Under the pieces are notes generated by a model that was given only the letters and a program-made list of their open reading frames with translations, made no database searches and was not told the DNA's origin. The translations under genes were made by a program, and so were the position numbers. From the NCBI GenBank assembly GCA_009829735.1, contig CM020620.1, positions 11,157,420 through 11,221,419 of the forward strand: a stretch of DNA of 64,000 bases, written 5' to 3'. Below, one piece after another: positions 1 through 64,000 of the stretch. This stretch comes from Pyropia yezoensis. Taxonomy: Eukaryota; Rhodophyta; Bangiophyceae; Bangiales; Bangiaceae. The number at the start of each line of letters is the position of its first letter. The stretch's first letter is position 1.

Positions 1-514
1 AGAAGGTGCCGCTTGTGCAAGTGGCTAGAGACAGAAGCGTTCGACCGTGAATCTCCACTAGCCGACGGGAGGGGTACTCACTGCGGCGCGCGTGTCGCTT
101 CCGCGGACACGAGAGAGACCTGCGCCCATAAAAAGCTCCACCACCGGGAATGGGACGTAGTAGCTAAAGAAAGAGAAGGAAAACGCAGCTATCAGCGCAC
201 AAGGAGGTAAGAAAGGAGGGATGGCAGATGCACATGCTCGGGCGGAAACAGATGAGGATGGGCAATCAGGTGGGGGAGCAGAGCCCGATAATCTGTCTGC
301 GGTGGAGCTAAGTAATGGTCCTGTTCGTAACGTTCTCGACCGTCCCTCAGCCACTCAGTCCCTTCCCGCGCTATCGTAGACAAGGCCACCAAAGTGGGGT
401 ACCCGACGAAACTCGGCATGCAGCGCCGAAAGTCATACAACTGTGTTTCAAAAACACAACTAGGTCTAATCAATGGAAGCCCCCCTCCCGGAGAGGGGCT
501 TATAGCGAAGCCCC
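1..514. other. Left-end sequence with no recognised gene
   Basis: No convincing protein or RNA gene was found. The short open frames here have no recognisable domains. The stretch precedes the Gly-rich tail of the minus-strand nuclease fragment that starts at 515. Confidence 0.4.
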
Positions 515-1471
515 CTAAGAGGCTCCTACACTATCACTGATGAACCGTGCGACAATTGTCCGCGCCGTCGCCAGCAGGGCTCGTCGCTGTGCGGGAAAGG
601 CAGTGGCCTCGTCCAGAGCCCTTACCGAGACGAGTTTGTTCGTCGCCCGGACAGGGTTGGTAGTACCGCCACCGCCCACACCACCTCCACCGCCTCCACC
701 TCCTCCTCCTCCTCCGCCTCCGCCACAGACTCCACCTCCTTCTCCGCACCCGCCACCGCCTCCACCGCCTCCACCGCCTCCACCACCTCCACCTCCTCCT
801 CCGCTACCGCCACAGCCTCCACAGCCTCCGCCGCCTCCACCGTCACCGCCTCCGCCTCCACCGCCTCCACCACCAGCACTGTCTGACACAAGCCACGGCG
901 GGTGCCACTTCGACGTCGTGTCTCGGGACCACTGCGCAGTAGCCGCCAGAGGCCGACAAGGGTGACAGTTGCGTACGAAGGGAAACGTAGACCGCCCCAA
1001 CAATAAACTGGCCGCCACCTGCGCGATGTTGCGCGCCGCGTTCTGGTCCCGGTTGTGGTACAGCCGACCACAGTCGGGGTTGACGCACTTCTTCACGGAC
1101 CAGCACGCCAGGTCATCAGAGCCGCCAGAGCGCTTGCAACTGACCAAAATCTCGGCCAGCCGCTCCCGCGCCTCGCCGGCATCGCGCTCCTCTGCCCGTC
1201 CTCGCCGCGTCACGTCCCGTGGAGAGCACCCCCCGCGGCCGTCGCACCCGCGACGCCCCTTGGCCGCTCGCCTCCAGCGCACTACCACCTTGTGCGTGCT
1301 GCCGTCTGCGTCACCAAGCGCCAGCGCCGCACACTGCGCCACGTTGATGACCTGCCGCCTGTCATCCGGAAAGGGGTCGGTGGGGTAGACAAGCACAAGC
1401 CGACTGTGACAGTCGGCACAGGACTGCGACGAGTTGTGGAAATTCGGGATGAAATGCAAAGTCAGGGATAC
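515..1471 (-). pseudogene. TnpB/Fanzor-like nuclease, C-terminal fragment
   Basis: The minus strand encodes the hallmark end of the TnpB/Fanzor (OrfB zinc-ribbon) family. A first Cys pair in the motif SCADCHSRL lies near 1400-1425. A second Cys pair, KKCVNPDCG, lies near 1070-1092. It is followed directly by YHNRDQNAARNI at about 1025-1060. In the family the Asp of RDxNAAxN is the last RuvC catalytic residue, and the two Cys pairs form the zinc ribbon. Family members are RNA-guided DNA endonucleases spread by transposons. Here only the C-terminal part is visible. The frame upstream of about 1472 passes into an LTR-derived fragment, so the N-terminal wedge/REC part and the first RuvC Asp are missing. 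The family position usually reading DE(F/Y) before the first Cys pair reads PNF. Downstream the frame runs into a poly-Gly stretch encoded by a CCNCCN microsatellite. I read this as a broken copy, probably inactive. The family call is fairly secure from the motif; completeness is not. Confidence 0.65.
658..885. repeat. CCNCCN trinucleotide/hexanucleotide microsatellite
   Basis: The plus strand is almost continuous cctccaccg-type triplets. They would encode poly-Pro on plus and poly-Gly on minus. They extend the minus-strand nuclease frame into a Gly-rich tail without domain content. Confidence 0.85.
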
Positions 1472-1690
1472 TTTGCTTGATAGTAAATCCAACATGGATT
1501 TGGGGGGTGTCTGCATTTTATCGTCTAGAATTTTCGTGCGGCTCGGTGGGCAGGTGCTGGGGTGGGAGATTCTGAGTGGCGAGATTCTGAGAGGACCCTG
1601 GAGGGATAAGGGGAGGGACAGCGGGGCTTGGCCTTGCTTCCCCGCCCCGACCAAGAAATTGTTGGCCCACACACCATCGTCTTGTTTACT
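1472..1690 (+). mobile_element. Fragment of element B type LTR
   Basis: This stretch matches, with scattered mismatches, the internal part of the LTR of element B (reverse complement of about 53324-53548). Recognisable blocks include the paired GGGAGATTCTGAGTGGCGAG segment and the block AAATTGTTGGCCCACACACC, which corresponds to AAACTGTTGGACCACACACC in element B. It is in element-sense orientation on plus. It joins directly to integrase sequence at about 1690-1700, so LTR end, leader, gag, protease, RT and RNase H have been lost. Confidence 0.8.
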
Positions 1691-1699
1691 ACTGGCCTT

Positions 1700-2062
1700 G
1701 TATGGTGGTGGGCATCTACAGTTGGGTGGCTGCATGCACGAGTTGTGCGCAGAATTGCCTGATGGAACGGCGGCCAACTACGGCCATGTTGCTTTTCCCA
1801 GCCAAGGAGCCCTTTGCCACGTTGGCAATGGGCATCCTTGGACTCCTGCCAGTGATCGAGGATGGCAATCAGTACCTCCCGATCGTCTGTGATCGCTTCA
1901 CGAAACTTACGCGAGCGATCCGACTGGCAGAGTTCACGGCCATGTCGGTCGTGTCAGCCTTCCTAGCTCACTGGGTTGCCGCCTATGGCATCCCAGACAG
2001 TACGCTATCGGACATCGGACCGCAATATGCGTCCGCCCTGCTTCAGGGAGTGCTGGAGACCG
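1700..2062 (+). pseudogene. Ty3/gypsy integrase fragment, catalytic Asp lost
   Basis: The plus frame encodes about 120 residues closely matching the integrase core of element B Pol (its residues about 924-1045). It runs from the second half of the HHCC zinc region (IYSWVAACTSCAQN) through the first catalytic position to LSDIGPQYAS. The first catalytic Asp (AIDILGPLP in element B) is Gly here (MGILGLLP). The second, SDNG in element B, reads SDIG and keeps the Asp. The frame ends soon after, before the catalytic Glu. It is a dead fragment fused to a piece of the same family's LTR just upstream. Confidence 0.85.
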
Positions 2063-2443
2063 TGTCGTGGGAGAGGCGACGGCGGTAGGTAAAGTAGCGT
2101 GGATGGCGTGGGGGCGGTGGCCGCCCCCCCTTGCCACTGATACTGTGGCTTCCGCGGGACGACGACCACCTCTCATCCGCACCTCGCGGACCAGTACCGG
2201 ATCCGCCGTCGACAAATCAGACGGTCGCGCGCTCAGCCAAGTGCGTGACACGCATCGCTCGCGAGACGGCAACCTTCCTCCCACGATGGGGGACCTCCGT
2301 GGTCCGTGACCGCCGCTCCCCCCCCCCACCTTCCCACGCAACCACCCTCTGAACCACCTTTCCAAAGTTCTCATCGTTTCCTCTCACCCCCCCACCTCAA
2401 GTCACCCCCCCCCCCCCGCGCAATCTAGCGTGTGGAAGCAGGC
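2063..2443. other. Intergenic, C-rich runs, no gene seen
   Basis: Nothing recognisable is encoded. The right part contains runs of C (about 2317-2330, 2404-2418) that lead into the poly-Pro start of the next open frame. Confidence 0.4.
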
Positions 2444-2791
2444 ATGGCCTCCCCCCCCCCCCCCCCCCCCCCCCCTGCCCCCCTCCCGTCGGCCGTCGAC
2501 GTCCTGACCCTCCAGGATGGGAACATTGCGGACGAGCCGTCCTCGACCCACATCGCCGTCATTGCTGCGCGCACCTGTGCGGCCTGGGCACTGTGGGCAG
2601 CGGGCGACGCGGTCGACGCCTACGGGGTGTGGGGGGACGGCTGGCGGGGCCCGGCGGGGTTTGTCACCCACGCGGTCGTGGCGAGGGCGGACGACGCCCG
2701 CGACAGGTGCCGGCCGGTGGACTTGCGGGAACGGGAGGGCGCCTTCTGCCGTGTCATCCTGCAGTTGCTGGACCGGGTGCGGCCGCTGTAA
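2444..2791 (+). CDS. Hypothetical short protein, poly-Pro N-terminus
   Basis: An ATG-initiated frame of about 115 residues starts with a poly-Pro run encoded by a C homopolymer. A normal-looking, Ala/Asp/Trp-containing sequence follows (AARTCAAWALWAAGDAV and a DLREREGAFCRVILQLLD helix). I do not recognise a family. Just downstream in another plus frame (2816-3052) lies a strongly acidic stretch (DDDDEEDSADDGGG). It could be the same protein after an intron or frame slip; the stop at 2789 is followed closely by GTAAAC, which could be a splice donor. No partner genes help with function. It may be a chance frame in GC-rich DNA. Confidence 0.3.
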   Translation: MASPPPPPPPPAPLPSAVDVLTLQDGNIADEPSSTHIAVIAARTCAAWALWAAGDAVDAYGVWGDGWRGPAGFVTHAVVARADDARDRCRPVDLREREGAFCRVILQLLDRVRPL

Positions 2792-4251
2792 ACGGGGAAT
2801 GAGCGGGCGGACGGGGTGGGGGGCGACGGGTGGGCGGCCACTCAAAAGGACCACTCGCCGGCGGCGGTGCTGGATGCCTGCTTGGCGTCAGACGCCGAAG
2901 ACGGCGACGACGATGATGAGGAGGACTCGGCTGACGACGGGGGCGGCGCCGACGCAAACGACGATGCGGGCGTCGACGCCCGCGCGGGGGTGCACCGCCC
3001 GGCTTCCGCGCGACGACGTTCCCGCCGCCGCCCGCATCGCCTTCGCCCGTGACTCCCTCTTCCGCGCACCATCTGGGGAGCAGCGGCAGCTCCTGCGGGG
3101 CGGCACCGCCTCCGGATTGCCGGTCTTCGCCGTCCCCCCTCGCCCGCCGCCCTATACCCGACAAGACAAAGCAGGCAGTCGGTATAGCAATCCCAGAATA
3201 ACGGCGCTTTTGTCGGCCGGACGGCTGCTTTTCCTGGAGCTGCTCAATGGACACGGGCGCCCTCCCAGACCGGAGAAGCGCCGTCCTTGAGCATACGCGT
3301 GGGGGGGACATGGTTGCAGTTGGATGCGGTCCGTGTTCATGGTCACGGCCGGCGCGCCGACCGCGGAGAAATCACTCAGAAGGGCAGCCCGGGCCGGATG
3401 TTGACGATGTTGTTGAAAATTCTGGCAGGCGTGCGGAGCACGTCTCGTACCACAGTTTGGCGGCTACGTCTCCGCAATGGAAAGAGTTGACACCAATGGA
3501 AAGCGCTTGAGCTGGCTAGCTCAACCATATTCGTCACTTGTGGAAAGGAACTTTTTGAGGCTGGGTTCCTGCTGGCTGAACATGGCTGGTGCCTGGTCTT
3601 TTGTCCACCAGAAAACGCGCTTGTGTGTACACACTGTGGAAGTCCCGCATTACAAAGTGGTCGTAGTTTGAGTCCGGTGGTCGTAGATTGGAGACGTACA
3701 GATACTGCACAGTACATAAGAACACCTGCAAGCGTGCTGTTGGCGTGCGCCACTCTTCTTATTGGGTGCCCCTCCTGTACAGTACATACTGGACCTACGT
3801 TCCCACCTTCGGCCGCAGCCATCGGTGGCTGGGCCCGGCCGATGCCGCTGGCAGGCATCGTCACAATAGACTGTTTCCCCATCGACTCCCATAACAAGGC
3901 CTATCAATGGCTCTGATCCGTATCAAGCCCTCGGAAACGGAGAGCTTCGATATACATCGAATTGCCCATCTCTCCAATCCGAGAGATGGAGTCCCCGTCC
4001 GCCGTAAGTCTGCGGCCTCGATGGGCTTTGTAGAAAACGGGGTCAAACAATAAGGCCCTACCCGGAAACACGGGACGTCATTGGCGGTTGGTCCAGTCCT
4101 GTGACTCTCGTTGATCCGACACGCCGGAAACCTCGAGGTGTACGACACGGGCGAGCGCACCTGCAAAGCCTGAAGAGTTCTTTCTGCGAGACACGGACAC
4201 ACCTTGGCGGCGACATCCGCGAGGAAGACCGCTGCCTCCTCGGTGCACCCG
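2792..4251. other. No recognised gene
   Basis: This stretch holds the acidic open frame at 2816-3052 and otherwise unrecognised sequence. From about 3150 to 4080 the base composition is more balanced than the surroundings. I could not tie any frame there to a known family. Confidence 0.35.
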
Positions 4252-4432
4252 TAGAGCAGTTACACCTCTCCCTCCCACACGGCTTCGGTGGCAGGCGGCC
4301 GCCGGCCGCCGCGTGCCCTGCCGGGCGGATGAGCTCCTGTAGAGCCGTTCCACCTCCCCCTCCAACAGTGCACCAGCAGCAGGCGGCCGCCGGACGCGGC
4401 GCGCCCTGCTGGGCGGATGAGCACGGCGGCGG
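4252..4432. repeat. About 90-bp imperfect tandem duplication
   Basis: Two adjacent copies are visible. GAGCAGTTACACCTCTCCCTCC at about 4254 corresponds to GAGCCGTTCCACCTCCCCCTCC at about 4342. Each is followed by a GCAGGCGGCCGCCGG block and a CCCTGC(C/T)GGGCGGATGAG end (about 4290-4332 and 4380-4422). No protein is assigned. Confidence 0.7.
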
Positions 4433-5100
4433 CAGCGCGTACCGCAACAAGTGTGACTGGCTTGACCGGCACGCGACTGCAGCGGCTGCCGTCGCGGAGG
4501 GAGCGGCGGCATCTTTGCTCCTCTCTGCCACCCTCGTTTTATCATCACTTCGCGTGCCCAAGGTCGATAGAGATACCCTACACGGCCGGAAACCGATCGA
4601 CGAACATCACGGCGCCGGCGGTGGCACCGCAGGGGTGGCGGCGAGCGTAGCTGTAGCCACTGTGGCCACAAAGGCCTTGGCGGCGGCGGTGGCGAGTAAC
4701 TGCGGGTAGGCGGGGCGTCCACAAGTGCCCCCCACAGCTCCTCCGCCAAAGGCTGAATGCGGGAGGGGGGGGAGGGCGATCAGCTCGCTCCAGTCACCAG
4801 GCGGCAGTGCCGTCGTGGAGGACGAGGGCGTCCTCAGCCCAACCCGCTGGCGTACGGGCCGCAGGTGCTACGCACCCTCCACCGCTAGCGTTGCACTGCA
4901 TCACAGCTTGCAGCTTGCCGTGGGCGCGTCGGTCACGGCCGTGAAGGCGGAGGCAGCGTCGGAACGGGAGGCGAGGGGCAGGGGTCCAGGCTGCAGCAGT
5001 GTCGGTTGCGGCGGTTTTGTCAGCAGCGGCGGCGGTTGCGGCGGCGGTTGTGGCACGTATGCGCACTTTTATCTGTTCATCACGGTATCAAAAGACCCAT
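4433..5100. other. GC-rich stretch without recognised gene
   Basis: There are several overlapping Ala/Gly/Arg-rich open frames on both strands. None has recognisable motifs. GGCGGCGGT-type triplet runs occur at about 4990-5050. Confidence 0.35.
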
Positions 5101-5570
5101 TTATTGCTCTGCGTCCGGCTGGAAGACTTTCAGAAGATAGCGCATCCTCCACATGCGCTCGCCACTCGAGCCGAACGCAGGCGGTGCCACTCCAATACTC
5201 TCTCGGCGGCCCATATCCGCGCAGTCCGGCACGATGTGCACGACACGCACAACATCCGATACTGGGACGGCGCGCAGCTTCACCTCCCGATCAGCATCAC
5301 CGTCCTGGCCAGGAACTCTTGTGCACCACTGCAGCTGCGTGCAGCCGCGCGTTGACAGTGGACACTCCTCAGCACCCGCTGCTTGCTCCATCTCGGCCAG
5401 AATAAGCCGGTCCACCCCATCAACAGTGCCTACAATGCGATGCACTTGACCGTACTGCAGCTTGCGGCTGAGCTGCGCCAGCAGCTTTCTCGTCTCTGCT
5501 TGCCTCCGCGTGTGGCTGTGCTTTGGTGCACCGGCAAAGCAACAGGGAGCGATATGCGGAAGGAGAGCGG
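5101..5570 (-). pseudogene. Transposon-type ORF, C-terminal part, cut by LTR insertion
   Basis: A minus-strand frame ends at 5101 and reads about 155 coherent residues. They include RKLQYGQVHRIVGTVDGVD and the segment SDVVRVVHIVPD. A Tyr-Gly-x-Val followed later by a V-x-IVP motif is reminiscent of the C-terminal module attached to some large eukaryotic transposase-like proteins. That resemblance is from memory and weak. The frame runs backwards into the LTR remnant at 5571, so the original N-terminal part is displaced or gone. I cannot name a family with confidence. Confidence 0.4.
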
Positions 5571-6196
5571 TGTAGCAATATGGTCGGCCGTATTGTGACC
5601 CTAATATTAGGGGGGCTACTTCTAATCCTTGGCTTTCAATTTGAGAGTCCGTACTGGTCACGGTATCTATAAGTTACGTATGACCAGAGGGACTTGCATC
5701 TTGGGGTGGAGGGTAGTTAGTAGTGTCTCCGAGGGTTTATAACGAGGGGGCCGGCGGCGAATCCACCGCCGGCCAAGGCAGAACAACAAACCCCTCCCGT
5801 TCGGGCTCCCATCTTGGTCCCGTGGCTTGCGCTCCAAGGACAGCAACCTTGGCCTCCCGGTGACGTTGGTGCCGATCCCCCGTGGTGAGTGTTCCCTGAG
5901 AGTGGACGTGTAGCGGATACCCTATTGTGCTACATTGGTGGAGCAGCAGGGGACGGGTCTCCGTCACCCTTGTGGTGACGCCGTCTTCGGCCCTGGCACA
6001 CGGATAGGGATCCAGTCCTCTTCTTGTACTCGTGGTGCTGCGATCTGTTGATTGTATTGAGTAGTTGCGTTTGACTGCGATCTACGGTTGCTCTCCCCCA
6101 ACTACCCCCTCGCTCTCTTATTCGTGGTGACTGTTACGTCGGTTGACTGATTGTGACTATGTCTACCCAAGAGACGGGGAACGTTCAAGGTGACGT
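5571..6196 (+). mobile_element. Element A family: LTR (5571-5934) plus leader remnant
   Basis: A 364-bp LTR begins TGTAGCAATATGG and ends TGTGCTACA. It is followed by the family primer binding site (TGGTGGAGCAGCAGGGGA, 5936-5953), the leader, and the first codons of gag (ATGTCTACCCAAGAGACGGG at about 6158-6177). It is clearly the same family as the complete element at 36518-47317. Homology stops at about 6196, shortly after the gag start. The rest of gag, pol and the 3' LTR are absent. The bases before the LTR are AGCGG; no matching partner remains because the other end is lost. Confidence 0.9.
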
Positions 6197-7530
6197 GAAT
6201 TCGCGCGGCCAGCAGCAGCGCCTGAAGCGGCGTTGATGGAGCGCAGCTGCTGGTATCGCGAGATCTCGCGACAACAGAGGCGTTTGCGGAATGGCCAACC
6301 TCTGGTCACTCGCGTTACAGCCGAGCCAGCCCCGTTCGTGCCAGCTGAGCGGTCGTGAAGCGCAGGCAGGAAATTGTGTATGACGCACGGAGTCCGAAAT
6401 ATATGAACGAGAGGTGGAATCGACGATTGCCAGAGGGGATCATATGATCCTCTGGTGGGGATCAATTGATTCTCACCTCAAGGTAGAATAGACACTAGTA
6501 GGTGCCAAATGTCGACCAGTGCCGGAAATGTCGACCCCCCTGACGGCCCCAAGAAGGCCGATTCTTGAAGGATGTATTTTTCTCCGCAGCTTGCATCCAA
6601 CAGCACGAGAAGCTCACATGACCTGGGCTTGAGACCTTCCGCCAGCAGATGGACGTAGATGTTGTCCACTTTCTGGTCCAGCATCAACACCTGGGGGTCG
6701 ACGCCCTCCACGCTGTGCTTTTTTCTCTACTTCAAAGTGTATTTCTGACGCCGTCAAATAGCACCCAGGTGGCCCAATGTGCGTGGTCGTGCTACACTCA
6801 GCATGATTGATTCGCTCACCATGCACCGCAGACCCAGATTGATCTCCAATCCGAGTGTTTCCATTGGCTTCATGGTCTGGTCGACATTCCCGGAGCGACA
6901 CTTACAGTCCGTTGGGCTTCTCTCGCTCGTAGCTCAGAGAGAACAGCAGCACTCAGAAAAAAAAAAAAACACTTCTTACTCGCCTCGATCTCCTCTACAA
7001 GCACGTGTGTTGTGCTTCTCTTGCAGTCCACGGGAACCTTGGATCTCAGCGAGAGTGGGCGACATTTGACACACACTAGCTATGTACAGTCATTCCCCGA
7101 TGATGACCCTCCCCTATGGCGAGCATTACAGCTGCCGGCACCGCGACGCCAGGTGCGTGCTCGCCAATCAATCGCTCCAGAAAAGCCGCCCGCGCCTCTC
7201 TCGCTGCTCTGAATGACTGTGGAAGACTGTCGGCCAACTCGTTATAGGCCCATCTGGGCTGATACGGGGGTGGTACAAGGTCGGGGATTGACTGTAGGTG
7301 AAGAGGGGGGGGGGGACCCTCGTGGCCGCGGGCAAACGAAGCCGGGGCGGCATGGCCAGAGGCCACCGCGGGCGCCTGTTCAGTGGGCTTGCCGCGTGCC
7401 TGCTTTTACGTGGCCCCGCCATCCTGTGCGGCGGGTAGGTAGGTACCCGCTGCAGGCGGGTGCCGTGGCGGGTGGTCGCGCGGCGGCTGCGCGTACCAGG
7501 GGGGGAACCGCGTGCGGGCGTTCCTAGACC
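6197..7530. other. Intergenic, no recognised gene
   Basis: Mixed-composition sequence. A minus-strand frame at 6478-6711 (77 residues, containing VLMLDQKVDNIYVHLLAEGLK) is coherent but unidentified. There is an A-run at 6957-6969. A purine/pyrimidine-rich C/G boundary leads into the C-tract that follows. Confidence 0.35.
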
Positions 7531-7534
7531 CGCC

Positions 7535-7655
7535 CCCCCCGCCGCCCCCTCCCCCCCCCGGCCGCCCCAGCAGCCGCGCCGCCCCCCCCCCCCCCCCCCC
7601 CCCCCCCCCCCACCCCCCACCCCCCACCCCCCACCCCCCACCCCCACCCCCCTTC
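7535..7655. repeat. C-homopolymer and CCCCCA tract
   Basis: Long runs of C are interrupted only by single A or G bases, including about 30 C in a row followed by CACCCCC units at 7611-7650. Such a tract is prone to slippage and sequencing error. On the minus strand it has G-quadruplex potential. Confidence 0.9.
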
Positions 7656-7705
7656 CTTGCGCTCTCTCCCGCCTTCGACGCCCGCTGGCCGGCGGCGGCA
7701 GCAAT

Positions 7706-10535
7706 CTAGGCAAACGTCAGGCGCGCGCCGGCGCCGCGTCGGGTGATGGTGAGGGCGCCGACGGGAGTGGCGGCGCAGCCGCTCTGCACGCCCGGCGCAA
7801 TGGGCCCGGATGAAGGAGGGCCACCGGCGGGCCGCCCTCGATGGGGCGGAGCGTCACCAGCAGGGTGGCGCCGCCCCCGGTTGGTGGAGCCAAACCAGCC
7901 CGCCGCAAACGTCACCACCACGCTGTCGTCAAACGCCCCGTCGGCGGCGGCGGTGCCGACCAGCACCGTCGCCCCCTCCGTGCCGCCCGAGCTCGTGTCG
8001 TCGGAGGAAAAGGCCAGGTACTGGGAGCCGGCCACGGTGCCGCGGCAGCCAAAGCCGACGACGCCGCCGAGGAAGGACGTGGCCGTGTCCAGGTCCCGCT
8101 GGGTGGTTGGCCACGAGTAGGTGGCCACCAGGATGGTGTCCGCCAGCGACGCCACGTCCGTCGGGTTGCCGCTGTTGGACGCGTCCTGATCGACCGGCGG
8201 CGGGGGCGGCAGGCCCAGCGCCTGCTGCACTGCCACGGTGTTGAGCGCAAAGCCCACGTCGCCCGTGACGACGCCGTCGACGAGGCAGTCCCGGTTGCCC
8301 GCGCAGGCGGCGGTCAGCTCTCCCGACGCGCTCCCCAGGTCGATGGGCGCGTACCGCTCGTCGCAGCGGCTGATCGACGAGAAGCTGGTGGACGCGTCGT
8401 ACGAAAAACAGGGAAGCCGCTTCGGACCGCACGCACCATGCAGAGGTGCAGTACGCGTAGGACGCGGCGGGGGTCCGCGGCGGCCAGGACAGTCACCGTC
8501 CCATCTGGGTGGTCCAGTCGTCAGCGGCAGCCCCGTTGGGGGTGCCCAGCAGGCCGCGCGCAACCCGCCCTCGCCGCCTCGGGCGCCGTCACCGACGCTT
8601 CGAGAAACTCAAAGTAGCAGCCAAAGAAGGCGCTGGTGGACACGCGAAACGTAAAACGCCGAGACGCCCACCGCGTCGATCGTCACGCCCCCGTCGCGGG
8701 TCGCCGAGTACTCGATGCCGGCGCCGGTTCCCACCCGCTGCGGGGTGTCAAACACCACTTGCGGCTGCTCCACTCCATTCACGTACAGGCGCACAGGGCA
8801 CCCCCAAGGGCAGCGCGCTGCCCTCCCCCGCCGGGGCGGCGATGGAGTACTGGACCGGTCGCGCCCGCCGCCCGCACGGCCAGGCCCGTCGTGGACACTG
8901 CCCGAGGTGGTCGGGCCGGAGAAGCGGGCCTGCGCCTCGAGCAGCCCATCCATGCGGAGCATGGTGAACTCGCCGCTGCCCATACAGTTCGTACCCGCAC
9001 CCCGTCGAATGTGCTGAGATGCGGGTCGGTATAGATCCGTGATTTGGGTGGCCTCGGTGACGGCGACGGCCGCGCTGACCGCGACGGCGTCGGTGACGGC
9101 GTCGGCGTCGGCGTCTCTGCCAAGCACTGCTTCTGCCCGCCGCCTTCCGGTGCCATGCACACTTCCATCTCAGGGTTGCAGCACTCGCGGTCCTCGCACA
9201 CTTCGGCGTCCTGCTCAAACCCGTACCCGGCACGCGGCAATCAGGTTGACAGAGCGGCCCGCCTGCAGCGTCTCATCCAAGAGGGTGGACCCCAGCGCCT
9301 CGGCGTTGAAGCTTAGTACGCCGAGGTTGAACGCCACAGCCACTTCTTGTCGGTGACACGACTCGCAGATGCCCAGCTCGCCCAGCACCGGAGTACTCCC
9401 ACCTCGCAACGGCAGCAGCGGCCGCCCCTCTCCCACGGCCTTTCCGCTGAGATCGGGGGCCTACCGACAGGCCCGCCGACGCCGACAGCAGGGACGACAC
9501 GCGTGCCGCAAGGCGCGGCCCAAAGCGCAGGGACGCGGCCAGCTCCGCCTCAAAGTCCCTGTTGGTCGGGAATGCGCTGGACGGGTTGGGCACGTTGTAC
9601 GAGGTGCGTGCGGGCGAGCGGATGGTGGTCGTCGAGTCCCCCCTCAAGCCGGTCAGCGGACCAGCGAGGGAAAAAGCCGTACAACACACGCGCCGACTGG
9701 TAGTCAAAGGCCGCCGTCAGGGCGCGCAAGTCGAGCGACGCCTCGGCATTGTAGGAGAAGGAGATGGGGAGCTCAAAAAAGATGCCCAGCTCCAGCGGGC
9801 GGCAGCAGCGACGCCAAGAGGCCGTCTCCAAGGCGCAGCGACGCCCCGTACAGGGGGATTGCGTTGATCAGCTCCCCTTCCCCGTCGTCCGAGCCCGAGC
9901 CGGACAGCACCGACACGGCGGTCGCGCCTAGCTTGAAGCCCCGCCTCATACGCGAAAGCCAGGTCCAACCCGTCCGCGCGGGTGTAGCGGAAGCGCAGGG
10001 TGTCCACCTCCGCGGTAACATCCACCGACGCTGTAAAGGTGACGGTTAATGGGCCGGCGGTCAATGCACGCGTCTCCTCCCGCGACAGCTGCCGGTCAAC
10101 CTTGGATAGCCCCCCGGCGTCCGCGACGGCACCCCCAAAGGTGGAAGTCCGCGTGACAGGCGAGGCGCTGCTGCTGCCACCCGCTGGACTCGGCGTGGTA
10201 TCCAGGGATGCCGAGAGAGGAACATGTCAAACCACGTTGCCGGGGTGCCCGTCACGGTCGCATCCGCCGCCGTGCCAGACACGGAGCGGATGATCAGGAA
10301 GCCGTCGTCACGCACGGCGCTGGCGGATGTGCCAAGCGCTCCGGTGGAGCCGCCAAGGGCACACCGCCCAAACAGCGCAGTGTTGACTGCCAGTACCGCC
10401 CCCGTGGGGTAGAGCTGTGCAAGCGAATCGGTGGGCGCCACCGCACCCGCTGCCAGGCGCACCCGAATAGTGGCGTCCCCGCCGCCAGAGGCAGCGGAGC
10501 ACTGCACCGCCCTGATGAGGGACGCAGCCGCATCG
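7706..10535 (-). CDS. VWD-domain extracellular-type protein, frame-broken, 5' end in gap
   Basis: Reading minus from the gap towards 7706, coherent protein appears in changing frames. First come repetitive beta-rich segments (DDGFLIIRSVSGTA; SYNAEASLDLRALTAAFDYQ; FEAELAASLRFGP). A Cys-rich stretch (VCEDRECCNPEMEVC) and a TPTPSPTPS linker follow. Then a von Willebrand type D domain begins at IYTDPHLSTFDGV (about 9004-9036). It continues with GSGEFTMLRMDG and RLYVNGVEQPQVVF and closes with GLLGTPNGAADDW (about 8514-8553). After it come SLFSYDAS and CAGNRDCLVDGVVTGDVGFA, the pattern that follows VWD in MUC4/SUSD2-like proteins. The C-terminus ends at the TAG at 7706. VWD modules are extracellular or cell-surface folds, so a secreted or matrix role is likely. 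The frame changes several times, by one or two bases, usually near homopolymers. That could mean sequencing error, introns or decay. The start codon is not visible. Confidence 0.55.
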
Positions 10536-11035
10536 NNNNNNNNNNNNNNNNNNNNNNNNNNNNNNNNNNNNNNNNNNNNNNNNNNNNNNNNNNNNNNNNN
10601 NNNNNNNNNNNNNNNNNNNNNNNNNNNNNNNNNNNNNNNNNNNNNNNNNNNNNNNNNNNNNNNNNNNNNNNNNNNNNNNNNNNNNNNNNNNNNNNNNNNN
10701 NNNNNNNNNNNNNNNNNNNNNNNNNNNNNNNNNNNNNNNNNNNNNNNNNNNNNNNNNNNNNNNNNNNNNNNNNNNNNNNNNNNNNNNNNNNNNNNNNNNN
10801 NNNNNNNNNNNNNNNNNNNNNNNNNNNNNNNNNNNNNNNNNNNNNNNNNNNNNNNNNNNNNNNNNNNNNNNNNNNNNNNNNNNNNNNNNNNNNNNNNNNN
10901 NNNNNNNNNNNNNNNNNNNNNNNNNNNNNNNNNNNNNNNNNNNNNNNNNNNNNNNNNNNNNNNNNNNNNNNNNNNNNNNNNNNNNNNNNNNNNNNNNNNN
11001 NNNNNNNNNNNNNNNNNNNNNNNNNNNNNNNNNNN
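10536..11035. other. Assembly gap of 500 N
   Basis: Exactly 500 undetermined bases. It separates the minus-strand VWD gene from the plus-strand zinc-finger gene, so the 5' ends of both divergent genes are hidden here. Confidence 0.99.
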
Positions 11036-13706
11036 TCGCACTGGCGGCCGTGGCCCTGCGGCATATGCCTGTAGTGACCGTGGCTCGGCCGGCGAGAATG
11101 GTGGCGACGCCGGCGGCGCTAGTGGCGGAAGTGCTGGTCCTGCTGGCCATGGCGGCGGCGATTACGCCGGCGGTGTCGATGCTCGTGGAGCACGCCGTGC
11201 CGACGGCGGAAGTGCTCGTGGCGGCGGCGGTGGAGGCGGCGGCTATCCGCGTGGCGGTCACGCTCGTGTCGGTGGCAACGGAGGCGAGGGCTATTCCCGT
11301 GGCGGCGGTGATGGCGGCAGTGCATATGCTGGGCGTGTTGGAGGTGCAGGCGGCAGCTATTCGCGTGGCGGTCACGCTCGTGGCGGTGGCAACGGAGGCG
11401 ACGGCTATCGCCGAGGAGGCGGTGATGGCGGCGGTGCTCATGCTGTGCGCGATGGAGGTGCAGGCGCAGCCCTTCGCGTGGCGGTTACGCTCGTGGCGGT
11501 GTCAACGGAGGCGACGGCTATCCCCGTGGCGGCGGTGATGGCGGCGGTGCTCATGCTGGGCGCGATGGAGGTGCAGGCGGCCGCTATCCGCGTGGCGATC
11601 ACGCTCGTCGCGGTGTCAACGGAGGCGACGGCTATCCACGTGGCGACGGTGTTGGCGGCGGTGCTCATGATTGGCGTGATGGAGGTGCAGGTGGCGGCTA
11701 CGGCGCAGGCGCGGGCGCAGCCGTCGGAGGTTCTGGTCCTGCCGCCGGCCGCGCTGGGGATGCGTTTAGCGGCCGTGCTGGCGGCGCCGGGGACGGCTAC
11801 GGTGGAGGCCCCAGCGGTGCGGGCGGCGCTTACGGCGCTGGCACTGCCGGTGGTGCCTATGCGAGTGGTGGAGGCCGCGCTCACGGCGGATGTGCTCGTG
11901 GCGGCGGCGGTGCAGTCCGCGGCTATCCCCGTGGCGATGGTGGAGGCGGTGATTTCTATGCCGGTGACTCTACCCATGGTGTCGGTGAGCATGCGCGTTG
12001 GGCCACCGGCGGTGTCTATGGTGGCGGTGGTGTCGGCGCCAGTGCGACATACGAGGGTTGTGGCGTCGCTGCGGGGGGGGCGTACGGCGAAGGCGGCGGT
12101 GGCGGTCGTGCTGGCGGTGCACGTAAAGCCGCCCGCGGCGGTGCTGGTGCCGGCCACCCGAGTGGCAGCGCCGGCGCCGGTCGTGACGGCAGACGGCATC
12201 ACGGTGTCGATGCTGCATATACCCACCGTCCCGGTGGTCCGATTGTTGGCGGTGGTCCGAGTAATGCCGGGGGTCCGAGTGGTTCCGGCTGTCCCGGCGG
12301 TGCTGACGGTGTTGACGGCACCCCCGGTGGGCAAGGTGGCGAACACCTCTGGACAGGTCAGGTAGCCGGGGGCTTTGCTGGCGATGACGGTGACTATGAT
12401 GCGGACGGCGGCTACCACTATGACGTCGCCGGCGGTGCCGGACCGCGAGCTGATCTTGAGCCTGCCATTGGTTTTACGCCCTGCGTCAAGAGTGTAGCGA
12501 ACTCCACCTTCCTCATTTGCACTGCCTGCCGCAAGTACCTTAGTTCTCGGGCGCCAATGGAGCAGCATCTGGCTGGGCAGCCGCACAAGAAGCGGATGGC
12601 GTCGATGCGGTATCAGGAGGCGGCACCCCCTGCGCAGTTGCGCGAGATGAACTTCGAGCGATGGTGGTGCTCTGCGTGTAACAGCGCCTTCGACTCACCG
12701 GTGGCCATGCTTCGGCATTGCACTGGGGCGCGCTCACGAACAATCCCTACTGCTGCTGCAGCGGATGAACGACAAGGCGTCGCTGATGAACCAAGCAGCG
12801 ACTGTGAGGCGGGCGCAGGACGAGTTTACGCGGGACGGCGGCGACATGTTGGAGTTTATCGGTTTGCCAGACATGCACATGGTGCACTCTGCAGCGGCCG
12901 CTGCGCCGGCGGAGCCTGCGCCGCCTGTACCTTCACCGGCCGAGCCGCCTGGGCCGCATGTGCCGGCTGTCCCGGCGGCGCCGCCAGTGGCGCGATCGAC
13001 CGCAGCACCGGCGCGGCCGCATGCTGCTCGCGCTGTAACCGGTGCTGACGAAGTGTCTGGGGCACGTGCTGGTGGTCGCGTTGCGCGGACGTCGGAAGAC
13101 CCCGACACTTGGCTCACTCCGACTACTGTGCGCGGCGAGGGGCGCGACCCCAACAACCACCGCAGCCGCAAGCGCATCCGGAGCCGCAGCCGACGCGGTC
13201 GCGCGTCAAGCCGTCGCAGCCGCGGCACCTCTTCGCGCAGCTCCCGGTTGCGCAGTCGCAGCCCTCGGAGAAGTCGCCGCAGGTCGCGCAGTCGCAACGC
13301 ATGTGACTACCGTCGTCGTGCCAGGAGCCCCTCTTCCAGCAGCAGCAGCAGCAGCGGCAGCAGCAGCGGCAGCAGCAGCGGCCGTATCGATTTCACTGGG
13401 CGGGGGGGGCGGCGTCGCAGAAGCAGTTACAGCCGCAGCCCGCGCCGTCGGTCCAGTCAGGCGGGAGCCCGCGCTGGCGACGGGCATGGAGGTCGTCACG
13501 GCGGTGTTGGCAACGGCAGCGGCCGTCGTCAATACGAGGCTAAGGAGCCGGTGCGCAAGTCCACGAAGGGCAAGGGGCCCATGGTCGACCCCAATCGTCT
13601 TGCTATTCGTCTGCCTGGAGGTGCGCTTGTCCGTTTGACATGTCGTCATTGTCAGCGAGTTTTCCGTTCAAACAGCACTTTTCAACGGCACTACTGCGAC
13701 GACTAG
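11036..13706 (+). CDS. RGG- and RS-rich zinc-finger protein, frame-broken, 5' end in gap
   Basis: The plus strand encodes a Gly/Tyr/Arg-rich region built of roughly 39-residue repeats (GGYPRGGHARVGGNGGEGYS), about 11230-11710, then more Gly-rich sequence. A U1/matrin-like C2H2 finger follows, CTACRKYLSSRAPMEQH (about 12520-12570). A second finger, CSACNSAFDSPVAMLRH, is at about 12670-12720. After a helical stretch and a Pro/Ala linker there is an RS domain (SRSRRGRASSRRSRGTSS, about 13170-13320), a Ser/Gly run, and a last finger CRHCQRVFRSNSTFQRH before the stop at 13706. RGG, RS and C2H2 fingers together suggest a nuclear RNA-binding or splicing-related protein; this is inference. At least two frame changes are visible, near 11465 (one base short relative to the repeat) and near 12700-12760. 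They may be assembly errors or a small intron. Confidence 0.5.
11236..11710 (+). repeat. 117-bp coding minisatellite, about four copies
   Basis: The segment GGCTATCCGCGTGGCGGTCA recurs with period about 117 bp at about 11242, 11359, 11476 and 11587; the last interval is shorter. It encodes 39-residue Gly/Tyr/Arg/Asp-rich units of the zinc-finger protein. The third copy lacks a base relative to the second, and this is where the reading frame changes. Confidence 0.75.
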
Positions 13707-13988
13707 GAGGTGGAGGGTCTCGGTGCGTGCTGTCCTTTCCTGCTGCTTGCGTTCGTTGGCTGCAACCGTTTGCGTCGCATGTGCTTTCTATTTCTCCCTT
13801 TGCTCGTGCCATGACAAATTTCAATCGGTGTCCTGTGAGAAGGGTGCGTGCATGTTGGTAATGTGGAGTTTCGTGTATTTTTCAGAGGTGGCGTTGACAC
13901 ACGCAGACGGCCCTCGAGGGGCGCTCGGAAAAGCACCAGTCGGCCACCCGTGACGGCACGTCGGCTTGCGGGTGCAGTTGGTACCAGG
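13707..13988. other. 3' flank of the zinc-finger gene
   Basis: Pyrimidine-rich sequence (GTGCTGTCCTTTCCTGCTGCTTGCG) of lower GC content, compatible with a 3' untranslated region. No clear polyadenylation hexamer was identified. Confidence 0.3.
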
Positions 13989-14187
13989 TCACCAGCTTGG
14001 GGGAAAGGGGGGGGTGGCGCCCGCCAGTGGGTGGCTGCTCAACAGCGTCGCCGCCCACCCAGCGGGAAGGTCAGAGGGGGACAGGGCGAGCCCGCGCGAG
14101 AGGGCTGCGGCGGCTGCGGCGGCAGCAGCCACCGCCAGGACCCCGACTATCTGCGTCAGCACCGACCAGGCGGCGATGCTGGCGTCG

Positions 14188-14220
<33 letters not shown>

Positions 14221-15620
14221 CCGTTGCCACCAGTGGCAGCGTCGACCTCGACAGCGTTCAGGGCGTCGGGGTGCCGGACACCACCACCACCGCCGCCACC
14301 GTCGACGCTGTCCGTGTCGTCTTCTTCCAGGTGCAGCAGGTCCTGGTCGGCGGCGGCTGCGGCGGCGCCGCCAGCCGCTGCCGCCGCCGCCGCCGCGGAC
14401 GGACCGTCCCCCCCCCCCCCCCCCCCCACGCGGCAACGCCCAGGCCGAGGTTCTTGTCAAACACTTTTCGCGCCTGCTCCGCCCGCGTGTCGGCCGACCA
14501 GCGGGCGACGGCGCGAGAAGCCTTAGCGCGCACCGCCGACAGCTCCACCGCGGCGGCGGCGGCGGCGGCGCCTACGGCGACGTCAACTGCCTCTGGGGCG
14601 GGCACCCGCCGTCGTGGCGGTCACCGCGGCGGCCACGTCGGCGGGCGGCGGCGGCACCGCCGCCGTGCCACCGCGCGCCGTGCCCTTGCCGCCGCCGCCG
14701 CAGCGGCTGCCATCGGGCAGGCGGGCGCCGAGGTCGGCCACAAGCCGCAGGGCGGCCCGCAGCGCGCGCGAACGGAAGTTGCAGTCCTCCCTCGCCGCCC
14801 ACAGCACCTTGGCGCCTGCCAGCCGGATGGCCGCCGCGTCCGCGTCGACGACGGGCACAGCAGCCCCACGGGGGCTCCCCCCTTCCCCCCCCTCCCTCTC
14901 CCCCCCCCCGGCCGCCGCCACTGCGCGCACCACCCGGCCGGCGTGCGCCCAGCCCGCGCCAGCAGGGGCGGTGGCCATCAGGTGCGCCGCCGCGTCGGCG
15001 CCCAGCCGGCGGTGTCGGTCGCCCAGCTGCAGCACTCCCGCCAGGCGGTAGCGCAGCGCCACCGCCGCAGCGCAGCGGCGGTGGCGGTCAGATCGGACCG
15101 CACGGCCCGGCCGGCGGACAACAGCGTCCGCGCCTCGACGCGCCACCGCGCCTCGGCGGCCGCAAGCGCCGCCTCCGCCGCCGCCGCCGACGCCGACGCG
15201 GCGGTGCGGTAGGCGCCTCGCCCGGGTGCTCCCCCCTCCCCACGCCACCCCGCCGCCACCTCCACCGCGACCGTCGCCTGCCCTAGCTGCAGCACCCCTG
15301 CCGCGGTGGCCTCGACGTCGCCCAGCAGTCGCAGCCGCCCCGCCGCCAAGTACACGGCCGCGGCCGACCCACCCGGCCCGCCGCGGCCCACCGCCACCAG
15401 CTCCTCTTCGCAAGCAGCGCCAAGCGCGGCGCCCGCCGCGGCCACGTCGCCAGCCGCCAGCGACCGCAGGATAGTGTGGAGGTGCCGGTGGCGGCGGCCA
15501 CCTACGGTCGTGGCGGCGGCGGCGGCGGCACCAGCCGCGGCAGCGGCGGCGGTGGCGGAAGCAGTGCTACCGCCGCCGCCGCCACCGCCGCTGCTGCCAC
15601 CGCCGCCACTGCCCCCCACC
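13989..15620 (-). CDS. Hypothetical Ala-rich helical protein, frame-broken
   Basis: Minus-strand frames give helical, repeat-like segments typical of Ala-rich alpha-solenoids. Examples are HTILRSLAAGDVAAAGAALG, AAAVYLAAGRLRLLGDVEA, AAIRLAGAKVLWAAREDCN, ALRAALRLVADLGARLPDG and VELSAVRAKASRAVARWSA. They sit in register but in different frames. The end near 13989 contains an acidic spot (DLLHLEEDDTDSVDG) and a hydrophobic stretch (IAAWSVLTQIVGVLAVAAAA) that might be a membrane segment. TPR-like periodicity is suggested but not proven. Poly-Ala and poly-Gly come from GCC/GGC triplet runs. No family is assigned. The broken frames and C-runs at about 14408-14425 suggest sequence errors, introns or decay. 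Confidence 0.3.
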
Positions 15621-16587
15621 GACGCCCGCGCAAGGGCAGCCAGGCGTTCTGCCGCCGGTTATGGAGAACGCCCGGCCACCCGCCCCCCCCCCCCCCCCCC
15701 ACCCCCCCCGATGCCGCCGCTGGCGCCCAGCGCAACGCGCCGACGGACCGCAGAGCGGCCCTCGCCCCTGTTGGCGCGGCGATCACCCGCGGCGCGCGCA
15801 CACCGCGGCATCTGATCAATCGACATAGATGGCAACTGCACCAGGCGAGTGAATGTGGAGAAAAAGACAAGAGTGCACCCGGGTCAGTATCGGATTTAGC
15901 GTCTGCGACACGACCGGGAGCCTCACGGGTCGTGCAAAAGACTCCCCCAACTACGTCTGACGCATCAAGTCCGTCCCGCATGACAGCTGAGAGGACCAGG
16001 GTGATGAAGGACGCACATGTACGAGAAGACCAGTCACCCGACCATTCAACGTACCGTTCTCGCCCCCACGTCGTCACCATGTGACGTACTGCATCAGAAG
16101 CCAAGGTGCTCACAGGGTGCTGCGTCGTGGTATGGGAACGACGGTTGTGACGACGTCCATGATGCTGACGACGGTAGTCGAACGGCGGGCGACGACGGCC
16201 CCACATCTCGCGGGGTCTGCCTCGGCTGTGATCACGAATTTCGGGGCAGAAAATGGGAGCAGGTCGCTAACTGTAATGTCGGCTTGGTGCCGGCCGATCG
16301 ATTCAGTGTCGACTGACGAATGCATGGATTCGAGCACTTTTTGGAAAGAAGTCCGAAGCGGCCGGCAATCCGGGAACGTCTGCAAAGATTGGCGACCGCC
16401 CAGGGACAGACCGTCAGGAGGGAGTTCCTTCCCTCACAACTTACTGCCATCGGACCGCACGACCAATGGCGCCCGTGCAGCAAAGATCTCTACAGTGCGG
16501 TGCATGTCGCGTCACGCACGGTTTCGGTGGATGCCCTGGTGGACGCACTGCATCTGCTTTGCTTTGCGCTCCGTCACGGCTGCTGCG
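15621..16587. other. Upstream flank of transposase, no recognised gene
   Basis: Contains a C-run (about 15683-15710) and then more balanced sequence from about 15800. The transposase frame is open upstream to 16081, but the residues before 16588 do not resemble the paralogue at 26770-27795. I treat them as non-coding. No terminal inverted repeat was found. Confidence 0.4.
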
Positions 16588-17622
16588 ATGTTCTCTGAGC
16601 AGGAGAGACTGCACGCACTCGGATTGTATTCCGAAAAATACAACCAGGAGGAGGTGGCAGACATCATCGGCTGCTCGCCCCGGTCTCTGCGCCGCTGGGT
16701 TGGCCGGTGGGAAGACGCGGGGACAGTGTGGCAGAGTGAGGAGCGTGAGAACGCGCACTTTGACGCCGCTATCTTCTCGTCTCCGCTCGCTGCTGCTGTG
16801 AAGCACCTGGTAGAGGCAGAACCGGCTGCGTTCCTGAAGGACCACGTCAAGCTTCTGAAGGAGCTGAGAAGCATGTCTGACGAGTGCGCCGACGTCCACG
16901 CCAGCGCCGCCACTGTCTACCGTGTGCTACGCTACCATGGCTATACGCGGAAGAAGATTGAGAGGCTGTTCCATGAGCGCAACCTGAACAACCAGCGGCA
17001 GTTCGCGCAGACCATGAGCCAGATTCCAATGCGGTGCATCGTCAGTATCGATGAGACGCATAAATCGGGTGAGGACTCGTACAGGAAATACGGCAGGTCG
17101 CAGCGCAACAGCTCGTGCGTGCTGCTCGACCGAGACCCACGTACCATTCCGAGGACGAGCACGATGATGGCAGTCAGCGCCAGCGCGGGTGTTCTATGGA
17201 TGCAGACGGTGGTGTTGGGGCCTGCCCAAAACTCGGATGGCTGGCGGCTGCTCCTGGAAGACCTGATGCAAGTGGAGGCGATAGGGAAGTACCAGCCCAA
17301 CCTGCCGTGGGACCTGCAGCCGGCCAACAGCGTGCTGCTGTTCGATAACGCTGGCATCCATGACCAGCAAGGGGACGAATTCCTGCAGGAGAATGGCGTG
17401 TACTACATCAGGCTCCCCGCCTACTCCCCCAACCTTCAACCTATCGAGGGGGTGTTCAATGAATTGAAGAGGCACATCCGCGACCTTGTCTACTTTGACA
17501 GTCGGTATCAGGACAAGCCTCGACGGTTGCTGGCCGACGCGGCGATGATGCTGACACACGCGCAAATCATGGGACAGTTCGTGCGAGTGCAGATGAACAT
17601 GGATGCTTTGTTGCTGCAGTAG
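16588..17622 (+). CDS. DDE transposase, Tc1/mariner-IS630 superfamily
   Basis: 344 residues from ATG to TAG. The N-terminal third has helix-turn-helix features (HALGLYSEKYNQEEVADIIG, then CSPRSLRRWVGRWEDAGTVW). The DDE core shows the first Asp in CIVSIDETH, the second in LLFDNAGIHD, and the Glu in YSPNLQPIEGVFNELKRH. I count 33 residues between the second Asp and the Glu. The protein would bind transposon ends and cut and paste DNA in the nucleus. The start was chosen because the paralogue at 26770-27795 also begins MFSE and aligns throughout. All key residues are present and the frame is intact, so the gene may be active. It is convergent with the zinc-knuckle gene ending at 17931. Terminal repeats were not located. 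Confidence 0.9.
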   Translation: MFSEQERLHALGLYSEKYNQEEVADIIGCSPRSLRRWVGRWEDAGTVWQSEERENAHFDAAIFSSPLAAAVKHLVEAEPAAFLKDHVKLLKELRSMSDECADVHASAATVYRVLRYHGYTRKKIERLFHERNLNNQRQFAQTMSQIPMRCIVSIDETHKSGEDSYRKYGRSQRNSSCVLLDRDPRTIPRTSTMMAVSASAGVLWMQTVVLGPAQNSDGWRLLLEDLMQVEAIGKYQPNLPWDLQPANSVLLFDNAGIHDQQGDEFLQENGVYYIRLPAYSPNLQPIEGVFNELKRHIRDLVYFDSRYQDKPRRLLADAAMMLTHAQIMGQFVRVQMNMDALLLQ

Positions 17623-17641
17623 ACAGCCGCAGAACGGCTGT
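17623..17641. terminator. Stem-loop right after transposase stop
   Basis: ACAGCCG-CAGAA-CGGCTGT forms a perfect 7-bp stem with a 5-nt loop, starting one base after the TAG stop. It may serve as an RNA 3' structure; function is inferred from position only. Confidence 0.4.
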
Positions 17642-17730
17642 TGCACACATAGAGATAAAAAAAGAGATCTGGCGTCACTGGCAAGACGGCGATGACCGCG
17701 GATGCATTCCATTCTCCTGTGCCTGTAGTG

Positions 17731-17756
17731 GCGGGCGCCTGCTGTTGGGCGCCCGC
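17731..17756. other. 9-bp perfect hairpin between convergent genes
   Basis: GCGGGCGCC-TGCTGTTG-GGCGCCCGC forms a 9-bp GC stem with an 8-nt loop. It lies in the 308-bp gap between the transposase and the convergent zinc-knuckle gene. Confidence 0.45.
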
Positions 17757-17930
17757 AGCTGCCCTCCCCCCCCAGCCACTGCGCACGCTTAGACCACCGC
17801 GCAAATTCTAACACACACCCTCGCCGCGTGCAAAAGCACATCACATGCGAAGTCCGCGACGTGTACGTCACCGACGCAGGCTCCGACGTCTTCGCGCCCA
17901 CACCATCATGCCGACGCAGTGCATTGACGG

Positions 17931-20084
17931 CTACACTTGTGACCTGGGCTCGAGCGCAGTACCAGGAGTAAGACCTCCGGGTGTCCCATCATAACAGGCA
18001 GCGGGAGTGGCCACGACCTCAAAGGCAGGAGCAGCTGCGGGCACAGCAGACACAGCAGCCCCAGAGACTTGCACACAAGCAGCAGCAGGAGTGGGACCGC
18101 CGGGTGTCCCATCATAAAACGCGGCGGGTGCGGCCACGACCTCAAAGGCAGAAGCAGCTGCGGGCACGGCAGACACAGCAACCCCAGAGACTTGCAGACA
18201 AGCAGCAGCAGCAGGACCACCGCCGCTCACCGGCTGCATCGGTTGGGAGAAATCCCCAACACGGCGTACATTCACGCCAGGGCCGAGACCACCATAGGCA
18301 AGGGAGTGGTCGGGCGTCTGGCCGTACACGGGCGTCGCTCCAACACGAACTCCGCTTGGAACGGGTGCTGTGACAGGTGCACGTGCAGCGCGACCGCCAC
18401 ACAGGTTGGAGTTTAACCGCTGCACAGGGAGGGCAGCGACCGGTAGACTCCCTGTCGCAACTGGAGACCCACTCAACTCACCGAAGACCACAGGCCGCCC
18501 GAAAACACCCGCGCCAGCAGGCTGCATCACAGCTGCTGGGCCAGCCGAGGGCGGTGCACGTACACTCGTGTCATCCGCGGCAGCACCGCCCGCAATCGCA
18601 TCTTCTCCGACCGGCTCAGTAGATGTGTGTGTGCCGCCACGTCTACCGGTGGATGACACTGCGTTGACGTCGACAGGGTCGGCATCGTTGACAGCAGGAC
18701 GCCCACGAGGCGGCGGCCGAACGCGAATAACAGGTGGGAGTGACTGTGTATCGGCGTGACGCTCTGCAGCTGCCGCTGCCGGTGCATGGACTTTTGCAAT
18801 GCCACCCGCCACGCACGGCAGGTACATCTCCTTCATCATCGGCGGAAACATGTTGCACAAGAACTCTGCAATGTGATCTGCGGAGTACTGCCCGCATGAC
18901 ATGACATACCCGCGCAAGCCCAGCTTCAGCGCCGCCTGTGTCACCATATTGCGCACGTCATCGTCCGTTTCCTCGACGGGTAGCTGACAGGCGGCGACGA
19001 GAGCAGCTTCTGCCAGCCCCGTCGGCGTCAGCGATGACAGGGGGTGCCACTGAATGGGCGTCAACAGCGCCGAAAACCGCACCCAAGAGCCCGTCGGCCA
19101 GCTGCGTCCCCCGTCAGCAGAGCCACTAGAGTCGGACACCACGTGCACATCGTTGTTGTTGCGAGTGCCCTTGCCCTTGCGACTGGGCGACCGTGTCGCG
19201 GGCGAACGGCCAGACGGTGAGTAAGCGGACGGTGTCTTGTGTGACGATCCGGCGCCGCCACGCCCACCAGAAGCAGCCCCTCGTGCCTTGACTATGGCAC
19301 GCGCTGCGGATGACGTCCTTGTCTTACGTGCTGCCAGATGCGCCATCAGCTCCCGCCTCGTCTGCGGTAGAACAGCTTTCCTTGACAGGACGCGTCGGCT
19401 GTCTCCGCCTGTGCTGGAGCTGTCACGTGAGTCGTCCTTCCCGTCCATGTCGCTGAAGCTGCCTTCTTGTTCGTAAGCTGCCGCTGCGTTGGCACCGACG
19501 GCGCCGCGCTTGCGGTGGCGCCGCACGCTGTCAAAATTGGCTCGATTCTTGTCGCTGAGGACGGACGCCTTTGATCGCCGCGCGTCCATCAAAGCCACAG
19601 TTTGATCACCAGAAACACCTCCGTTGTGAACGTTGGCTCGCAGTGTCGACGTCATAGCAGCGTCACGCGCCTTGTCTACCGCCGCTCTCGTCGCCGCGTT
19701 CACCGTGTTCTCCACGATTTGCTGCACGTCCGTGTTCTGCACGTGCTCGCAGACGAATTCGTCCACATTAAGCCCGGGCTGGTAGTCGGAGCGGGTGATC
19801 TTGCCATCCTTCACGCGCCAGCGTAGCAGGTTGTATTTCTGCGTGCTGTTCGCGTGCCCCTTCTTGTGGCACACCGAGCACGTCATGTGATGCGAGCAAT
19901 TGCCAGACAGGCAGGGCGCCGCGGCGTGGTACTCGCTGGTGCTCGGCAGCAGTGATCGGCACTCCATGTCGTTGAGCGGGCAGTTCTTCGCGTTGTGCCC
20001 CGTCGTGCCAGTCTTGAACCTGAACCGACATATGCTGCAGGTACGGTACGTCGTGCTCTTGTCCGCCGACCCTCGCCCACTCAT
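17931..20084 (-). CDS. Zinc-knuckle protein of unknown function
   Basis: A single intact frame of 717 residues starts at the ATG of MSGRGSADKSTTYRTC. The N-terminal ~100 residues hold two Cys/His clusters. The first is CSICRFRFKTGTTGHNAKNC (C-x2-C-x10-H-x4-C). The second, further on, is CLSGNCSHHMTCSVCHKKGH. Both resemble zinc knuckles that bind nucleic acid. The middle is basic and Ser-rich (SRKAVLPQTRRELMAHLAAR; SPSGRSPATRSPSRKGKG). A folded-looking segment, VRNMVTQAALKLGLRGYVMS, is near residue 410. The tail is Ala/Pro/Val-rich with two copies of a ~41-residue repeat (QVSGxAVSAVPAAA..YDGTPGG, about 17985-18230). It is convergent with the intact transposase and followed upstream by an 80-bp tandem array. 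It could be a second gene of the same transposon or a host gene; I do not recognise the family. Confidence 0.7.
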   Translation of the reverse strand: MSGRGSADKSTTYRTCSICRFRFKTGTTGHNAKNCPLNDMECRSLLPSTSEYHAAAPCLSGNCSHHMTCSVCHKKGHANSTQKYNLLRWRVKDGKITRSDYQPGLNVDEFVCEHVQNTDVQQIVENTVNAATRAAVDKARDAAMTSTLRANVHNGGVSGDQTVALMDARRSKASVLSDKNRANFDSVRRHRKRGAVGANAAAAYEQEGSFSDMDGKDDSRDSSSTGGDSRRVLSRKAVLPQTRRELMAHLAARKTRTSSAARAIVKARGAASGGRGGAGSSHKTPSAYSPSGRSPATRSPSRKGKGTRNNNDVHVVSDSSGSADGGRSWPTGSWVRFSALLTPIQWHPLSSLTPTGLAEAALVAACQLPVEETDDDVRNMVTQAALKLGLRGYVMSCGQYSADHIAEFLCNMFPPMMKEMYLPCVAGGIAKVHAPAAAAAERHADTQSLPPVIRVRPPPRGRPAVNDADPVDVNAVSSTGRRGGTHTSTEPVGEDAIAGGAAADDTSVRAPPSAGPAAVMQPAGAGVFGRPVVFGELSGSPVATGSLPVAALPVQRLNSNLCGGRAARAPVTAPVPSGVRVGATPVYGQTPDHSLAYGGLGPGVNVRRVGDFSQPMQPVSGGGPAAAACLQVSGVAVSAVPAAASAFEVVAAPAAFYDGTPGGPTPAAACVQVSGAAVSAVPAAAPAFEVVATPAACYDGTPGGLTPGTALEPRSQV

Positions 20085-20164
20085 GATGTGAGCGGCCAGA
20101 GCACAGTGGTCGCAACAAAAGAGGAGGCAGAACGGGACACGAATCAGCACACCACCAACAGCGA

Positions 20165-20785
20165 CACCCTCACACGTGGGAAAGGCGCCAACAGCGATAG
20201 GCAGGGGCGGCCGGGCGGAGCGGCCGGGCACGACCAACAGCGACACCGTCACACGTGGAAAGGCGACAACAGCGACACCGTCACACGCAGGAAGGGCACC
20301 GACGGCGACGGGCAGGGGGCGGCCGGGCGGTGCGGACGGGCACTACGAACAGCGACACCGTCACACGCAGGAAGGGCACCGACGGCGACGGGTAGGGGGC
20401 GGCCGGGCGGTGCGGACGGGCACCACGAACAGCGACACCGTCACACGCAGGAAGGGCACCGACGGCGACGGGCGGGGGGCGGCCGGGCGGTGCGGACGGG
20501 CACCACGAACAGCGACACCGTCACACGCAGGAAGGGCACCGACGGCGACGGGCAGGGGGCGGCCGGGCGGTGCGGACGGGCACCACGAACAGCGACACCG
20601 TCACACGCAGGAAGGGCACCGACGGCGACAGGCAGGGGGCGGCCGGGCGGAGCTGACGGGCACCACGAGCAGCGACACCGTCACACGCAGGAAGGGCACT
20701 GACGGCGACGGGCAGGGGGCGGATGGGCGGTGCGGACGGGCACCACCAACCGCGACAGAGTCACAGGTGGGGCGTGGTTCGTTGA
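20165..20785. repeat. 80-bp tandem array upstream of zinc-knuckle gene
   Basis: The segment AGCGACACCGTCACACGCAG recurs at 20351, 20431, 20511, 20591 and 20671, with decayed copies near 20240, 20271 and 20751. Each 80-bp unit also holds GGAAGGGCACCGACGGCGAC and GGCGGCCGGGCGGTGCGGAC. It starts about 80 bp upstream of the minus-strand gene's ATG, so it lies in its promoter or 5' region. One short unit at the left end is about half length. Confidence 0.9.
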
Positions 20786-21046
20786 GCTCGAGGAGAGCCA
20801 GACGTTGCACGTGGGGTATGAGGACGGAGAGGGCGCCAGCCGTGGCGCGAGCACAGGAGCCAGAACAGGAAAAGACATACAAACGGGTTGCGGCCGACGC
20901 ACGCGCCAGAACCGAGCCGATCGAGACAGACCGCTCGCTCAATATCACCGTCACAGGCCGTCGCGATCTGCGCCTGCAATGCGCTCGCATTGGTCAATTA
21001 AATGAGGACCAGTCCCGCGATCGAGAGGGCCACGTGTGACTGCTGG
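20786..21046. other. Spacer between tandem array and MITE
   Basis: No gene or repeat recognised. The sequence is ordinary GC-rich flank. Confidence 0.35.
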
Positions 21047-21316
21047 TTGCGTCGAAGGTGGCGTTCCCACACCGATGTGGCCATTTTTGGGAGAAGCACC
21101 ATATATGGATGAGGTCAGCTTCCCTCTGTTCCTTTTGTGGCCTCTTTGTAGCCTGCAGGCTGGGACGTGATGAGAAAACGACAGCGAAAACAGCAGCGAG
21201 GGGTGGACGTATGCTGGCGGAGCAGCGGCCACCTGATGGTGTGACCACCGCCCTAGGGTTATGGTGCTTTTCCCAAAAATGGCCACCTCGGTGTGGGAAC
21301 GCAACCTTCGATGCAA
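21047..21316. mobile_element. MITE with about 55-bp terminal inverted repeats
   Basis: The left end (21047-21103) has TCGAAGGTGGCGTTCCCACA, CCGATGTGGCCATTTTTGGG and AGAAGCACCAT. The right end (21260-21316) is its near-perfect reverse complement, ending GGTGTGGGAACGCAACCTTCGA. The roughly 150-bp centre encodes nothing. Size and structure fit a non-autonomous DNA transposon (MITE). The palindrome continues into the flanks (TTGCG/TGCAA), so the exact ends and target duplication are uncertain. Confidence 0.85.
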
Positions 21317-21955
21317 ACAGCAACAGTACCTGGCCCACTTGATCGCGGGACTGGTCCACATTACGTGCAGCCAATAGTAGGGCACGGAGCGCGCAGATCG
21401 CACCGGCCACAGGCTGAGATGCATATACCTCCAGAGAATGTGACGGTTGGGCACGTCATTTGGGCCATCTGCCGACGCATGCTTAGCAATCAAATCAGCA
21501 CACGTTGCAAGACAAGCCTCGTGATTACATTGACCAATCGCATGCTCGACACGTTTTCGCAGGTTGCCGGAAGCGTCCGCAACCAGCACTCGCAGGCCGC
21601 AACCCGGACTGGAAGACCCGGCCTGGTTTCACGGAACGACTTGGGTCCGCCTCTGAGATTCAAACGGCCAATAACCATGAAGGCCTGAGGGGGTCGTGAG
21701 GCCACATAGTAAACAACCCGAGGCCCGCATTAGCCCACCAGACTGGAACCACCTCGCCCATTTCACCGGTCCACACCAACCCACGGCAGCCTGTGACACG
21801 GTTTGCGCAGTGGTCCCCGGAAGCTCGCAAACTGGCCATCGCCGAGCACGTGACCCCCACAACCAGCACTACTTATCAACACAATCGAGCTCCCCGAAAG
21901 TCTGGCGGACGTGTGACACGCCTGGAAGACCAGCCAGGGGCGGTGTCGAGGTCCC
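21317..21955. other. Balanced-composition spacer, no recognised gene
   Basis: The base composition is closer to 55-60% GC than the surroundings. No frame longer than about 130 codons and no known motif was seen. Confidence 0.35.
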
Positions 21956-22056
21956 GTCAAAGGTTGCATTCCACACCGATGTGGCCATTTTTTGGAAAAG
22001 CACCATACGTCTCGAAGGATAGGCTATCGTGCTTTTCTATAAAATACTCGGACAAG
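21956..22056. mobile_element. Internally deleted copy of the same MITE
   Basis: GTCAAAGGTTGCATTCCACA, CCGATGTGGCCATTTTTTGG and AAAAGCACCATA repeat the MITE end with a few changes. A diverged inverted partner, ATCGTGCTTTTCTATAAAAT, follows at about 22026-22045. The interior is almost entirely gone. Confidence 0.65.
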
Positions 22057-22760
22057 AACGTGCGGCGTTTGCGGTGTCTGTTCAGACACTGTTCCATTGG
22101 CCTGGGCGGGGGTGGTCCGGACACTACGTCGGACTGAGGCAAAACGTTCCAGCCACCAGGCCCGGGAATTCCAATCATCTCGTTTGCCTCACGTGGAAAA
22201 GCTCGCGATTTGTATCTCCTCGCCGGACGTGTCACCCGCTGGCCCGAAAAGAAGGCCTCTCCGTTGCTCCTGGTGGGCCACTCTGTGACCCACTTATTCG
22301 CTGAAAAAACCTCCGCACCGCGCCGGGTGGCCCTCTAGAATGGGGTGCAAACGCCGCACGATACGATTCCCCAGGTCGGCTTCCGGCCGATCCATCTGCT
22401 AACTGAGGCACTGGGGGCGCCCCTGCCCCCAATTGGCAGGAACGCCGCAGCCGCAGACACCAGCCAGGCCTGAAATGGGCTCGGAACGCGGCAGCCTCCA
22501 GACCGCGTCAGGGAGCTTTCGACGCTGCTCTCCAGAAGTTGGTTTTTCATGGCGGCCTGCCATTGGACGAGCACACAATTAAGACCGGACTGCTGATCTC
22601 AGCGTGTGCACCTGTCTGGCACGCCGGCACTCTCTTCGGGAGCACGAGTTGTGGTCAACCGACACGAGTCGGGAACTCCGGGGAAGGGCAGCGACTCGTA
22701 CGTCATGTGTGCAAAAGCGCGCAAAGACGCTGTCGGTGGGTCGCGGCGGAAGCCCCTGGT
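22057..22760. other. Spacer, no recognised gene
   Basis: Moderate-GC sequence without identifiable genes. From about 22758 it changes abruptly into C- and G-homopolymer-rich DNA. Confidence 0.35.
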
Positions 22761-22829
22761 CCCCCCCCCCCCCTTCTCTTCCTGCCTTCTTGCGGTCCCG
22801 CCCCCCTCCGCCCAACCTCCCCGGCGGCG

Positions 22830-23460
22830 GCGGCGGCGCACCGGGCGCACGCGGCGGCGCTGTCGCGGGATGGCAAGATGCGGCGGGCGGAGCGGCACCT
22901 CCGCGAGGCGCTGCGGCTGCTGGGCGCGGCGCCGGGCGGTGGCGGGCTGGGGGTGGGGGGTGGTGGTTGGGGGGGGGGGGGCGGGGGGGGATGCCGGCGG
23001 CGGCGGTGGGGGTGGCGGCGGTGGCCGCGGTGGCGGCCCGGGGGGGCGCGGCAAGGGCGGCGGCGGGTGGGGGGCGCACGACGCGACCGCCGCGGACGCC
23101 GCGGCGGCCGGCGGCAGTGGTGGGGGCGGCGACGGCGGCGGCGGTGGGGGTGGGGGCGGTGGTGCGGCCGCGGGGGTGGTGGCGGCCAAGGGGGGGGGGC
23201 CGCCCCCGCCGGGCGGCGGCGGCGTGCCGGGCCGGTCGGCGGCCATGGCGGTGGCGACGGGGGAGACGCTGCTGGACCTGGGGGTGGTGCTCGACTGCCA
23301 GCGGTGGCTGGCCGAGGCGGCCGCCGCGTACGGCGACGCGATCCGCGCGTTTGAGGGCACGGGCGGTGGGGGGGGGGGAGGGGGGGGGGGGGGGGGGAGG
23401 GGGGGGGTGGGGGGGTGTGGGGGGGGGGACGCCCGTGTCGCAGCTGCGAGGCACAACCTA
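22830..23460 (+). CDS. Possible TPR-like Ala/Gly-rich coding region
   Basis: Plus-strand frames show helix pairs like those of tetratricopeptide repeats, split by G-runs and in two frames. They are RAERHLREALRLLGAAPG (about 22890-22940), TGETLLDLGVVLDCQRWLAE followed by AAAAYGDAIRAFEG (about 23255-23358), and DARVAAARHNLEV (about 23430-23465). Such helices usually act as protein-interaction scaffolds. The poly-Gly spacers come from G homopolymers up to about 25 bases. Frame breaks, absence of a start, and composition make this tentative. Confidence 0.3.
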
Positions 23461-23465
23461 GAGGT

Positions 23466-23687
23466 ACGGACGCGGACGAGGCGGGACCGTGGGGGGGGGG
23501 ATGCGGTGGGAGGGTGGCGGCGGGATGCGGTGGGGGGGGAGGGAGGGAGAGCACTGTGGGGAGGGAGAGAGGGGGGGGGTAGGGGGGGAGCAGCGGTGCC
23601 ACGCCGCCGTCGCCGGCATCCCCGTTATCGTCGGCGCCCGCGAGCGGGGATAGCGGCCGGTGGGGAGGGCGGAGGGGAGGGCGAAGA

Positions 23688-23735
<48 letters not shown>

Positions 23736-24594
23736 GCCGCCGCCGTCCGCGGGCGGCGCCGGGTGACCCACCAGACCAGCGAGCACCCCCCAACGCTGCC
23801 GCGACAGCCCACTGACCACCGAGCTCCCTGATGTTGCGTGTCTCTGTCCTTTGTTGGGTGCGCCCGCCGGCCGTCCCGTCGCGCTGTGGACTGCCCCCCC
23901 CCCTTCCCCCCCCCCCCCTCCCCGTGGGCGGCACCCCCACAGCTCAACCGCCAAAAGCAGACCATCACGGCGCACATCCACGGCGCCGACGCGCCCGGCC
24001 GGTGGCGCCACGTCCGGGACGCGGGGTCGGCGCGCGTCGCGTCGGGCCTCGCGTCGTGCACGTCCCTGCCCGTTGCCCGCCGCGGGGCGGCGGCGGCTGG
24101 CGGCGGCGGCGGCGGCGGGGGGGCGGGGGGGGGGGGGCACGGCCGCCGCGGCCGCGCCGGCCTCGGCGGTGGCGGTGGTGGCCGGGGGGGGTCCTCGTCG
24201 TCGGCGGCGGCCAAGGCGGCCGCCGCCGCGGCCGGTGGTGGTGGCCGTGGCCGTGGGGGGGGGGGGGGGGGGGCGTCCGCGGCGGCCGCGGCGGTGGCGG
24301 CGGCGGCGGCGGCAGCGGCAGCGGCGGCCGAGGCAGAGGCCGCGGCGGCGGCAGCGGCGGCGGCGGTGGCCGCGGCAACGGGCCGGGGGGGTGGTAATGG
24401 CGGCGGCGGCGGCGGTGGTGACGGGGGTGGTGGCGGTGGGGGGGGGGGGAGCACCGCTTGGCGGGCCCCGACGGCCGGTCAGTGCCGGCCGTGGCGGCCG
24501 CCGCCGCCGACGCCGCCCCGCGGCCGTGGCGGCGGCTCACCGACGGCCGCCCCGACGCGGGGAAGGGGGGCGACGCGGCGGCGGCAGCTGACCA

Positions 24595-24634
<40 letters not shown>

Positions 24635-26740
24635 AGCGCCGGCGGGCCGGCCGACGGGCGTGGCCGCCGCCGCAGCAGCAGCACCGGCGGCGGCGGCGGC
24701 GGCGGCGGCGGTGGAGGGGGGGGGGGGCGCCGCAGCGACAGTGGCGGACGGCGGAGCGACAGTGGCGGGCGGCGGAGCGACAGTGGCGGGCGGCGGAGGG
24801 ATAGTGGCGGGCGGCGGAGCGATAGTGGCGGACGGTGGAACGATAGTGGCGGGCGGCGGAGCGATAGTGACGGGTGGCGGCAGGGTGGTGGCGGCGGCGG
24901 CCGCCCCAGCGCGGACGGGGACAACTGACGCGGGGGTGGGGGCGGCGCGCCCGCCGCTGCCGCCGCTGCCGCTGCCGCTGTCGAGTGGGGCGCTGCCGCG
25001 CCGTCGGCGGCGCCCGCCGACGGCACGGCCGCGAGGGCAGGGCCGGCGGGGGCAGACGGCGGCGCCGTCACCCCCCCCGCCGCGGCCTCCCCGCCACGGC
25101 GGTCGGCGGCGTCCCCCTTGCCCGGGGGGGCGGCGGTAGGGGCCGCCGCCGCTGCCGCCGCGAGCGCCGGCAGCGGCAGCAGCCCGGCCGGGGGGGCCCC
25201 GCCGGACCGCGGGGGCGGCCACTTTGCGCCCTCGCGGGCGGCCGCTTTGCGCCCCCGCGGGCGGCCGCGCGTACATTGGCCGCCGCCGCCCCCGCCGCCG
25301 CGGGGCGGCCGCGCACGCCGCCGCCGCCGCTGACGGCGGCGCCGCCGGGGGGGGGTGGGGGTGGCGGCGGGACAGGCGCCCCCGCCGGCGGCGGCGGCGG
25401 CACGGACACCCCCCCCCACCCCCCACCCCCCCCCCCCCACCACCGCCGCCGCCGCCGCCGCCGCCCCCCCCCTCGTCGACGGAGACGGCGGGGGCGCCCC
25501 CCCCCTCGCCGCCGCCCCCATCGGGCGCCGCCCGCTGGTGGCTGCACCCCCACCCGCCGTGGGCGCCGCGGACCACCTCTGCGGGCGGCGAGCCCCGCGG
25601 CGGTGGGGGTGGGGCTGGGGGTGGCGGAGGCGGTGGGGGCGCGGGGGGGGGCGCCGGCCGTGGCGGGGGCGGGGGGGGGGTGGGGGGGGGGGGCGGTCCG
25701 TGTTCAACCGCCTCTTGACGCGCCGGTCCACGGGCAGCCGCCACGGCCAGGCGGCGGCGGCGGCGGCGGCAGAGGGGGGTGCGGCGGCTGGCGCAGACGC
25801 GGCAGCCGCGGCGGCGGCGGCGGCTGCCGCGGCGGCGACAGCGGCCGCCGCGGCGGCGGCGACCGACGGCGGGCCGGCGCCCTCGCGCACGGGGAATTCC
25901 TCCCCCCACCCCCCTCGCCATCCATTAGGCGACGGTCCCCCCGCCCACGGGGAACCCCCCTCGTCACCCGCGACCTCTTCACCGCGTGGCTCACCGGCCG
26001 CCGAGCTTCGCCTGACCATTTCTGCATCTGCGGGTGCTTGACGCTGCCGCTGCCGCCGCCGCTGCCGCAGGGGATCGTGGTGTGGGTGGATGGGACTATG
26101 GCAACGGGCTGGCCAGCGGCAGCGGCGGCGGCGGCTGCGGTAATTCGGGCAGTGGAGACGGCGCTGGCCGCGTTGATGCGGGCGACACCAGCGCCCCCCC
26201 CCAGCCTGATGACCGATGCTGCCGCCGCCACCTCCGCATCCACCGCCATTGCCGGTTGCCTGCTGCCGCTGCCGCTGCTGCTGCCGCTGCCTGCGCGGCG
26301 CCCCTGCGGCTGCGGGAACCGCTGTCGCTGCTGCTGCCTCTGCCCGTTGCCGCCGTGTGCTTGGAGAGTCACACCGGCCGAGAAGCAGCCGCTTCGGGGC
26401 CGGCCGAGTGTGGCCGCCGCGTATCGGCGGTGGCGCGCGCCGCGTGCGCGTCGTGGGGTGCGGGGTGGTGGCCTGGGCGCGCGCGCCGCACTCCGCCTCC
26501 TCCTCGCCCTTCCTGTTTGGTATGCAGTCTATGCGGGAGGGCATGGGGGTGCTTGACGCCACTGCCGCGGCCACGGCGGCCGCTTGTACGTCGCCTGGTC
26601 TGGGCGGCGGCGGCGGCGGCGGTGACGCTGAGCCACGAGGACCTCGCCACGCGTGGATGTCGCTATGGGGAGAGGCGAGAGTGGTCACGGCGTTTGTCAG
26701 TTAAAACATTCATAGGACCTTTTGGTGCGCGGTGACGACG
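23466..26740. other. Extreme G/C low-complexity region
   Basis: Dominated by G- and C-homopolymers and GGC/GCC triplet runs, giving long open frames of poly-Gly, poly-Ala, poly-Pro and poly-Arg on both strands. A few non-repetitive coding-like islands exist on plus, for example LNRQKQTITAHIHGADAPGR at about 23942-24001, possibly linked to the TPR-like region upstream. I cannot define a gene. Strong G-quadruplex potential on both strands. Confidence 0.6.
24725..24890. repeat. 21-bp repeat encoding RRSDSGG units
   Basis: About eight copies of a 21-bp unit (CGGAGCGACAGTGGCGGGCG) with point changes. One plus frame reads (RRSDSGG)n, another reads (GGGATVA)n. It follows a 9-bp GGCCGCGAC array at about 24598-24635. 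Confidence 0.85.
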
Positions 26741-26769
26741 ATGACAACGGTGTTTTTCGGCCAAGAGTT

Positions 26770-27795
26770 TTATTCGAGAAGGACCATCATGTTGCGCGCT
26801 ACAACCCGAAATTGGCCACGAATTTGACGCTTGGTCAGACGAGCGAGCGCGTGGGCCATCAGAGTTCTTGGCCTCTCTAAGTACAGTGCGTTTGCATACA
26901 CCAAGTCGCGCACATGGACCTTCAAGTCATTAAAAACCCCCTCGATCGGCTGTAGGTTGGGGCTGTACGGAGGCAGCCTGATGTGGTAAATACCACTTGC
27001 TGTCATAAATGCGTCCCCGTCAGCGTCGTGAATACCGGCGTTATCGTACAACAAGACGCACGCCGGGGGCTGCGCATCCCACGGCAGGCCGGGTATGTAA
27101 TGTCCCATCTTCTTGTTCAAATACTGTAAAAATAACCGCCAGTCAACAGCGGTCTGCGCCCTCCCCAGCACCACCGTTTGGGACCACAAAACACCTTCGG
27201 TCAGAGACACGCCCATCATCGTGCTTGTCCGCGGGACCGTGCGCGGATCCTTGTCCAGGAGCACGCACGGTGAACGACTGTCCGACCGCCCGTAACGGCG
27301 GAAAACGTCACTCCCATCGGTGTGTGTCTCATCGACCGAAACCACACAGCGCAAAAGAACCACGCTCATGGCCTCGACGTACATCTGCTGCGCCAAAAGG
27401 CTCCGCTCCTGGAATAACCGCTCTACGCGCTTGCGCGTGTACCCATTCGCCGTCAGGATGCGATGAATCGTAGAGGGGCTCACAAAGTCCGTCTGCAAGT
27501 CTGGGTAGTTAATGGCCAAAGCGACCAACAAGTCGGAATGCTCGCGTAGAAATGCGACCGGTTCCGCATCGACCAACGTCATAACAGCATGAACCAACTC
27601 CTCATTGCGCACGGCAGCGTCAGCATGCTTGTTGCGCAATTCCCCTTGCGGCCATACAGTGCCCGTTGCATCCACCAGCTGCCTCCACCGACGAAAGGAG
27701 TACTCGCTGCACCCGACGAGCGCCGCGGCGTCCGCCATCGAGTAGCCGTCATGAAGCAGCTTGAGGCCGAAAAGCCGCTTTTCCTCCGAAAACAT
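26770..27795 (-). CDS. DDE transposase, Tc1/mariner-IS630 superfamily (paralogue)
   Basis: 341 residues from ATG (MFSEEKRLFG) to stop. It aligns end to end with the transposase at 16588-17622. The helix-turn-helix part reads MADAAALVGCSEYSFRRWRQ. Catalytic residues are the Asp in CVVSVDETH, the Asp in LLYDNAGIHD, and the Glu in YSPNLQPIEGVFNDLK, again with 33 residues between the last two. Identity to the other copy is moderate, roughly half by eye, so these are two lineages and not a recent duplicate. The frame is intact. The flanks are of lower GC content than the neighbourhood. I could not find terminal inverted repeats. Confidence 0.9.
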   Translation of the reverse strand: MFSEEKRLFGLKLLHDGYSMADAAALVGCSEYSFRRWRQLVDATGTVWPQGELRNKHADAAVRNEELVHAVMTLVDAEPVAFLREHSDLLVALAINYPDLQTDFVSPSTIHRILTANGYTRKRVERLFQERSLLAQQMYVEAMSVVLLRCVVSVDETHTDGSDVFRRYGRSDSRSPCVLLDKDPRTVPRTSTMMGVSLTEGVLWSQTVVLGRAQTAVDWRLFLQYLNKKMGHYIPGLPWDAQPPACVLLYDNAGIHDADGDAFMTASGIYHIRLPPYSPNLQPIEGVFNDLKVHVRDLVYANALYLERPRTLMAHALARLTKRQIRGQFRVVARNMMVLLE

Positions 27796-28690
27796 CTTGA
27801 TGGTAGGAGCGCACGCAGCAATGGCGGAGCTTGAGCAGGTCGAGCTTGGTGCGGGTTAGAGTCAGGTGCCGCGAACTTGTCGGGGATGGGATGTTACGGG
27901 CCTTGAGGAAGGGGGGGGGGGGGGGGAATATTGATGGGCGTTGTGGCGCAGGTCGTTGACCAGAATGGAGCGAGATGCGGGTGAGGCGATGCAGAGACGG
28001 GCGACCGAGGCGTGTTGTGCCGTCGACAAATGGACCGACAATGGTGCCCATGCTCTATTCTTAATGCAGAAAGTTGAGGCAACAGCTGCGGGCGGCGGTG
28101 CACGTCCGGGGCTCCAGCCGCGCGTAATGGAGTTGATCGAATCTGTTCAGCATGTTGTCACTCAGTTATGTGCTGTCTGCGTACTGGCCGTCGACTTTCT
28201 TGGGTGACCAGGTCGTTTCACAGTGGTAAATTTCTCTCTTCATTTGTTCTACTTTTTGTCAGCCCAGTCAATCGGGGTTGTATTCTCACTATGGTCAGGG
28301 TGTTCTGAGTCTGTGCAGTCTTTGCACTTATTCGCCTTGGCCGTGGCGAGCGGCTAACCAGGTTCAGTGCACGCCGGGACCGTTTTTCGCGAGCCCTCGA
28401 CTGAGTCCGAAACGCGAATGATGCCTCGCTCCGGCATCCCGGTTGTCCCGGTTTGCCGTGCCGTCTGCACAATGATTTGGGACGTCTCCGCGACACGGTC
28501 AATCCAACCCCCAACTTGTGACCCGTCCGAGATCACCTCGCATCTCAATGGTCACCATCGTCCGTCCACCCTCGCTACGCCACACACCTCAATCCAGTTC
28601 CACCGCCCTCGACGCGCATCGTTCCGTCATCCTCCTGCAGCGTATTGCCCGTGCTACCTGCATGCAAGGGCACAATCGGTGCGGAACTCC
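27796..28690. other. Flank of transposase, no recognised gene
   Basis: Balanced sequence, including a G-run at about 27909-27925. No recognisable gene on either strand. Confidence 0.35.
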
Positions 28691-28696
28691 TGGCGA

Positions 28697-28784
28697 CGGT
28701 GGTCCTGCGGGCCGGCGGCGGTGGTCCTGCGGGCCGGCGGCGGTGGTCCTGCGGGCCAGCGGCGGTGGTCCTGCGGGCCGGCGG
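28697..28784. repeat. 22-bp tandem repeat, four copies
   Basis: CGGTGGTCCTGCGGGCCGGC plus GG begins at 28697, 28719, 28741 and 28763. One copy has an A for G change. Because 22 is not a multiple of three, the array shifts frame at each unit, arguing against coding. Confidence 0.9.
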
Positions 28785-29930
28785 CAGCGGAGGCCAGACC
28801 CGGCTGGTGGACGGGGCGTCTGCTGCCGCCGCCGTCGCCACGCTGTTGGCCATCATGACCTACGGCAGCGGCGCGGGCACGCTTTTTTGGGGCCCCGACG
28901 GGGTGGTTGCCACCCCGGGCGGCGGCGGCGCCGCCCCGCGGCAGCTGCCTGGGCGGCCGCTCCATTTCTCCCCTCAACCCAACGCCGCGGCGGCGGCGTT
29001 GCAGAGGGCGACGGTCGCCGGCCGATGGGGGCGCCGCCTTCCTAGCCGCGGAGTGCATGCTGGCGGCTGTTTCGTTGGCGCCGCCGTCGTGCGGTGGCCT
29101 CCGCCCTGGGAGCCGGGGGCGACGACAGTGGCGGCGACGGCGGCGAGAGGGGCGGCGACGGCGGCAATAGGGGCGGCGACGGAAAGGCCTTCCTCATTGC
29201 CGCGACGGGCGCCGCCGACAGCGGAGCCCCCGGTGGGGCGACTGGGCCGTGGGCGGTGGCCACGGCTGCCACTCGCGGGCGCGCACACGCGACACTGCAC
29301 CCTTCGTTCCATGACGCCGGCCCGCGCCCCCCCGCCCCCGTCGACCGGGGCCACCTCGCCGCCGCGGCGGTCGGCCCGTCACTCGCCGCGTGCGCCGGCG
29401 GGGGCCCTTGCCGCGGCGGCGAATATGGCCACCGCCCTGCGGCTGGAGCAGGCGTTTGCCGGCCCACAGCCCGTGCATGCAGACAGGGGCGCATGGGCGT
29501 GCTTCCCTCTGGCAATGCTCCCCGCGTACGCCTTAGGCCTCTTCAAGGCCTTTGCGTCCATCGCCGGGCCAGCGGCGCGGAGGCCGCAGCCGCGGGCGGC
29601 GGCGGAGATGCGGGTCGCCGCCCTCACGTCCCAGTTGTTGCCCCCGCCGGCCACTTTTGCCGCCCGCTGCTACACGCGAGTGTACGACGTCGGCTCCCCA
29701 CACCTCGCGGAGGGGGGTGGGCGCCCAGCGCCGCTTCCCCCCGCCGCAGCTGCACCTGCCGCTTCCCCCCGCCGCAGCTGCACCTGCCGCTCCCCGCTGC
29801 TGCACCTGCCGCTCCCCGCTGCTGCATCTGCCGCTCACCGCTGCGCCTGCAGCGGCAGACGGGCACCTGCCCCTCCACCCTGCGGCCGCACGGGCAGACG
29901 GGCGGCCGCCCCTGCGGCAGACGGCGCGGA
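28785..29930. other. Coding-looking plus-strand stretch of uncertain status
   Basis: The plus frame reads coherent segments, such as AAAVATLLAIMTYGSGAGTL (about 28822-28881) and MLPAYALGLFKAFASIAG followed by a basic helix and CYTRVYDVGSP (about 29516-29700). Neither start nor domain could be established. The frame runs on into the minisatellite. Confidence 0.25.
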
Positions 29931-32530
29931 CGCGGCGGCGGCGGCAGACGGGGCGGCGGCGGCGGCGGCAGACGGGGCGGCGGCGGCGGCGGCAGACGGG
30001 GCGGCGGCGGCGGCGGCAGACGGGGCGGCGGCGGCGGCGGCAGACGGGGCGGCGGCGGCGGCGGCAGACGGGGCGGCGGCGGCGGCGGCAGACGGGGCGG
30101 CGGCGGCGGCGGCAGACGGGGCGGCGGCGGCGGCGGCAGACGGGGCGGCGGCGGCGGCGGCAGACGGGGCGGCGGCGGCGGCGGCAGACGGGGCGGCGGC
30201 GGCGGCGGCAGACGGGGCGGCGGCGGCGGCGGCAGACGGGGCGGCGGCGGCGGCGGCAGACGGGGCGGCGGCGGCGGCGGCAGACGGGGCGGCGGCGGCG
30301 GCGGCAGACGGGGCGGCGGCGGCGGCGGCAGACGGGGCGGCGGCGGCAGACGGGGCGGCGGCGGTTGACGGGGCGGCGGCGGCAGACGGGGCGGCGGCGG
30401 CAGACGGGGCGGCGGCGGCGGCGGCAGACGGGGCGGCGGCGGCGGCGGCAGACGGGGCGGCGGCAGCAGACGGGGCGGCGGCGGCAGACGGGGCGGCGTC
30501 GGCAGACGGGGCGGCGGCGGCAGACGGGGCGGCGGCGGCAGACGGGGCGGCGGCGGGGCGGCAGACGGGGCGGCGGCGGCGGAGGCAGACGGGGCGGCGG
30601 CGGCAGACGGGGCGGCGGCGGCAGACGGGGCGGCGGCGGCAGACGGGGCGGTGGCGGTTGACGGGGCGGCGGCGGCGGCGGCAGACGGGGCGGTGGCGGT
30701 TGACGGGGCGGCGGCGGCGGCGGCAGACGGGGCGGCGGCGGTTGACGGGGCGGCGGGGCGGCGGCAGACGGGGCGGCGGCGGCGGGGGCGGCGGCGGCAG
30801 ACGGGGCGGCGGCGGCAGACGGGGCGGCGGCGGCGGCGGCAGACGGGGCCGGCGGCGGCAGACGGGGCGGCGGCGGCAGACGGGGCGGCGGCGGCGGCGG
30901 CAGACGGGGCGGCGGCGGCGGCGGCAGACGGGGCGGCGGCGGCGGCGGCAGACGGGGCGGCGGCGGCGGCGGCAGACGGGGCGGCGGCGGCGGCGGCAGA
31001 CGGGGCGGCGGCGGCGGCGGCAGACGGGGCGGCGGCGGCGGCGGCAGACGGGGCGGCGGCGGCGGCGGCAGACGGGGCGGCGGCGGCAGACGGGGCGGCG
31101 GCGGCAGACGGGGCGGCGGCGGCGGCGGCAGACGGGGCGGCGGCGGCGGCGGCAGACGGGGCGGCGGCGGCAGACGGGGCGGCGGCGGCGGCAGACGGGG
31201 CGGCGGCGGCGGCGGCAGACGGGGCGGCGGCGGCGGCAGACGGGGCGGCGGCGGCAGACGGGCGGCGCGGCAGACGGGGCGGCGGCGGCGGCGGCAGACG
31301 GGGCGGCGGCGGCGGCGGCAGACGGGGCGGCGGCGGCGGCGGCAGACGGGGCGGCGGCGGCGGCGGCAGACGGGGCGGCGGCGGCGGCGGCAGACGGGGC
31401 GGCGGCGGCGGCGGCAGACGGGGCGGCGGCGGCGGCGGCAGACGGGGCGGCGGCGGCGGCGGCAGACGGGGCGGCGGCGGCGGCGGCAGACGGGGCGGCG
31501 GCGGCGGCGGCAGACGGGGCGGCGGCGGCGGCGGCAGACGGGGCGGCGGCGGCGGCGGCAGACGGGGCGGCGGCGGCGGCGGCAGACGGGGCGGCGGCGG
31601 CGGCGGCAGACGGGGCGGCGGCGGCGGCGGCAGACGGGGCGGCGGCGGCGGCGGCAGACGGGGCGGCGGGGCAGACGGGGCGGCGGCGGCGGCGGCAGAC
31701 GGGGCGGCGGCGGGCGGCGGCAGACGGGGCGGCGGCGGCGGCGGCAGACGGGGCGGCGGCGGCGGCGGCAGACGGGGCGGCGGCGGCGGCGGCAGACGGG
31801 GCGGCGGCGGCGGCGGCAGACGGGGCGGCGGCGGCGGCGGCAGACGGGGCGGCGGCGGCGGCGGCAGACGGGGCGGCGGCGGCGGCGGCAGACGGGGCGG
31901 CGGCGGCGGCAGACGGGGCGGCGGCGGCGGCAGACGGGGCGGCGGCGGCGGCGGCAGACGGGGCGGCGGCGGCGGCGGCAGACGGGGCGGCGGCGGGGAC
32001 GGGGCCGGCGGCGGCAGACGGGGCGGCGGCGGCGGCAGACGGGGCGGTGGCGGTTGACGGGGCGGCGGCGGCGGCGGCAGACGGGGCGGTGGCGGTTGAC
32101 GGGGCGGCGGCGGCGGCGGCAGACGGGGCGGTGGCGGTTGACGGGGCGGCGGCGGCGGCGGCAGACGGGGCGGCGGCGGCAGACGGGGCGGCGGCGGCAG
32201 ACGGGGCGGCGGCGGCAGACGGGGGCGGCGGCGGGCGGGCGGCGGCGGCAGACGGGGCGGCGGCGGCAGACGGGGCGGCGGCGGCGGCGGCAGACGGGGC
32301 GGCGGCGGCAGACGGGGCGGCGGCGGCGGCGGCAGACGGGGCGGCGGCGGCAGACGGGGCGGCGGCGGCAGACGGGGCGGCGGCGGTTGACGGGGCGGCG
32401 GCGGCAGACGGGGCGGCTGCGGCAGACGGGGCGCCGGCGGCGGCGGCAGACGGGGCGGCGGCGGCAGACGGGGCGGCGGCGGCAGACGGGGCGGCGGCGG
32501 CGGCGGCAGACGGGGCGGCGGCGGCAGACG
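29931..32530. repeat. 2.6-kb GGC/GCAGACGG minisatellite
   Basis: More than 120 copies of GCAGACGGGGCGGCGGCGGC-type units, mostly 21 bp and often 15 bp. Variants carry GGTTGACGG, especially at about 30360-30760 and 32040-32150. Nearly all units are multiples of three, so all frames stay open over long distances. Plus frames read (A)nDG, GGGGRR or RRRRQTG. Minus frames read PSAAAAA, RRRRPVC or PPPPRLP. A few indels (near 30550, 30760, 31260, 31670, 32230) switch frame. It probably expands and contracts by slippage. Confidence 0.95.
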
Positions 32531-34470
32531 AGCCCGCGTGCCTGCCCCCGGGCGTGTCCTTCGCGGTGGGGCTCAATCTGCAACGCCTGGACGCCCGCCC
32601 CCAGACAGCTCCCCCCCGCAGTCCCGCCCCCAGCCCGCTCCCCCCCACAGTCCCCCCCCAACCGCCACCGCCGGCGGCCGCGGCCGCCGGCGGCGGGCGG
32701 CCGCCCAGCGGCACCCCCCCCCACGTCAGTGGCGCCACGCCCGTCACAGCAGCGTCCCATTGCACCTCCCCATCAGCGGCGGCGGTGGCGGTCCACGCGA
32801 CGGACACGCGAAAGGCCGCACCGCGCGGCGTCAGCCGCCCGCCAATGCCGCCGCCGCCGCGGCCCCTGCGCGGGGTCACAAGCTGGGTGGTGGTCACCAC
32901 CAGCTGGTCGGCCCAGCGGCGCAACGGCGGCGGGGGGGCGAGCCCCGCGGCAGTGGCGGCGGCGGCAGTGACGGCAGCGTCGCCACCACCACCGCCGCCG
33001 CCGGTGGGGTGCGTGCCTGCCGCGGGGCCATCCCCCCCATACTCGTGGACGGCCGCGTCCCACAGGGGGAGGGGGGAGGCCGCCCATGCCCACGTTGCCC
33101 CGCCCAGCCGCCGCTCCGCCCCCGGCACGCCCGCCCGCACCGTCGACGCAACTGCGGTCAGGGAGCGGGCAGCGGCGGCGAGGCGGGCGGGCACGGTCGC
33201 GGAGGCCACGAGGGCGCCGCCCGCCAGGTGGGTCCGCGCCACGAGGCGGGTGGCGGCGGCCAGCAGTGCGCGCCGCCCCGTCGGCACGCGGCGTCAGCGT
33301 CACCGCCGCAGTCGCCGGGGAGCCCGCCGCCGTAACTCTTCTCACCGTCGCCACCGCCCACCCGTCTGTGACAACCACGCGGGCGGTGGCTGGCGCGGGC
33401 ACCACCCCCCCCTTAGCCGCCGCCGCCGACCCGTCGACGAAGCCGTGCCCACCGGCAGTGGCGACGGGGCGGGCGCGGCAGAGGGCGGCCTCGGGGCGGG
33501 CGCGGCAGAGGGCGGCCTCGGGGCGGGCAGAGGGCGGCCTCGAGGCGACTGTCGAGCCGCCGTGCGCTCGCGGCGGCGGCCAGCGCCGCCGTCGACGCGC
33601 CAGTGGCGGCCGCCGCCACCGCCGGCGCGGCAGCGGCGGTGGCCGCCGCGGGGAGGCGGTGGGCCACCCCCGCCGCCGCCGCGGCGGCGGCGGCCAGGTC
33701 GCTGCGGTGGCGGCGGCGGCCAGGTCGGCGGGTGGCGGCGGCCGCGGCGGTGCGGGCCGCGGCGGCGGCGGTGGCCAGGCGGGCGTACTCGTAGAGCGCC
33801 GCCGCCACCTCTGCGTCCAGGGGGTGGCCGCCGTCGCCGGCCGCGGTGGCAGCAGCAGCGATGGCAGGGTCGTCAAGGTCGGCAGTGGCGGCGACGGCGG
33901 CACGGCGGCAGGGGCGGAGGAAAGCCCCCCCACAGCCGCCGCTGCGGCGGCGGCTGCAGCCCACGGGGGCAGGGCGGCGGCAAAGTCGGCGGCCGCCTCC
34001 TCCACCTGCCGTCGCGCGGCGGCTGCGGCGGCCACCCCCCCCTCCACGGGCGGCCGATCGGCGGCAGCGGCCGCCGCCTCGACGCCCGCCCGCCAGTCGT
34101 ACAAGGCGGTGGCGGCGGCGAGCGACGCCACTTCCTTGCGCGCCCCCAGCGCGGCGGGCGGCGCGACCGCCAACTGGGAGGTGCGGGGCGGGCGGCGGCG
34201 AGCTCAACGTAGACGGGCGGCCGCACGGCAACGAGCGCGGCACCCCGCCGGCAGGCGGTGGCCGCCGCCGCGGCGGCGGTGGCGGCCGCGCCGGCCGCCA
34301 CACGGGCAGTGGCGGGGGCGAGGCCGGCGGTGAAGGTGGCGGCGAGCGCGGCGGCACCGACCGCGGGGGGGGGGACGCCGCCGCCGCCGGTGGGGGGGGT
34401 GGGCGGCCCAGCACCGTCGGCCGACCTGGCCGCTGCGAGGGGGGTGGAGAAATAATAGTGAGACAACAGG
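32531..34470 (-). CDS. Hypothetical Ala-rich protein, frame-broken, may include the minisatellite
   Basis: Minus-strand frames give ordinary-looking protein in overlapping pieces. ALYDWRAGVEAAAAAADRPP and RRQVEEAAADFAAALPPW lie at about 33990-34120. DAEVAAALYEYARLATAAAA is at about 33765-33830. ALLAAATRLVARTHLAGGAL is near 33215-33270. A beta-rich part, WADQLVVTTTQLVTP, GAAFRVSVAWTATAAADGEV and QWDAAVTGVAPLTWGG, is at about 32720-32915. Reading on, the minus frame would enter the minisatellite as PSAAAAA repeats. No family is recognised. It could be a repetitive surface or matrix protein, but frame changes near 33910, 33540 and 33300 make the gene model unreliable. Confidence 0.3.
33466..33541. 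repeat. 27-bp tandem repeat, two full copies plus a shortened one
   Basis: GGGGCGGGCGCGGCAGAGGG plus CGGCCTC at 33466-33492 and 33493-33519. A 22-bp version lacking five bases follows at 33520-33541. Confidence 0.9.
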
Positions 34471-34490
34471 AGAGCAAGGGACAACGACGT

Positions 34491-34572
34491 TAGCTTTGTC
34501 TGCCGGGCGGCTAGCACGCTCCACAGCCCCCTAGCTATGTCTGCCGGGCGGCTAGCACGCTCCACAGCCCCC
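34491..34572. repeat. 41-bp tandem duplication
   Basis: TAGCTTTGTCTGCCGGGCGG plus CTAGCACGCTCCACAGCCCCC is followed at once by a copy differing at one base (TAGCTATGTC). The two copies end at about 34531 and 34572. Confidence 0.9.
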
Positions 34573-36512
34573 TCCAGCGGGGCAGACCCTCACCGCCCTG
34601 TAAACCCTCGGCCGGAACTGTGGTCGGCCGCTGCGTGCCCCTCAGGCCGCAAACTTCAAGCCGCGACGCTCACCGCCTTCAAAGAAACGAAACCAGGCGC
34701 GGACCGTCGTCCGGCGTGCCCTCATTGTGTGCTGCCTCCACTTGACGTACTTGAGCTCCCCTTGCATCCTTCCACCCAAACGCGTCGCAAGGATATCAGT
34801 CGAGTCGCGCCGCCAGCGCCTCCGTCGTCCCTTGTGGTCGCCGCCGACGGCGGGGGAGTGCCGGCCCACGCCGTTCAGTGAAACCGCGCTTTAATCCCCT
34901 TCCCGCGGTTGAGGGAGCCCCCACCGACGTAGCTTCCGGTGGTGATCGCAGCGTCGGCAGCGGCGAGCGTCAGCTGCATCACGACCAGCTGGGCTGTGGC
35001 GGCCGCGGCAAGTGGCGGCACCGGCAGCAACGGACGCCTCGATCGCCCACCGCAGCAGACCGGCATAGGCAGTATCGGCAGTGAGGAGGGCCACGTCACT
35101 AGCGGTGGCGACCGCAGCGACGGTGGCGGCGATCGCCCGTCGCAGCACGCCGCCTCGTCCGCAGCACACCGACTCCGCCGGTGGCGGCCGGGAGGAGCGC
35201 CCGGTCGCTGGCGGTGGCGTCCGCAGCGAAGATGGCGGCAAGGGGGGGGCCGTCAAGGTGGGGGGATGAGTCGACGAGGAACAAGCTGGGAAGAGGACCC
35301 AAACAACATGCCGGTGATCACACGTGGATGGCGACTTTGAGGACGACGGGCGAAGGACCAACGAGATCAATCATGCATCCGCTCCGGCGCGCGAGATTGG
35401 TCACCATATTAGAAAAAAATGGGGACCTCGCCAATCAGCTGTCCATCACATTGCCATTTCTTGCCGTTGTTGCAGACGCACCTGGTCATTGAGGACTGAA
35501 GACATGGTGGAAGTCGAAGTCAGGGAGGAGTATGGCAGAGTCTGTCTCGGCCGCACACCGCCAAATGAAGTAGCCTGTGGCAGCCCGCAGATCATTAGAC
35601 CAGGCGAATCAAACAATTGCACATAAAATCAAGTTGTGACCTTCCCTTCAAGTTTCTCCGGTGTCGAGTGGCGTCGTCTCGTACGTCTGCGCCCTGCGTC
35701 TGTCCGAACACGACAAGTGCGAGTTTTGATGTAATGAGCAGCCTCTGTCTTTGGCATATGAGGACACCTGTCAAGCTCATTACGGGGACAACTTACGTGT
35801 TTGTCATCGTAGAGAGCTGTCTTCTGGCAGATTACCACGCGACGCTAATCAATGCGCTTTGCGTGCTGGAGGCCGCAGATGCCGGTGAGATCCGGCGGCG
35901 GCAGTTTCCAACGAGATCGTGCAGCGGCGGCTCCCAGCGTGATCTGCCGTTGACGGCTGTGCGGCACGGGATGGCCGCGCATGGATGATCTTGCGGCGGA
36001 GACGAAGAAGCAGCGGCTCAATCCGCCACGTGAGGTCAACAGAGCACTCTCCACGACTTTGCGCGTGAATGGAACATATGGTACCCGCCACCCTCCCGGG
36101 AGGCGTGCCACAGGACCAGCGAGGTAGCCGGGATGTGGGAGGTGTAGTCGGTGGAGAATGCGCCAGCGGCGCAGAAGAGGGGCGCGAAGGGCAGGCCTGG
36201 GGCAGGACCCACGAGGGCGCGGTGGACGGGCGCAGGGGGAGCGAGCGTTGGGTGCACATGTGGACACGAGCTGAGAGGGGGCGCTTGGGGTGAGACGACG
36301 AGGCGCGGTCCTTGCGGGGCCGCGCGGAGGGCGTGGGCTCGCGGGTGTGTGGGGCGCGCCGGGGAGCGGGGCGACGAGAGGAACGGGAAGCGGAGCTATA
36401 TGAGGATGGCGGCTCCTCGCCGGGAGGGTGCAGGCACACATTTCAAGCGACATAACCACCGTCTACGGGGTCCTCACACCGGCCGCTGCTGTGGGAGGGG
36501 GACGGGCAGGAG
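34573..36512. other. Intergenic flank of element A, no recognised gene
   Basis: Short GC-rich repeats related to GGCGGCGACCGCAGCG occur at about 34930-35250. From 35300 on the sequence is more balanced. Frames at 35617-35988 (plus) and 35845-36459 (minus) are unidentified and overlap each other. I see no reliable gene. Confidence 0.35.
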
Positions 36513-36517
36513 GCCCG
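36513..36517. repeat. Target site duplication of element A, left
   Basis: GCCCG immediately before the 5' LTR, repeated exactly after the 3' LTR at 47318-47322. Confidence 0.9.
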
Positions 36518-36880
36518 TGTAGCAATATGGTTGTCCGTATTGTGACCCTAATATTAGGGGGGCTACTTCTAATCCTTAACTTTCAATTTGAGAGTCCGAG
36601 CTGGTCACGGTATCTATAAGTTACGTATGACCAGAGGGACTTGCATCTTGGGGTGGAGGGTAGTTAGTAGTGTCTCCGAGGGTTTATAACGAGGGGGCCG
36701 GTGGCGAATCCACCGCCGGCCAAGGTAGAACAACAAACCCCTCCCATTTGGGCTCCCATCTTGGTCCCGTGGCTTGCGCTCCAAGGACAGCAACCTTGGC
36801 CTCCCGGTGACGTTGGTGCCGATCCCCCTTGGTGAGTGTTCCCTGAGAGTGGACGTGCGACGGATTCCTATTGTACTACA
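36518..36880 (+). repeat. Element A 5' LTR
   Basis: 363 bp, TGTAGCAATATGG...CTATTGTACTACA, with short inverted ends TGTAG/CTACA. A TATA-like TCTATAAG lies at 36613-36620 and could be the U3 promoter. A GGCCGGTGG...CCACCGCCGGCC inverted repeat at about 36697-36722 could fold in the transcript. Confidence 0.95.
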
Positions 36881-36881
36881 T

Positions 36882-36899
36882 TGGTGGAGCAGCAGGGGA
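36882..36899 (+). promoter_or_regulatory. Primer binding site of element A
   Basis: TGGTGGAGCAGCAGGGGA begins one base after the LTR end. The opening TGG pairs with the CCA end of a tRNA. The same 18 bases occur in elements B and C and in the remnant at 5936. The tRNA identity was not determined. Confidence 0.8.
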
Positions 36900-37105
36900 C
36901 AAGTTTCCGTCACCCTTGTGGTGACGCCGTCTTCGGCCCTGGCACACGGATAGGGATCCGGTCCTTTTCTTGTACTCGTGGTGTTGCGACCTGATCGATT
37001 GTGTTGAGCTTTTACCTGTGACTGTGACCTACTGTTACTCTCCCCAATCTACCCCCTCGCTCTCTTATTCGTGGTGGTCGTTGCGTCGGTTGACTGATTG
37101 TGACT

Positions 37106-39289
37106 ATGTCTACCCAAGAGACGGGGAACGTTCAAGATGACGGATCGGCGTCGACGCCGACTCCGGAGGTGACTACGGGAACCGGGATCGGGAACCCGAT
37201 CGATAACATTGAGACGCCAATGCTTTCCGGTGCCGGATCGACGTTTGGCACGGCTCGGACGGCAGGAGGCGGGGGCCCGCCTCAACTGTCGTCGACCGAC
37301 CTCACTCCGCCGCCTCCTTCACCAGGGGATTCCCTGATGGCATCATTGGCCCGCATCGAGGCCCGGTTTTCCGGGCTCGACGCCCGTCAAGATCGGACGG
37401 AGGACGCAATGGCAGTGTTGATGTCAACACGGCACACGACGGGACCCCGTCGTGTTCCTCCCACACCGGTACGGTTCGAACCGGCCGGACTACTTTCGGA
37501 GTCCACCAGGGTCAATCCCGGGGTTGCTACTCCTGGACAACCCCCGGACACAATGGGGTATGGGTCCGACTCGTCGGCAGAGTTGGAACGGAGTCACACG
37601 GAGCGATACGCTCGGAGCACCCGAAGCGGACTCCGCGGACACGACCCGGCGGATACGTACGCCGGGGGAGAGTCGGTTATTGGGGGAGGGGGTACCCTCT
37701 CGCAGTACCCCCACGACGAAGGAGGCCCGGCAACTCGGGGTCCCGAGGTGCCGACGCCTGAAGTACCATCTTCAGTGGTGGAAGCTATGACCGCGCAGGT
37801 AACTGCGAGCCTAATGAAGCGGATGGAGTCCGATGAGTTCGCTCATCAACTGGCTAAGCGACTGGATATCCAGGACGCTGACACGGAGATCGTCAACGAG
37901 GTCTTCCGGTCGGTTCTTACTCCGGAACGTTATCGTTTGGAGGACCGCTCTACCACCGTATCGGAATCGATGCGTAATACGTCGCATCGGGCGATCCGCT
38001 CTATGCAGACCCTTATGAAGGGAGTCCCTATGTTCGGGGGGCCGAACGGACGCCCGTTGGCAGTCATCGGCTTCTTGACCAGCTTCAAGGCAGCCGCAGA
38101 CAAGGCGCTCGTTAACGAGGGGCTGGCCCTGGAGATCCTCCCGTTCTTTGTTGATGAACGGGTGCGAGGCATTCTTCGCCAGGCATCCCCGATGCCGGGA
38201 ATGAGGGTCGCGGCCACCCCCATGGATTACCGTGGGATATTGAAGGAGCTGCTGAGCAGCTACCTCAGTGAGGACAAGTGCGAGGACCACTATCGGGCCC
38301 TTCGCACTGCCACCGCCCAGTCCTGGGAGGATGAGGAGATGTTTGGACGCCGGATCCAAGAGCTCGACTACGAGCTGGGGAAGCTCCTCGGAGAAGGGGA
38401 GCTACGGGCCATCCTGTTCGCAGGAGTACCCAACTACGTGCGGATATCCGCACGGGGCGCCAACACGGCACGGACGAACTTCAGTCGACTGATGCATATG
38501 TGCAAGTCCCTAGGGGACGCCTACCGGGTTCTACACCCGGAGTGTGCCTTGGCCCCGAAGCCCAAGGGTGAGGGAGGCAAGCCCAGTCTTACCCCGGTAC
38601 CGAGGCAAGAGAAGGTGGAACGTAAGGCCGCACCAGTACTGGTGGCGACCGAACATACCCCTATTGGTGAGGGTGACCCTCTAGTCGACCAACAGGGCCA
38701 CCTGTTGCTACCGGCGACGCCGGTGATTGATGAACATGGTACGGTAGCGTACATCGCCCCGGCTGGAACCCAGTTCCAGGTCAACGAAGGAACGGGACGG
38801 CGCGTCCCGTATGTGCGGACTACGGGGTACTCCCCGGTGACGGGTAACCCTCACCAACCCTTGCCAACATGGGCGGTGCGCACGGAGGCACCCCCGCAGA
38901 TTGCGGGCCGACCCAACCGGTTGGGGGAGTCCATGTTCCGGTTGACCCAAGGACCCAAGGCCTACCAGGGAGCAGGCACTCGGGCGCCCGAGGGAGGCAA
39001 CCGTAGCTACGGGGCTACCCCGATGCGACCTCAAGGGGGGACCGGCACGTCCGGATGTATGTTGTGTGGGGATCCCCAGCACTGGGTGTCTTCCTGCCCA
39101 CTCATCCCCGAGGAGTCTCGGCGGGCAGCGGCGCAACGCAAGGCATCCACCGGGGGGTATCCCCCCCGAGCACCCGGACCCGCACCGGGTAGGCAGCCAG
39201 CTCCAGGTGGAGTACTGGCCGTCGAGGGGGCACCTCCTCAGCCGGATGTCCCGGCGGACAGCCCCCTACCAAGGGCGGGAAACGAGTAA
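37106..39289 (+). CDS. gag: Element A Gag
   Basis: 727 residues from the ATG of MSTQETGNV, the first in-frame ATG after the leader. The N-terminal ~230 residues are Gly/Pro/Thr-rich. A helical capsid-like region follows (AHQLAKRLDIQDADTEIVNE; GFLTSFKAAADKALVNEGLA; LRTATAQSWEDEEMFGRRIQ). A CCHC zinc knuckle CMLCGDPQHWVSSC (C-x2-C-x4-H-x4-C, about 39056-39097) sits near the C-terminus. It would form the virus-like particle and package element RNA in the cytoplasm. The slippery heptamer GGGAAAC at 39277 lies one codon before the TAA, so a fraction of ribosomes should continue into pol. An intact frame with a typical domain order makes this call firm. Confidence 0.95.
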   Translation: MSTQETGNVQDDGSASTPTPEVTTGTGIGNPIDNIETPMLSGAGSTFGTARTAGGGGPPQLSSTDLTPPPPSPGDSLMASLARIEARFSGLDARQDRTEDAMAVLMSTRHTTGPRRVPPTPVRFEPAGLLSESTRVNPGVATPGQPPDTMGYGSDSSAELERSHTERYARSTRSGLRGHDPADTYAGGESVIGGGGTLSQYPHDEGGPATRGPEVPTPEVPSSVVEAMTAQVTASLMKRMESDEFAHQLAKRLDIQDADTEIVNEVFRSVLTPERYRLEDRSTTVSESMRNTSHRAIRSMQTLMKGVPMFGGPNGRPLAVIGFLTSFKAAADKALVNEGLALEILPFFVDERVRGILRQASPMPGMRVAATPMDYRGILKELLSSYLSEDKCEDHYRALRTATAQSWEDEEMFGRRIQELDYELGKLLGEGELRAILFAGVPNYVRISARGANTARTNFSRLMHMCKSLGDAYRVLHPECALAPKPKGEGGKPSLTPVPRQEKVERKAAPVLVATEHTPIGEGDPLVDQQGHLLLPATPVIDEHGTVAYIAPAGTQFQVNEGTGRRVPYVRTTGYSPVTGNPHQPLPTWAVRTEAPPQIAGRPNRLGESMFRLTQGPKAYQGAGTRAPEGGNRSYGATPMRPQGGTGTSGCMLCGDPQHWVSSCPLIPEESRRAAAQRKASTGGYPPRAPGPAPGRQPAPGGVLAVEGAPPQPDVPADSPLPRAGNE
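39277..39283 (+). promoter_or_regulatory. -1 ribosomal frameshift heptamer, Gag to Pol
   Basis: G GGA AAC is in exact X XXY YYZ register with the Gag frame, followed by GAG TAA. Slipping back one base gives GGG AAA CGA GTA AGA GGA AGG ATG, which enters the pol frame without a stop; that frame is open from 39193. Downstream pairing is possible: CCGGGG 39302-39307 with CCCCGG 39334-39339, enclosing a small stem. It starts 18 nt away, further than usual. Confidence 0.75.
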
Positions 39290-39297
39290 GAGGAAGG

Positions 39298-42200
39298 ATG
39301 ACCGGGGGGCGCTGGGGTCACCCAAGCAAGCCACCCCGGAGTACCGCGGGGAAAGCCCCACGGAGAGCGCGGTTGAGCCGACGCCGCATCAACCCCCGGG
39401 TACACCTTCCGGCCCCGACGACACGGCGTCAGGGGATTGATGACCAACCTCCAAAGTTGGGAGGAGAGGACGGGAAGCCCCGTCACGTTGAACCAGACAA
39501 GGGCCCTATTCAGGATGCCCGAGCTACACCGGATATCGGTGTAGGACATGTGTTGTTTACCTTGGAGAACTTCAAGGTATCAGCCACACTGGGGGTTGAC
39601 CCCCAGTCGACACGATCGTACTACCCTGTACTGGATACAGGGGCTGGACCCAACCTTATCCGGAAGGATACCCTCCCGGACAAGTGGCTTCCACGAGTCA
39701 GAGTGACTCGGGGACCCACCATCAAGGACGCGAATGGTCGACTCATTCGTACGACCGCAGCGATGTCGCTGCGGGTTACCATCGGGGATCTCACCACGGA
39801 AGTTGACTTCCTGGTATGTGAAACGCTATCGGTGCCCTGCATACTGGGGTGCACCTTCATCAACGTTCACGTTGATGCAATCCGGCCAGGCCGGAGGACC
39901 GTCGAGCTTCAAGAAGCCGACGGGACGAAGCGAGGACACACGGCTATCGTCAGGGACCTGACGCTACAAGGAAGCCACGTTAACGTGGCTGAGGTGTACG
40001 CAAGCGTCGAGCCGAAGACACTTCGGTTGGCCAAGCGAACTCGCTTTGAGCCGTTGTCGGAGACAGTCCTCCCGGTCAACTGCGACCTCGCAGGCATCTG
40101 CAGAGTCCAGTCCAACCTACGGACGTACAAGCGCCATGGGTTGACCATGGCCAACGGTCTCATAGACCTCCCAGCAGGAGGGTCGTCCCTCCTAGTGATG
40201 GCGAACTATCGCCGTAAGGCAGTCACCCTCCCGAAGGGAACTATCCTCGGGATTGCCGAACTCTACGAAGGAGATATCCTTACCCCTGATAAGGAAGGTC
40301 AAGTGGAACCACTTGAAGTACTGGCGGTCGCCGAGACCACCGAGCGACAGCAAACCGATGACGGGAAGCCTAACCCATCGGCGGCTCCGGCGGACCTGCC
40401 GCCAAAGGACCAAGAGGCCTTGAAGGCACTGGCCGAGGCTGACCTCGACCACCTTCCCCCTTCGGTAGCCGAAGGGGTACGACGGATGCTAAGAAAGCAT
40501 GACGTTATGTGGACAGGCGGGGCCTTGGGGACCATTGGGGCAACCCAACATCGTATAGACCTGGTACCAGGCGCACGACCCGCCCGCTCACAACCGCACC
40601 GAGCGGGACCTATGCAACGAGAGATCGTTGATGGAGAAGTGAAGAGGATGAGTGAAGCTAAGGTGATCCGACCTTCGATGTCGGAATGGGGTGCCCCAGT
40701 CGTTATTGTGCCGAAGAAGGATCAAACCCCTCGGTTTTGCATCGATTATCGACGCCTCAACTTGGTTACCAAGAAGGACTCATACCCTTTACCAAGGATG
40801 GATGAATGCATCGACTCCCTGGGGGAGGCTACGGTGTTTACCACCATCGACTGCAATGCCGGATACTGGCAGATCCCGGTGGCGGACGAGGATATCCCCA
40901 AGACGGCATTCGTCTGTCACAGTGGAGTGTACGAGTTCCTAAGGATGCCCTTCGGATTGTCCAACGCCCCCGCTACATTCCAGCGGGCTATCGACATCAT
41001 ACTGTCGGGGGTGAAGTGGCGTAACTGCCTAGTGTACCTCGATGACGTCATCGTCTTCTCGCGTAACATGGATGACCATGTACAACATGTTGACGAGGTA
41101 CTCACCCTCTTGAGGAACGCCGGGGTAACCCTGCGTCTGAAGAAGTGCGCCTTCTTCCAACAGACGGTCGAGTATCTGGGCCACCAGATAACCCCTGGTA
41201 AACTAGGGGTACTCGAAGCCAATACCCGGGCACTCCGGGATGCCCGGTTCCCTAACACCCAGACGCAGCTCAAGAGCTTCCTGGGAATGTGCAATGTATA
41301 CCGACGGTTCGTCAAGGACTTCGCTCGGATAGCTAAACCGTTAACGGTTCTTACGAGCAGTACCTTACCCAAGGTACTCCAACCCCCTTCGCCTAGCGAA
41401 GAGGAGGCATTCGAGTCGCTGAAGCGAGCCCTACTAGCCCCACCCGTCCTTGCGTTACCGCATAGACGGGGTACCTTCGTCATCGATGTCGATGCGTGTG
41501 ATACACAAGTGGGATGCACCCTGTTACAGGGAGAGACGTTGATCGGTACCGATAACGTTATCCCGGACCTACGTCCGGTAGGGTACTTCAGCCGGACACT
41601 CAACCCGGCTGAGCGGAACAATAGTGCCACCGAGCGTGAATGCCTCGGAGTTATATGGGCAGTGCAACTGCTCCGTCCATACCTGGAGGGCTCCAGGTTC
41701 ATCGTGAGGTCCGACCACGAACCCCTACGATGGCTCCTCAACCTTGGTGACAAGGATTCCGATAGCCATGGGAGGCTAGCCCGATGGAGGCTGAAGATGG
41801 CCGAGCACGACTACCGCACGGTGTATAAGGCTGGGTCAACCCACCACCTCGGAGACGCGTTGTCTCGACTCGACACCCCGAGCGGGGATACCCGCCCGGT
41901 GGACGAGGACATCCCGGTAGTACCGGTGTGCATGGTGGGTAATGCTACCCAGGGTATGGCTGACCATACCATGGCACACCTTGCGTGCCCATTGACCCTC
42001 GCGGACTTCCGCGAGGCACAGGCCAACGACGATGACTGTAGACGTCATCGTGCTAACCTCCTGGCCGGTACGGCCGGCATCTTCTCCGAGAACGAAGACG
42101 GACTCATATACCGGCGGGCACCCGCCGATGGACGACATCAAGTCGTGGTTCCCGTGTCCTTACGGCAAGCCGTCATGAAACGAGAACATGAGAACCCTAC

Positions 42201-43464
42201 AGCCGGACACCCGGGGGGTTCACGTATGTTCGCAGCAATGCGAAGGTTCTTCTACTGGCCAGCAATGGCCGTCGACGTGGTCGACCACGTACGGGGATGC
42301 CACCCCTGTGCACGTAACCGCATGAGTCTACATAGGCGGGCGTCTGCCATGAAGCTATTCCCACCTGATGGGCCCAACGAGCAAGTCGCTATCGACATAC
42401 TCGGGCCACTTCCGATAACGGAAGAAGGGAACAGGTACATCCTGGTCATGTCTGACCGCTTCACTAAGCTGTCAAGAGCGGCAGCCATCCCGAATGATAC
42501 GGCATACACAATCATGAACGCAGTGGTTGACCACTGGATCAGTGCATACGGAGTCATGAAGCAACTCCTCTCCGATAACGGAGCAAACCTTTTGTCGGCA
42601 TTCTGCACGAAGGTCCTGGGCATGTTCGGTATCGAACCACGTCGCGCATCCGACTACCACCCGCAGTCCAACGGGCAGGTGGAGCGGTTCAACCGCACCA
42701 TCGTAAAGATGCTACAGTGCTACGTGGCCGAGCACACGAACACTTGGGACAGGCTTCTGTCCGTACTCACCCTGGCATACAATGCCAGGCCACATCGGAG
42801 CACAAACATTGCTCCGCTGGAGTGGGTCATGCCACTAGGCGTCGGTAACCTGACGCTGCCACCCGGCAGGTGCACTCGGTATGATACACCGAAGGGCCGA
42901 CCCGCCGAACGCATCCACCTAGCTTGGTTGGCCAAGCTATCGTGGATGATTCCTAAGCTCAAGGGTGCCCTTGACAGAACACAACTTCGGTATAAGAAGA
43001 ACTTCGACGCCCGACTACGGGTACGCAACGCAACCCTGGTAACAGGTGACTGGGTCTATATCAGACACCAGAAGTTCCGAGGGAACAAGCTTATGCAACC
43101 GGTCAAGGGACCGTACCAGATCCTCCACAGAGATGACCACTCTGTTATCTTACACTCCGATACGGAGATCCAACGCAACAGTATGAATGATGTCACACCT
43201 GCTCCGAAGCCGGAACAGCCTCAGCCGGTACCGGCTGGGTTGCTACATGAAGCTCTTACAACCCACCGGTCAGATGACCCGGTGGGACCGGATGGGATTC
43301 CATACCAAGTAGAGAGCGTGGTCGGACACACCGACCTGGACCTACCAGGACCCTGGTACGTCAAGGTTATGTGGGTCGGATACGACTCACCCACCTGGGA
43401 ACAGGCGGCAAATATACCCCGCCAACTCCTCATGCCTTACATGAAGCGACGACGCCTACTGTAA
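39298..43464 (+). CDS. pol: Element A Pol (protease, RT, RNase H, integrase, chromodomain)
   Basis: 1388 residues from the first ATG; probably made as a Gag-Pol fusion through the upstream -1 site. The protease motif VLDTGAG is at about residue 111. RT reads FCIDYRRLN, TTIDCNAGYWQIP, FGLSNAPATFQR and YLDD (about residues 579-583). RNase H follows with FVIDVDACD and VRSDHEPL. Integrase has the HHCC zinc site (HENPTAGHPG...CHPCARN) and a DDE triad at about Asp1034 (AIDILGPLP), Asp1093 (LSDNGA) and Glu1129 (NGQVERFN), with 35 residues between the last two. The C-terminal ~60 residues (ESVVGHTDLD...WYVKVMWVGYDSPTWEQ) form a chromodomain-like module, placing it in the chromoviruses, which use it to target chromatin. 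The frame is intact and all catalytic motifs are present. Confidence 0.97.
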   Translation: MTGGRWGHPSKPPRSTAGKAPRRARLSRRRINPRVHLPAPTTRRQGIDDQPPKLGGEDGKPRHVEPDKGPIQDARATPDIGVGHVLFTLENFKVSATLGVDPQSTRSYYPVLDTGAGPNLIRKDTLPDKWLPRVRVTRGPTIKDANGRLIRTTAAMSLRVTIGDLTTEVDFLVCETLSVPCILGCTFINVHVDAIRPGRRTVELQEADGTKRGHTAIVRDLTLQGSHVNVAEVYASVEPKTLRLAKRTRFEPLSETVLPVNCDLAGICRVQSNLRTYKRHGLTMANGLIDLPAGGSSLLVMANYRRKAVTLPKGTILGIAELYEGDILTPDKEGQVEPLEVLAVAETTERQQTDDGKPNPSAAPADLPPKDQEALKALAEADLDHLPPSVAEGVRRMLRKHDVMWTGGALGTIGATQHRIDLVPGARPARSQPHRAGPMQREIVDGEVKRMSEAKVIRPSMSEWGAPVVIVPKKDQTPRFCIDYRRLNLVTKKDSYPLPRMDECIDSLGEATVFTTIDCNAGYWQIPVADEDIPKTAFVCHSGVYEFLRMPFGLSNAPATFQRAIDIILSGVKWRNCLVYLDDVIVFSRNMDDHVQHVDEVLTLLRNAGVTLRLKKCAFFQQTVEYLGHQITPGKLGVLEANTRALRDARFPNTQTQLKSFLGMCNVYRRFVKDFARIAKPLTVLTSSTLPKVLQPPSPSEEEAFESLKRALLAPPVLALPHRRGTFVIDVDACDTQVGCTLLQGETLIGTDNVIPDLRPVGYFSRTLNPAERNNSATERECLGVIWAVQLLRPYLEGSRFIVRSDHEPLRWLLNLGDKDSDSHGRLARWRLKMAEHDYRTVYKAGSTHHLGDALSRLDTPSGDTRPVDEDIPVVPVCMVGNATQGMADHTMAHLACPLTLADFREAQANDDDCRRHRANLLAGTAGIFSENEDGLIYRRAPADGRHQVVVPVSLRQAVMKREHENPTAGHPGGSRMFAAMRRFFYWPAMAVDVVDHVRGCHPCARNRMSLHRRASAMKLFPPDGPNEQVAIDILGPLPITEEGNRYILVMSDRFTKLSRAAAIPNDTAYTIMNAVVDHWISAYGVMKQLLSDNGANLLSAFCTKVLGMFGIEPRRASDYHPQSNGQVERFNRTIVKMLQCYVAEHTNTWDRLLSVLTLAYNARPHRSTNIAPLEWVMPLGVGNLTLPPGRCTRYDTPKGRPAERIHLAWLAKLSWMIPKLKGALDRTQLRYKKNFDARLRVRNATLVTGDWVYIRHQKFRGNKLMQPVKGPYQILHRDDHSVILHSDTEIQRNSMNDVTPAPKPEQPQPVPAGLLHEALTTHRSDDPVGPDGIPYQVESVVGHTDLDLPGPWYVKVMWVGYDSPTWEQAANIPRQLLMPYMKRRRLL

Positions 43465-43542
43465 CAACCCAACCGACACCGACTTCGGCTGTTGGGGGGT
43501 GAGGCTTATACCTACTAAGTAGGGTGTGACGTGGTTACGGCA

Positions 43543-43742
43543 GACTTAGGTTTCTAAGTCAAATCAGACTTAGGTTTCTAAGTCGAACCAAGCTTAGGTA
43601 ACTAAGTAAAAACCTGAACCTTAATAGGTTAACTCAAAGGTAAAGGCTAACTCCGATAATATCGAAGTAACTAGGGAGCTTACACGGGAGGATGACCTCC
43701 CCAAGCCAAGACACAAAGTGAGGGAGGATAACCTCCCCAAGC
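43543..43742. other. Hairpin cluster between convergent pol and antisense gene
   Basis: Two copies of GACTTAGGTTTCTAAGTC (43543-43560, 43567-43584), each a 7-bp stem with a 4-nt loop, are followed by a variant GCTTAGGTAACTAAGT (about 43591-43606). Further on, GGGAGGATGACCTCCC (about 43686-43701) and GGGAGGATAACCTCCC (about 43722-43737) form 6-bp stems with 4-nt loops. They lie in the 456-bp gap between the pol stop and the stop of the opposite-strand gene. They could mark RNA 3' ends or terminators for both strands. Confidence 0.7.
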
Positions 43743-43920
43743 ATGAACCAACCGGAAGAAGTTGGGCGGGAGGCATGGCACCACTGAGCCAGAAGGGGTA
43801 CTCCCCAGGGCAGCAAACAGAGGCAAGCAATGCCCCCAGCGGGGGATGAGTTTATACTCACTACTACCCGGCTACCATAAGGGTTGCCGGGGCCCTCTCC
43901 CGCCCAAACAATAGCATTCC

Positions 43921-46368
43921 TCAGTGGGTAGACCCACTGCCCGAGGGAGGCCACTCACGCGTAAGCGCGTAGACCTCCGTGCTCCACCGGTCGGCAACGT
44001 CACGACGGTCGACCACCCGAGTTACCTCGGTGCATAGCTGGACGAGGGTGCTGCGGCCAGCCTCCACGTCCTCCAGAGCTTTCTGGAGGCGGTCCAGCAC
44101 GCCACCGAAGCAACGCGCTGACCCAACCAGCGCAGCACCTGGGGGGATATCCCCCCAGCTAACAGAGAGACCCCCACGCATTGCGCGGGTAACAAGGGCG
44201 TCAACGCCTTCATACCAGAGACGGGGACCCCCGTCATGTAGGACAGGGGCTGGAGGTGACACTGGCGCAGCCAGAGGAGCCACAGGAGCCGACACGGCTA
44301 CCACCGGAGCCGGTGGCACCTGATACGAGGCCCGGTAGGACCCTACCGAAGGGGCTCCACCGTAACCACGGCGGTACTCCGCCCGACGACGGGACACCTC
44401 ACGCTCCCCACCCACAGAGCCCCACTCTCGGGGACGACGGCCAACCGCCGCCGGCATCGGGTTACCGAACCACGGAGCAAGGACCTGAAGAGGGTCATGG
44501 ATAACCATGGGAATACCCAGGTCAGGAACGGCCTCGGTGGACGCCCACCCATGGCAACTAGGCTCACCCGGCTGAGTACGCCGGACACGCAACGAGTGAC
44601 GAGGCAAGGGGGAAGCCCCAGCCTGCGGGTCCCGGTACGGGGGAAGGGCCAACACCCCAGCCCAGTTCACGGCATCGTGAACAGCCAGCAGGGCTTCGAA
44701 CTCCCGGGCCAACCCGGTCTTGGCAGCTATCAGATCCACGCCCAACTGCGCGATGTGCCGACGGACACCCGTCGGAAGATGAAACAGACGACCCTGCCGG
44801 CGGACGGACAGCAAGAAGGATGAAGCCTGCCCGAGGGTAACCTCAAGGGTGAAGGTACCCTGCAACGGGTGGACCGGTCGCGAGGCCAACACACTCCCGA
44901 AGTAGCGAAGACAGGAGCCGGTGTCAAACCGGAAAGCAGGGGCGGGTTCCCACCCCTCCTGCCATAGCGGCGGGCGCACGGGAGTGTATACCGGAGCACG
45001 ACCGTTGCCGGTCTGCAACGCACACGTTATATCCGTGCGGAACGCATCCGCCATGACACCATGGTTACGTCGCCAACTCGACGCCGACTTCAACCCCGCC
45101 ATGGGCGGGTAGGGAGCCGTCAACGACAGATACGGGGGTACCCCCGGGTAGTAGTCAAAGTCGGGATACCGACCGGTACGGCTCACCGTCTCCCCAAACG
45201 CAACCGGCTCCGCCGCCGCCGCAATCCCCCGAGCACTAGCCGGGTAGTCAATCTCCCGCGGCAACGCGGGGGCAATCAAGTCGCAGACCCCGAAGTTGGG
45301 GTCGAGGTAGACCTCACCCCGTCCCACCCGGGTGCGCCAGAGCTGCGCATGCCGGTCGTCCGGCTGACTCAGGATCCAATGGTGTTCCACCCGGACCGCG
45401 TTCGGCTGGTTGACCAGCCGCACCAACTCCCGCTCCCAGCACGGGTCCACCTTGACGCGCCGGGAGGATTCTCCACGGGGATGCACCAGGTGGAAGTCCA
45501 CCCGCATACGCCCATCGGACTCCATCGACTCTTGCACCGTGAGGCCTCGAACCCGAGCCACCAAGTCGGACACCGACATGGCGGGTTGACCCGCCGCCAC
45601 GGCGACGCCGCCACCCAACGGGGCAACCCGGGCAGGACCAGGAAGAATCGGGGGCGCCGGGGGACGCACCACCGGCAGAGGGGCCGACGTCGGAGATGGA
45701 CGAGGCCGAGGAGGAAGAAGAAGGGCGGGCGCCCGCCCGGAGTAACTCCCGGTGTCAACCGCCATGGGAGAAGGAGCGTCTTGACCGCTCGACGCCCGCG
45801 GCACCGCAGGTACGGCACCGGCGCCGGCACCACCCGTCGGCGTAGCCCCCGCCTCGGAAGGGGAAGGCACTTGGACAGCCTCCGGAGCCGGAGCCCCGGA
45901 CGTGCGGACACCCGCACCGTCTTGACCCGCCGCACCGGGTGTCGCACCGCCACCACCACCCGCGTCAACGTCGGGACCGCCTCGAGGAGTCACCGCCCGG
46001 ACACCCGGACCACCTTGACCAGCCGGAGTCGGCTGCGGGTCGCGACCTCCGCCGCAGGGCGGACCATCTTGAGGTACCTGCGGTGAGCCGGCACCGGCAC
46101 CAGGCCCCATCCGGGCAGCCGGCAGAGAGGGGGTAGAAGCCGCCACGCGCGGTTGACCGCCGGGTTGACCTCCGGCCGACGGCACCGTCGTGCCGCTGCA
46201 CACGGACGACAGTCCTCCGGCCGACAGACGGACGGACACCGCAGGCCCGTCGTCGTCAGACGAGCTCACCCCGTAACGCGCGGCGTCGGGACCGACAGGC
46301 GCGTCGTCCTCCATCTCCTCCCCGATCAGGAGGTCTTCCTCCTCTTCAAGCACCTGGGGATAGGACAT
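43921..46368 (-). CDS. Element A antisense accessory protein
   Basis: 815 residues on the strand opposite to gag-pol, from the ATG of MSYPQVLEEEEDLL. The N-terminus is acidic (LLIGEEMEDDAPVG). About 250 residues of Gly/Pro/Ala-rich disorder follow, then a folded-looking half (LVARVRGLTVQESMES onwards). In it, PPYLSL (about residue 410), LRYFGSV (about 489) and GRLFHLP (about 527) match in order and spacing PPYL, LDHFGSV and GMLWHLP of the antisense protein of element B. The C-terminal part is helical (GGVLDRLQKALEDVEAGRST). I see no signal peptide or membrane segment, so an envelope role is unlikely. Antisense extra genes between pol and the 3' LTR are known in some plant Ty3/gypsy elements; the function there is mostly unknown. 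The start faces the 3' LTR, which could supply an antisense promoter. Confidence 0.8.
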   Translation of the reverse strand: MSYPQVLEEEEDLLIGEEMEDDAPVGPDAARYGVSSSDDDGPAVSVRLSAGGLSSVCSGTTVPSAGGQPGGQPRVAASTPSLPAARMGPGAGAGSPQVPQDGPPCGGGRDPQPTPAGQGGPGVRAVTPRGGPDVDAGGGGGATPGAAGQDGAGVRTSGAPAPEAVQVPSPSEAGATPTGGAGAGAVPAVPRASSGQDAPSPMAVDTGSYSGRAPALLLPPRPRPSPTSAPLPVVRPPAPPILPGPARVAPLGGGVAVAAGQPAMSVSDLVARVRGLTVQESMESDGRMRVDFHLVHPRGESSRRVKVDPCWERELVRLVNQPNAVRVEHHWILSQPDDRHAQLWRTRVGRGEVYLDPNFGVCDLIAPALPREIDYPASARGIAAAAEPVAFGETVSRTGRYPDFDYYPGVPPYLSLTAPYPPMAGLKSASSWRRNHGVMADAFRTDITCALQTGNGRAPVYTPVRPPLWQEGWEPAPAFRFDTGSCLRYFGSVLASRPVHPLQGTFTLEVTLGQASSFLLSVRRQGRLFHLPTGVRRHIAQLGVDLIAAKTGLAREFEALLAVHDAVNWAGVLALPPYRDPQAGASPLPRHSLRVRRTQPGEPSCHGWASTEAVPDLGIPMVIHDPLQVLAPWFGNPMPAAVGRRPREWGSVGGEREVSRRRAEYRRGYGGAPSVGSYRASYQVPPAPVVAVSAPVAPLAAPVSPPAPVLHDGGPRLWYEGVDALVTRAMRGGLSVSWGDIPPGAALVGSARCFGGVLDRLQKALEDVEAGRSTLVQLCTEVTRVVDRRDVADRWSTEVYALTREWPPSGSGSTH

Positions 46369-46942
46369 GATAACGGGTGCGGAGTCCCCCGCGCCCACAA
46401 GCCGTCGACGGCTACAACCCGGTACGGTGGGATAACCGGGACGAGCCAGGGAAGCGCGGACACCCGCGCTTATGACCACAAACGGCTACGAGAAGCGCCA
46501 CAAACACGCGGGTCGACCCGCGCCCCACGGGGCTACGAACGCGCTCCACCCAGGCACCTGGGCGGGACGGGGCCACCCCCACACACGGGGTAAGCAAAGG
46601 GGGGTCACCCCCAACCGCCCCCACGCAACGCGGGCAGCCCCCGCCCCCCACTCAATCGTCCACACGAGAGGGGCCCCCCTACCACCAGGCACCTGGTGGC
46701 GGATCCGCTTGCACCACCCCTCGGAAAGGGGGGTCGTGAACAAAAACCCGCATCGGGAAATTAACGGTCCGGAAAACGGATCGTGTGTGTACCACACAAA
46801 GGGGGGCACCCCCCTCGGACAACCTCGAAAAGGGGTGTCTGTCGCGACGGGGCGCAAAGCCCCACCCGACGGGTAAACAGTCACGCGACCCACTTACATT
46901 CGGTAACCCGAATGCAACTCGACCCGAGGACGGGCCGAATCT

Positions 46943-46952
46943 AAGGGGGGGA
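46943..46952 (+). promoter_or_regulatory. Polypurine tract of element A
   Basis: AAGGGGGGGA lies two bases before the 3' LTR, the expected position for the plus-strand primer of reverse transcription. Confidence 0.7.
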
Positions 46953-46954
46953 TA

Positions 46955-47317
46955 TGTAGCAATATGGTTGTCCGTATTGTGACCCTAATATTAGGGGGGC
47001 TACTTCTAATCCTTAACTTTCAATTTGAGAGTCCGAGCTGGTCACGGTATCTATAAGTTACGTATGACCAGAGGGACTTGCATCTTGGGGTGGAGGGTAG
47101 TTAGTAGTGTCTCCGAGGGTTTATAACGAGGGGGCCGGTGGCGAATCCACCGCCGGCCAAGGTAGAACAACAAACCCCTCCCATTTGGGCTCCCATCTTG
47201 GTCCCGTGGCTTGCGCTCCAAGGACAGCAACCTTGGCCTCCCGGTGACGTTGGTGCCGATCCCCCTTGGTGAGTGTTCCCTGAGAGTGGACGTGCGACGG
47301 ATTCCTATTGTGCTACA
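46955..47317 (+). repeat. Element A 3' LTR
   Basis: 363 bp, identical by eye to the 5' LTR except G for A near the end (TGTGCTACA against TGTACTACA). It is followed by the 5-bp duplication GCCCG at 47318-47322. Confidence 0.95.
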
Positions 47318-47322
47318 GCCCG
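47318..47322. repeat. Target site duplication of element A, right
   Basis: GCCCG, identical to 36513-36517. Confidence 0.9.
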
Positions 47323-49440
47323 GTGCGCTCCATATAACACGCCCGCTCCCCGCCGCCGCTGCCAGCAGCTGCCATCACTCCGCCGCCGCTGCGGGCTGCC
47401 ACTGCCGCTGTCTGCGTGCCCCCCCCCCGCTTCCTTCCGTCATATCTACAGTGTACTAGGAAGACCCTCAGTAGCAAACAGCCACACACTGACGGTGTGG
47501 GCGCGCGCAGCAGCGCAAACCCAAATAGCAAGACGTCCGATGGGGTGCGTACACTCCACAAAATTCTATTAAGGGGAGGGGAGGCAATCCCGTGGCGGCG
47601 GTGGCCGGCGATGGCGGCGGAGGGGTACGGTTAGTCAGCCGCAGCGGCAGCCTGCAGTGCGTGCTAGGAGGGATCGCCAGCCAATGGCAGGCACAAAAAC
47701 AGCGCGCCTGCCTGCCGCACTGGCACGGGGTCGGCAGCCGCTGTGCCAGCGGGGGGAAAGCGGCCACGCGAGCTCGCGACGGTGGAAGGCAACGGCGGCC
47801 AGCGCGCGCCAGGGCGAGAAGGAGCTGGCGACGGACGGCAGCGGCGGGGGGGTGGCGATCAGCGGTCGGAACCAGGGGCACCGGGACGAGCCGGCGGCGG
47901 TGACCGCAGTGATCGCGGCACGGCAGGGGCGGCGGCGGCGGCCGCCGTGACCGGGCAGTGGCCGCAAGCCAACGGAGGCGGCGGCGGCGGCTAGCTGGCG
48001 GCGGGGACCACAGCGGCCAGCCGGCGGCGTTGCCGGCGGCGGTGGCCACAGCCGCCGCCGGGTAGTGGCCACCAGCCTGCGGAGGCCGCGGCCAGAAAGT
48101 GGCCGCAGGCCTGCGGAGGAGGCTGCCGCACAGTGGCCGCAAGTCAACGGCGGCAATGACAACCGCGGCCAGCCGGCGGCGGCGACCACAGCGGCCAGCC
48201 CGCGGCGGGGGAGGCGGCGGCGGCGGCGGCCGCCAGCCGACGGCGTCCAGCCGACGGCGGTGGCGACGGTGAAGGGGGGGCGGCGACCAACCGGCGGCAC
48301 CAGCGACGGCCAGCCGGCGGCGCCCAGCCGGCGGCGGCTGCGGCGGCGACGGGGGGGCGGCGACCAACCCGCGGCACCAGCGGCGGCTAGCCGGCGGCTT
48401 TCAGCCGGCGGCGGCTGCGGCGGTGACGGTGGGGGAGCGACCAACTAACGGCACCAGCGGCGGCCAGCTGGCGGTGTCCAGCCGGCGGCGGCCGCGGCGG
48501 CGACGGGGGGGCGGCGACCAACGGGCGGCAGCAGCGGCTTGGCGACCACCCGGCAGCGGCGATGGGGGCGGCGGCCAGCCGGTGGCGGCCAGCCCGTAGC
48601 GGCCGCGGCAGCAGCGGAGTGACAGCGGCCAGCTTGCGGCGGCGGGGACGGCGACCAACAGAGGGCGGCAAGCCGACCGCAGAGGCAGCGGGGGCGGCCG
48701 TAGGGCACGTTCAGGCCAGCCTGCGGCAGCGAGGGCGGCAGCCGGGAAGCGGCGGCAGTGAGAGCGGCGACCAGGCGGTGACGGCGTGACGGCGCCAGCG
48801 GCGGTGATGGTGTGGCGGCCAGCCGGTGGAAGTGACGGCGGCTATGCTGCGGCGGTGGCACAACGTGTCTCTGAGAACGCTCCGTGTGCACCGCCACGCT
48901 CCACCAGCCGCCCACCATCGCCGCCACAGGCTGGCCATCGCAGCCACCGCGGTGGCGGCGGTGGCGGTGGGGGGGGCAGCAGCCAGCTGGCGGCCGCCAG
49001 GGGGTCGGCAGCGAGGGAGGCGGCGACAGCGGGGGCGGCGGCGGCAGCAGGGGCGGCGGCAGCGGTGGCGGAGGCGTGGCGGGCAGCCCGTGGAAGCGAT
49101 GGCGGCGGTACCGCCGCCACCGCTGCCACCCTCGCCGCCGCCGCGGTGGCCAGCCGGTGGCGGCGATGGCGGGCGGCTGGTGGAGCGTGACGGTGTCCAC
49201 GTTGCGGTCTCAGAGACACGATGTACGCCAGGAGACGAACACAAGCTCATGTAAGCCACAATTTGACAAGTCATCGACGTGTGCGCAGCCTCCAACGGAG
49301 TGTTGGGCATTCAATGCAGGCTGGCACTGCCTCCATCTGGCTACACCTAGGAATTGGCCCTCGTGCGAACGCTGGCACCGCGGCGCTGCCTCGAGGGATC
49401 GAGGCGGGGCTTCGCCTCGATGATGTGCCACTCCCACTTA
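47323..49440. other. GC-rich short-repeat region without recognised gene
   Basis: From about 47600 to 49200 the sequence is built from diverged repeats of motifs like GCCAGCCGGCGGCGGC, GGGGGGCGGCGACCAAC and TGGCGGCGATGGCGG. They give long Ala/Arg/Gly/Pro frames on both strands but no coherent protein. A homologous segment appears inverted around 48840-48920 and 49140-49215 (ACGTGTCTCTGAGA and TCTCAGAGACACGATGT). Confidence 0.5.
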
Positions 49441-50450
49441 CTCCTCCCACTGCTCCCCACCGGACGTGCTCCGGCTGCGGCTGGTTGTCCGTCGATGCCA
49501 GCCGTGACGCTACTGGACGCGAAGAGGCACATGGAAGGCACCCGCCACAGCTCCGTGCTGGCAGGGTTCTGGGCCACGGCGGGGGGGACGTGGACATCCG
49601 CCACCGCCACCGATGGACCCGCTGGTGCAGCGGCCGACGCCGCCGCCGCCATGGGCTCGCCGCCGCCGTTTCCCGCGCTCGCCAGCGCCTCGGTTGGCGC
49701 GTTGGACTTCCTCCGCGCCGTGCAGTGGCCCTTCGGCCCGCCGCCGTCGGCCGGAGAGTGGCTTTGTGTGTGCGCCGCCGGCGGCCGGAGAGTGGCTTTG
49801 AGGCGCTGCTGCACCCCTGCTGCACCTGCGCGGGCGGTGGGGGCCGGCGCCCCTCCTCGTGGCAAGGCCCTCCACCCGCCACGGCCGCCGGTCGGTGGCG
49901 CGATGCCGTTGTGCCAACGCAGGCGGTCGGCGGGTTGGCCGGTCGGTCGTGCGGCACGCCACCCCCCTCGCAGACTTTGCTCCCGCCACTCCCATCCGCA
50001 TCCAACGAGGCTCTCGCCCCCCCCCCACCCCCCCCCCCCCCCCCCCCCGCCCTCCTCGCGACCCCTTCCCCCCCGCACCAGCCCCTTCCCCCCCCCCCAC
50101 ACGCCGGCACGTCGTGGGGGGGAGCCACACCCTCCCCCCCCTCCCCGCGTCCAACCAACGACGATCAAAAACGATAGCCCCCCCCCTAACCCCCCCCCCC
50201 CGAACCCCCCCCCCCCCTCGCCCTTCCGCCCCCCGCTCCCCCACCCCGCGCCCCCGTGCTCCAACGCCACCCCGCCTCCCGCTCCCGGCGGGGTGTCGCG
50301 TCGCCGACCGCGGGCGGTCGCGCCCCCCCCCTCGCGGCCAGACGGGCAGGCGACGACGGAGGGGGGACGGGGGGGGGGGGGGGGTGGGAGGGGTGGTGAC
50401 TGGTGCTTGACACTCTCCCCCCCCCCCCCCCTCTGCCCCTTCCGGGCGTC
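49441..50450 (+). CDS. Possible hypothetical coding region, tentative
   Basis: A plus frame reads coherent, non-repetitive protein from about 49497 (MPAVTLLDAKRHMEGTRHSS, then VLAGFWATAGGTWTSATATD) to about 49900 (SVGALDFLRAVQWPFGPP). It then degenerates into poly-Pro. No family is recognised, and the minus strand is also open. It may be one exon of a gene or chance. Confidence 0.2.
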
Positions 50451-50454
50451 GGCT

Positions 50455-50672
50455 AGCTTGCGTCGCCCCCCCCCCCCCCGCCGCTGCCGCCGCCGCTGCC
50501 GCCGCTGCCGCCGCCGCCGCCGCTGCCGCCGCCGCCGCCGTGGCGGCTGGGGTTTGCTTCGCCCCCCCCCCCGCCGCCGCCGCCGTGGCGGCTGGGATTT
50601 GCGTCGCCCCCCCCCCGCCGCCGCCGCCGTGGCGGCTGGGGTTTGCGTCGCCCCCCCCCCCCCCCCCCCCAC
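50455..50672. repeat. About 50-bp tandem repeat with C-runs
   Basis: Three copies of GTGGCGGCTGGGGTTTGCGTCG separated by a C-run and CCGCCGCCG triplets, at about 50539, 50585 and 50629. A related CCGCCGCTG array recurs at about 50998-51080. Confidence 0.75.
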
Positions 50673-51001
50673 TGCCGTCGCCCCCCCCCACCCCTGGACG
50701 TGCCTGCGTCCTTAGCCCCACCGGTCATCCCTCCTGGGTGGGCCGTGCCGCCGTCGGGGAGGCGGCGGACGGGAGCAGGGGGGCTGGCGACGGCGAGCCG
50801 GCGCCCGCCCCTGCCCTCCCCCCCTCCCCCCTCCGCTTTCCCTCCCGCCTCCCTCCAACCCCCAGCCGGGACTGGCAAAACACCGGCACCGCGGGGGTGC
50901 GCGCGCCGCCGCCGTGGCCACGGTCCGCGGCATGTGAAGCGCGGGGGGCGGGCGCCGTGGCCGTCGTGCCCCCTGTCTGTGGCATCCGCGGCGACCACCA
51001 C

Positions 51002-51033
<32 letters not shown>

Positions 51034-51153
51034 ATGCCGCCGCCGCTGCCGCCGCCGCCGCCGCTGCCGCCGCCGCCGCCGTGGCGACTACGTAGTACCG
51101 TGGCCGCCGGTGGGGAAAAGGGAGTGGTGGCCCCCACGGGCGGGCGCGGCGGG
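50673..51153. other. GC-rich flank of element C, no recognised gene
   Basis: Pro/Arg/Ala-rich open frames and a CCG/CTG triplet array, and no recognisable protein. Target duplication of element C cannot be tested because its 3' end is outside the window. Confidence 0.35.
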
Positions 51154-51798
51154 TGTGGCGTTCTGAGCCCCTGGGACCGTTGGAACCCGGGAGACTGACT
51201 TGGGACCCGGCTGGCAGCGTTACGTGGAACCACGCGCTGGCCGAGGATCCCTGCATCGGTGGCCCGGGGCAGTGGCGACACGCCCGGTGCCCTGATTGGT
51301 CACCCGGAGCGGTGGACTTGCCGGGTTGGGGCATACTGACCTTCGGGTTATTTGTTTGATTTTTCGCATTTGTTTTCCTTGCGTGATTTCGTGTCTTTCC
51401 CCTTTTTCCCACTGGGTTTTTTTTCGGGGATTGACATTTGTGTGTGGGGGGATTTCGCTTGCTTTTTGTGTGTTAGCCCGGTGAGCGGCCGGTGCCTTGC
51501 TGGCACTTGGCCCGCTGGGGGCGCCCTCTGGGGGCCTCGCTCAGGGCCCCGGGAGGGGCCAGGGGGGGAGGTTCTTGAGGGGTGCTCCGGGGTTCTCCAC
51601 GGGGCCATCTTGTAAAATCAACAGTACTTTGGGTTCCTTCTCCCTCGGGCTTTTGTCCTGTTTACCTTTGCCTCGTATCGTGGCGGGCGAGTGGATCAGC
51701 AAGGGCTCTTACCTGTTCCTTCCTGGGCTTCGGACTGTGGTCTCTGTGTGTGTGGTTGTGGCTTCTGGGTCCGGGAATCTGGGTCCCATTACGCTACA
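51154..51798 (+). repeat. Element C 5' LTR (start inferred)
   Basis: The end CGCTACA at 51798 is fixed by the primer site that follows. The start TGTGGCG at 51154 is inferred, since it is nearly the inverted copy of that end, giving about 645 bp. The U3/R region contains T-rich stretches (about 51350-51475) unusual for this window. No second LTR copy is available to confirm the ends. Confidence 0.6.
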
Positions 51799-51802
51799 TT
51801 TA

Positions 51803-51820
51803 TGGTGGAGCAGCAGGGGA
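51803..51820 (+). promoter_or_regulatory. Primer binding site of element C
   Basis: TGGTGGAGCAGCAGGGGA, four bases after the LTR end; identical to the primer sites of elements A and B. Confidence 0.8.
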
Positions 51821-51939
51821 GGGCTTTACTCTTCTCCCGTATCGGGACAGCCCTCTTCTTTCTCTGTGGCGTTTGGTTCCTTGGTTCTTGTTTCTAGTAA
51901 CGAGATCGTTTGGTTCAGGTCGAGTGCCGCACGGCCAAC

Positions 51940-53200
51940 ATGACGGACCCTGTCCCTTCGGGCGGTCGGGGCCGTGGTGCGCCGTCGGACGTTTCGATGG
52001 TTACTCCCGCTGGCCGTGGCCGCGGCAGTCCCTCGGGTCCGTCGAACCGTGGTGGAGGCGGGCCGACAGGGATTCCTCGTCGGGGGACAGCGCCCCCGGG
52101 TGGGATCCGGGTTACATTGGGTCAGGATTTACGTGGGAACGCGGGTTCCGAGTCAGGGGCCCGAGTTCCACCTTCGGCTACTGTTGCAGGGTCCCCGGAC
52201 ATTGTGTCCACACTGGAAACGTTTCGAGATGAGATTTTGGCTACTGTTTCCCAGGCCCTGAGCCAGAGTCCTGCTGGCCAGGGTGGGTCCCGTGATACCA
52301 GTCGTTCCGATCGTTCTCGTTCCCGCCGTCACCGGCGTCGTCATCATTCGAGTGGCTCCTCTTCCTCTTCTTCCTCTGGTACCACATTTTCATCCGTCTT
52401 CGACGAGGAGGACCTGGAACCCATTCAGAACCCACGAACCGAGCCCCAGGTAATCAAGTGTTCCGACGTTCGTTTTGCTCGGGTCCTGGACTATCGTACG
52501 TATCGCCTACGGAACAAGAAATCGACCTATGGAACGCGAGAAGCACGTAAGATGGGACGGGTTGCTCGTAACATGAAACATTCGTTTGCTGGGTACCCTA
52601 ATTTCTCTGGGAAGGAAGCCCTCAAGGTGTTCACGTGGCTCCGCAAACTGGTTAAGGCATGTAACGATAATGGGGTTTCCGAGGGCATGGCCCTGTACGC
52701 GATCCCTCATTTCCTGTCTGGGGACGCGGAACTGCGGTACACTCGGGCCCTTCCGGACTCCTCAAGCGCGTCAGGTGGCGCTTCGATCACGAGTTACCCT
52801 GAGGCTGTTAACTGGTTCCTTGAAACGTACGCTGAACCCCATGCGTTGGCACTGGCGCAGGACAAGTTCAGTCGGGCCGCCAAGGAACCAGATGAGGGTA
52901 TCGAGGCCTTTGCGGTACGCTTACGGGGTCTGACGGAACTATGTGGTAACATCCACACCGAAGGTTCCATGAAACAGCAGCTGATTCAAGGGCTCCCTGA
53001 GTACCTACGTACGGACGCATTTGTTTACAATATCCATGAACGTACGTACCAGCAGCTGGTAACGTTTACTGCGGGCAAGAACAAGGCGGCTACCGAGGTT
53101 ATTAAGATGGCCCGAGGGTCCTCTGTGACCAAGACTGGCCCCTCTGGAACCGTCCGCAGACCCACTGAACCGAGGCCCAATCGTTCGTTGGACTCGTCCC
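51940..53200 (+). pseudogene. gag: Element C Gag, part 1, interrupted by element B
   Basis: Starts at the ATG of MTDPVPSGGRGRGA. A Gly/Arg/Ser-rich N-terminus with a Ser run (HRRRHHSSGSSSSSS) is followed by a capsid-like helical region (NFSGKEALKVFTWLRKLVKA; EAVNWFLETYAEPHALALAQ; FAVRLRGLTELCGNIHTEGS). The frame continues a short way into the LTR of element B before stopping. The true continuation is at 62423, where the codon begun at 53200 is completed. Broken by insertion only; no other defect is visible in the part seen. Confidence 0.9.
53196..53200. repeat. Target site duplication of element B, left
   Basis: GTCCC before the element B LTR, matched by GTCCC at 62418-62422. Confidence 0.9.
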
Positions 53201-53669
53201 TGTGGCAAAAACCACAAGCACACACGGCACCCAAGTTGGGGCGGTGTGCCAGGGCTGCCTCCCGTGTCGGGGGAACCGGAAGAAGTGCAAGTCGCACACA
53301 CTCTGTCCCTGTTGTGGGGCAAACCCCCCACGGACAAACAAGAGGATTGTGTGTGGTCCAACAGTTTCTTGGTCGGGACGGGGACGCAGGGCCAAGCCCC
53401 GCTGTCCCTCCCCTTATCCCCCCAGGGTCCACTCAGAATCTCGCCACTCAGAATCTCCCACCCCAGCACCTGCCCACCGGGCCACACGAAAATTCAAGAC
53501 GATAAATGCAGAAAACCCTCAAATCCAAGTTGGATTTACTACTAAGCTAACTATCCCACAAACTTAGGGAATATGGACCCAAATGCAGGGGGAGGAACGG
53601 ATCAGGCTAGTGGCCTGCCGCCCCTTGCATGGCACGTGTTGCCCCCCTACCTGGGGGTCAATACTGCCA
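53201..53669 (-). repeat. Element B 3' LTR (left on plus)
   Basis: 469 bp; on minus it starts TGGCAGTATTGACCCCCAGG and ends GTTTTTGCCACA. It matches 61948-62417 except for one missing C in a C-run and a T/G change near 53348. Confidence 0.95.
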
Positions 53670-53670
53670 C

Positions 53671-53687
53671 ACTCCCCTCTCCTCAGT
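53671..53687 (-). promoter_or_regulatory. Polypurine tract of element B
   Basis: On minus, GAGGAGAGGGGAGTG directly precedes the 3' LTR. Confidence 0.65.
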
Positions 53688-54009
53688 TCCGACCGACCCG
53701 GTCGGCCCTGTGAGGGGGTGCGTAAACGCACGTCTCGGCGTTGGGGGCGCGACTTGCTGTCCCCCAGCGTGTACGTAACGCGGATGTGGAGGCGGTCACG
53801 TTGACCGCCCCTCTCCTCAAGCTTGCCCACTCGGCAGCTTGCTTTCTTCAGTTCACACTTCACCTTCACCACCACCTCCCTTTCACTTTCCACTGGGCCG
53901 CCCCACGCAGGGGAGGCCACCCGTATACCCACGATCCGAGTCCCCCTCAACTCGAGGCGGGTCTCGTGCTGCGATAGCCAGAGCGTCTCTCCCCAACTTC
54001 GGGAGAGCC

Positions 54010-55233
54010 ATGGCGACTCCGGAAGTGGAGACGGACTCTCTTGACGAGCGCATGGAGGACACCTCTTACGGTGCAGCACCCGCCGGGACTTCCGGCGGGG
54101 GCTCCGCGATCGCTCCGGGGGATGGGACTCCCGCGTCACCCGGCTTTGGGTTGACGGCGGGATCTCCCCCGGAGGCGGGACAAGTTGTCCCGCGTGAGGC
54201 CTTGGGGCGGTGGTTTTACCCCGCTTGGCCTCTTTATGAGGAGGGGTTGACTGTTCTTCGCTGTGGCCGACTTGGCGCAGCGATGGGCCGGGTATGGGAC
54301 CGCCTACGGGAGAAGTATCCCCGTAGGGTCGGGTTCCCGGCCGGCTTCAGGACGGACCAGTTTGCCTTCCTGGACGACGAGGAGGTTGAAGACGTCCAAC
54401 GTGCCAAGGCCATGGTGGACCGCGGGGGAACTATCCCGGGTCCCGGCGACTTGCCGACCTTCACGTGGGACGCTGTGGCAACTCGCCCACCGTACCTCCA
54501 CGAGGCCGATCCGCACACTCATCACTTTGATGTGCGGATGGAGAAAGACTTCCGGCGAGGTCCCTACTTGGTGACCTCGGCTCAACTTGAGTTTCCTCAA
54601 CAGTCTGCTGCCAGTAAGGAGCAGTACTATCCGAAGAAGCCCGAGTGGTGGCCTCAAGTTGAGGTCCCCTACGGGTTCCCGGCGTTGTTGCCCCGGCTGC
54701 TTGACCACTTCGGCTCCGTCATGTTGACGGCTGCCCCTGATCACCTGGTGTGGGCTATGTTGGCCACCCAGTGGCTCCTCGAGGTCATGTCGACCTGGGT
54801 GTCCTGTGTTCAGCGGCGGGGGATGCTCTGGCATCTCCCCCTCCGGCTCATCCAGGGTTTGGAACAGCTCACCCCTCAGCTAGTTGCTGAGGGGTGCTCA
54901 TCAGGACAACTCACTCTACTTGAGGAGATGCTTGGGCTCCATAAGTTTATCGAGTGGGAGAGCATTGAGCACAAGTTGCGCCGCCCCACTCGTGGGCCCA
55001 AGGACGATGGCGCACTTCGCCAGTTCGTGTGGGTCGCTCGTGAACTTCACGACGGCCGTGTGGTCCTACGAGAGGGGTTGGGCATCGGGGGCTACCCGTA
55101 TGCCCCGGGGGTGGATCGCCACACTGCGCCACCCCCGGACAAGCCCATAGTTATGGCCGTGCCGTCCTATGATGACCACATGACTCAACCCACTGCGGGA
55201 GCCCCAAGTTGGTGTTGCCGCCCACGCCTCTAA
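54010..55233 (+). CDS. Element B antisense accessory protein, main part
   Basis: About 407 residues from the ATG of MATPEVETDSLDERMED, on the strand opposite to gag-pol, between the 3' LTR and the end of pol. The N-terminus is acidic and then Gly/Pro-rich. A folded region follows: PLYEEGLTVLRCGRLGAAMG; PPYLHEADPHTHHFDVR (about residue 160); LLDHFGSV (about 230); RRGMLWHLPLRLIQGLEQL (about 270); LLEEMLGLHKFIEW. Order and spacing of PPYL, FGSV and HLP match the antisense protein of element A, so I infer a common origin. There is no transmembrane segment or signal peptide. The frame stops at 55233, but a second frame overlapping it carries the likely C-terminal part. The 3' LTR lies just upstream and might act as promoter. 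Confidence 0.75.
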   Translation: MATPEVETDSLDERMEDTSYGAAPAGTSGGGSAIAPGDGTPASPGFGLTAGSPPEAGQVVPREALGRWFYPAWPLYEEGLTVLRCGRLGAAMGRVWDRLREKYPRRVGFPAGFRTDQFAFLDDEEVEDVQRAKAMVDRGGTIPGPGDLPTFTWDAVATRPPYLHEADPHTHHFDVRMEKDFRRGPYLVTSAQLEFPQQSAASKEQYYPKKPEWWPQVEVPYGFPALLPRLLDHFGSVMLTAAPDHLVWAMLATQWLLEVMSTWVSCVQRRGMLWHLPLRLIQGLEQLTPQLVAEGCSSGQLTLLEEMLGLHKFIEWESIEHKLRRPTRGPKDDGALRQFVWVARELHDGRVVLREGLGIGGYPYAPGVDRHTAPPPDKPIVMAVPSYDDHMTQPTAGAPSWCCRPRL

Positions 55234-55790
55234 CCTCAGAGATGATGATCACCACGTTGGTGCGCACCATTTCCTGGTTGGCCGCGTCGACCGCAACCCT
55301 GCAGAGTTCCGAGACTCCTCAACTTGAGGAGCGCGTTCGTACTGCAGTGGCGACCGCGAGTTGCGAGTCGGTGGCGGAGTTTATGACAGCCGAGTTGGCT
55401 CGCATTGGGGCTATTATGCCCCAGCCAGCCCCACTTGGGCGTGGCAAACGTCGCGCGAGCCGGGCATACTCGCCTCCTCGCCGTCGTCGCCGACACTCGC
55501 GGCGCTCTCCTTCCGTATCGGAGGATGAGTTGTCTTACTCCGTTTCGGAGTCCTCTACCCCGTCGGAGACGGAGTCTGTCCAGCGTCTGCGTCGCAAACT
55601 TGCGCGCAAGACCAGGCAGAAGAGTGGCCACGGTCGGCGCCACTTGCGCGACCGTGAGGGGCGCGACGGTTCCGACTTGGAGCCGCCGCCCCCTCCAACG
55701 AGTGGAGACCGTTATCGGCGTGGGTCTCGCCGCTCGCCTCCACGGGAGGGCGAGGGCCGTGGAGTGGGAGAGTCTAGTATGCGTGCCTAG
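55209..55790 (+). CDS. Element B antisense protein, C-terminal part in -1 frame
   Basis: The frame overlaps the end of the preceding one and has no ATG at its beginning. It reads TPLTSEMMITTLVRTISWLA, EERVRTAVATASCESVAEFM and then a strongly basic Arg/Ser-rich region (YSPPRRRRRHSRRSPSVSE; RKLARKTRQKSGHGRRHLRD) suited to nucleic-acid binding. It probably belongs to the same protein, reached through a frameshift, a small intron, or a one-base loss in this copy. It ends 111 bp before the pol stop of the opposite strand. Confidence 0.6.
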   Translation: MVLPPTPLTSEMMITTLVRTISWLAASTATLQSSETPQLEERVRTAVATASCESVAEFMTAELARIGAIMPQPAPLGRGKRRASRAYSPPRRRRRHSRRSPSVSEDELSYSVSESSTPSETESVQRLRRKLARKTRQKSGHGRRHLRDREGRDGSDLEPPPPPTSGDRYRRGSRRSPPREGEGRGVGESSMRA

Positions 55791-55894
55791 TTGGCAGCTG
55801 CCTTTGCTGTGAGAGTGTGAGGGTTAGGGCTGTAGTTAAAAGCCACTCTGCGTACCACTTCGACTTGAAGCACTCTCTTGGCACTGTTGCTCGG

Positions 55895-55919
55895 CCTTCC
55901 CTCACGTTGAGGGAGGGCT
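55895..55919. other. Hairpin overlapping the pol stop of element B
   Basis: CCTTCCCTCA-CGT-TGAGGGAGGG forms a stem of about 9-10 bp (perfect for the inner 7). It sits between the convergent antisense gene and pol, the same place as the hairpin cluster of element A. Confidence 0.6.
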
Positions 55920-58900
55920 GTTAGGGTCTATCTCATTCCGGGCACAGTACGCCCGGACCATCTCAGCGGGAAGGTCCTCCACATACTCCCACGTATCATC
56001 CTTGGCTTTGTAGCCAAACCAACGCACCCTCAACATGAGGCGGTCAGTGTCTTCATCCCATCCGTGGTCGATGAACTTATCGAACACGTACTCCTGCGGG
56101 CCCTGTTTGGCCGCAGGCAGTGAGGGGAGGCGCCACGACTCCAACGCACGTGCCCAAGCTGGGTCGCCTGCAGGCGGTGGTGCAACTTTGACCACGTCCT
56201 GTCCGTTCACTGTGCGGACCCCATCGTCACTTTCGATGGTGAAGCGCCGCCCATCAGTACGAAGGACCTGGTACGGTCCCTTCGTCTGGAATACCAGCTT
56301 ACCCCCAGTTGGGGTGTGCGAGTGTACCAGCACCCAGTCACCCTGCTCGGGGACATGTTTAGCATTGCGCACCTTTTTGTCAAAGGTACGCTTGTAGCGC
56401 TTTTGTGCTTTGTCCATCTCAGCCCTGACTTTAGGGATGAGGTTTTCAAGCCTAGCGGCGAACTCCGCCTTACTCTCAGTAGGAGTAGGCGTACTGCCAC
56501 CATCCTCCCTAGTTGGGAGCGACCGCCGCACGGCAATAGACCGCACACGACGGCGGGTCACAAAAGCGAGGGGTACTTCCCCTGTAGATGAGTGAACCTG
56601 CGAATTGTAGGCAGTAGTAAGGATAGAAATGTATTGGTCCCACGTCTTCACGTGCTCACTCACACAGTGGCGCAGCTGCCTAACAATAGTTTTGTTGAAG
56701 CGCTCCACCTGCCCATTAGTTTGTGGGTGGTAGGGGGTGGCATAGTTTGCCTTAACCCCCAACATATCCAGCACTCCCTGAAACAGTACAGACGCAAATT
56801 GCGGCCCATTGTCCGATAGTGTACTATCTGGGATGCCATACGCGGCAACCCAGTGATCTAGGAAGGCTGACACGACCGACATGGCCGTGATCTCTGCCAG
56901 TGGGATCGCTCGCGTAAGTTTCGTGAAGCGGTCACAGATGACCAGGAGGTACTGGTTGCCTTCCTCGGTGACTGGCAGCGGCCCAAGGATGTCAATCGCC
57001 AACGCGGCGAAGGGCTCCTTGGCCGGGAACAATAGCATAGCCGTACTACGCCGCCGTTCCATCAGACGGTTCTGTGCACAACTTGTGCAGGCAGCCACCC
57101 AACTGTAGATGTCCACCACCTTGGACGGCCAGTAGTACCTGGTCCTCAGGGTCTGGTACAGTTTACTAGACCCCAGGTGTCCACCCGTGGGAGCGTTGTG
57201 CTCCCTCTCAAGGATACTGTCCTTGAGGGATGCGGGGACGACAAGTTGTTCGGTCCCCTGGAATACCCCCCTCCTCATGAGGAGGCCATCGTCTCCCAGA
57301 AAGAACCGCGTCTCCGCCACTGTATCCAGTGTATCCCTCTGCGACTTGCAGAAGGGATCCTCGGCCTGGGCCTTCACCACCTCGTCCAGGGACAGGGGCA
57401 AGTACTTCTTGTTCCCTGGCGCCTCGGGGTTCAACGCCTGACCCGAGCGCGTGACTACCCCCACGATGGGGATGTCCTCATCGACTGGGTTAGTGTCCAG
57501 CCCCTCGGTAGGTACCCGAGAGAGGCCGTCGGCAAGGGCATGTTGCCTGCCAGGTCGGTACTCAACGTCAAAGTTGAAGGGTGCCAGTCGCACCCTCCAC
57601 CGGTTGAGACGAGTGTTCGTACAGTCCGTCTTGAAGATAAACTGCAACGCGCGGTGGTCACAGCGGATGAGGAACTTCTCACCCTCCAGGTAGTGACGAA
57701 GTGACGTCACCGCCCATACAACTGCGAGTCCTTCCAACTCGGTGACTCCGTAGTTCTTCTCGGCCGAGTTCAGCCCCTTACTGAAGTATCCCACCGGCAA
57801 GTACGCCTTGTCCGGCTGCTGCAGAAGCAACACACAACCAAGTTGGTCGTAGCTAGCGTCCACATCCAGGATGTAGTGGCCTCCCAACCTGGGAATAGCC
57901 AAGATGGGGGGCTTCAGCAGAAGGTCCCGAAGAGTCTCAAAGGATTCCTGCTCCACCCGACTTGGGGGAGGCAGGTTCTTCGGTAGCGTTGAGCTCACTA
58001 GCTCATTCAACGGCTTCGCCACCTTGGCGAAGCCCTTGGTGAAACGTCGGTACACGTTGCACATCCCGAGGAAGCTCCTCATCTGGGTCTGGGTCCGGGG
58101 GTAATGAGCCTTACGTATGGCCCTCAAGTTCTTCTCGTTAACACTGAGACGCCCCGGACGGACAACATGTCCCAAGTACTCCACCTCTTGAGTGAAGAGG
58201 TGGCACTTACTCGCCTTCAGTGACACACCGGCGTCAGCAAGTAGCTTGAACACCTGGCAAAGATGGCCAATGTGTTCCTCCGGACTTCGGGAGAACACAA
58301 TGATGTCGTCTAGGTACACAAGACAGATCTGCCACCGTACTCCGGCCAGAATCATGTCCATAGCGCGCTGGAAAGTTGCCGGCGCGTTACACAGACCAAA
58401 CGGTAGGCGCTTGCACTGGTAGGTACCACAGTGACAGGTAAAGGTAGTTTTATGCCTGTCCTCCGGGGCAATGGGAATTTGCCAGTACCCCGCGTTACAG
58501 TCCAGGGTAGAGAACACGTTCGCCTCCCCCAGAGAGTCCAGACAGTCATCCATCCTAAGTAGGGGATAACTGTCCTTCACCGTGCTCTCGTTGAGCTTAC
58601 GGTAGTCGATACAAAACCGGGGGGTCCCATCAACTTTGGGGACTATGACCACCGGACTCGCCCACTCGGCGTTGCTGGCCTCGATCACCTCGAGGGCCTC
58701 CATGCGAGCAACTTGCTCCTTAACGAGGGCCCTTGAACGGGGTCCTCCCCTATACGGTTGTTGGCGTATAGGGGGTGCACCGGGCTTCAACTCGATCCGG
58801 TGTTGGGTAGCTCTCATGAGTCCCAATTGACCATCCCACAACTTGTGATATTGGTCCAAGAGGCGTTCAACTTGAACCCTCAACCTGGGGGGGACACCCT

Positions 58901-59885
58901 CCATGTTCACATGGGGCCGAGGAGAGGCGGCCGACTTGGCTTGATGCTTCTCCTTTCCGGACTTCGGGTCGCTACTTGCGCCCGCGTTGAGGGTGACCGC
59001 TACTACCGGTCCCTCGTGTTGGTCGATATAGCCGAACTTGGCTCCCGACTTGAAGTACTGGGGCGACGAGCTCAGGTTCATCACCTGTATCCTCCACGGG
59101 ACTCCGGCTTTGGAGTCCATCGTGCCAAGGGCAACATGCACTTGGTGCTTGCGAGCAAGACGGGGGTGAGGGTGCACCAACCCGTTCCCCGTATAATCAG
59201 TTACAACGTCAACGTGCGCCACCGAGTTGGGGGGCAACGTGACTTTACGGGCTAGACGCAGGGTAGCAGTAAACCCTTCCCTCACAGAGCAAACAGGCTT
59301 CGACTGTGAAACTGTCACAGGAGCCACAGACTTTCCCTTACCAAGGATGGGGATAGTCTCCCCATTCATCAACTTGACCCAGTACTCAGGGCCACAAATC
59401 AAAGGCACTTGTGTAACAACATAAGGGGTACCCAGAAGCAGGGGTACCGATATATTCTCAACTACACCATAGGTCACGTCGACCTCATGGGTCCCCAACC
59501 TAGTTGGTAGGGTCACGGCACCAACGATGGGAAGTACCCCACCATTGATGTCAATCATATGGTCAGCTTTGGACCTCCAGCGTTGGAGCTTCACCTCCTT
59601 TGGTAATAGCGACTTGCGTATCAAGGAGGCTCCTGACCCGGTATCAAGCACGATACGGGCACAACAGGCGCGGCCGGGGGCAAGTTGCACCCGTCCAGCC
59701 ACCTGGAAGTTCTCACCCGTCAGCACCGCGATGACCCGACGTGGGTTTACGTTCTTGGGGAGTCCTACCCGAGGTGGGCGGACTCCCTTAGGTCGCCGCA
59801 GTATCCGGCACGGTTGGTTCGTCCTCCTGGCCCACTTGGCCGAGGCTGCCGTTGTGAGCTTCGGACGACCAGCCCCAACGGTCAT
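55902..59885 (-). CDS. pol: Element B Pol (protease, RT, RNase H, integrase, chromodomain)
   Basis: 1327 residues. The ATG overlaps the Gag stop (ATGA), and the frame is also reached by -1 slippage at the heptamer just upstream. The protease has VLDTGSGAS at residue 80. RT has FCIDYRKLN, STLDCNAGYWQIP, FGLCNAPATFQR and YLDD at 524-527. RNase H begins YILDVDASYDQ at about 671 and has RCDHRAL at 741. The integrase zinc site is H-x-HL...CTSC at about 896-936. The catalytic triad is Asp965, Asp1025 and Glu1061, with 35 residues between the last two. The end (FIDHGWDEDTDRLMLRVRWF then GYKAKDDTWEYVEDLP, about 1268-1307) is chromodomain-like. All motifs are intact. Confidence 0.97.
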   Translation of the reverse strand: MTVGAGRPKLTTAASAKWARRTNQPCRILRRPKGVRPPRVGLPKNVNPRRVIAVLTGENFQVAGRVQLAPGRACCARIVLDTGSGASLIRKSLLPKEVKLQRWRSKADHMIDINGGVLPIVGAVTLPTRLGTHEVDVTYGVVENISVPLLLGTPYVVTQVPLICGPEYWVKLMNGETIPILGKGKSVAPVTVSQSKPVCSVREGFTATLRLARKVTLPPNSVAHVDVVTDYTGNGLVHPHPRLARKHQVHVALGTMDSKAGVPWRIQVMNLSSSPQYFKSGAKFGYIDQHEGPVVAVTLNAGASSDPKSGKEKHQAKSAASPRPHVNMEGVPPRLRVQVERLLDQYHKLWDGQLGLMRATQHRIELKPGAPPIRQQPYRGGPRSRALVKEQVARMEALEVIEASNAEWASPVVIVPKVDGTPRFCIDYRKLNESTVKDSYPLLRMDDCLDSLGEANVFSTLDCNAGYWQIPIAPEDRHKTTFTCHCGTYQCKRLPFGLCNAPATFQRAMDMILAGVRWQICLVYLDDIIVFSRSPEEHIGHLCQVFKLLADAGVSLKASKCHLFTQEVEYLGHVVRPGRLSVNEKNLRAIRKAHYPRTQTQMRSFLGMCNVYRRFTKGFAKVAKPLNELVSSTLPKNLPPPSRVEQESFETLRDLLLKPPILAIPRLGGHYILDVDASYDQLGCVLLLQQPDKAYLPVGYFSKGLNSAEKNYGVTELEGLAVVWAVTSLRHYLEGEKFLIRCDHRALQFIFKTDCTNTRLNRWRVRLAPFNFDVEYRPGRQHALADGLSRVPTEGLDTNPVDEDIPIVGVVTRSGQALNPEAPGNKKYLPLSLDEVVKAQAEDPFCKSQRDTLDTVAETRFFLGDDGLLMRRGVFQGTEQLVVPASLKDSILEREHNAPTGGHLGSSKLYQTLRTRYYWPSKVVDIYSWVAACTSCAQNRLMERRRSTAMLLFPAKEPFAALAIDILGPLPVTEEGNQYLLVICDRFTKLTRAIPLAEITAMSVVSAFLDHWVAAYGIPDSTLSDNGPQFASVLFQGVLDMLGVKANYATPYHPQTNGQVERFNKTIVRQLRHCVSEHVKTWDQYISILTTAYNSQVHSSTGEVPLAFVTRRRVRSIAVRRSLPTREDGGSTPTPTESKAEFAARLENLIPKVRAEMDKAQKRYKRTFDKKVRNAKHVPEQGDWVLVHSHTPTGGKLVFQTKGPYQVLRTDGRRFTIESDDGVRTVNGQDVVKVAPPPAGDPAWARALESWRLPSLPAAKQGPQEYVFDKFIDHGWDEDTDRLMLRVRWFGYKAKDDTWEYVEDLPAEMVRAYCARNEIDPNSPPST

Positions 59886-61828
59886 TCGTTTCCCGCCGAC
59901 TTGGCGTCCGAATCTGAGGGCGGGGAGGAAGACGACGAGTCCGAGGACGACGTGTCCGCCTCCTCCGCCGAGGGTGTGGCGACCGCAACGACCGGTCGAG
60001 ACCCACCCTCGCGGCGTGAACGTACTTCGTTCGTAGCCGACTTTTTACTCGCATTCCTAACAAGTTGTTGGATGCGTTTACTCAACTTGGGGCAATCATA
60101 TGCCCAGTGACCATCGGAGTTGCAGTTCCAACACCGATGGTCCGTTCCGGGAGGGGTCTTCCCAACTGGGGAAGACGAAGAGGTACCCTGGGAAGTTCCC
60201 ACGGCAGCTACCACCCTCTCCTTGCGGATTCGGCGCGCCTCTCTCAACTCTCCGGCTTGGCGCGCCTCCTCCCGTTCCTTGGCCAACTCGGCCTGACGCT
60301 CCTGGCGTTGTTCCTCCCGCAACTTGCGGTAGGCCTCGCCTCTGCGGTAGGCGAACCTAGCCAACTCGGCCAGGGTCGCCCGGGCAGTGTTATGCTCCCG
60401 GGTCTCCATCCGGACTGACCAGTGGAGTCCTTCCACAAACCGACTCTTCACCACAGCTTGTGGATGAAGAAACCCACAAAGATTGTTGAGCTTACGGACT
60501 CGCTCCGCAAAGGACAACTCGTCCTCCGCCTCTTCCTGATGGGCTTGCGTAAACTCCTCGACTTGAGAAGCCAACGCTGCCTCATCAACCATGGCTCTCA
60601 ACAACCAGTTGACGAGCTCCAAATAGGATGTCACCTCCCCAGCGCCTCCACTTGAGGAGCTGGGCATGACGGACATAAGTTCTGTCCGCAGGTCTCCCTT
60701 CGTAAACTCCTGTAGCATGTAAAAAGCCATGCCTTCACTTATGGCATTGTCGTCACAGGCTTTTGTGAAACGACGTAGGATCTCAAAGACACGGAGGGGG
60801 GGAGTTCCATCCCACTCCGCTCTGTGCCCAAAAGAATGAAGTGCATTCTTCTTGGCACGGCCCATAGCTCGGGCCTGGTCAGGACCATACGCCACCGACT
60901 TGTTGTGGAGGGCGTAGGTCTCACAGTCAAAGATCCGATGGTAGACCGGGTTGGCTACCTGAATCTTGGGCGGCACCTCACGTTGAGGGAACAGCCGCTG
61001 TGGCACTGGGGTAAGTCCACCCTCAGTGCCTGTAGTCTGGTACGGCGAGCTTGGTGTAGCCGCCGGCGTTTCCGAGGGGAACTCCCCCGTGAAGGGCGTA
61101 CGCCCCACCGCGTATGGTGTGGCTCCCTCGTTGGGAGTCACAGGTGTCGCCCCCAGTTCGGGGCGACCCGAGGTAGGCGTCAGGAGAGATTCCCCCTGCG
61201 CCTGTGGGCTCGAAAGCCCCAATCCGGTCTGGACATTAAGGCCATCTGGCAAACTCGCCACAATCTGATTCAGAATAGTATTCGTCATCGTGACCACCAG
61301 GTCCGGCAAAGTCTGCCGCAACACACTGGTCGCCTCCCGACGGACAGTTTCCGCGAGGAGGGGATTGACGACTCCAGTTGAGTCTCGGTCCGCCTCCGGG
61401 AGTCCACCTGAGGGGTAACCACGTTCCTCAGGGGTCTCAACCGGGGGCCTGGGCGCGAGCCCATCACCGACCAACGGAGGTCCGCCGTCCTCCGAAAGCC
61501 TAGTTGGCGACGGCTCCAAGCCAAATTTGGCTCCAACCCGAGTGGAACCCGCGGGGACAGTCCTCACCCCTTGGGACGTTCCCGTTGAGTATACCACACG
61601 GTGGCCAGACTTCGGCCCACCCACATCAGAAGTGTCACCCGAGTGAACTCCCGACTGAGTCGGGGTGGCCTGTTGCCCGCCCGCACTTCCAGTCCTGCTG
61701 GCTTGAGGGACCTCTAGTCCCTCTGCGACCCCACGTAAACCCACCTGTGTCTCACCAGTATTCAAAGGCACTGAAGTACGTGCGTCACCCGTGTACTCCC
61801 CGGACGACGGGGGGTCCGAGCTAGCCAT
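59882..61828 (-). CDS. gag: Element B Gag
   Basis: 648 residues from the ATG of MASSDPPSSGEYTG. The N-terminal half is Pro/Gly/Thr-rich. A capsid-like region follows (GTPPLRVFEILRRFTKACDD; EVTSYLELVNWLLRAMVDEA; SFAERVRKLNNLCGFLHPQA). A long charged helix (EEQRQERQAELAKEREEARQ) comes next, then the zinc knuckle CWNCNSDGHWAYDC (C-x2-C-x4-H-x4-C, about 60091-60132) and a Ser/Asp tail. It ends ..SAGNE and TGA. Role as in element A. The slippery site lies at the last codons. Confidence 0.95.
   Translation of the reverse strand: MASSDPPSSGEYTGDARTSVPLNTGETQVGLRGVAEGLEVPQASRTGSAGGQQATPTQSGVHSGDTSDVGGPKSGHRVVYSTGTSQGVRTVPAGSTRVGAKFGLEPSPTRLSEDGGPPLVGDGLAPRPPVETPEERGYPSGGLPEADRDSTGVVNPLLAETVRREATSVLRQTLPDLVVTMTNTILNQIVASLPDGLNVQTGLGLSSPQAQGESLLTPTSGRPELGATPVTPNEGATPYAVGRTPFTGEFPSETPAATPSSPYQTTGTEGGLTPVPQRLFPQREVPPKIQVANPVYHRIFDCETYALHNKSVAYGPDQARAMGRAKKNALHSFGHRAEWDGTPPLRVFEILRRFTKACDDNAISEGMAFYMLQEFTKGDLRTELMSVMPSSSSGGAGEVTSYLELVNWLLRAMVDEAALASQVEEFTQAHQEEAEDELSFAERVRKLNNLCGFLHPQAVVKSRFVEGLHWSVRMETREHNTARATLAELARFAYRRGEAYRKLREEQRQERQAELAKEREEARQAGELREARRIRKERVVAAVGTSQGTSSSSPVGKTPPGTDHRCWNCNSDGHWAYDCPKLSKRIQQLVRNASKKSATNEVRSRREGGSRPVVAVATPSAEEADTSSSDSSSSSPPSDSDAKSAGNE
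59888..59894 (-). promoter_or_regulatory. -1 ribosomal frameshift heptamer of element B
   Basis: On minus, G GGA AAC in Gag register, followed by GAA TGA. Slippage gives GGG AAA CGA ATG ACC and enters pol. Five bases further on a 6-bp stem is possible: CCGTTG (plus 59877-59882) with CAACGG (plus 59850-59855). Loop bases GGCTG could also pair with the CAGCC that follows. Because ATGA overlaps stop and start, termination-reinitiation is an alternative. Confidence 0.75.
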
Positions 61829-61927
61829 GTTGGCTGACGATCCGTATGACACGGTCCAAGACCACCGTTCCTCTGAGACAGAGGGCCCCCTACACCCGGG
61901 TGCACCCGGAGGTAAAGTTTACCTCTG

Positions 61928-61945
61928 TCCCCTGCTGCTCCACCA
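61928..61945 (-). promoter_or_regulatory. Primer binding site of element B
   Basis: On minus TGGTGGAGCAGCAGGGGA, two bases inside the 5' LTR end; the same as in elements A and C. Confidence 0.8.
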
Positions 61946-61947
61946 AA

Positions 61948-62417
61948 TGTGGCAAAAACCACAAGCACACACGGCACCCAAGTTGGGGCGGTGTGCCAGG
62001 GCTGCCTCCCGTGTCGGGGGAACCGGAAGAAGTGCAAGTCGCACACACTCTGTCCCTGTTGTGGGGCAAACCCCCCCACGGACAAACAAGAGGATGGTGT
62101 GTGGTCCAACAGTTTCTTGGTCGGGACGGGGACGCAGGGCCAAGCCCCGCTGTCCCTCCCCTTATCCCCCCAGGGTCCACTCAGAATCTCGCCACTCAGA
62201 ATCTCCCACCCCAGCACCTGCCCACCGGGCCACACGAAAATTCAAGACGATAAATGCAGAAAACCCTCAAATCCAAGTTGGATTTACTACTAAGCTAACT
62301 ATCCCACAAACTTAGGGAATATGGACCCAAATGCAGGGGGAGGAACGGATCAGGCTAGTGGCCTGCCGCCCCTTGCATGGCACGTGTTGCCCCCCTACCT
62401 GGGGGTCAATACTGCCA
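61948..62417 (-). repeat. Element B 5' LTR (right on plus)
   Basis: 470 bp. Near-identical to 53201-53669. Followed on plus by GTCCC, the right copy of the target duplication. Confidence 0.95.
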
Positions 62418-62422
62418 GTCCC
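62418..62422. repeat. Target site duplication of element B, right
   Basis: GTCCC, matching 53196-53200; it also marks where element C gag resumes. Confidence 0.9.
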
Positions 62423-62868
62423 CGTTGATGGCTGTTAATCCCATGGGCCCCTCTACGATCCTTAAGGGCCCTCTCGAGAAGGAAACTGAGAAGAACGGGT
62501 CGGGTCAAGTGTTTGGGTTCAAGGGACCCATGCCCCAGTTCGTGGGAGTACGTACCATGGACAGTCGGCGCCCGTACCGTTGTTACCTTTGTTGGGAACC
62601 GGGTCACATGGCCTATCAATGTTCCATGTTGTCTGAGGTCCAACGGAAAGCGGTTCTCCAGGCCCGGGACTCGTTCCTTGCGGCCACTCGTGGACGGAGT
62701 CAGAGTACCGATGTAAAGCCGAACGCGGACCGCCAGTTCCATCGTCAGATCCGGGTTGCTATGGTTCAGGCCCTTTGTGAAGGGATAAACCTCTCGGATG
62801 ACGAGGCGGACCAGGGGTACCAAGTGAACAACGGTTCCCAGGAGCCGGGACCCTCGGGAAAAGAGTAA
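62423..62868 (+). pseudogene. gag: Element C Gag, part 2 (C-terminal, zinc knuckle)
   Basis: Continues the frame of 51940-53200 after element B. It holds the zinc knuckle CYLCWEPGHMAYQC (C-x2-C-x4-H-x4-C, 62581-62622) and ends SGKE then TAA. The slippery heptamer lies at 62856-62862. Apart from the insertion the frame is intact. Confidence 0.9.
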
Positions 62869-62898
62869 CGGGGGGCGGATCGAAACGGTCCCCTCCCC
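62856..62898 (+). promoter_or_regulatory. -1 frameshift heptamer and stem-loop of element C
   Basis: G GGA AAA in Gag register (62856-62862), then GAG TAA. After a 7-nt spacer a hairpin can form. The 5' arm GGGGGGCGGATC (62870-62881), loop GAAAC, and 3' arm GGTCCCCTCCCC give about 11 pairs with one bulged C and two G-U pairs. Heptamer, spacer and stem match the classic layout of -1 frameshift signals. The -1 frame is open from here through the protease to the window end. Confidence 0.8.
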
Positions 62899-64000
62899 AT
62901 CGTCGGGATAGTGCCTGCTTGTTTACAACTGCGTTGGGGTTCTCCAAGATCTTTAAGGGCCCCGTTATACCTGTACGTTCTGAGTCTCCTATTACTTTGA
63001 AAACCCCTTGTTCCTGTTTACCCTCTCTGGCACGACGATCCAAGTCTGGGCTCCGACGTCGGATGGGAATGAAGAAGCCCTATGGGTTCAAGGGTACCTT
63101 GCTTGTACTGCGTAAGAGAAACTTTGCTTTGAATGCTTTAGTTCGATTGGACAAGGAGGAACCGAAGGACACTACTGCTATCCTGGACACTGGTGCTGGG
63201 CCAAGCGTGGTACGTGAGGATGTCCTCCCTGAAGGGTGGCGACGACTGGCGTCAAGGGCCCCCAAGTCGACGCATGGGTGTGACGCCTCGGGTCAGTTGT
63301 TACGGGCCCGTGGGATCGTGGAACTAGCGGTAATCGTGAACGGGAAGCCGATGGAGTTCGAGTTCCTCGTGGTCAGGGCCCTCTCGGTACCATTGATCCT
63401 CGGGATGGACTTTCAGAAGGAACACGTTAAGGCGATCTACCCAGGAACAGAGTCTGTGCTTTGGAACCTGGGTTTCCTGACCTACGCCAAGAGAACGTGG
63501 GACGGAAAGACCCAGAACGCTTTTCCTGTGAAGGGTAACCCCGTACGCCAAGATCCTTCTGCCCTGTACCTCTCCAAGGGTGTAACTTTGGCACCCCGAT
63601 CCCTCCAAGCGGTCTACGTCAAGTGCGGAACGAATGGACGTTGTTTACTATATGAACGACCGCACAAGATGTCTAAGAAAGGGCTCCGTCTGCATAACGC
63701 CCTGGCTAACGTACGGACCCGGCGGGACTTCCGGATCCATATCATGAACATCTCGAACCGGGCGGTCAACTTGCCCAAGAACTTTGCCGTTGGCCTCGCT
63801 ATCCCGTACGACGGACCCGTGCTCGAGGTCCCCACTGGTTACTTGCCGGCCCCTAGTGAGGGGGCCGACCCTATTGTTACGCTGGGAACAGAGCAAGGGA
63901 ACACGTCGGGTCAAGCGTCGTCACCGGAGGGCGAGACCCCGGAAGGATCCGATGGAACCACGGTACCCGAGCCGGATACAAAGGGAAAGTCGTCAGACGG
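62856..64000 (+). CDS. pol: Element C Pol, N-terminal part (protease), runs off window
   Basis: Open in the -1 frame from the Gag slippery site to the end of the window. The first in-frame ATG is only at 63063 (MGMKKPYGFKG). That is about 195 nt after the Gag stop, which favours frameshifting over a separate start. The protease motif AILDTGAGPSVV lies at about 63178-63213. The later FLVVRALSVPLILGMDF matches the flap-to-second-strand part of retropepsins and aligns with FLVCETLSVPCILGC of element A. RT and later domains are beyond the window. The end is a Gly/Ser/Glu/Pro-rich linker. The sequence seen is intact. Confidence 0.9.

Follow-up and report, generated by a model that had tools for sequence, protein, structure and literature searches.

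The window analyzed here, a stretch of 64,000 nucleotides from the red alga Pyropia yezoensis, carries three LTR retrotransposons, termed A, B and C, in a genome of which 48.0% is predicted repeats, mostly LTR retrotransposons, according to the accessible part of the genome report (PMC7423979). Elements A and B each possess LTRs, a target-site duplication, gag, and a pol with the Ty3/gypsy order of reverse transcriptase (RT), RNase H and integrase; in element C, LTRs and a gag accompany a pol frame that is homologous to the pol of A and of B. Element B is inserted inside the gag of element C, which runs past the window end. The features are listed by window coordinate, and positions with the prefix L039 lie beyond the window.

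36518-47317, element A, gag and pol on the plus strand: complete Ty3/gypsy element with the 5-bp target-site duplication GCCCG
36518..36880, plus: element A 5' LTR, 363 bp, identical to the 3' LTR at 362 of 363 positions, with GCCCG directly before it
36882..36899, plus: element A putative primer-binding site, TGGTGGAGCAGCAGGGGA, a word common to A, B and C
37106..39289, plus: element A gag, similar to that of B (BLASTP E 1.5e-17)
39298..43464, plus: element A pol, with RT, RNase H and integrase, and a protease match slightly below cut-off
43921..46368, minus: element A antisense gene, 815 codons, conserved core at about residues 345-575
46369..46954, minus: element A leader, from the antisense ATG to the 3' LTR, 91.7% identical between A and copy L058
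46955..47317, plus: element A 3' LTR, followed by GCCCG
51154..51798, plus: element C 5' LTR, 99.07% identical over 645 bp to the other LTR of C, at L039:6231-6874
51901..53200, plus: element C gag, cut at 53201, where element B is inserted
53201-62417, minus: element B, complete Ty3/gypsy element with the 5-bp target-site duplication GTCCC
53201..53669, minus: element B 3' LTR, about 469 bp, bordered by GTCCC
54010..55233, plus: element B antisense gene, first (core) part, its frame closing at 55233 in the window copy
55176..55790, plus: element B antisense gene, C-terminal part with an Arg/Ser-rich tail, in a different frame in the window copy
55902..60044, minus: element B pol, with RT, RNase H and integrase
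59882..61918, minus: element B gag, with a CCHC zinc knuckle
61928..61945, minus: element B putative primer-binding site, the same word as in A and C
61948..62417, minus: element B 5' LTR, differing from the 3' LTR by one mismatch and one 1-base indel
62802..64000, plus: start of the element C pol frame, which ends at L039:3535
L039:3919-5907 (past the window end), minus: element C antisense gene, in two open pieces in this copy

The word TGGTGGAGCAGCAGGGGA is one that we take to be the primer-binding site of all three elements; a search of the 64-kb window for a source of the primer tRNA found no tRNA gene, and a fourth copy of the word, at 5936, is part of an A-type remnant. A Pfam scan of the element A gag gave no family above cut-off. 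The C-terminus of the element B pol has a weak chromodomain match (PF00385, E 0.0014, 18.9 bits with a cut-off of 25.1), and PF00385 is absent from the Pfam matches of the element A pol. A retrotransposon chromodomain was not found in Porphyra yezoensis sequences in 2012, as stated in the available portion of that report (PMC3350952).

The initial annotation, made from the letters alone, had proposed that in A and B alike a protein is encoded antisense to gag-pol, in the interval that separates pol from the 3' LTR. Such a gene is indeed present in both, and also in C, so that all three elements carry an antisense open reading frame of the class aORF-3R sensu Vicient and Casacuberta. In A it is a single ATG-to-stop frame of 815 codons on the minus strand, between the pol end at 43464 and the 3' LTR at 46955. 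For B, the place and plus strand of a gene at 54010-55790 were correctly read, but not its description as one open frame: the frame ends at 55233, the tail at 55176-55790 is read elsewhere, and the window copy is missing some residues found in other B copies. The frame has 647 codons in 22 of the 30 B copies fetched and 407, 411, 583, 641 or 652 codons in five, the other three being unscored as they lack the start word used. The C gene is an open frame of 663 codons in the five nearest fetched copies (L041-L045).

The antisense proteins are laid out alike: the N-terminus is of low complexity, the core, some 230 residues long, is conserved, and the C-terminus varies. Both A and B start acidic, as had been noted, with net charges of -12 and -7 over the first 60 residues; that of C over the same length is -1. 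The Arg/Ser-rich tail ascribed to B exists and is found only there among the three, with the proviso that in the window copy it is out of frame with the core; the pI is 7.0 in A and 5.9 in C. A pattern search for basic clusters found several in B, one in C and none in A. The reported absence of a membrane segment holds for all three, the maximum 19-residue mean hydropathy being 1.37 in A, 1.28 in B and 1.08 in C. This bears on an envelope-like protein, for which the position between pol and the 3' LTR would be the expected one: the strand is the wrong one and a hydrophobic segment is absent in A, B and C, leaving an envelope exceedingly improbable, as the annotation had also judged.

Homology between the A and B antisense proteins, and the profile similarity that would be expected of it, are both found. 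BLASTP gives 53.1 bits (E 2e-11, 24% identity over 230 amino acids) and, under other settings, 52.0 bits, whereas 200 shuffles of A gave no score above 29.3; hhalign gives a probability of 88 and an E of 3.4e-6, and the PPYL, FGSV and HLP motifs picked out by eye are aligned between the two proteins. The C gene was first detected with an A+B profile in a six-frame search of 8 kb (E 1e-7). Its protein aligns with that of B (hhalign probability 96, E 4.1e-9, 238 columns) and more weakly with that of A (probability 62, E 7.7e-5, 163 columns; BLASTP E 0.002). Pairwise identities across the three elements are 40.3-41.8% for pol, 24.5-35.8% for gag and 24.3-25.0% for the antisense protein. Given the divergence of pol, the antisense gene is either at least as old as the pol split or was anciently transferred between lineages. 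It is a third gene of this red-algal Ty3/gypsy group, derived most simply from an ancestor of at least three lineages.

Searches of protein collections found eight relatives of A (Pyropia vietnamensis accounting for six), one of B and five of C (one a EukProt entry); such searches require shared 5-residue words, and for two of the three queries the best 8000 candidates were scored. A P. vietnamensis homologue of A has 62% identity over 98% of a 301-residue query region. The proteins MMPV_009242, MMPV_008948, MMPV_008454, MMPV_001347, MMPV_008444 and MMPV_010020 belong to the same family, with 52-63% identity over 24-98% of the query. They are annotated merely as hypothetical proteins and are known here from their protein sequences, and are probably retroelement genes.

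That the family may be new, as the annotation had suggested, is supported by comparison with Pfam, NCBIfam, PHROGs and PDB sequences, where the antisense proteins found nothing above cut-offs, nucleic-acid-binding families included; weak scores for DUF6214, DUF641, DACNK and YjbE were taken as chance. In IMG/VR viral contigs the A alignment gave 97 pattern matches, none of them confirmed. A search of the open-access literature, which is incompletely covered, found no paper on this family and no report of antisense genes in red-algal LTR elements. The protein family appears to be undescribed, the Grande, RIRE2 and Boty proteins being set beside it by description only. Red-algal DNA transposons with accessory genes have been reported, as cited in the part of PMC12477816 that was available.

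Conservation in two divergent elements had been taken to imply selection. This proved correct for the A and C lineages, while the B copies are too alike to say. In the A lineage, the window copy compared with each of the eight copies fetched from a diverged subfamily (L058-L063, L067 and L068) gives dN/dS of 0.28-0.31, and compared with L064-L066 0.26-0.28; of these 11 A-type copies only L058 and L059 have a stop, one each. When all frames were compared in four A pairs, pN/pS was 0.27-0.38 in the antisense frame, 0.45-0.52 in the frame that shares its third position, and 0.89-2.25 in the others. Among the young A-type copies L060-L063, dN/dS is 0.65-1.59, and it is 0.74 for L058/L059, values that speak against a constant selection and are those expected of neutral decay after insertion. 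The idea that an A subfamily had spread with a broken gene, raised by the entry '3 TGA' in several matches, was discarded, as L060-L063, the four copies of this kind that were fetched, have no stops in the stretch homologous to A.

In the C lineage, dN/dS is 0.27-0.63 in all 45 pairs among 10 copies, used out of 15 that had been cut; all were cut as open frames, so the absence of stops in the C antisense frame is by construction, and a few copies (e.g., L049) lose register near their ends, inflating dN/dS. Seven C pairs read in six frames have pN/pS of 0.99-1.66 in four of the frames; the two others are the antisense frame, at 0.45-0.59, and the one sharing its third positions, at 0.53-0.69. 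The same pairs have 12-35 stops in the five non-antisense frames. The constraint is weaker than that on pol: between A and L058, pN/pS is 0.37 for the antisense gene and 0.13 for the pol tail, and C pol tails range over 0.14-0.24 in four comparisons (0-2 stops), with 0.50 in L046 (3 stops).

Two alternatives can be judged on this evidence. Stop-to-stop frames of 150 codons or more number 158 in the window, and a chance open frame in a G+C-rich genome therefore deserves mention; the homology across three families, the P. vietnamensis homologues and the frame-specific selection speak against it, and its probability is negligible. The other is control by antisense RNA, in which the transcript would act by pairing with the genomic RNA into double-stranded RNA, the open frame being incidental. 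Transcripts of this kind are discussed in the accessible text of PMC7264820. The selection on amino acids in A and C, specific to the antisense frame, means that an RNA role alone is insufficient, and such control is a very improbable account of the gene. We are highly confident that the antisense gene is real, of shared ancestry and under selection.

The A-type gene also occurs in hundreds of copies. With words of 30 bases and at most two mismatches, the A-type core occurs 626 times in the genome and a common pol word 777 times; the pol word of the window variant, 2 bases off the common form, has 333 matches. In the first 31.4 Mb of contig C1, exact antisense words number 94, and for 77 of them an exact pol word in convergent orientation lies no more than 6 kb away, at a spacing of 2200-2249 bp in 73 cases; conversely, 77 of the 100 pol words among the matches listed are paired with an antisense word, all such counts being of exact matches in the A family. 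In that family the gene is present in most copies and conserved like other element genes, at a constraint below that of pol. Matches are free of stops in 53 of 55 cases for A, 85 of 88 for B and 48 of 92 for C (a stop being present in the other 44 of the 92 C-type matches, some of which are pieces of one copy); these rates favor good copies, since scoring was limited to the top-ranked candidates (55 of 39137 in A, 88 of 3605 in B and 91 of 1931 in C). The C-type matches show identities between 37 and 100%, and in 12 diverse ones retrieved with flanks the pol end is mostly convergent on the antisense gene. L052 and L055 have a B-type pol beside a C-type antisense match, and are nested or broken.

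A further feature of the A family is an abrupt change in divergence within the antisense gene. In 60-base windows, A and L059 are 82-93% identical at the pol end, mostly 83-97% at the antisense N-terminus, 78-98% in the leader and 92-100% in the LTR (lower in the last, edge window), whereas the antisense core and C-terminus fall to 37-88% per window, with an average of about 70% DNA identity. The pattern for L058 is like that of L059, except that only part of the LTR is included and that one window of low identity separates pol from the antisense gene. Between A and L058, differences at fourfold sites are fewest in antisense residues 1-200 (19 of 134), more frequent in the pol tail (43 of 180) and most frequent in antisense residues 260-815 (112 of 260; p 3e-5 for pol against core, 3e-9 for N-terminus against core, and 0.04 for pol against N-terminus). 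The reverse is seen in P0003, perhaps from another species, with a core 96% identical to that of A and an N-terminus 43% identical. The break in synonymous rate between parts of one gene suggests that recombination has exchanged the core between A subfamilies; a mutation rate that varies along the gene, or constraint acting on the DNA of the N-terminal part, is a less likely cause.

Antisense extra genes in plant elements had been mentioned in the annotation, and the published record agrees, extending to the fungus Botrytis in the available text of PMC7264820. That text describes gene23 of the maize element Grande as encoding a nuclear protein and as having its own promoter; Grande gene23 and the antisense frame of rice RIRE2 are present in most copies and have the same place and strand as the algal gene, and the antisense frame of Boty in Botrytis cinerea and Sclerotinia, between pol and the 3' LTR, is an example outside plants, all three being compared by description. 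It also credits the antisense extra genes of plant retrotransposons with no established function or origin. In the Retand elements of flowering plants, ORF4 (TRP28; PF04195, Transposase_28) is antisense, lies between pol and the 3' LTR, and occurs in nearly all recently active clusters, as given in the accessible part of PMC11963269. Place and strand are again those of the algal gene. PF04195, however, is not among the matches of 13 antisense proteins up to E 10, in a search where HMMER filters drop most weak matches, and had no matches in the P. yezoensis genome, the control genomes likewise having none above cut-off; Retand, moreover, is assigned there to a non-chromovirus lineage, whereas algal element B has its weak chromodomain match. 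HBZ of HTLV-1, a nuclear protein expressed from an antisense promoter in the 3' LTR (PMC7264820 and PMC11963269, both in the parts available), resembles the algal gene in an analogy of plan only.

In the reading we prefer, the algal gene, which lies opposite to gag-pol and runs towards pol, would yield its protein by way of an antisense transcript that begins in the 3' LTR or in the adjoining leader, the latter being a candidate antisense promoter region in element A. The protein might act in trans in the nucleus and affect how the element is expressed or integrated, a role also suggested for Grande gene23. The gene's own strand, its location beside the 3' LTR, the acidic N-terminus of A and B, and the Arg/Ser-rich tail of B would best suit a regulator expressed from such a transcript, of the type proposed for both Grande gene23 and Retand. 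The whole of this, an inherited antisense third gene with an antisense transcript and a nuclear trans-acting protein, is the best explanation overall, and is offered tentatively, at somewhat under an even chance. The role of nuclear regulator is possible and rather doubtful.

A different use for the protein would be as a partner in the virus-like particle, where it might assemble with Gag or chaperone the genomic RNA. Its divergence, about as great as that of gag, and its low-complexity ends would suit such a partner; yet its sequence is unrelated to all three gags (best E 0.099 in nine comparisons), and a separate antisense transcript would be an odd route to stoichiometry. This proposal is unlikely.

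Plant VANC proteins remove host silencing from their element, and the algal protein could similarly be a fast-changing factor that lifts silencing. The core has seemingly been exchanged between subfamilies and changes faster than pol, and the abundance of A-type words in the genome is as after a recent burst. A core that recognizes its own LTR or leader should nevertheless change along with them, and the comparison of A with L059 finds a divergent core beside a leader and LTR that change little; the core is thus unlikely to act only by recognizing LTR sequence, and an anti-silencing role is decidedly unlikely. Returning to the preferred regulator, its most specific form, an HBZ-like trans-acting control gene that is older than the split of at least three lineages and has had its core exchanged beside a near-constant LTR and leader, is on the unlikely side. 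If true, it would represent an independent HBZ-like antisense regulator in a retroelement group beyond flowering plants, fungi and animals.

What these elements carry is a real, old and selected antisense gene, at a position for which plants and Botrytis offer precedents. A diverse red-algal family, under selection in two of three lineages, indicates that a gene of this type can be both old and useful to its element. For studies of function it also provides a set for comparison, made up of three families, of subfamilies whose cores differ next to a nearly identical LTR, and of hundreds of A-type copies. The host of this set is a cultivated alga, the nori seaweed.

When element A, a Ty3/gypsy LTR retrotransposon, is compared with the copies L058 and L059 of a diverged subfamily, the synonymous rate breaks at 43900-45640, where the core of the antisense gene (the extra reading frame opposite gag-pol, between pol and the 3' LTR) is far more diverged than pol and the N-terminus on either side. 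This break suggests, from sequence comparison, that the core has been exchanged between subfamilies of A. Exchange may also have involved the LTRs of C-type elements, which belong to a third family. In two C-type copies (L040, 3225-3868, against L048) the pol genes differ at half of their synonymous sites, and the LTRs share 95-100% identity along most of the LTR stretch available for comparison.

The leader of the antisense gene in A contains a 16-bp perfect palindrome, CGCGGGTCGACCCGCG (46507-46522), that is also present in L058 and is possibly a regulatory site. Allowing up to 2 mismatches, it matches once in the window, and 19 of 100 shuffles gave at least one match.

On C2, four antisense-gene matches at 9880067-9892399 follow one another at a constant step of 3489 bp. 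The unit read within C2:9883400-9887100 corresponds to A from just past the antisense stop through the end of the 3' LTR, so the matches appear to form a head-to-tail array whose units carry the antisense gene and an LTR but lack gag-pol. Among the exact-word matches listed, two A-type copies (C1:978169 and C1:25481481) have a pol-to-antisense distance of 1099 bp versus the usual ~2225, perhaps reflecting an internal deletion common to both.

Two remnants lie within the window:

5571-6195, A-type remnant, LTR and adjoining leader, 93% identity over 626 bp
1678-2073, remnant, B-like integrase fragment, 78% identity

The former includes the putative primer-binding word, at 5936.
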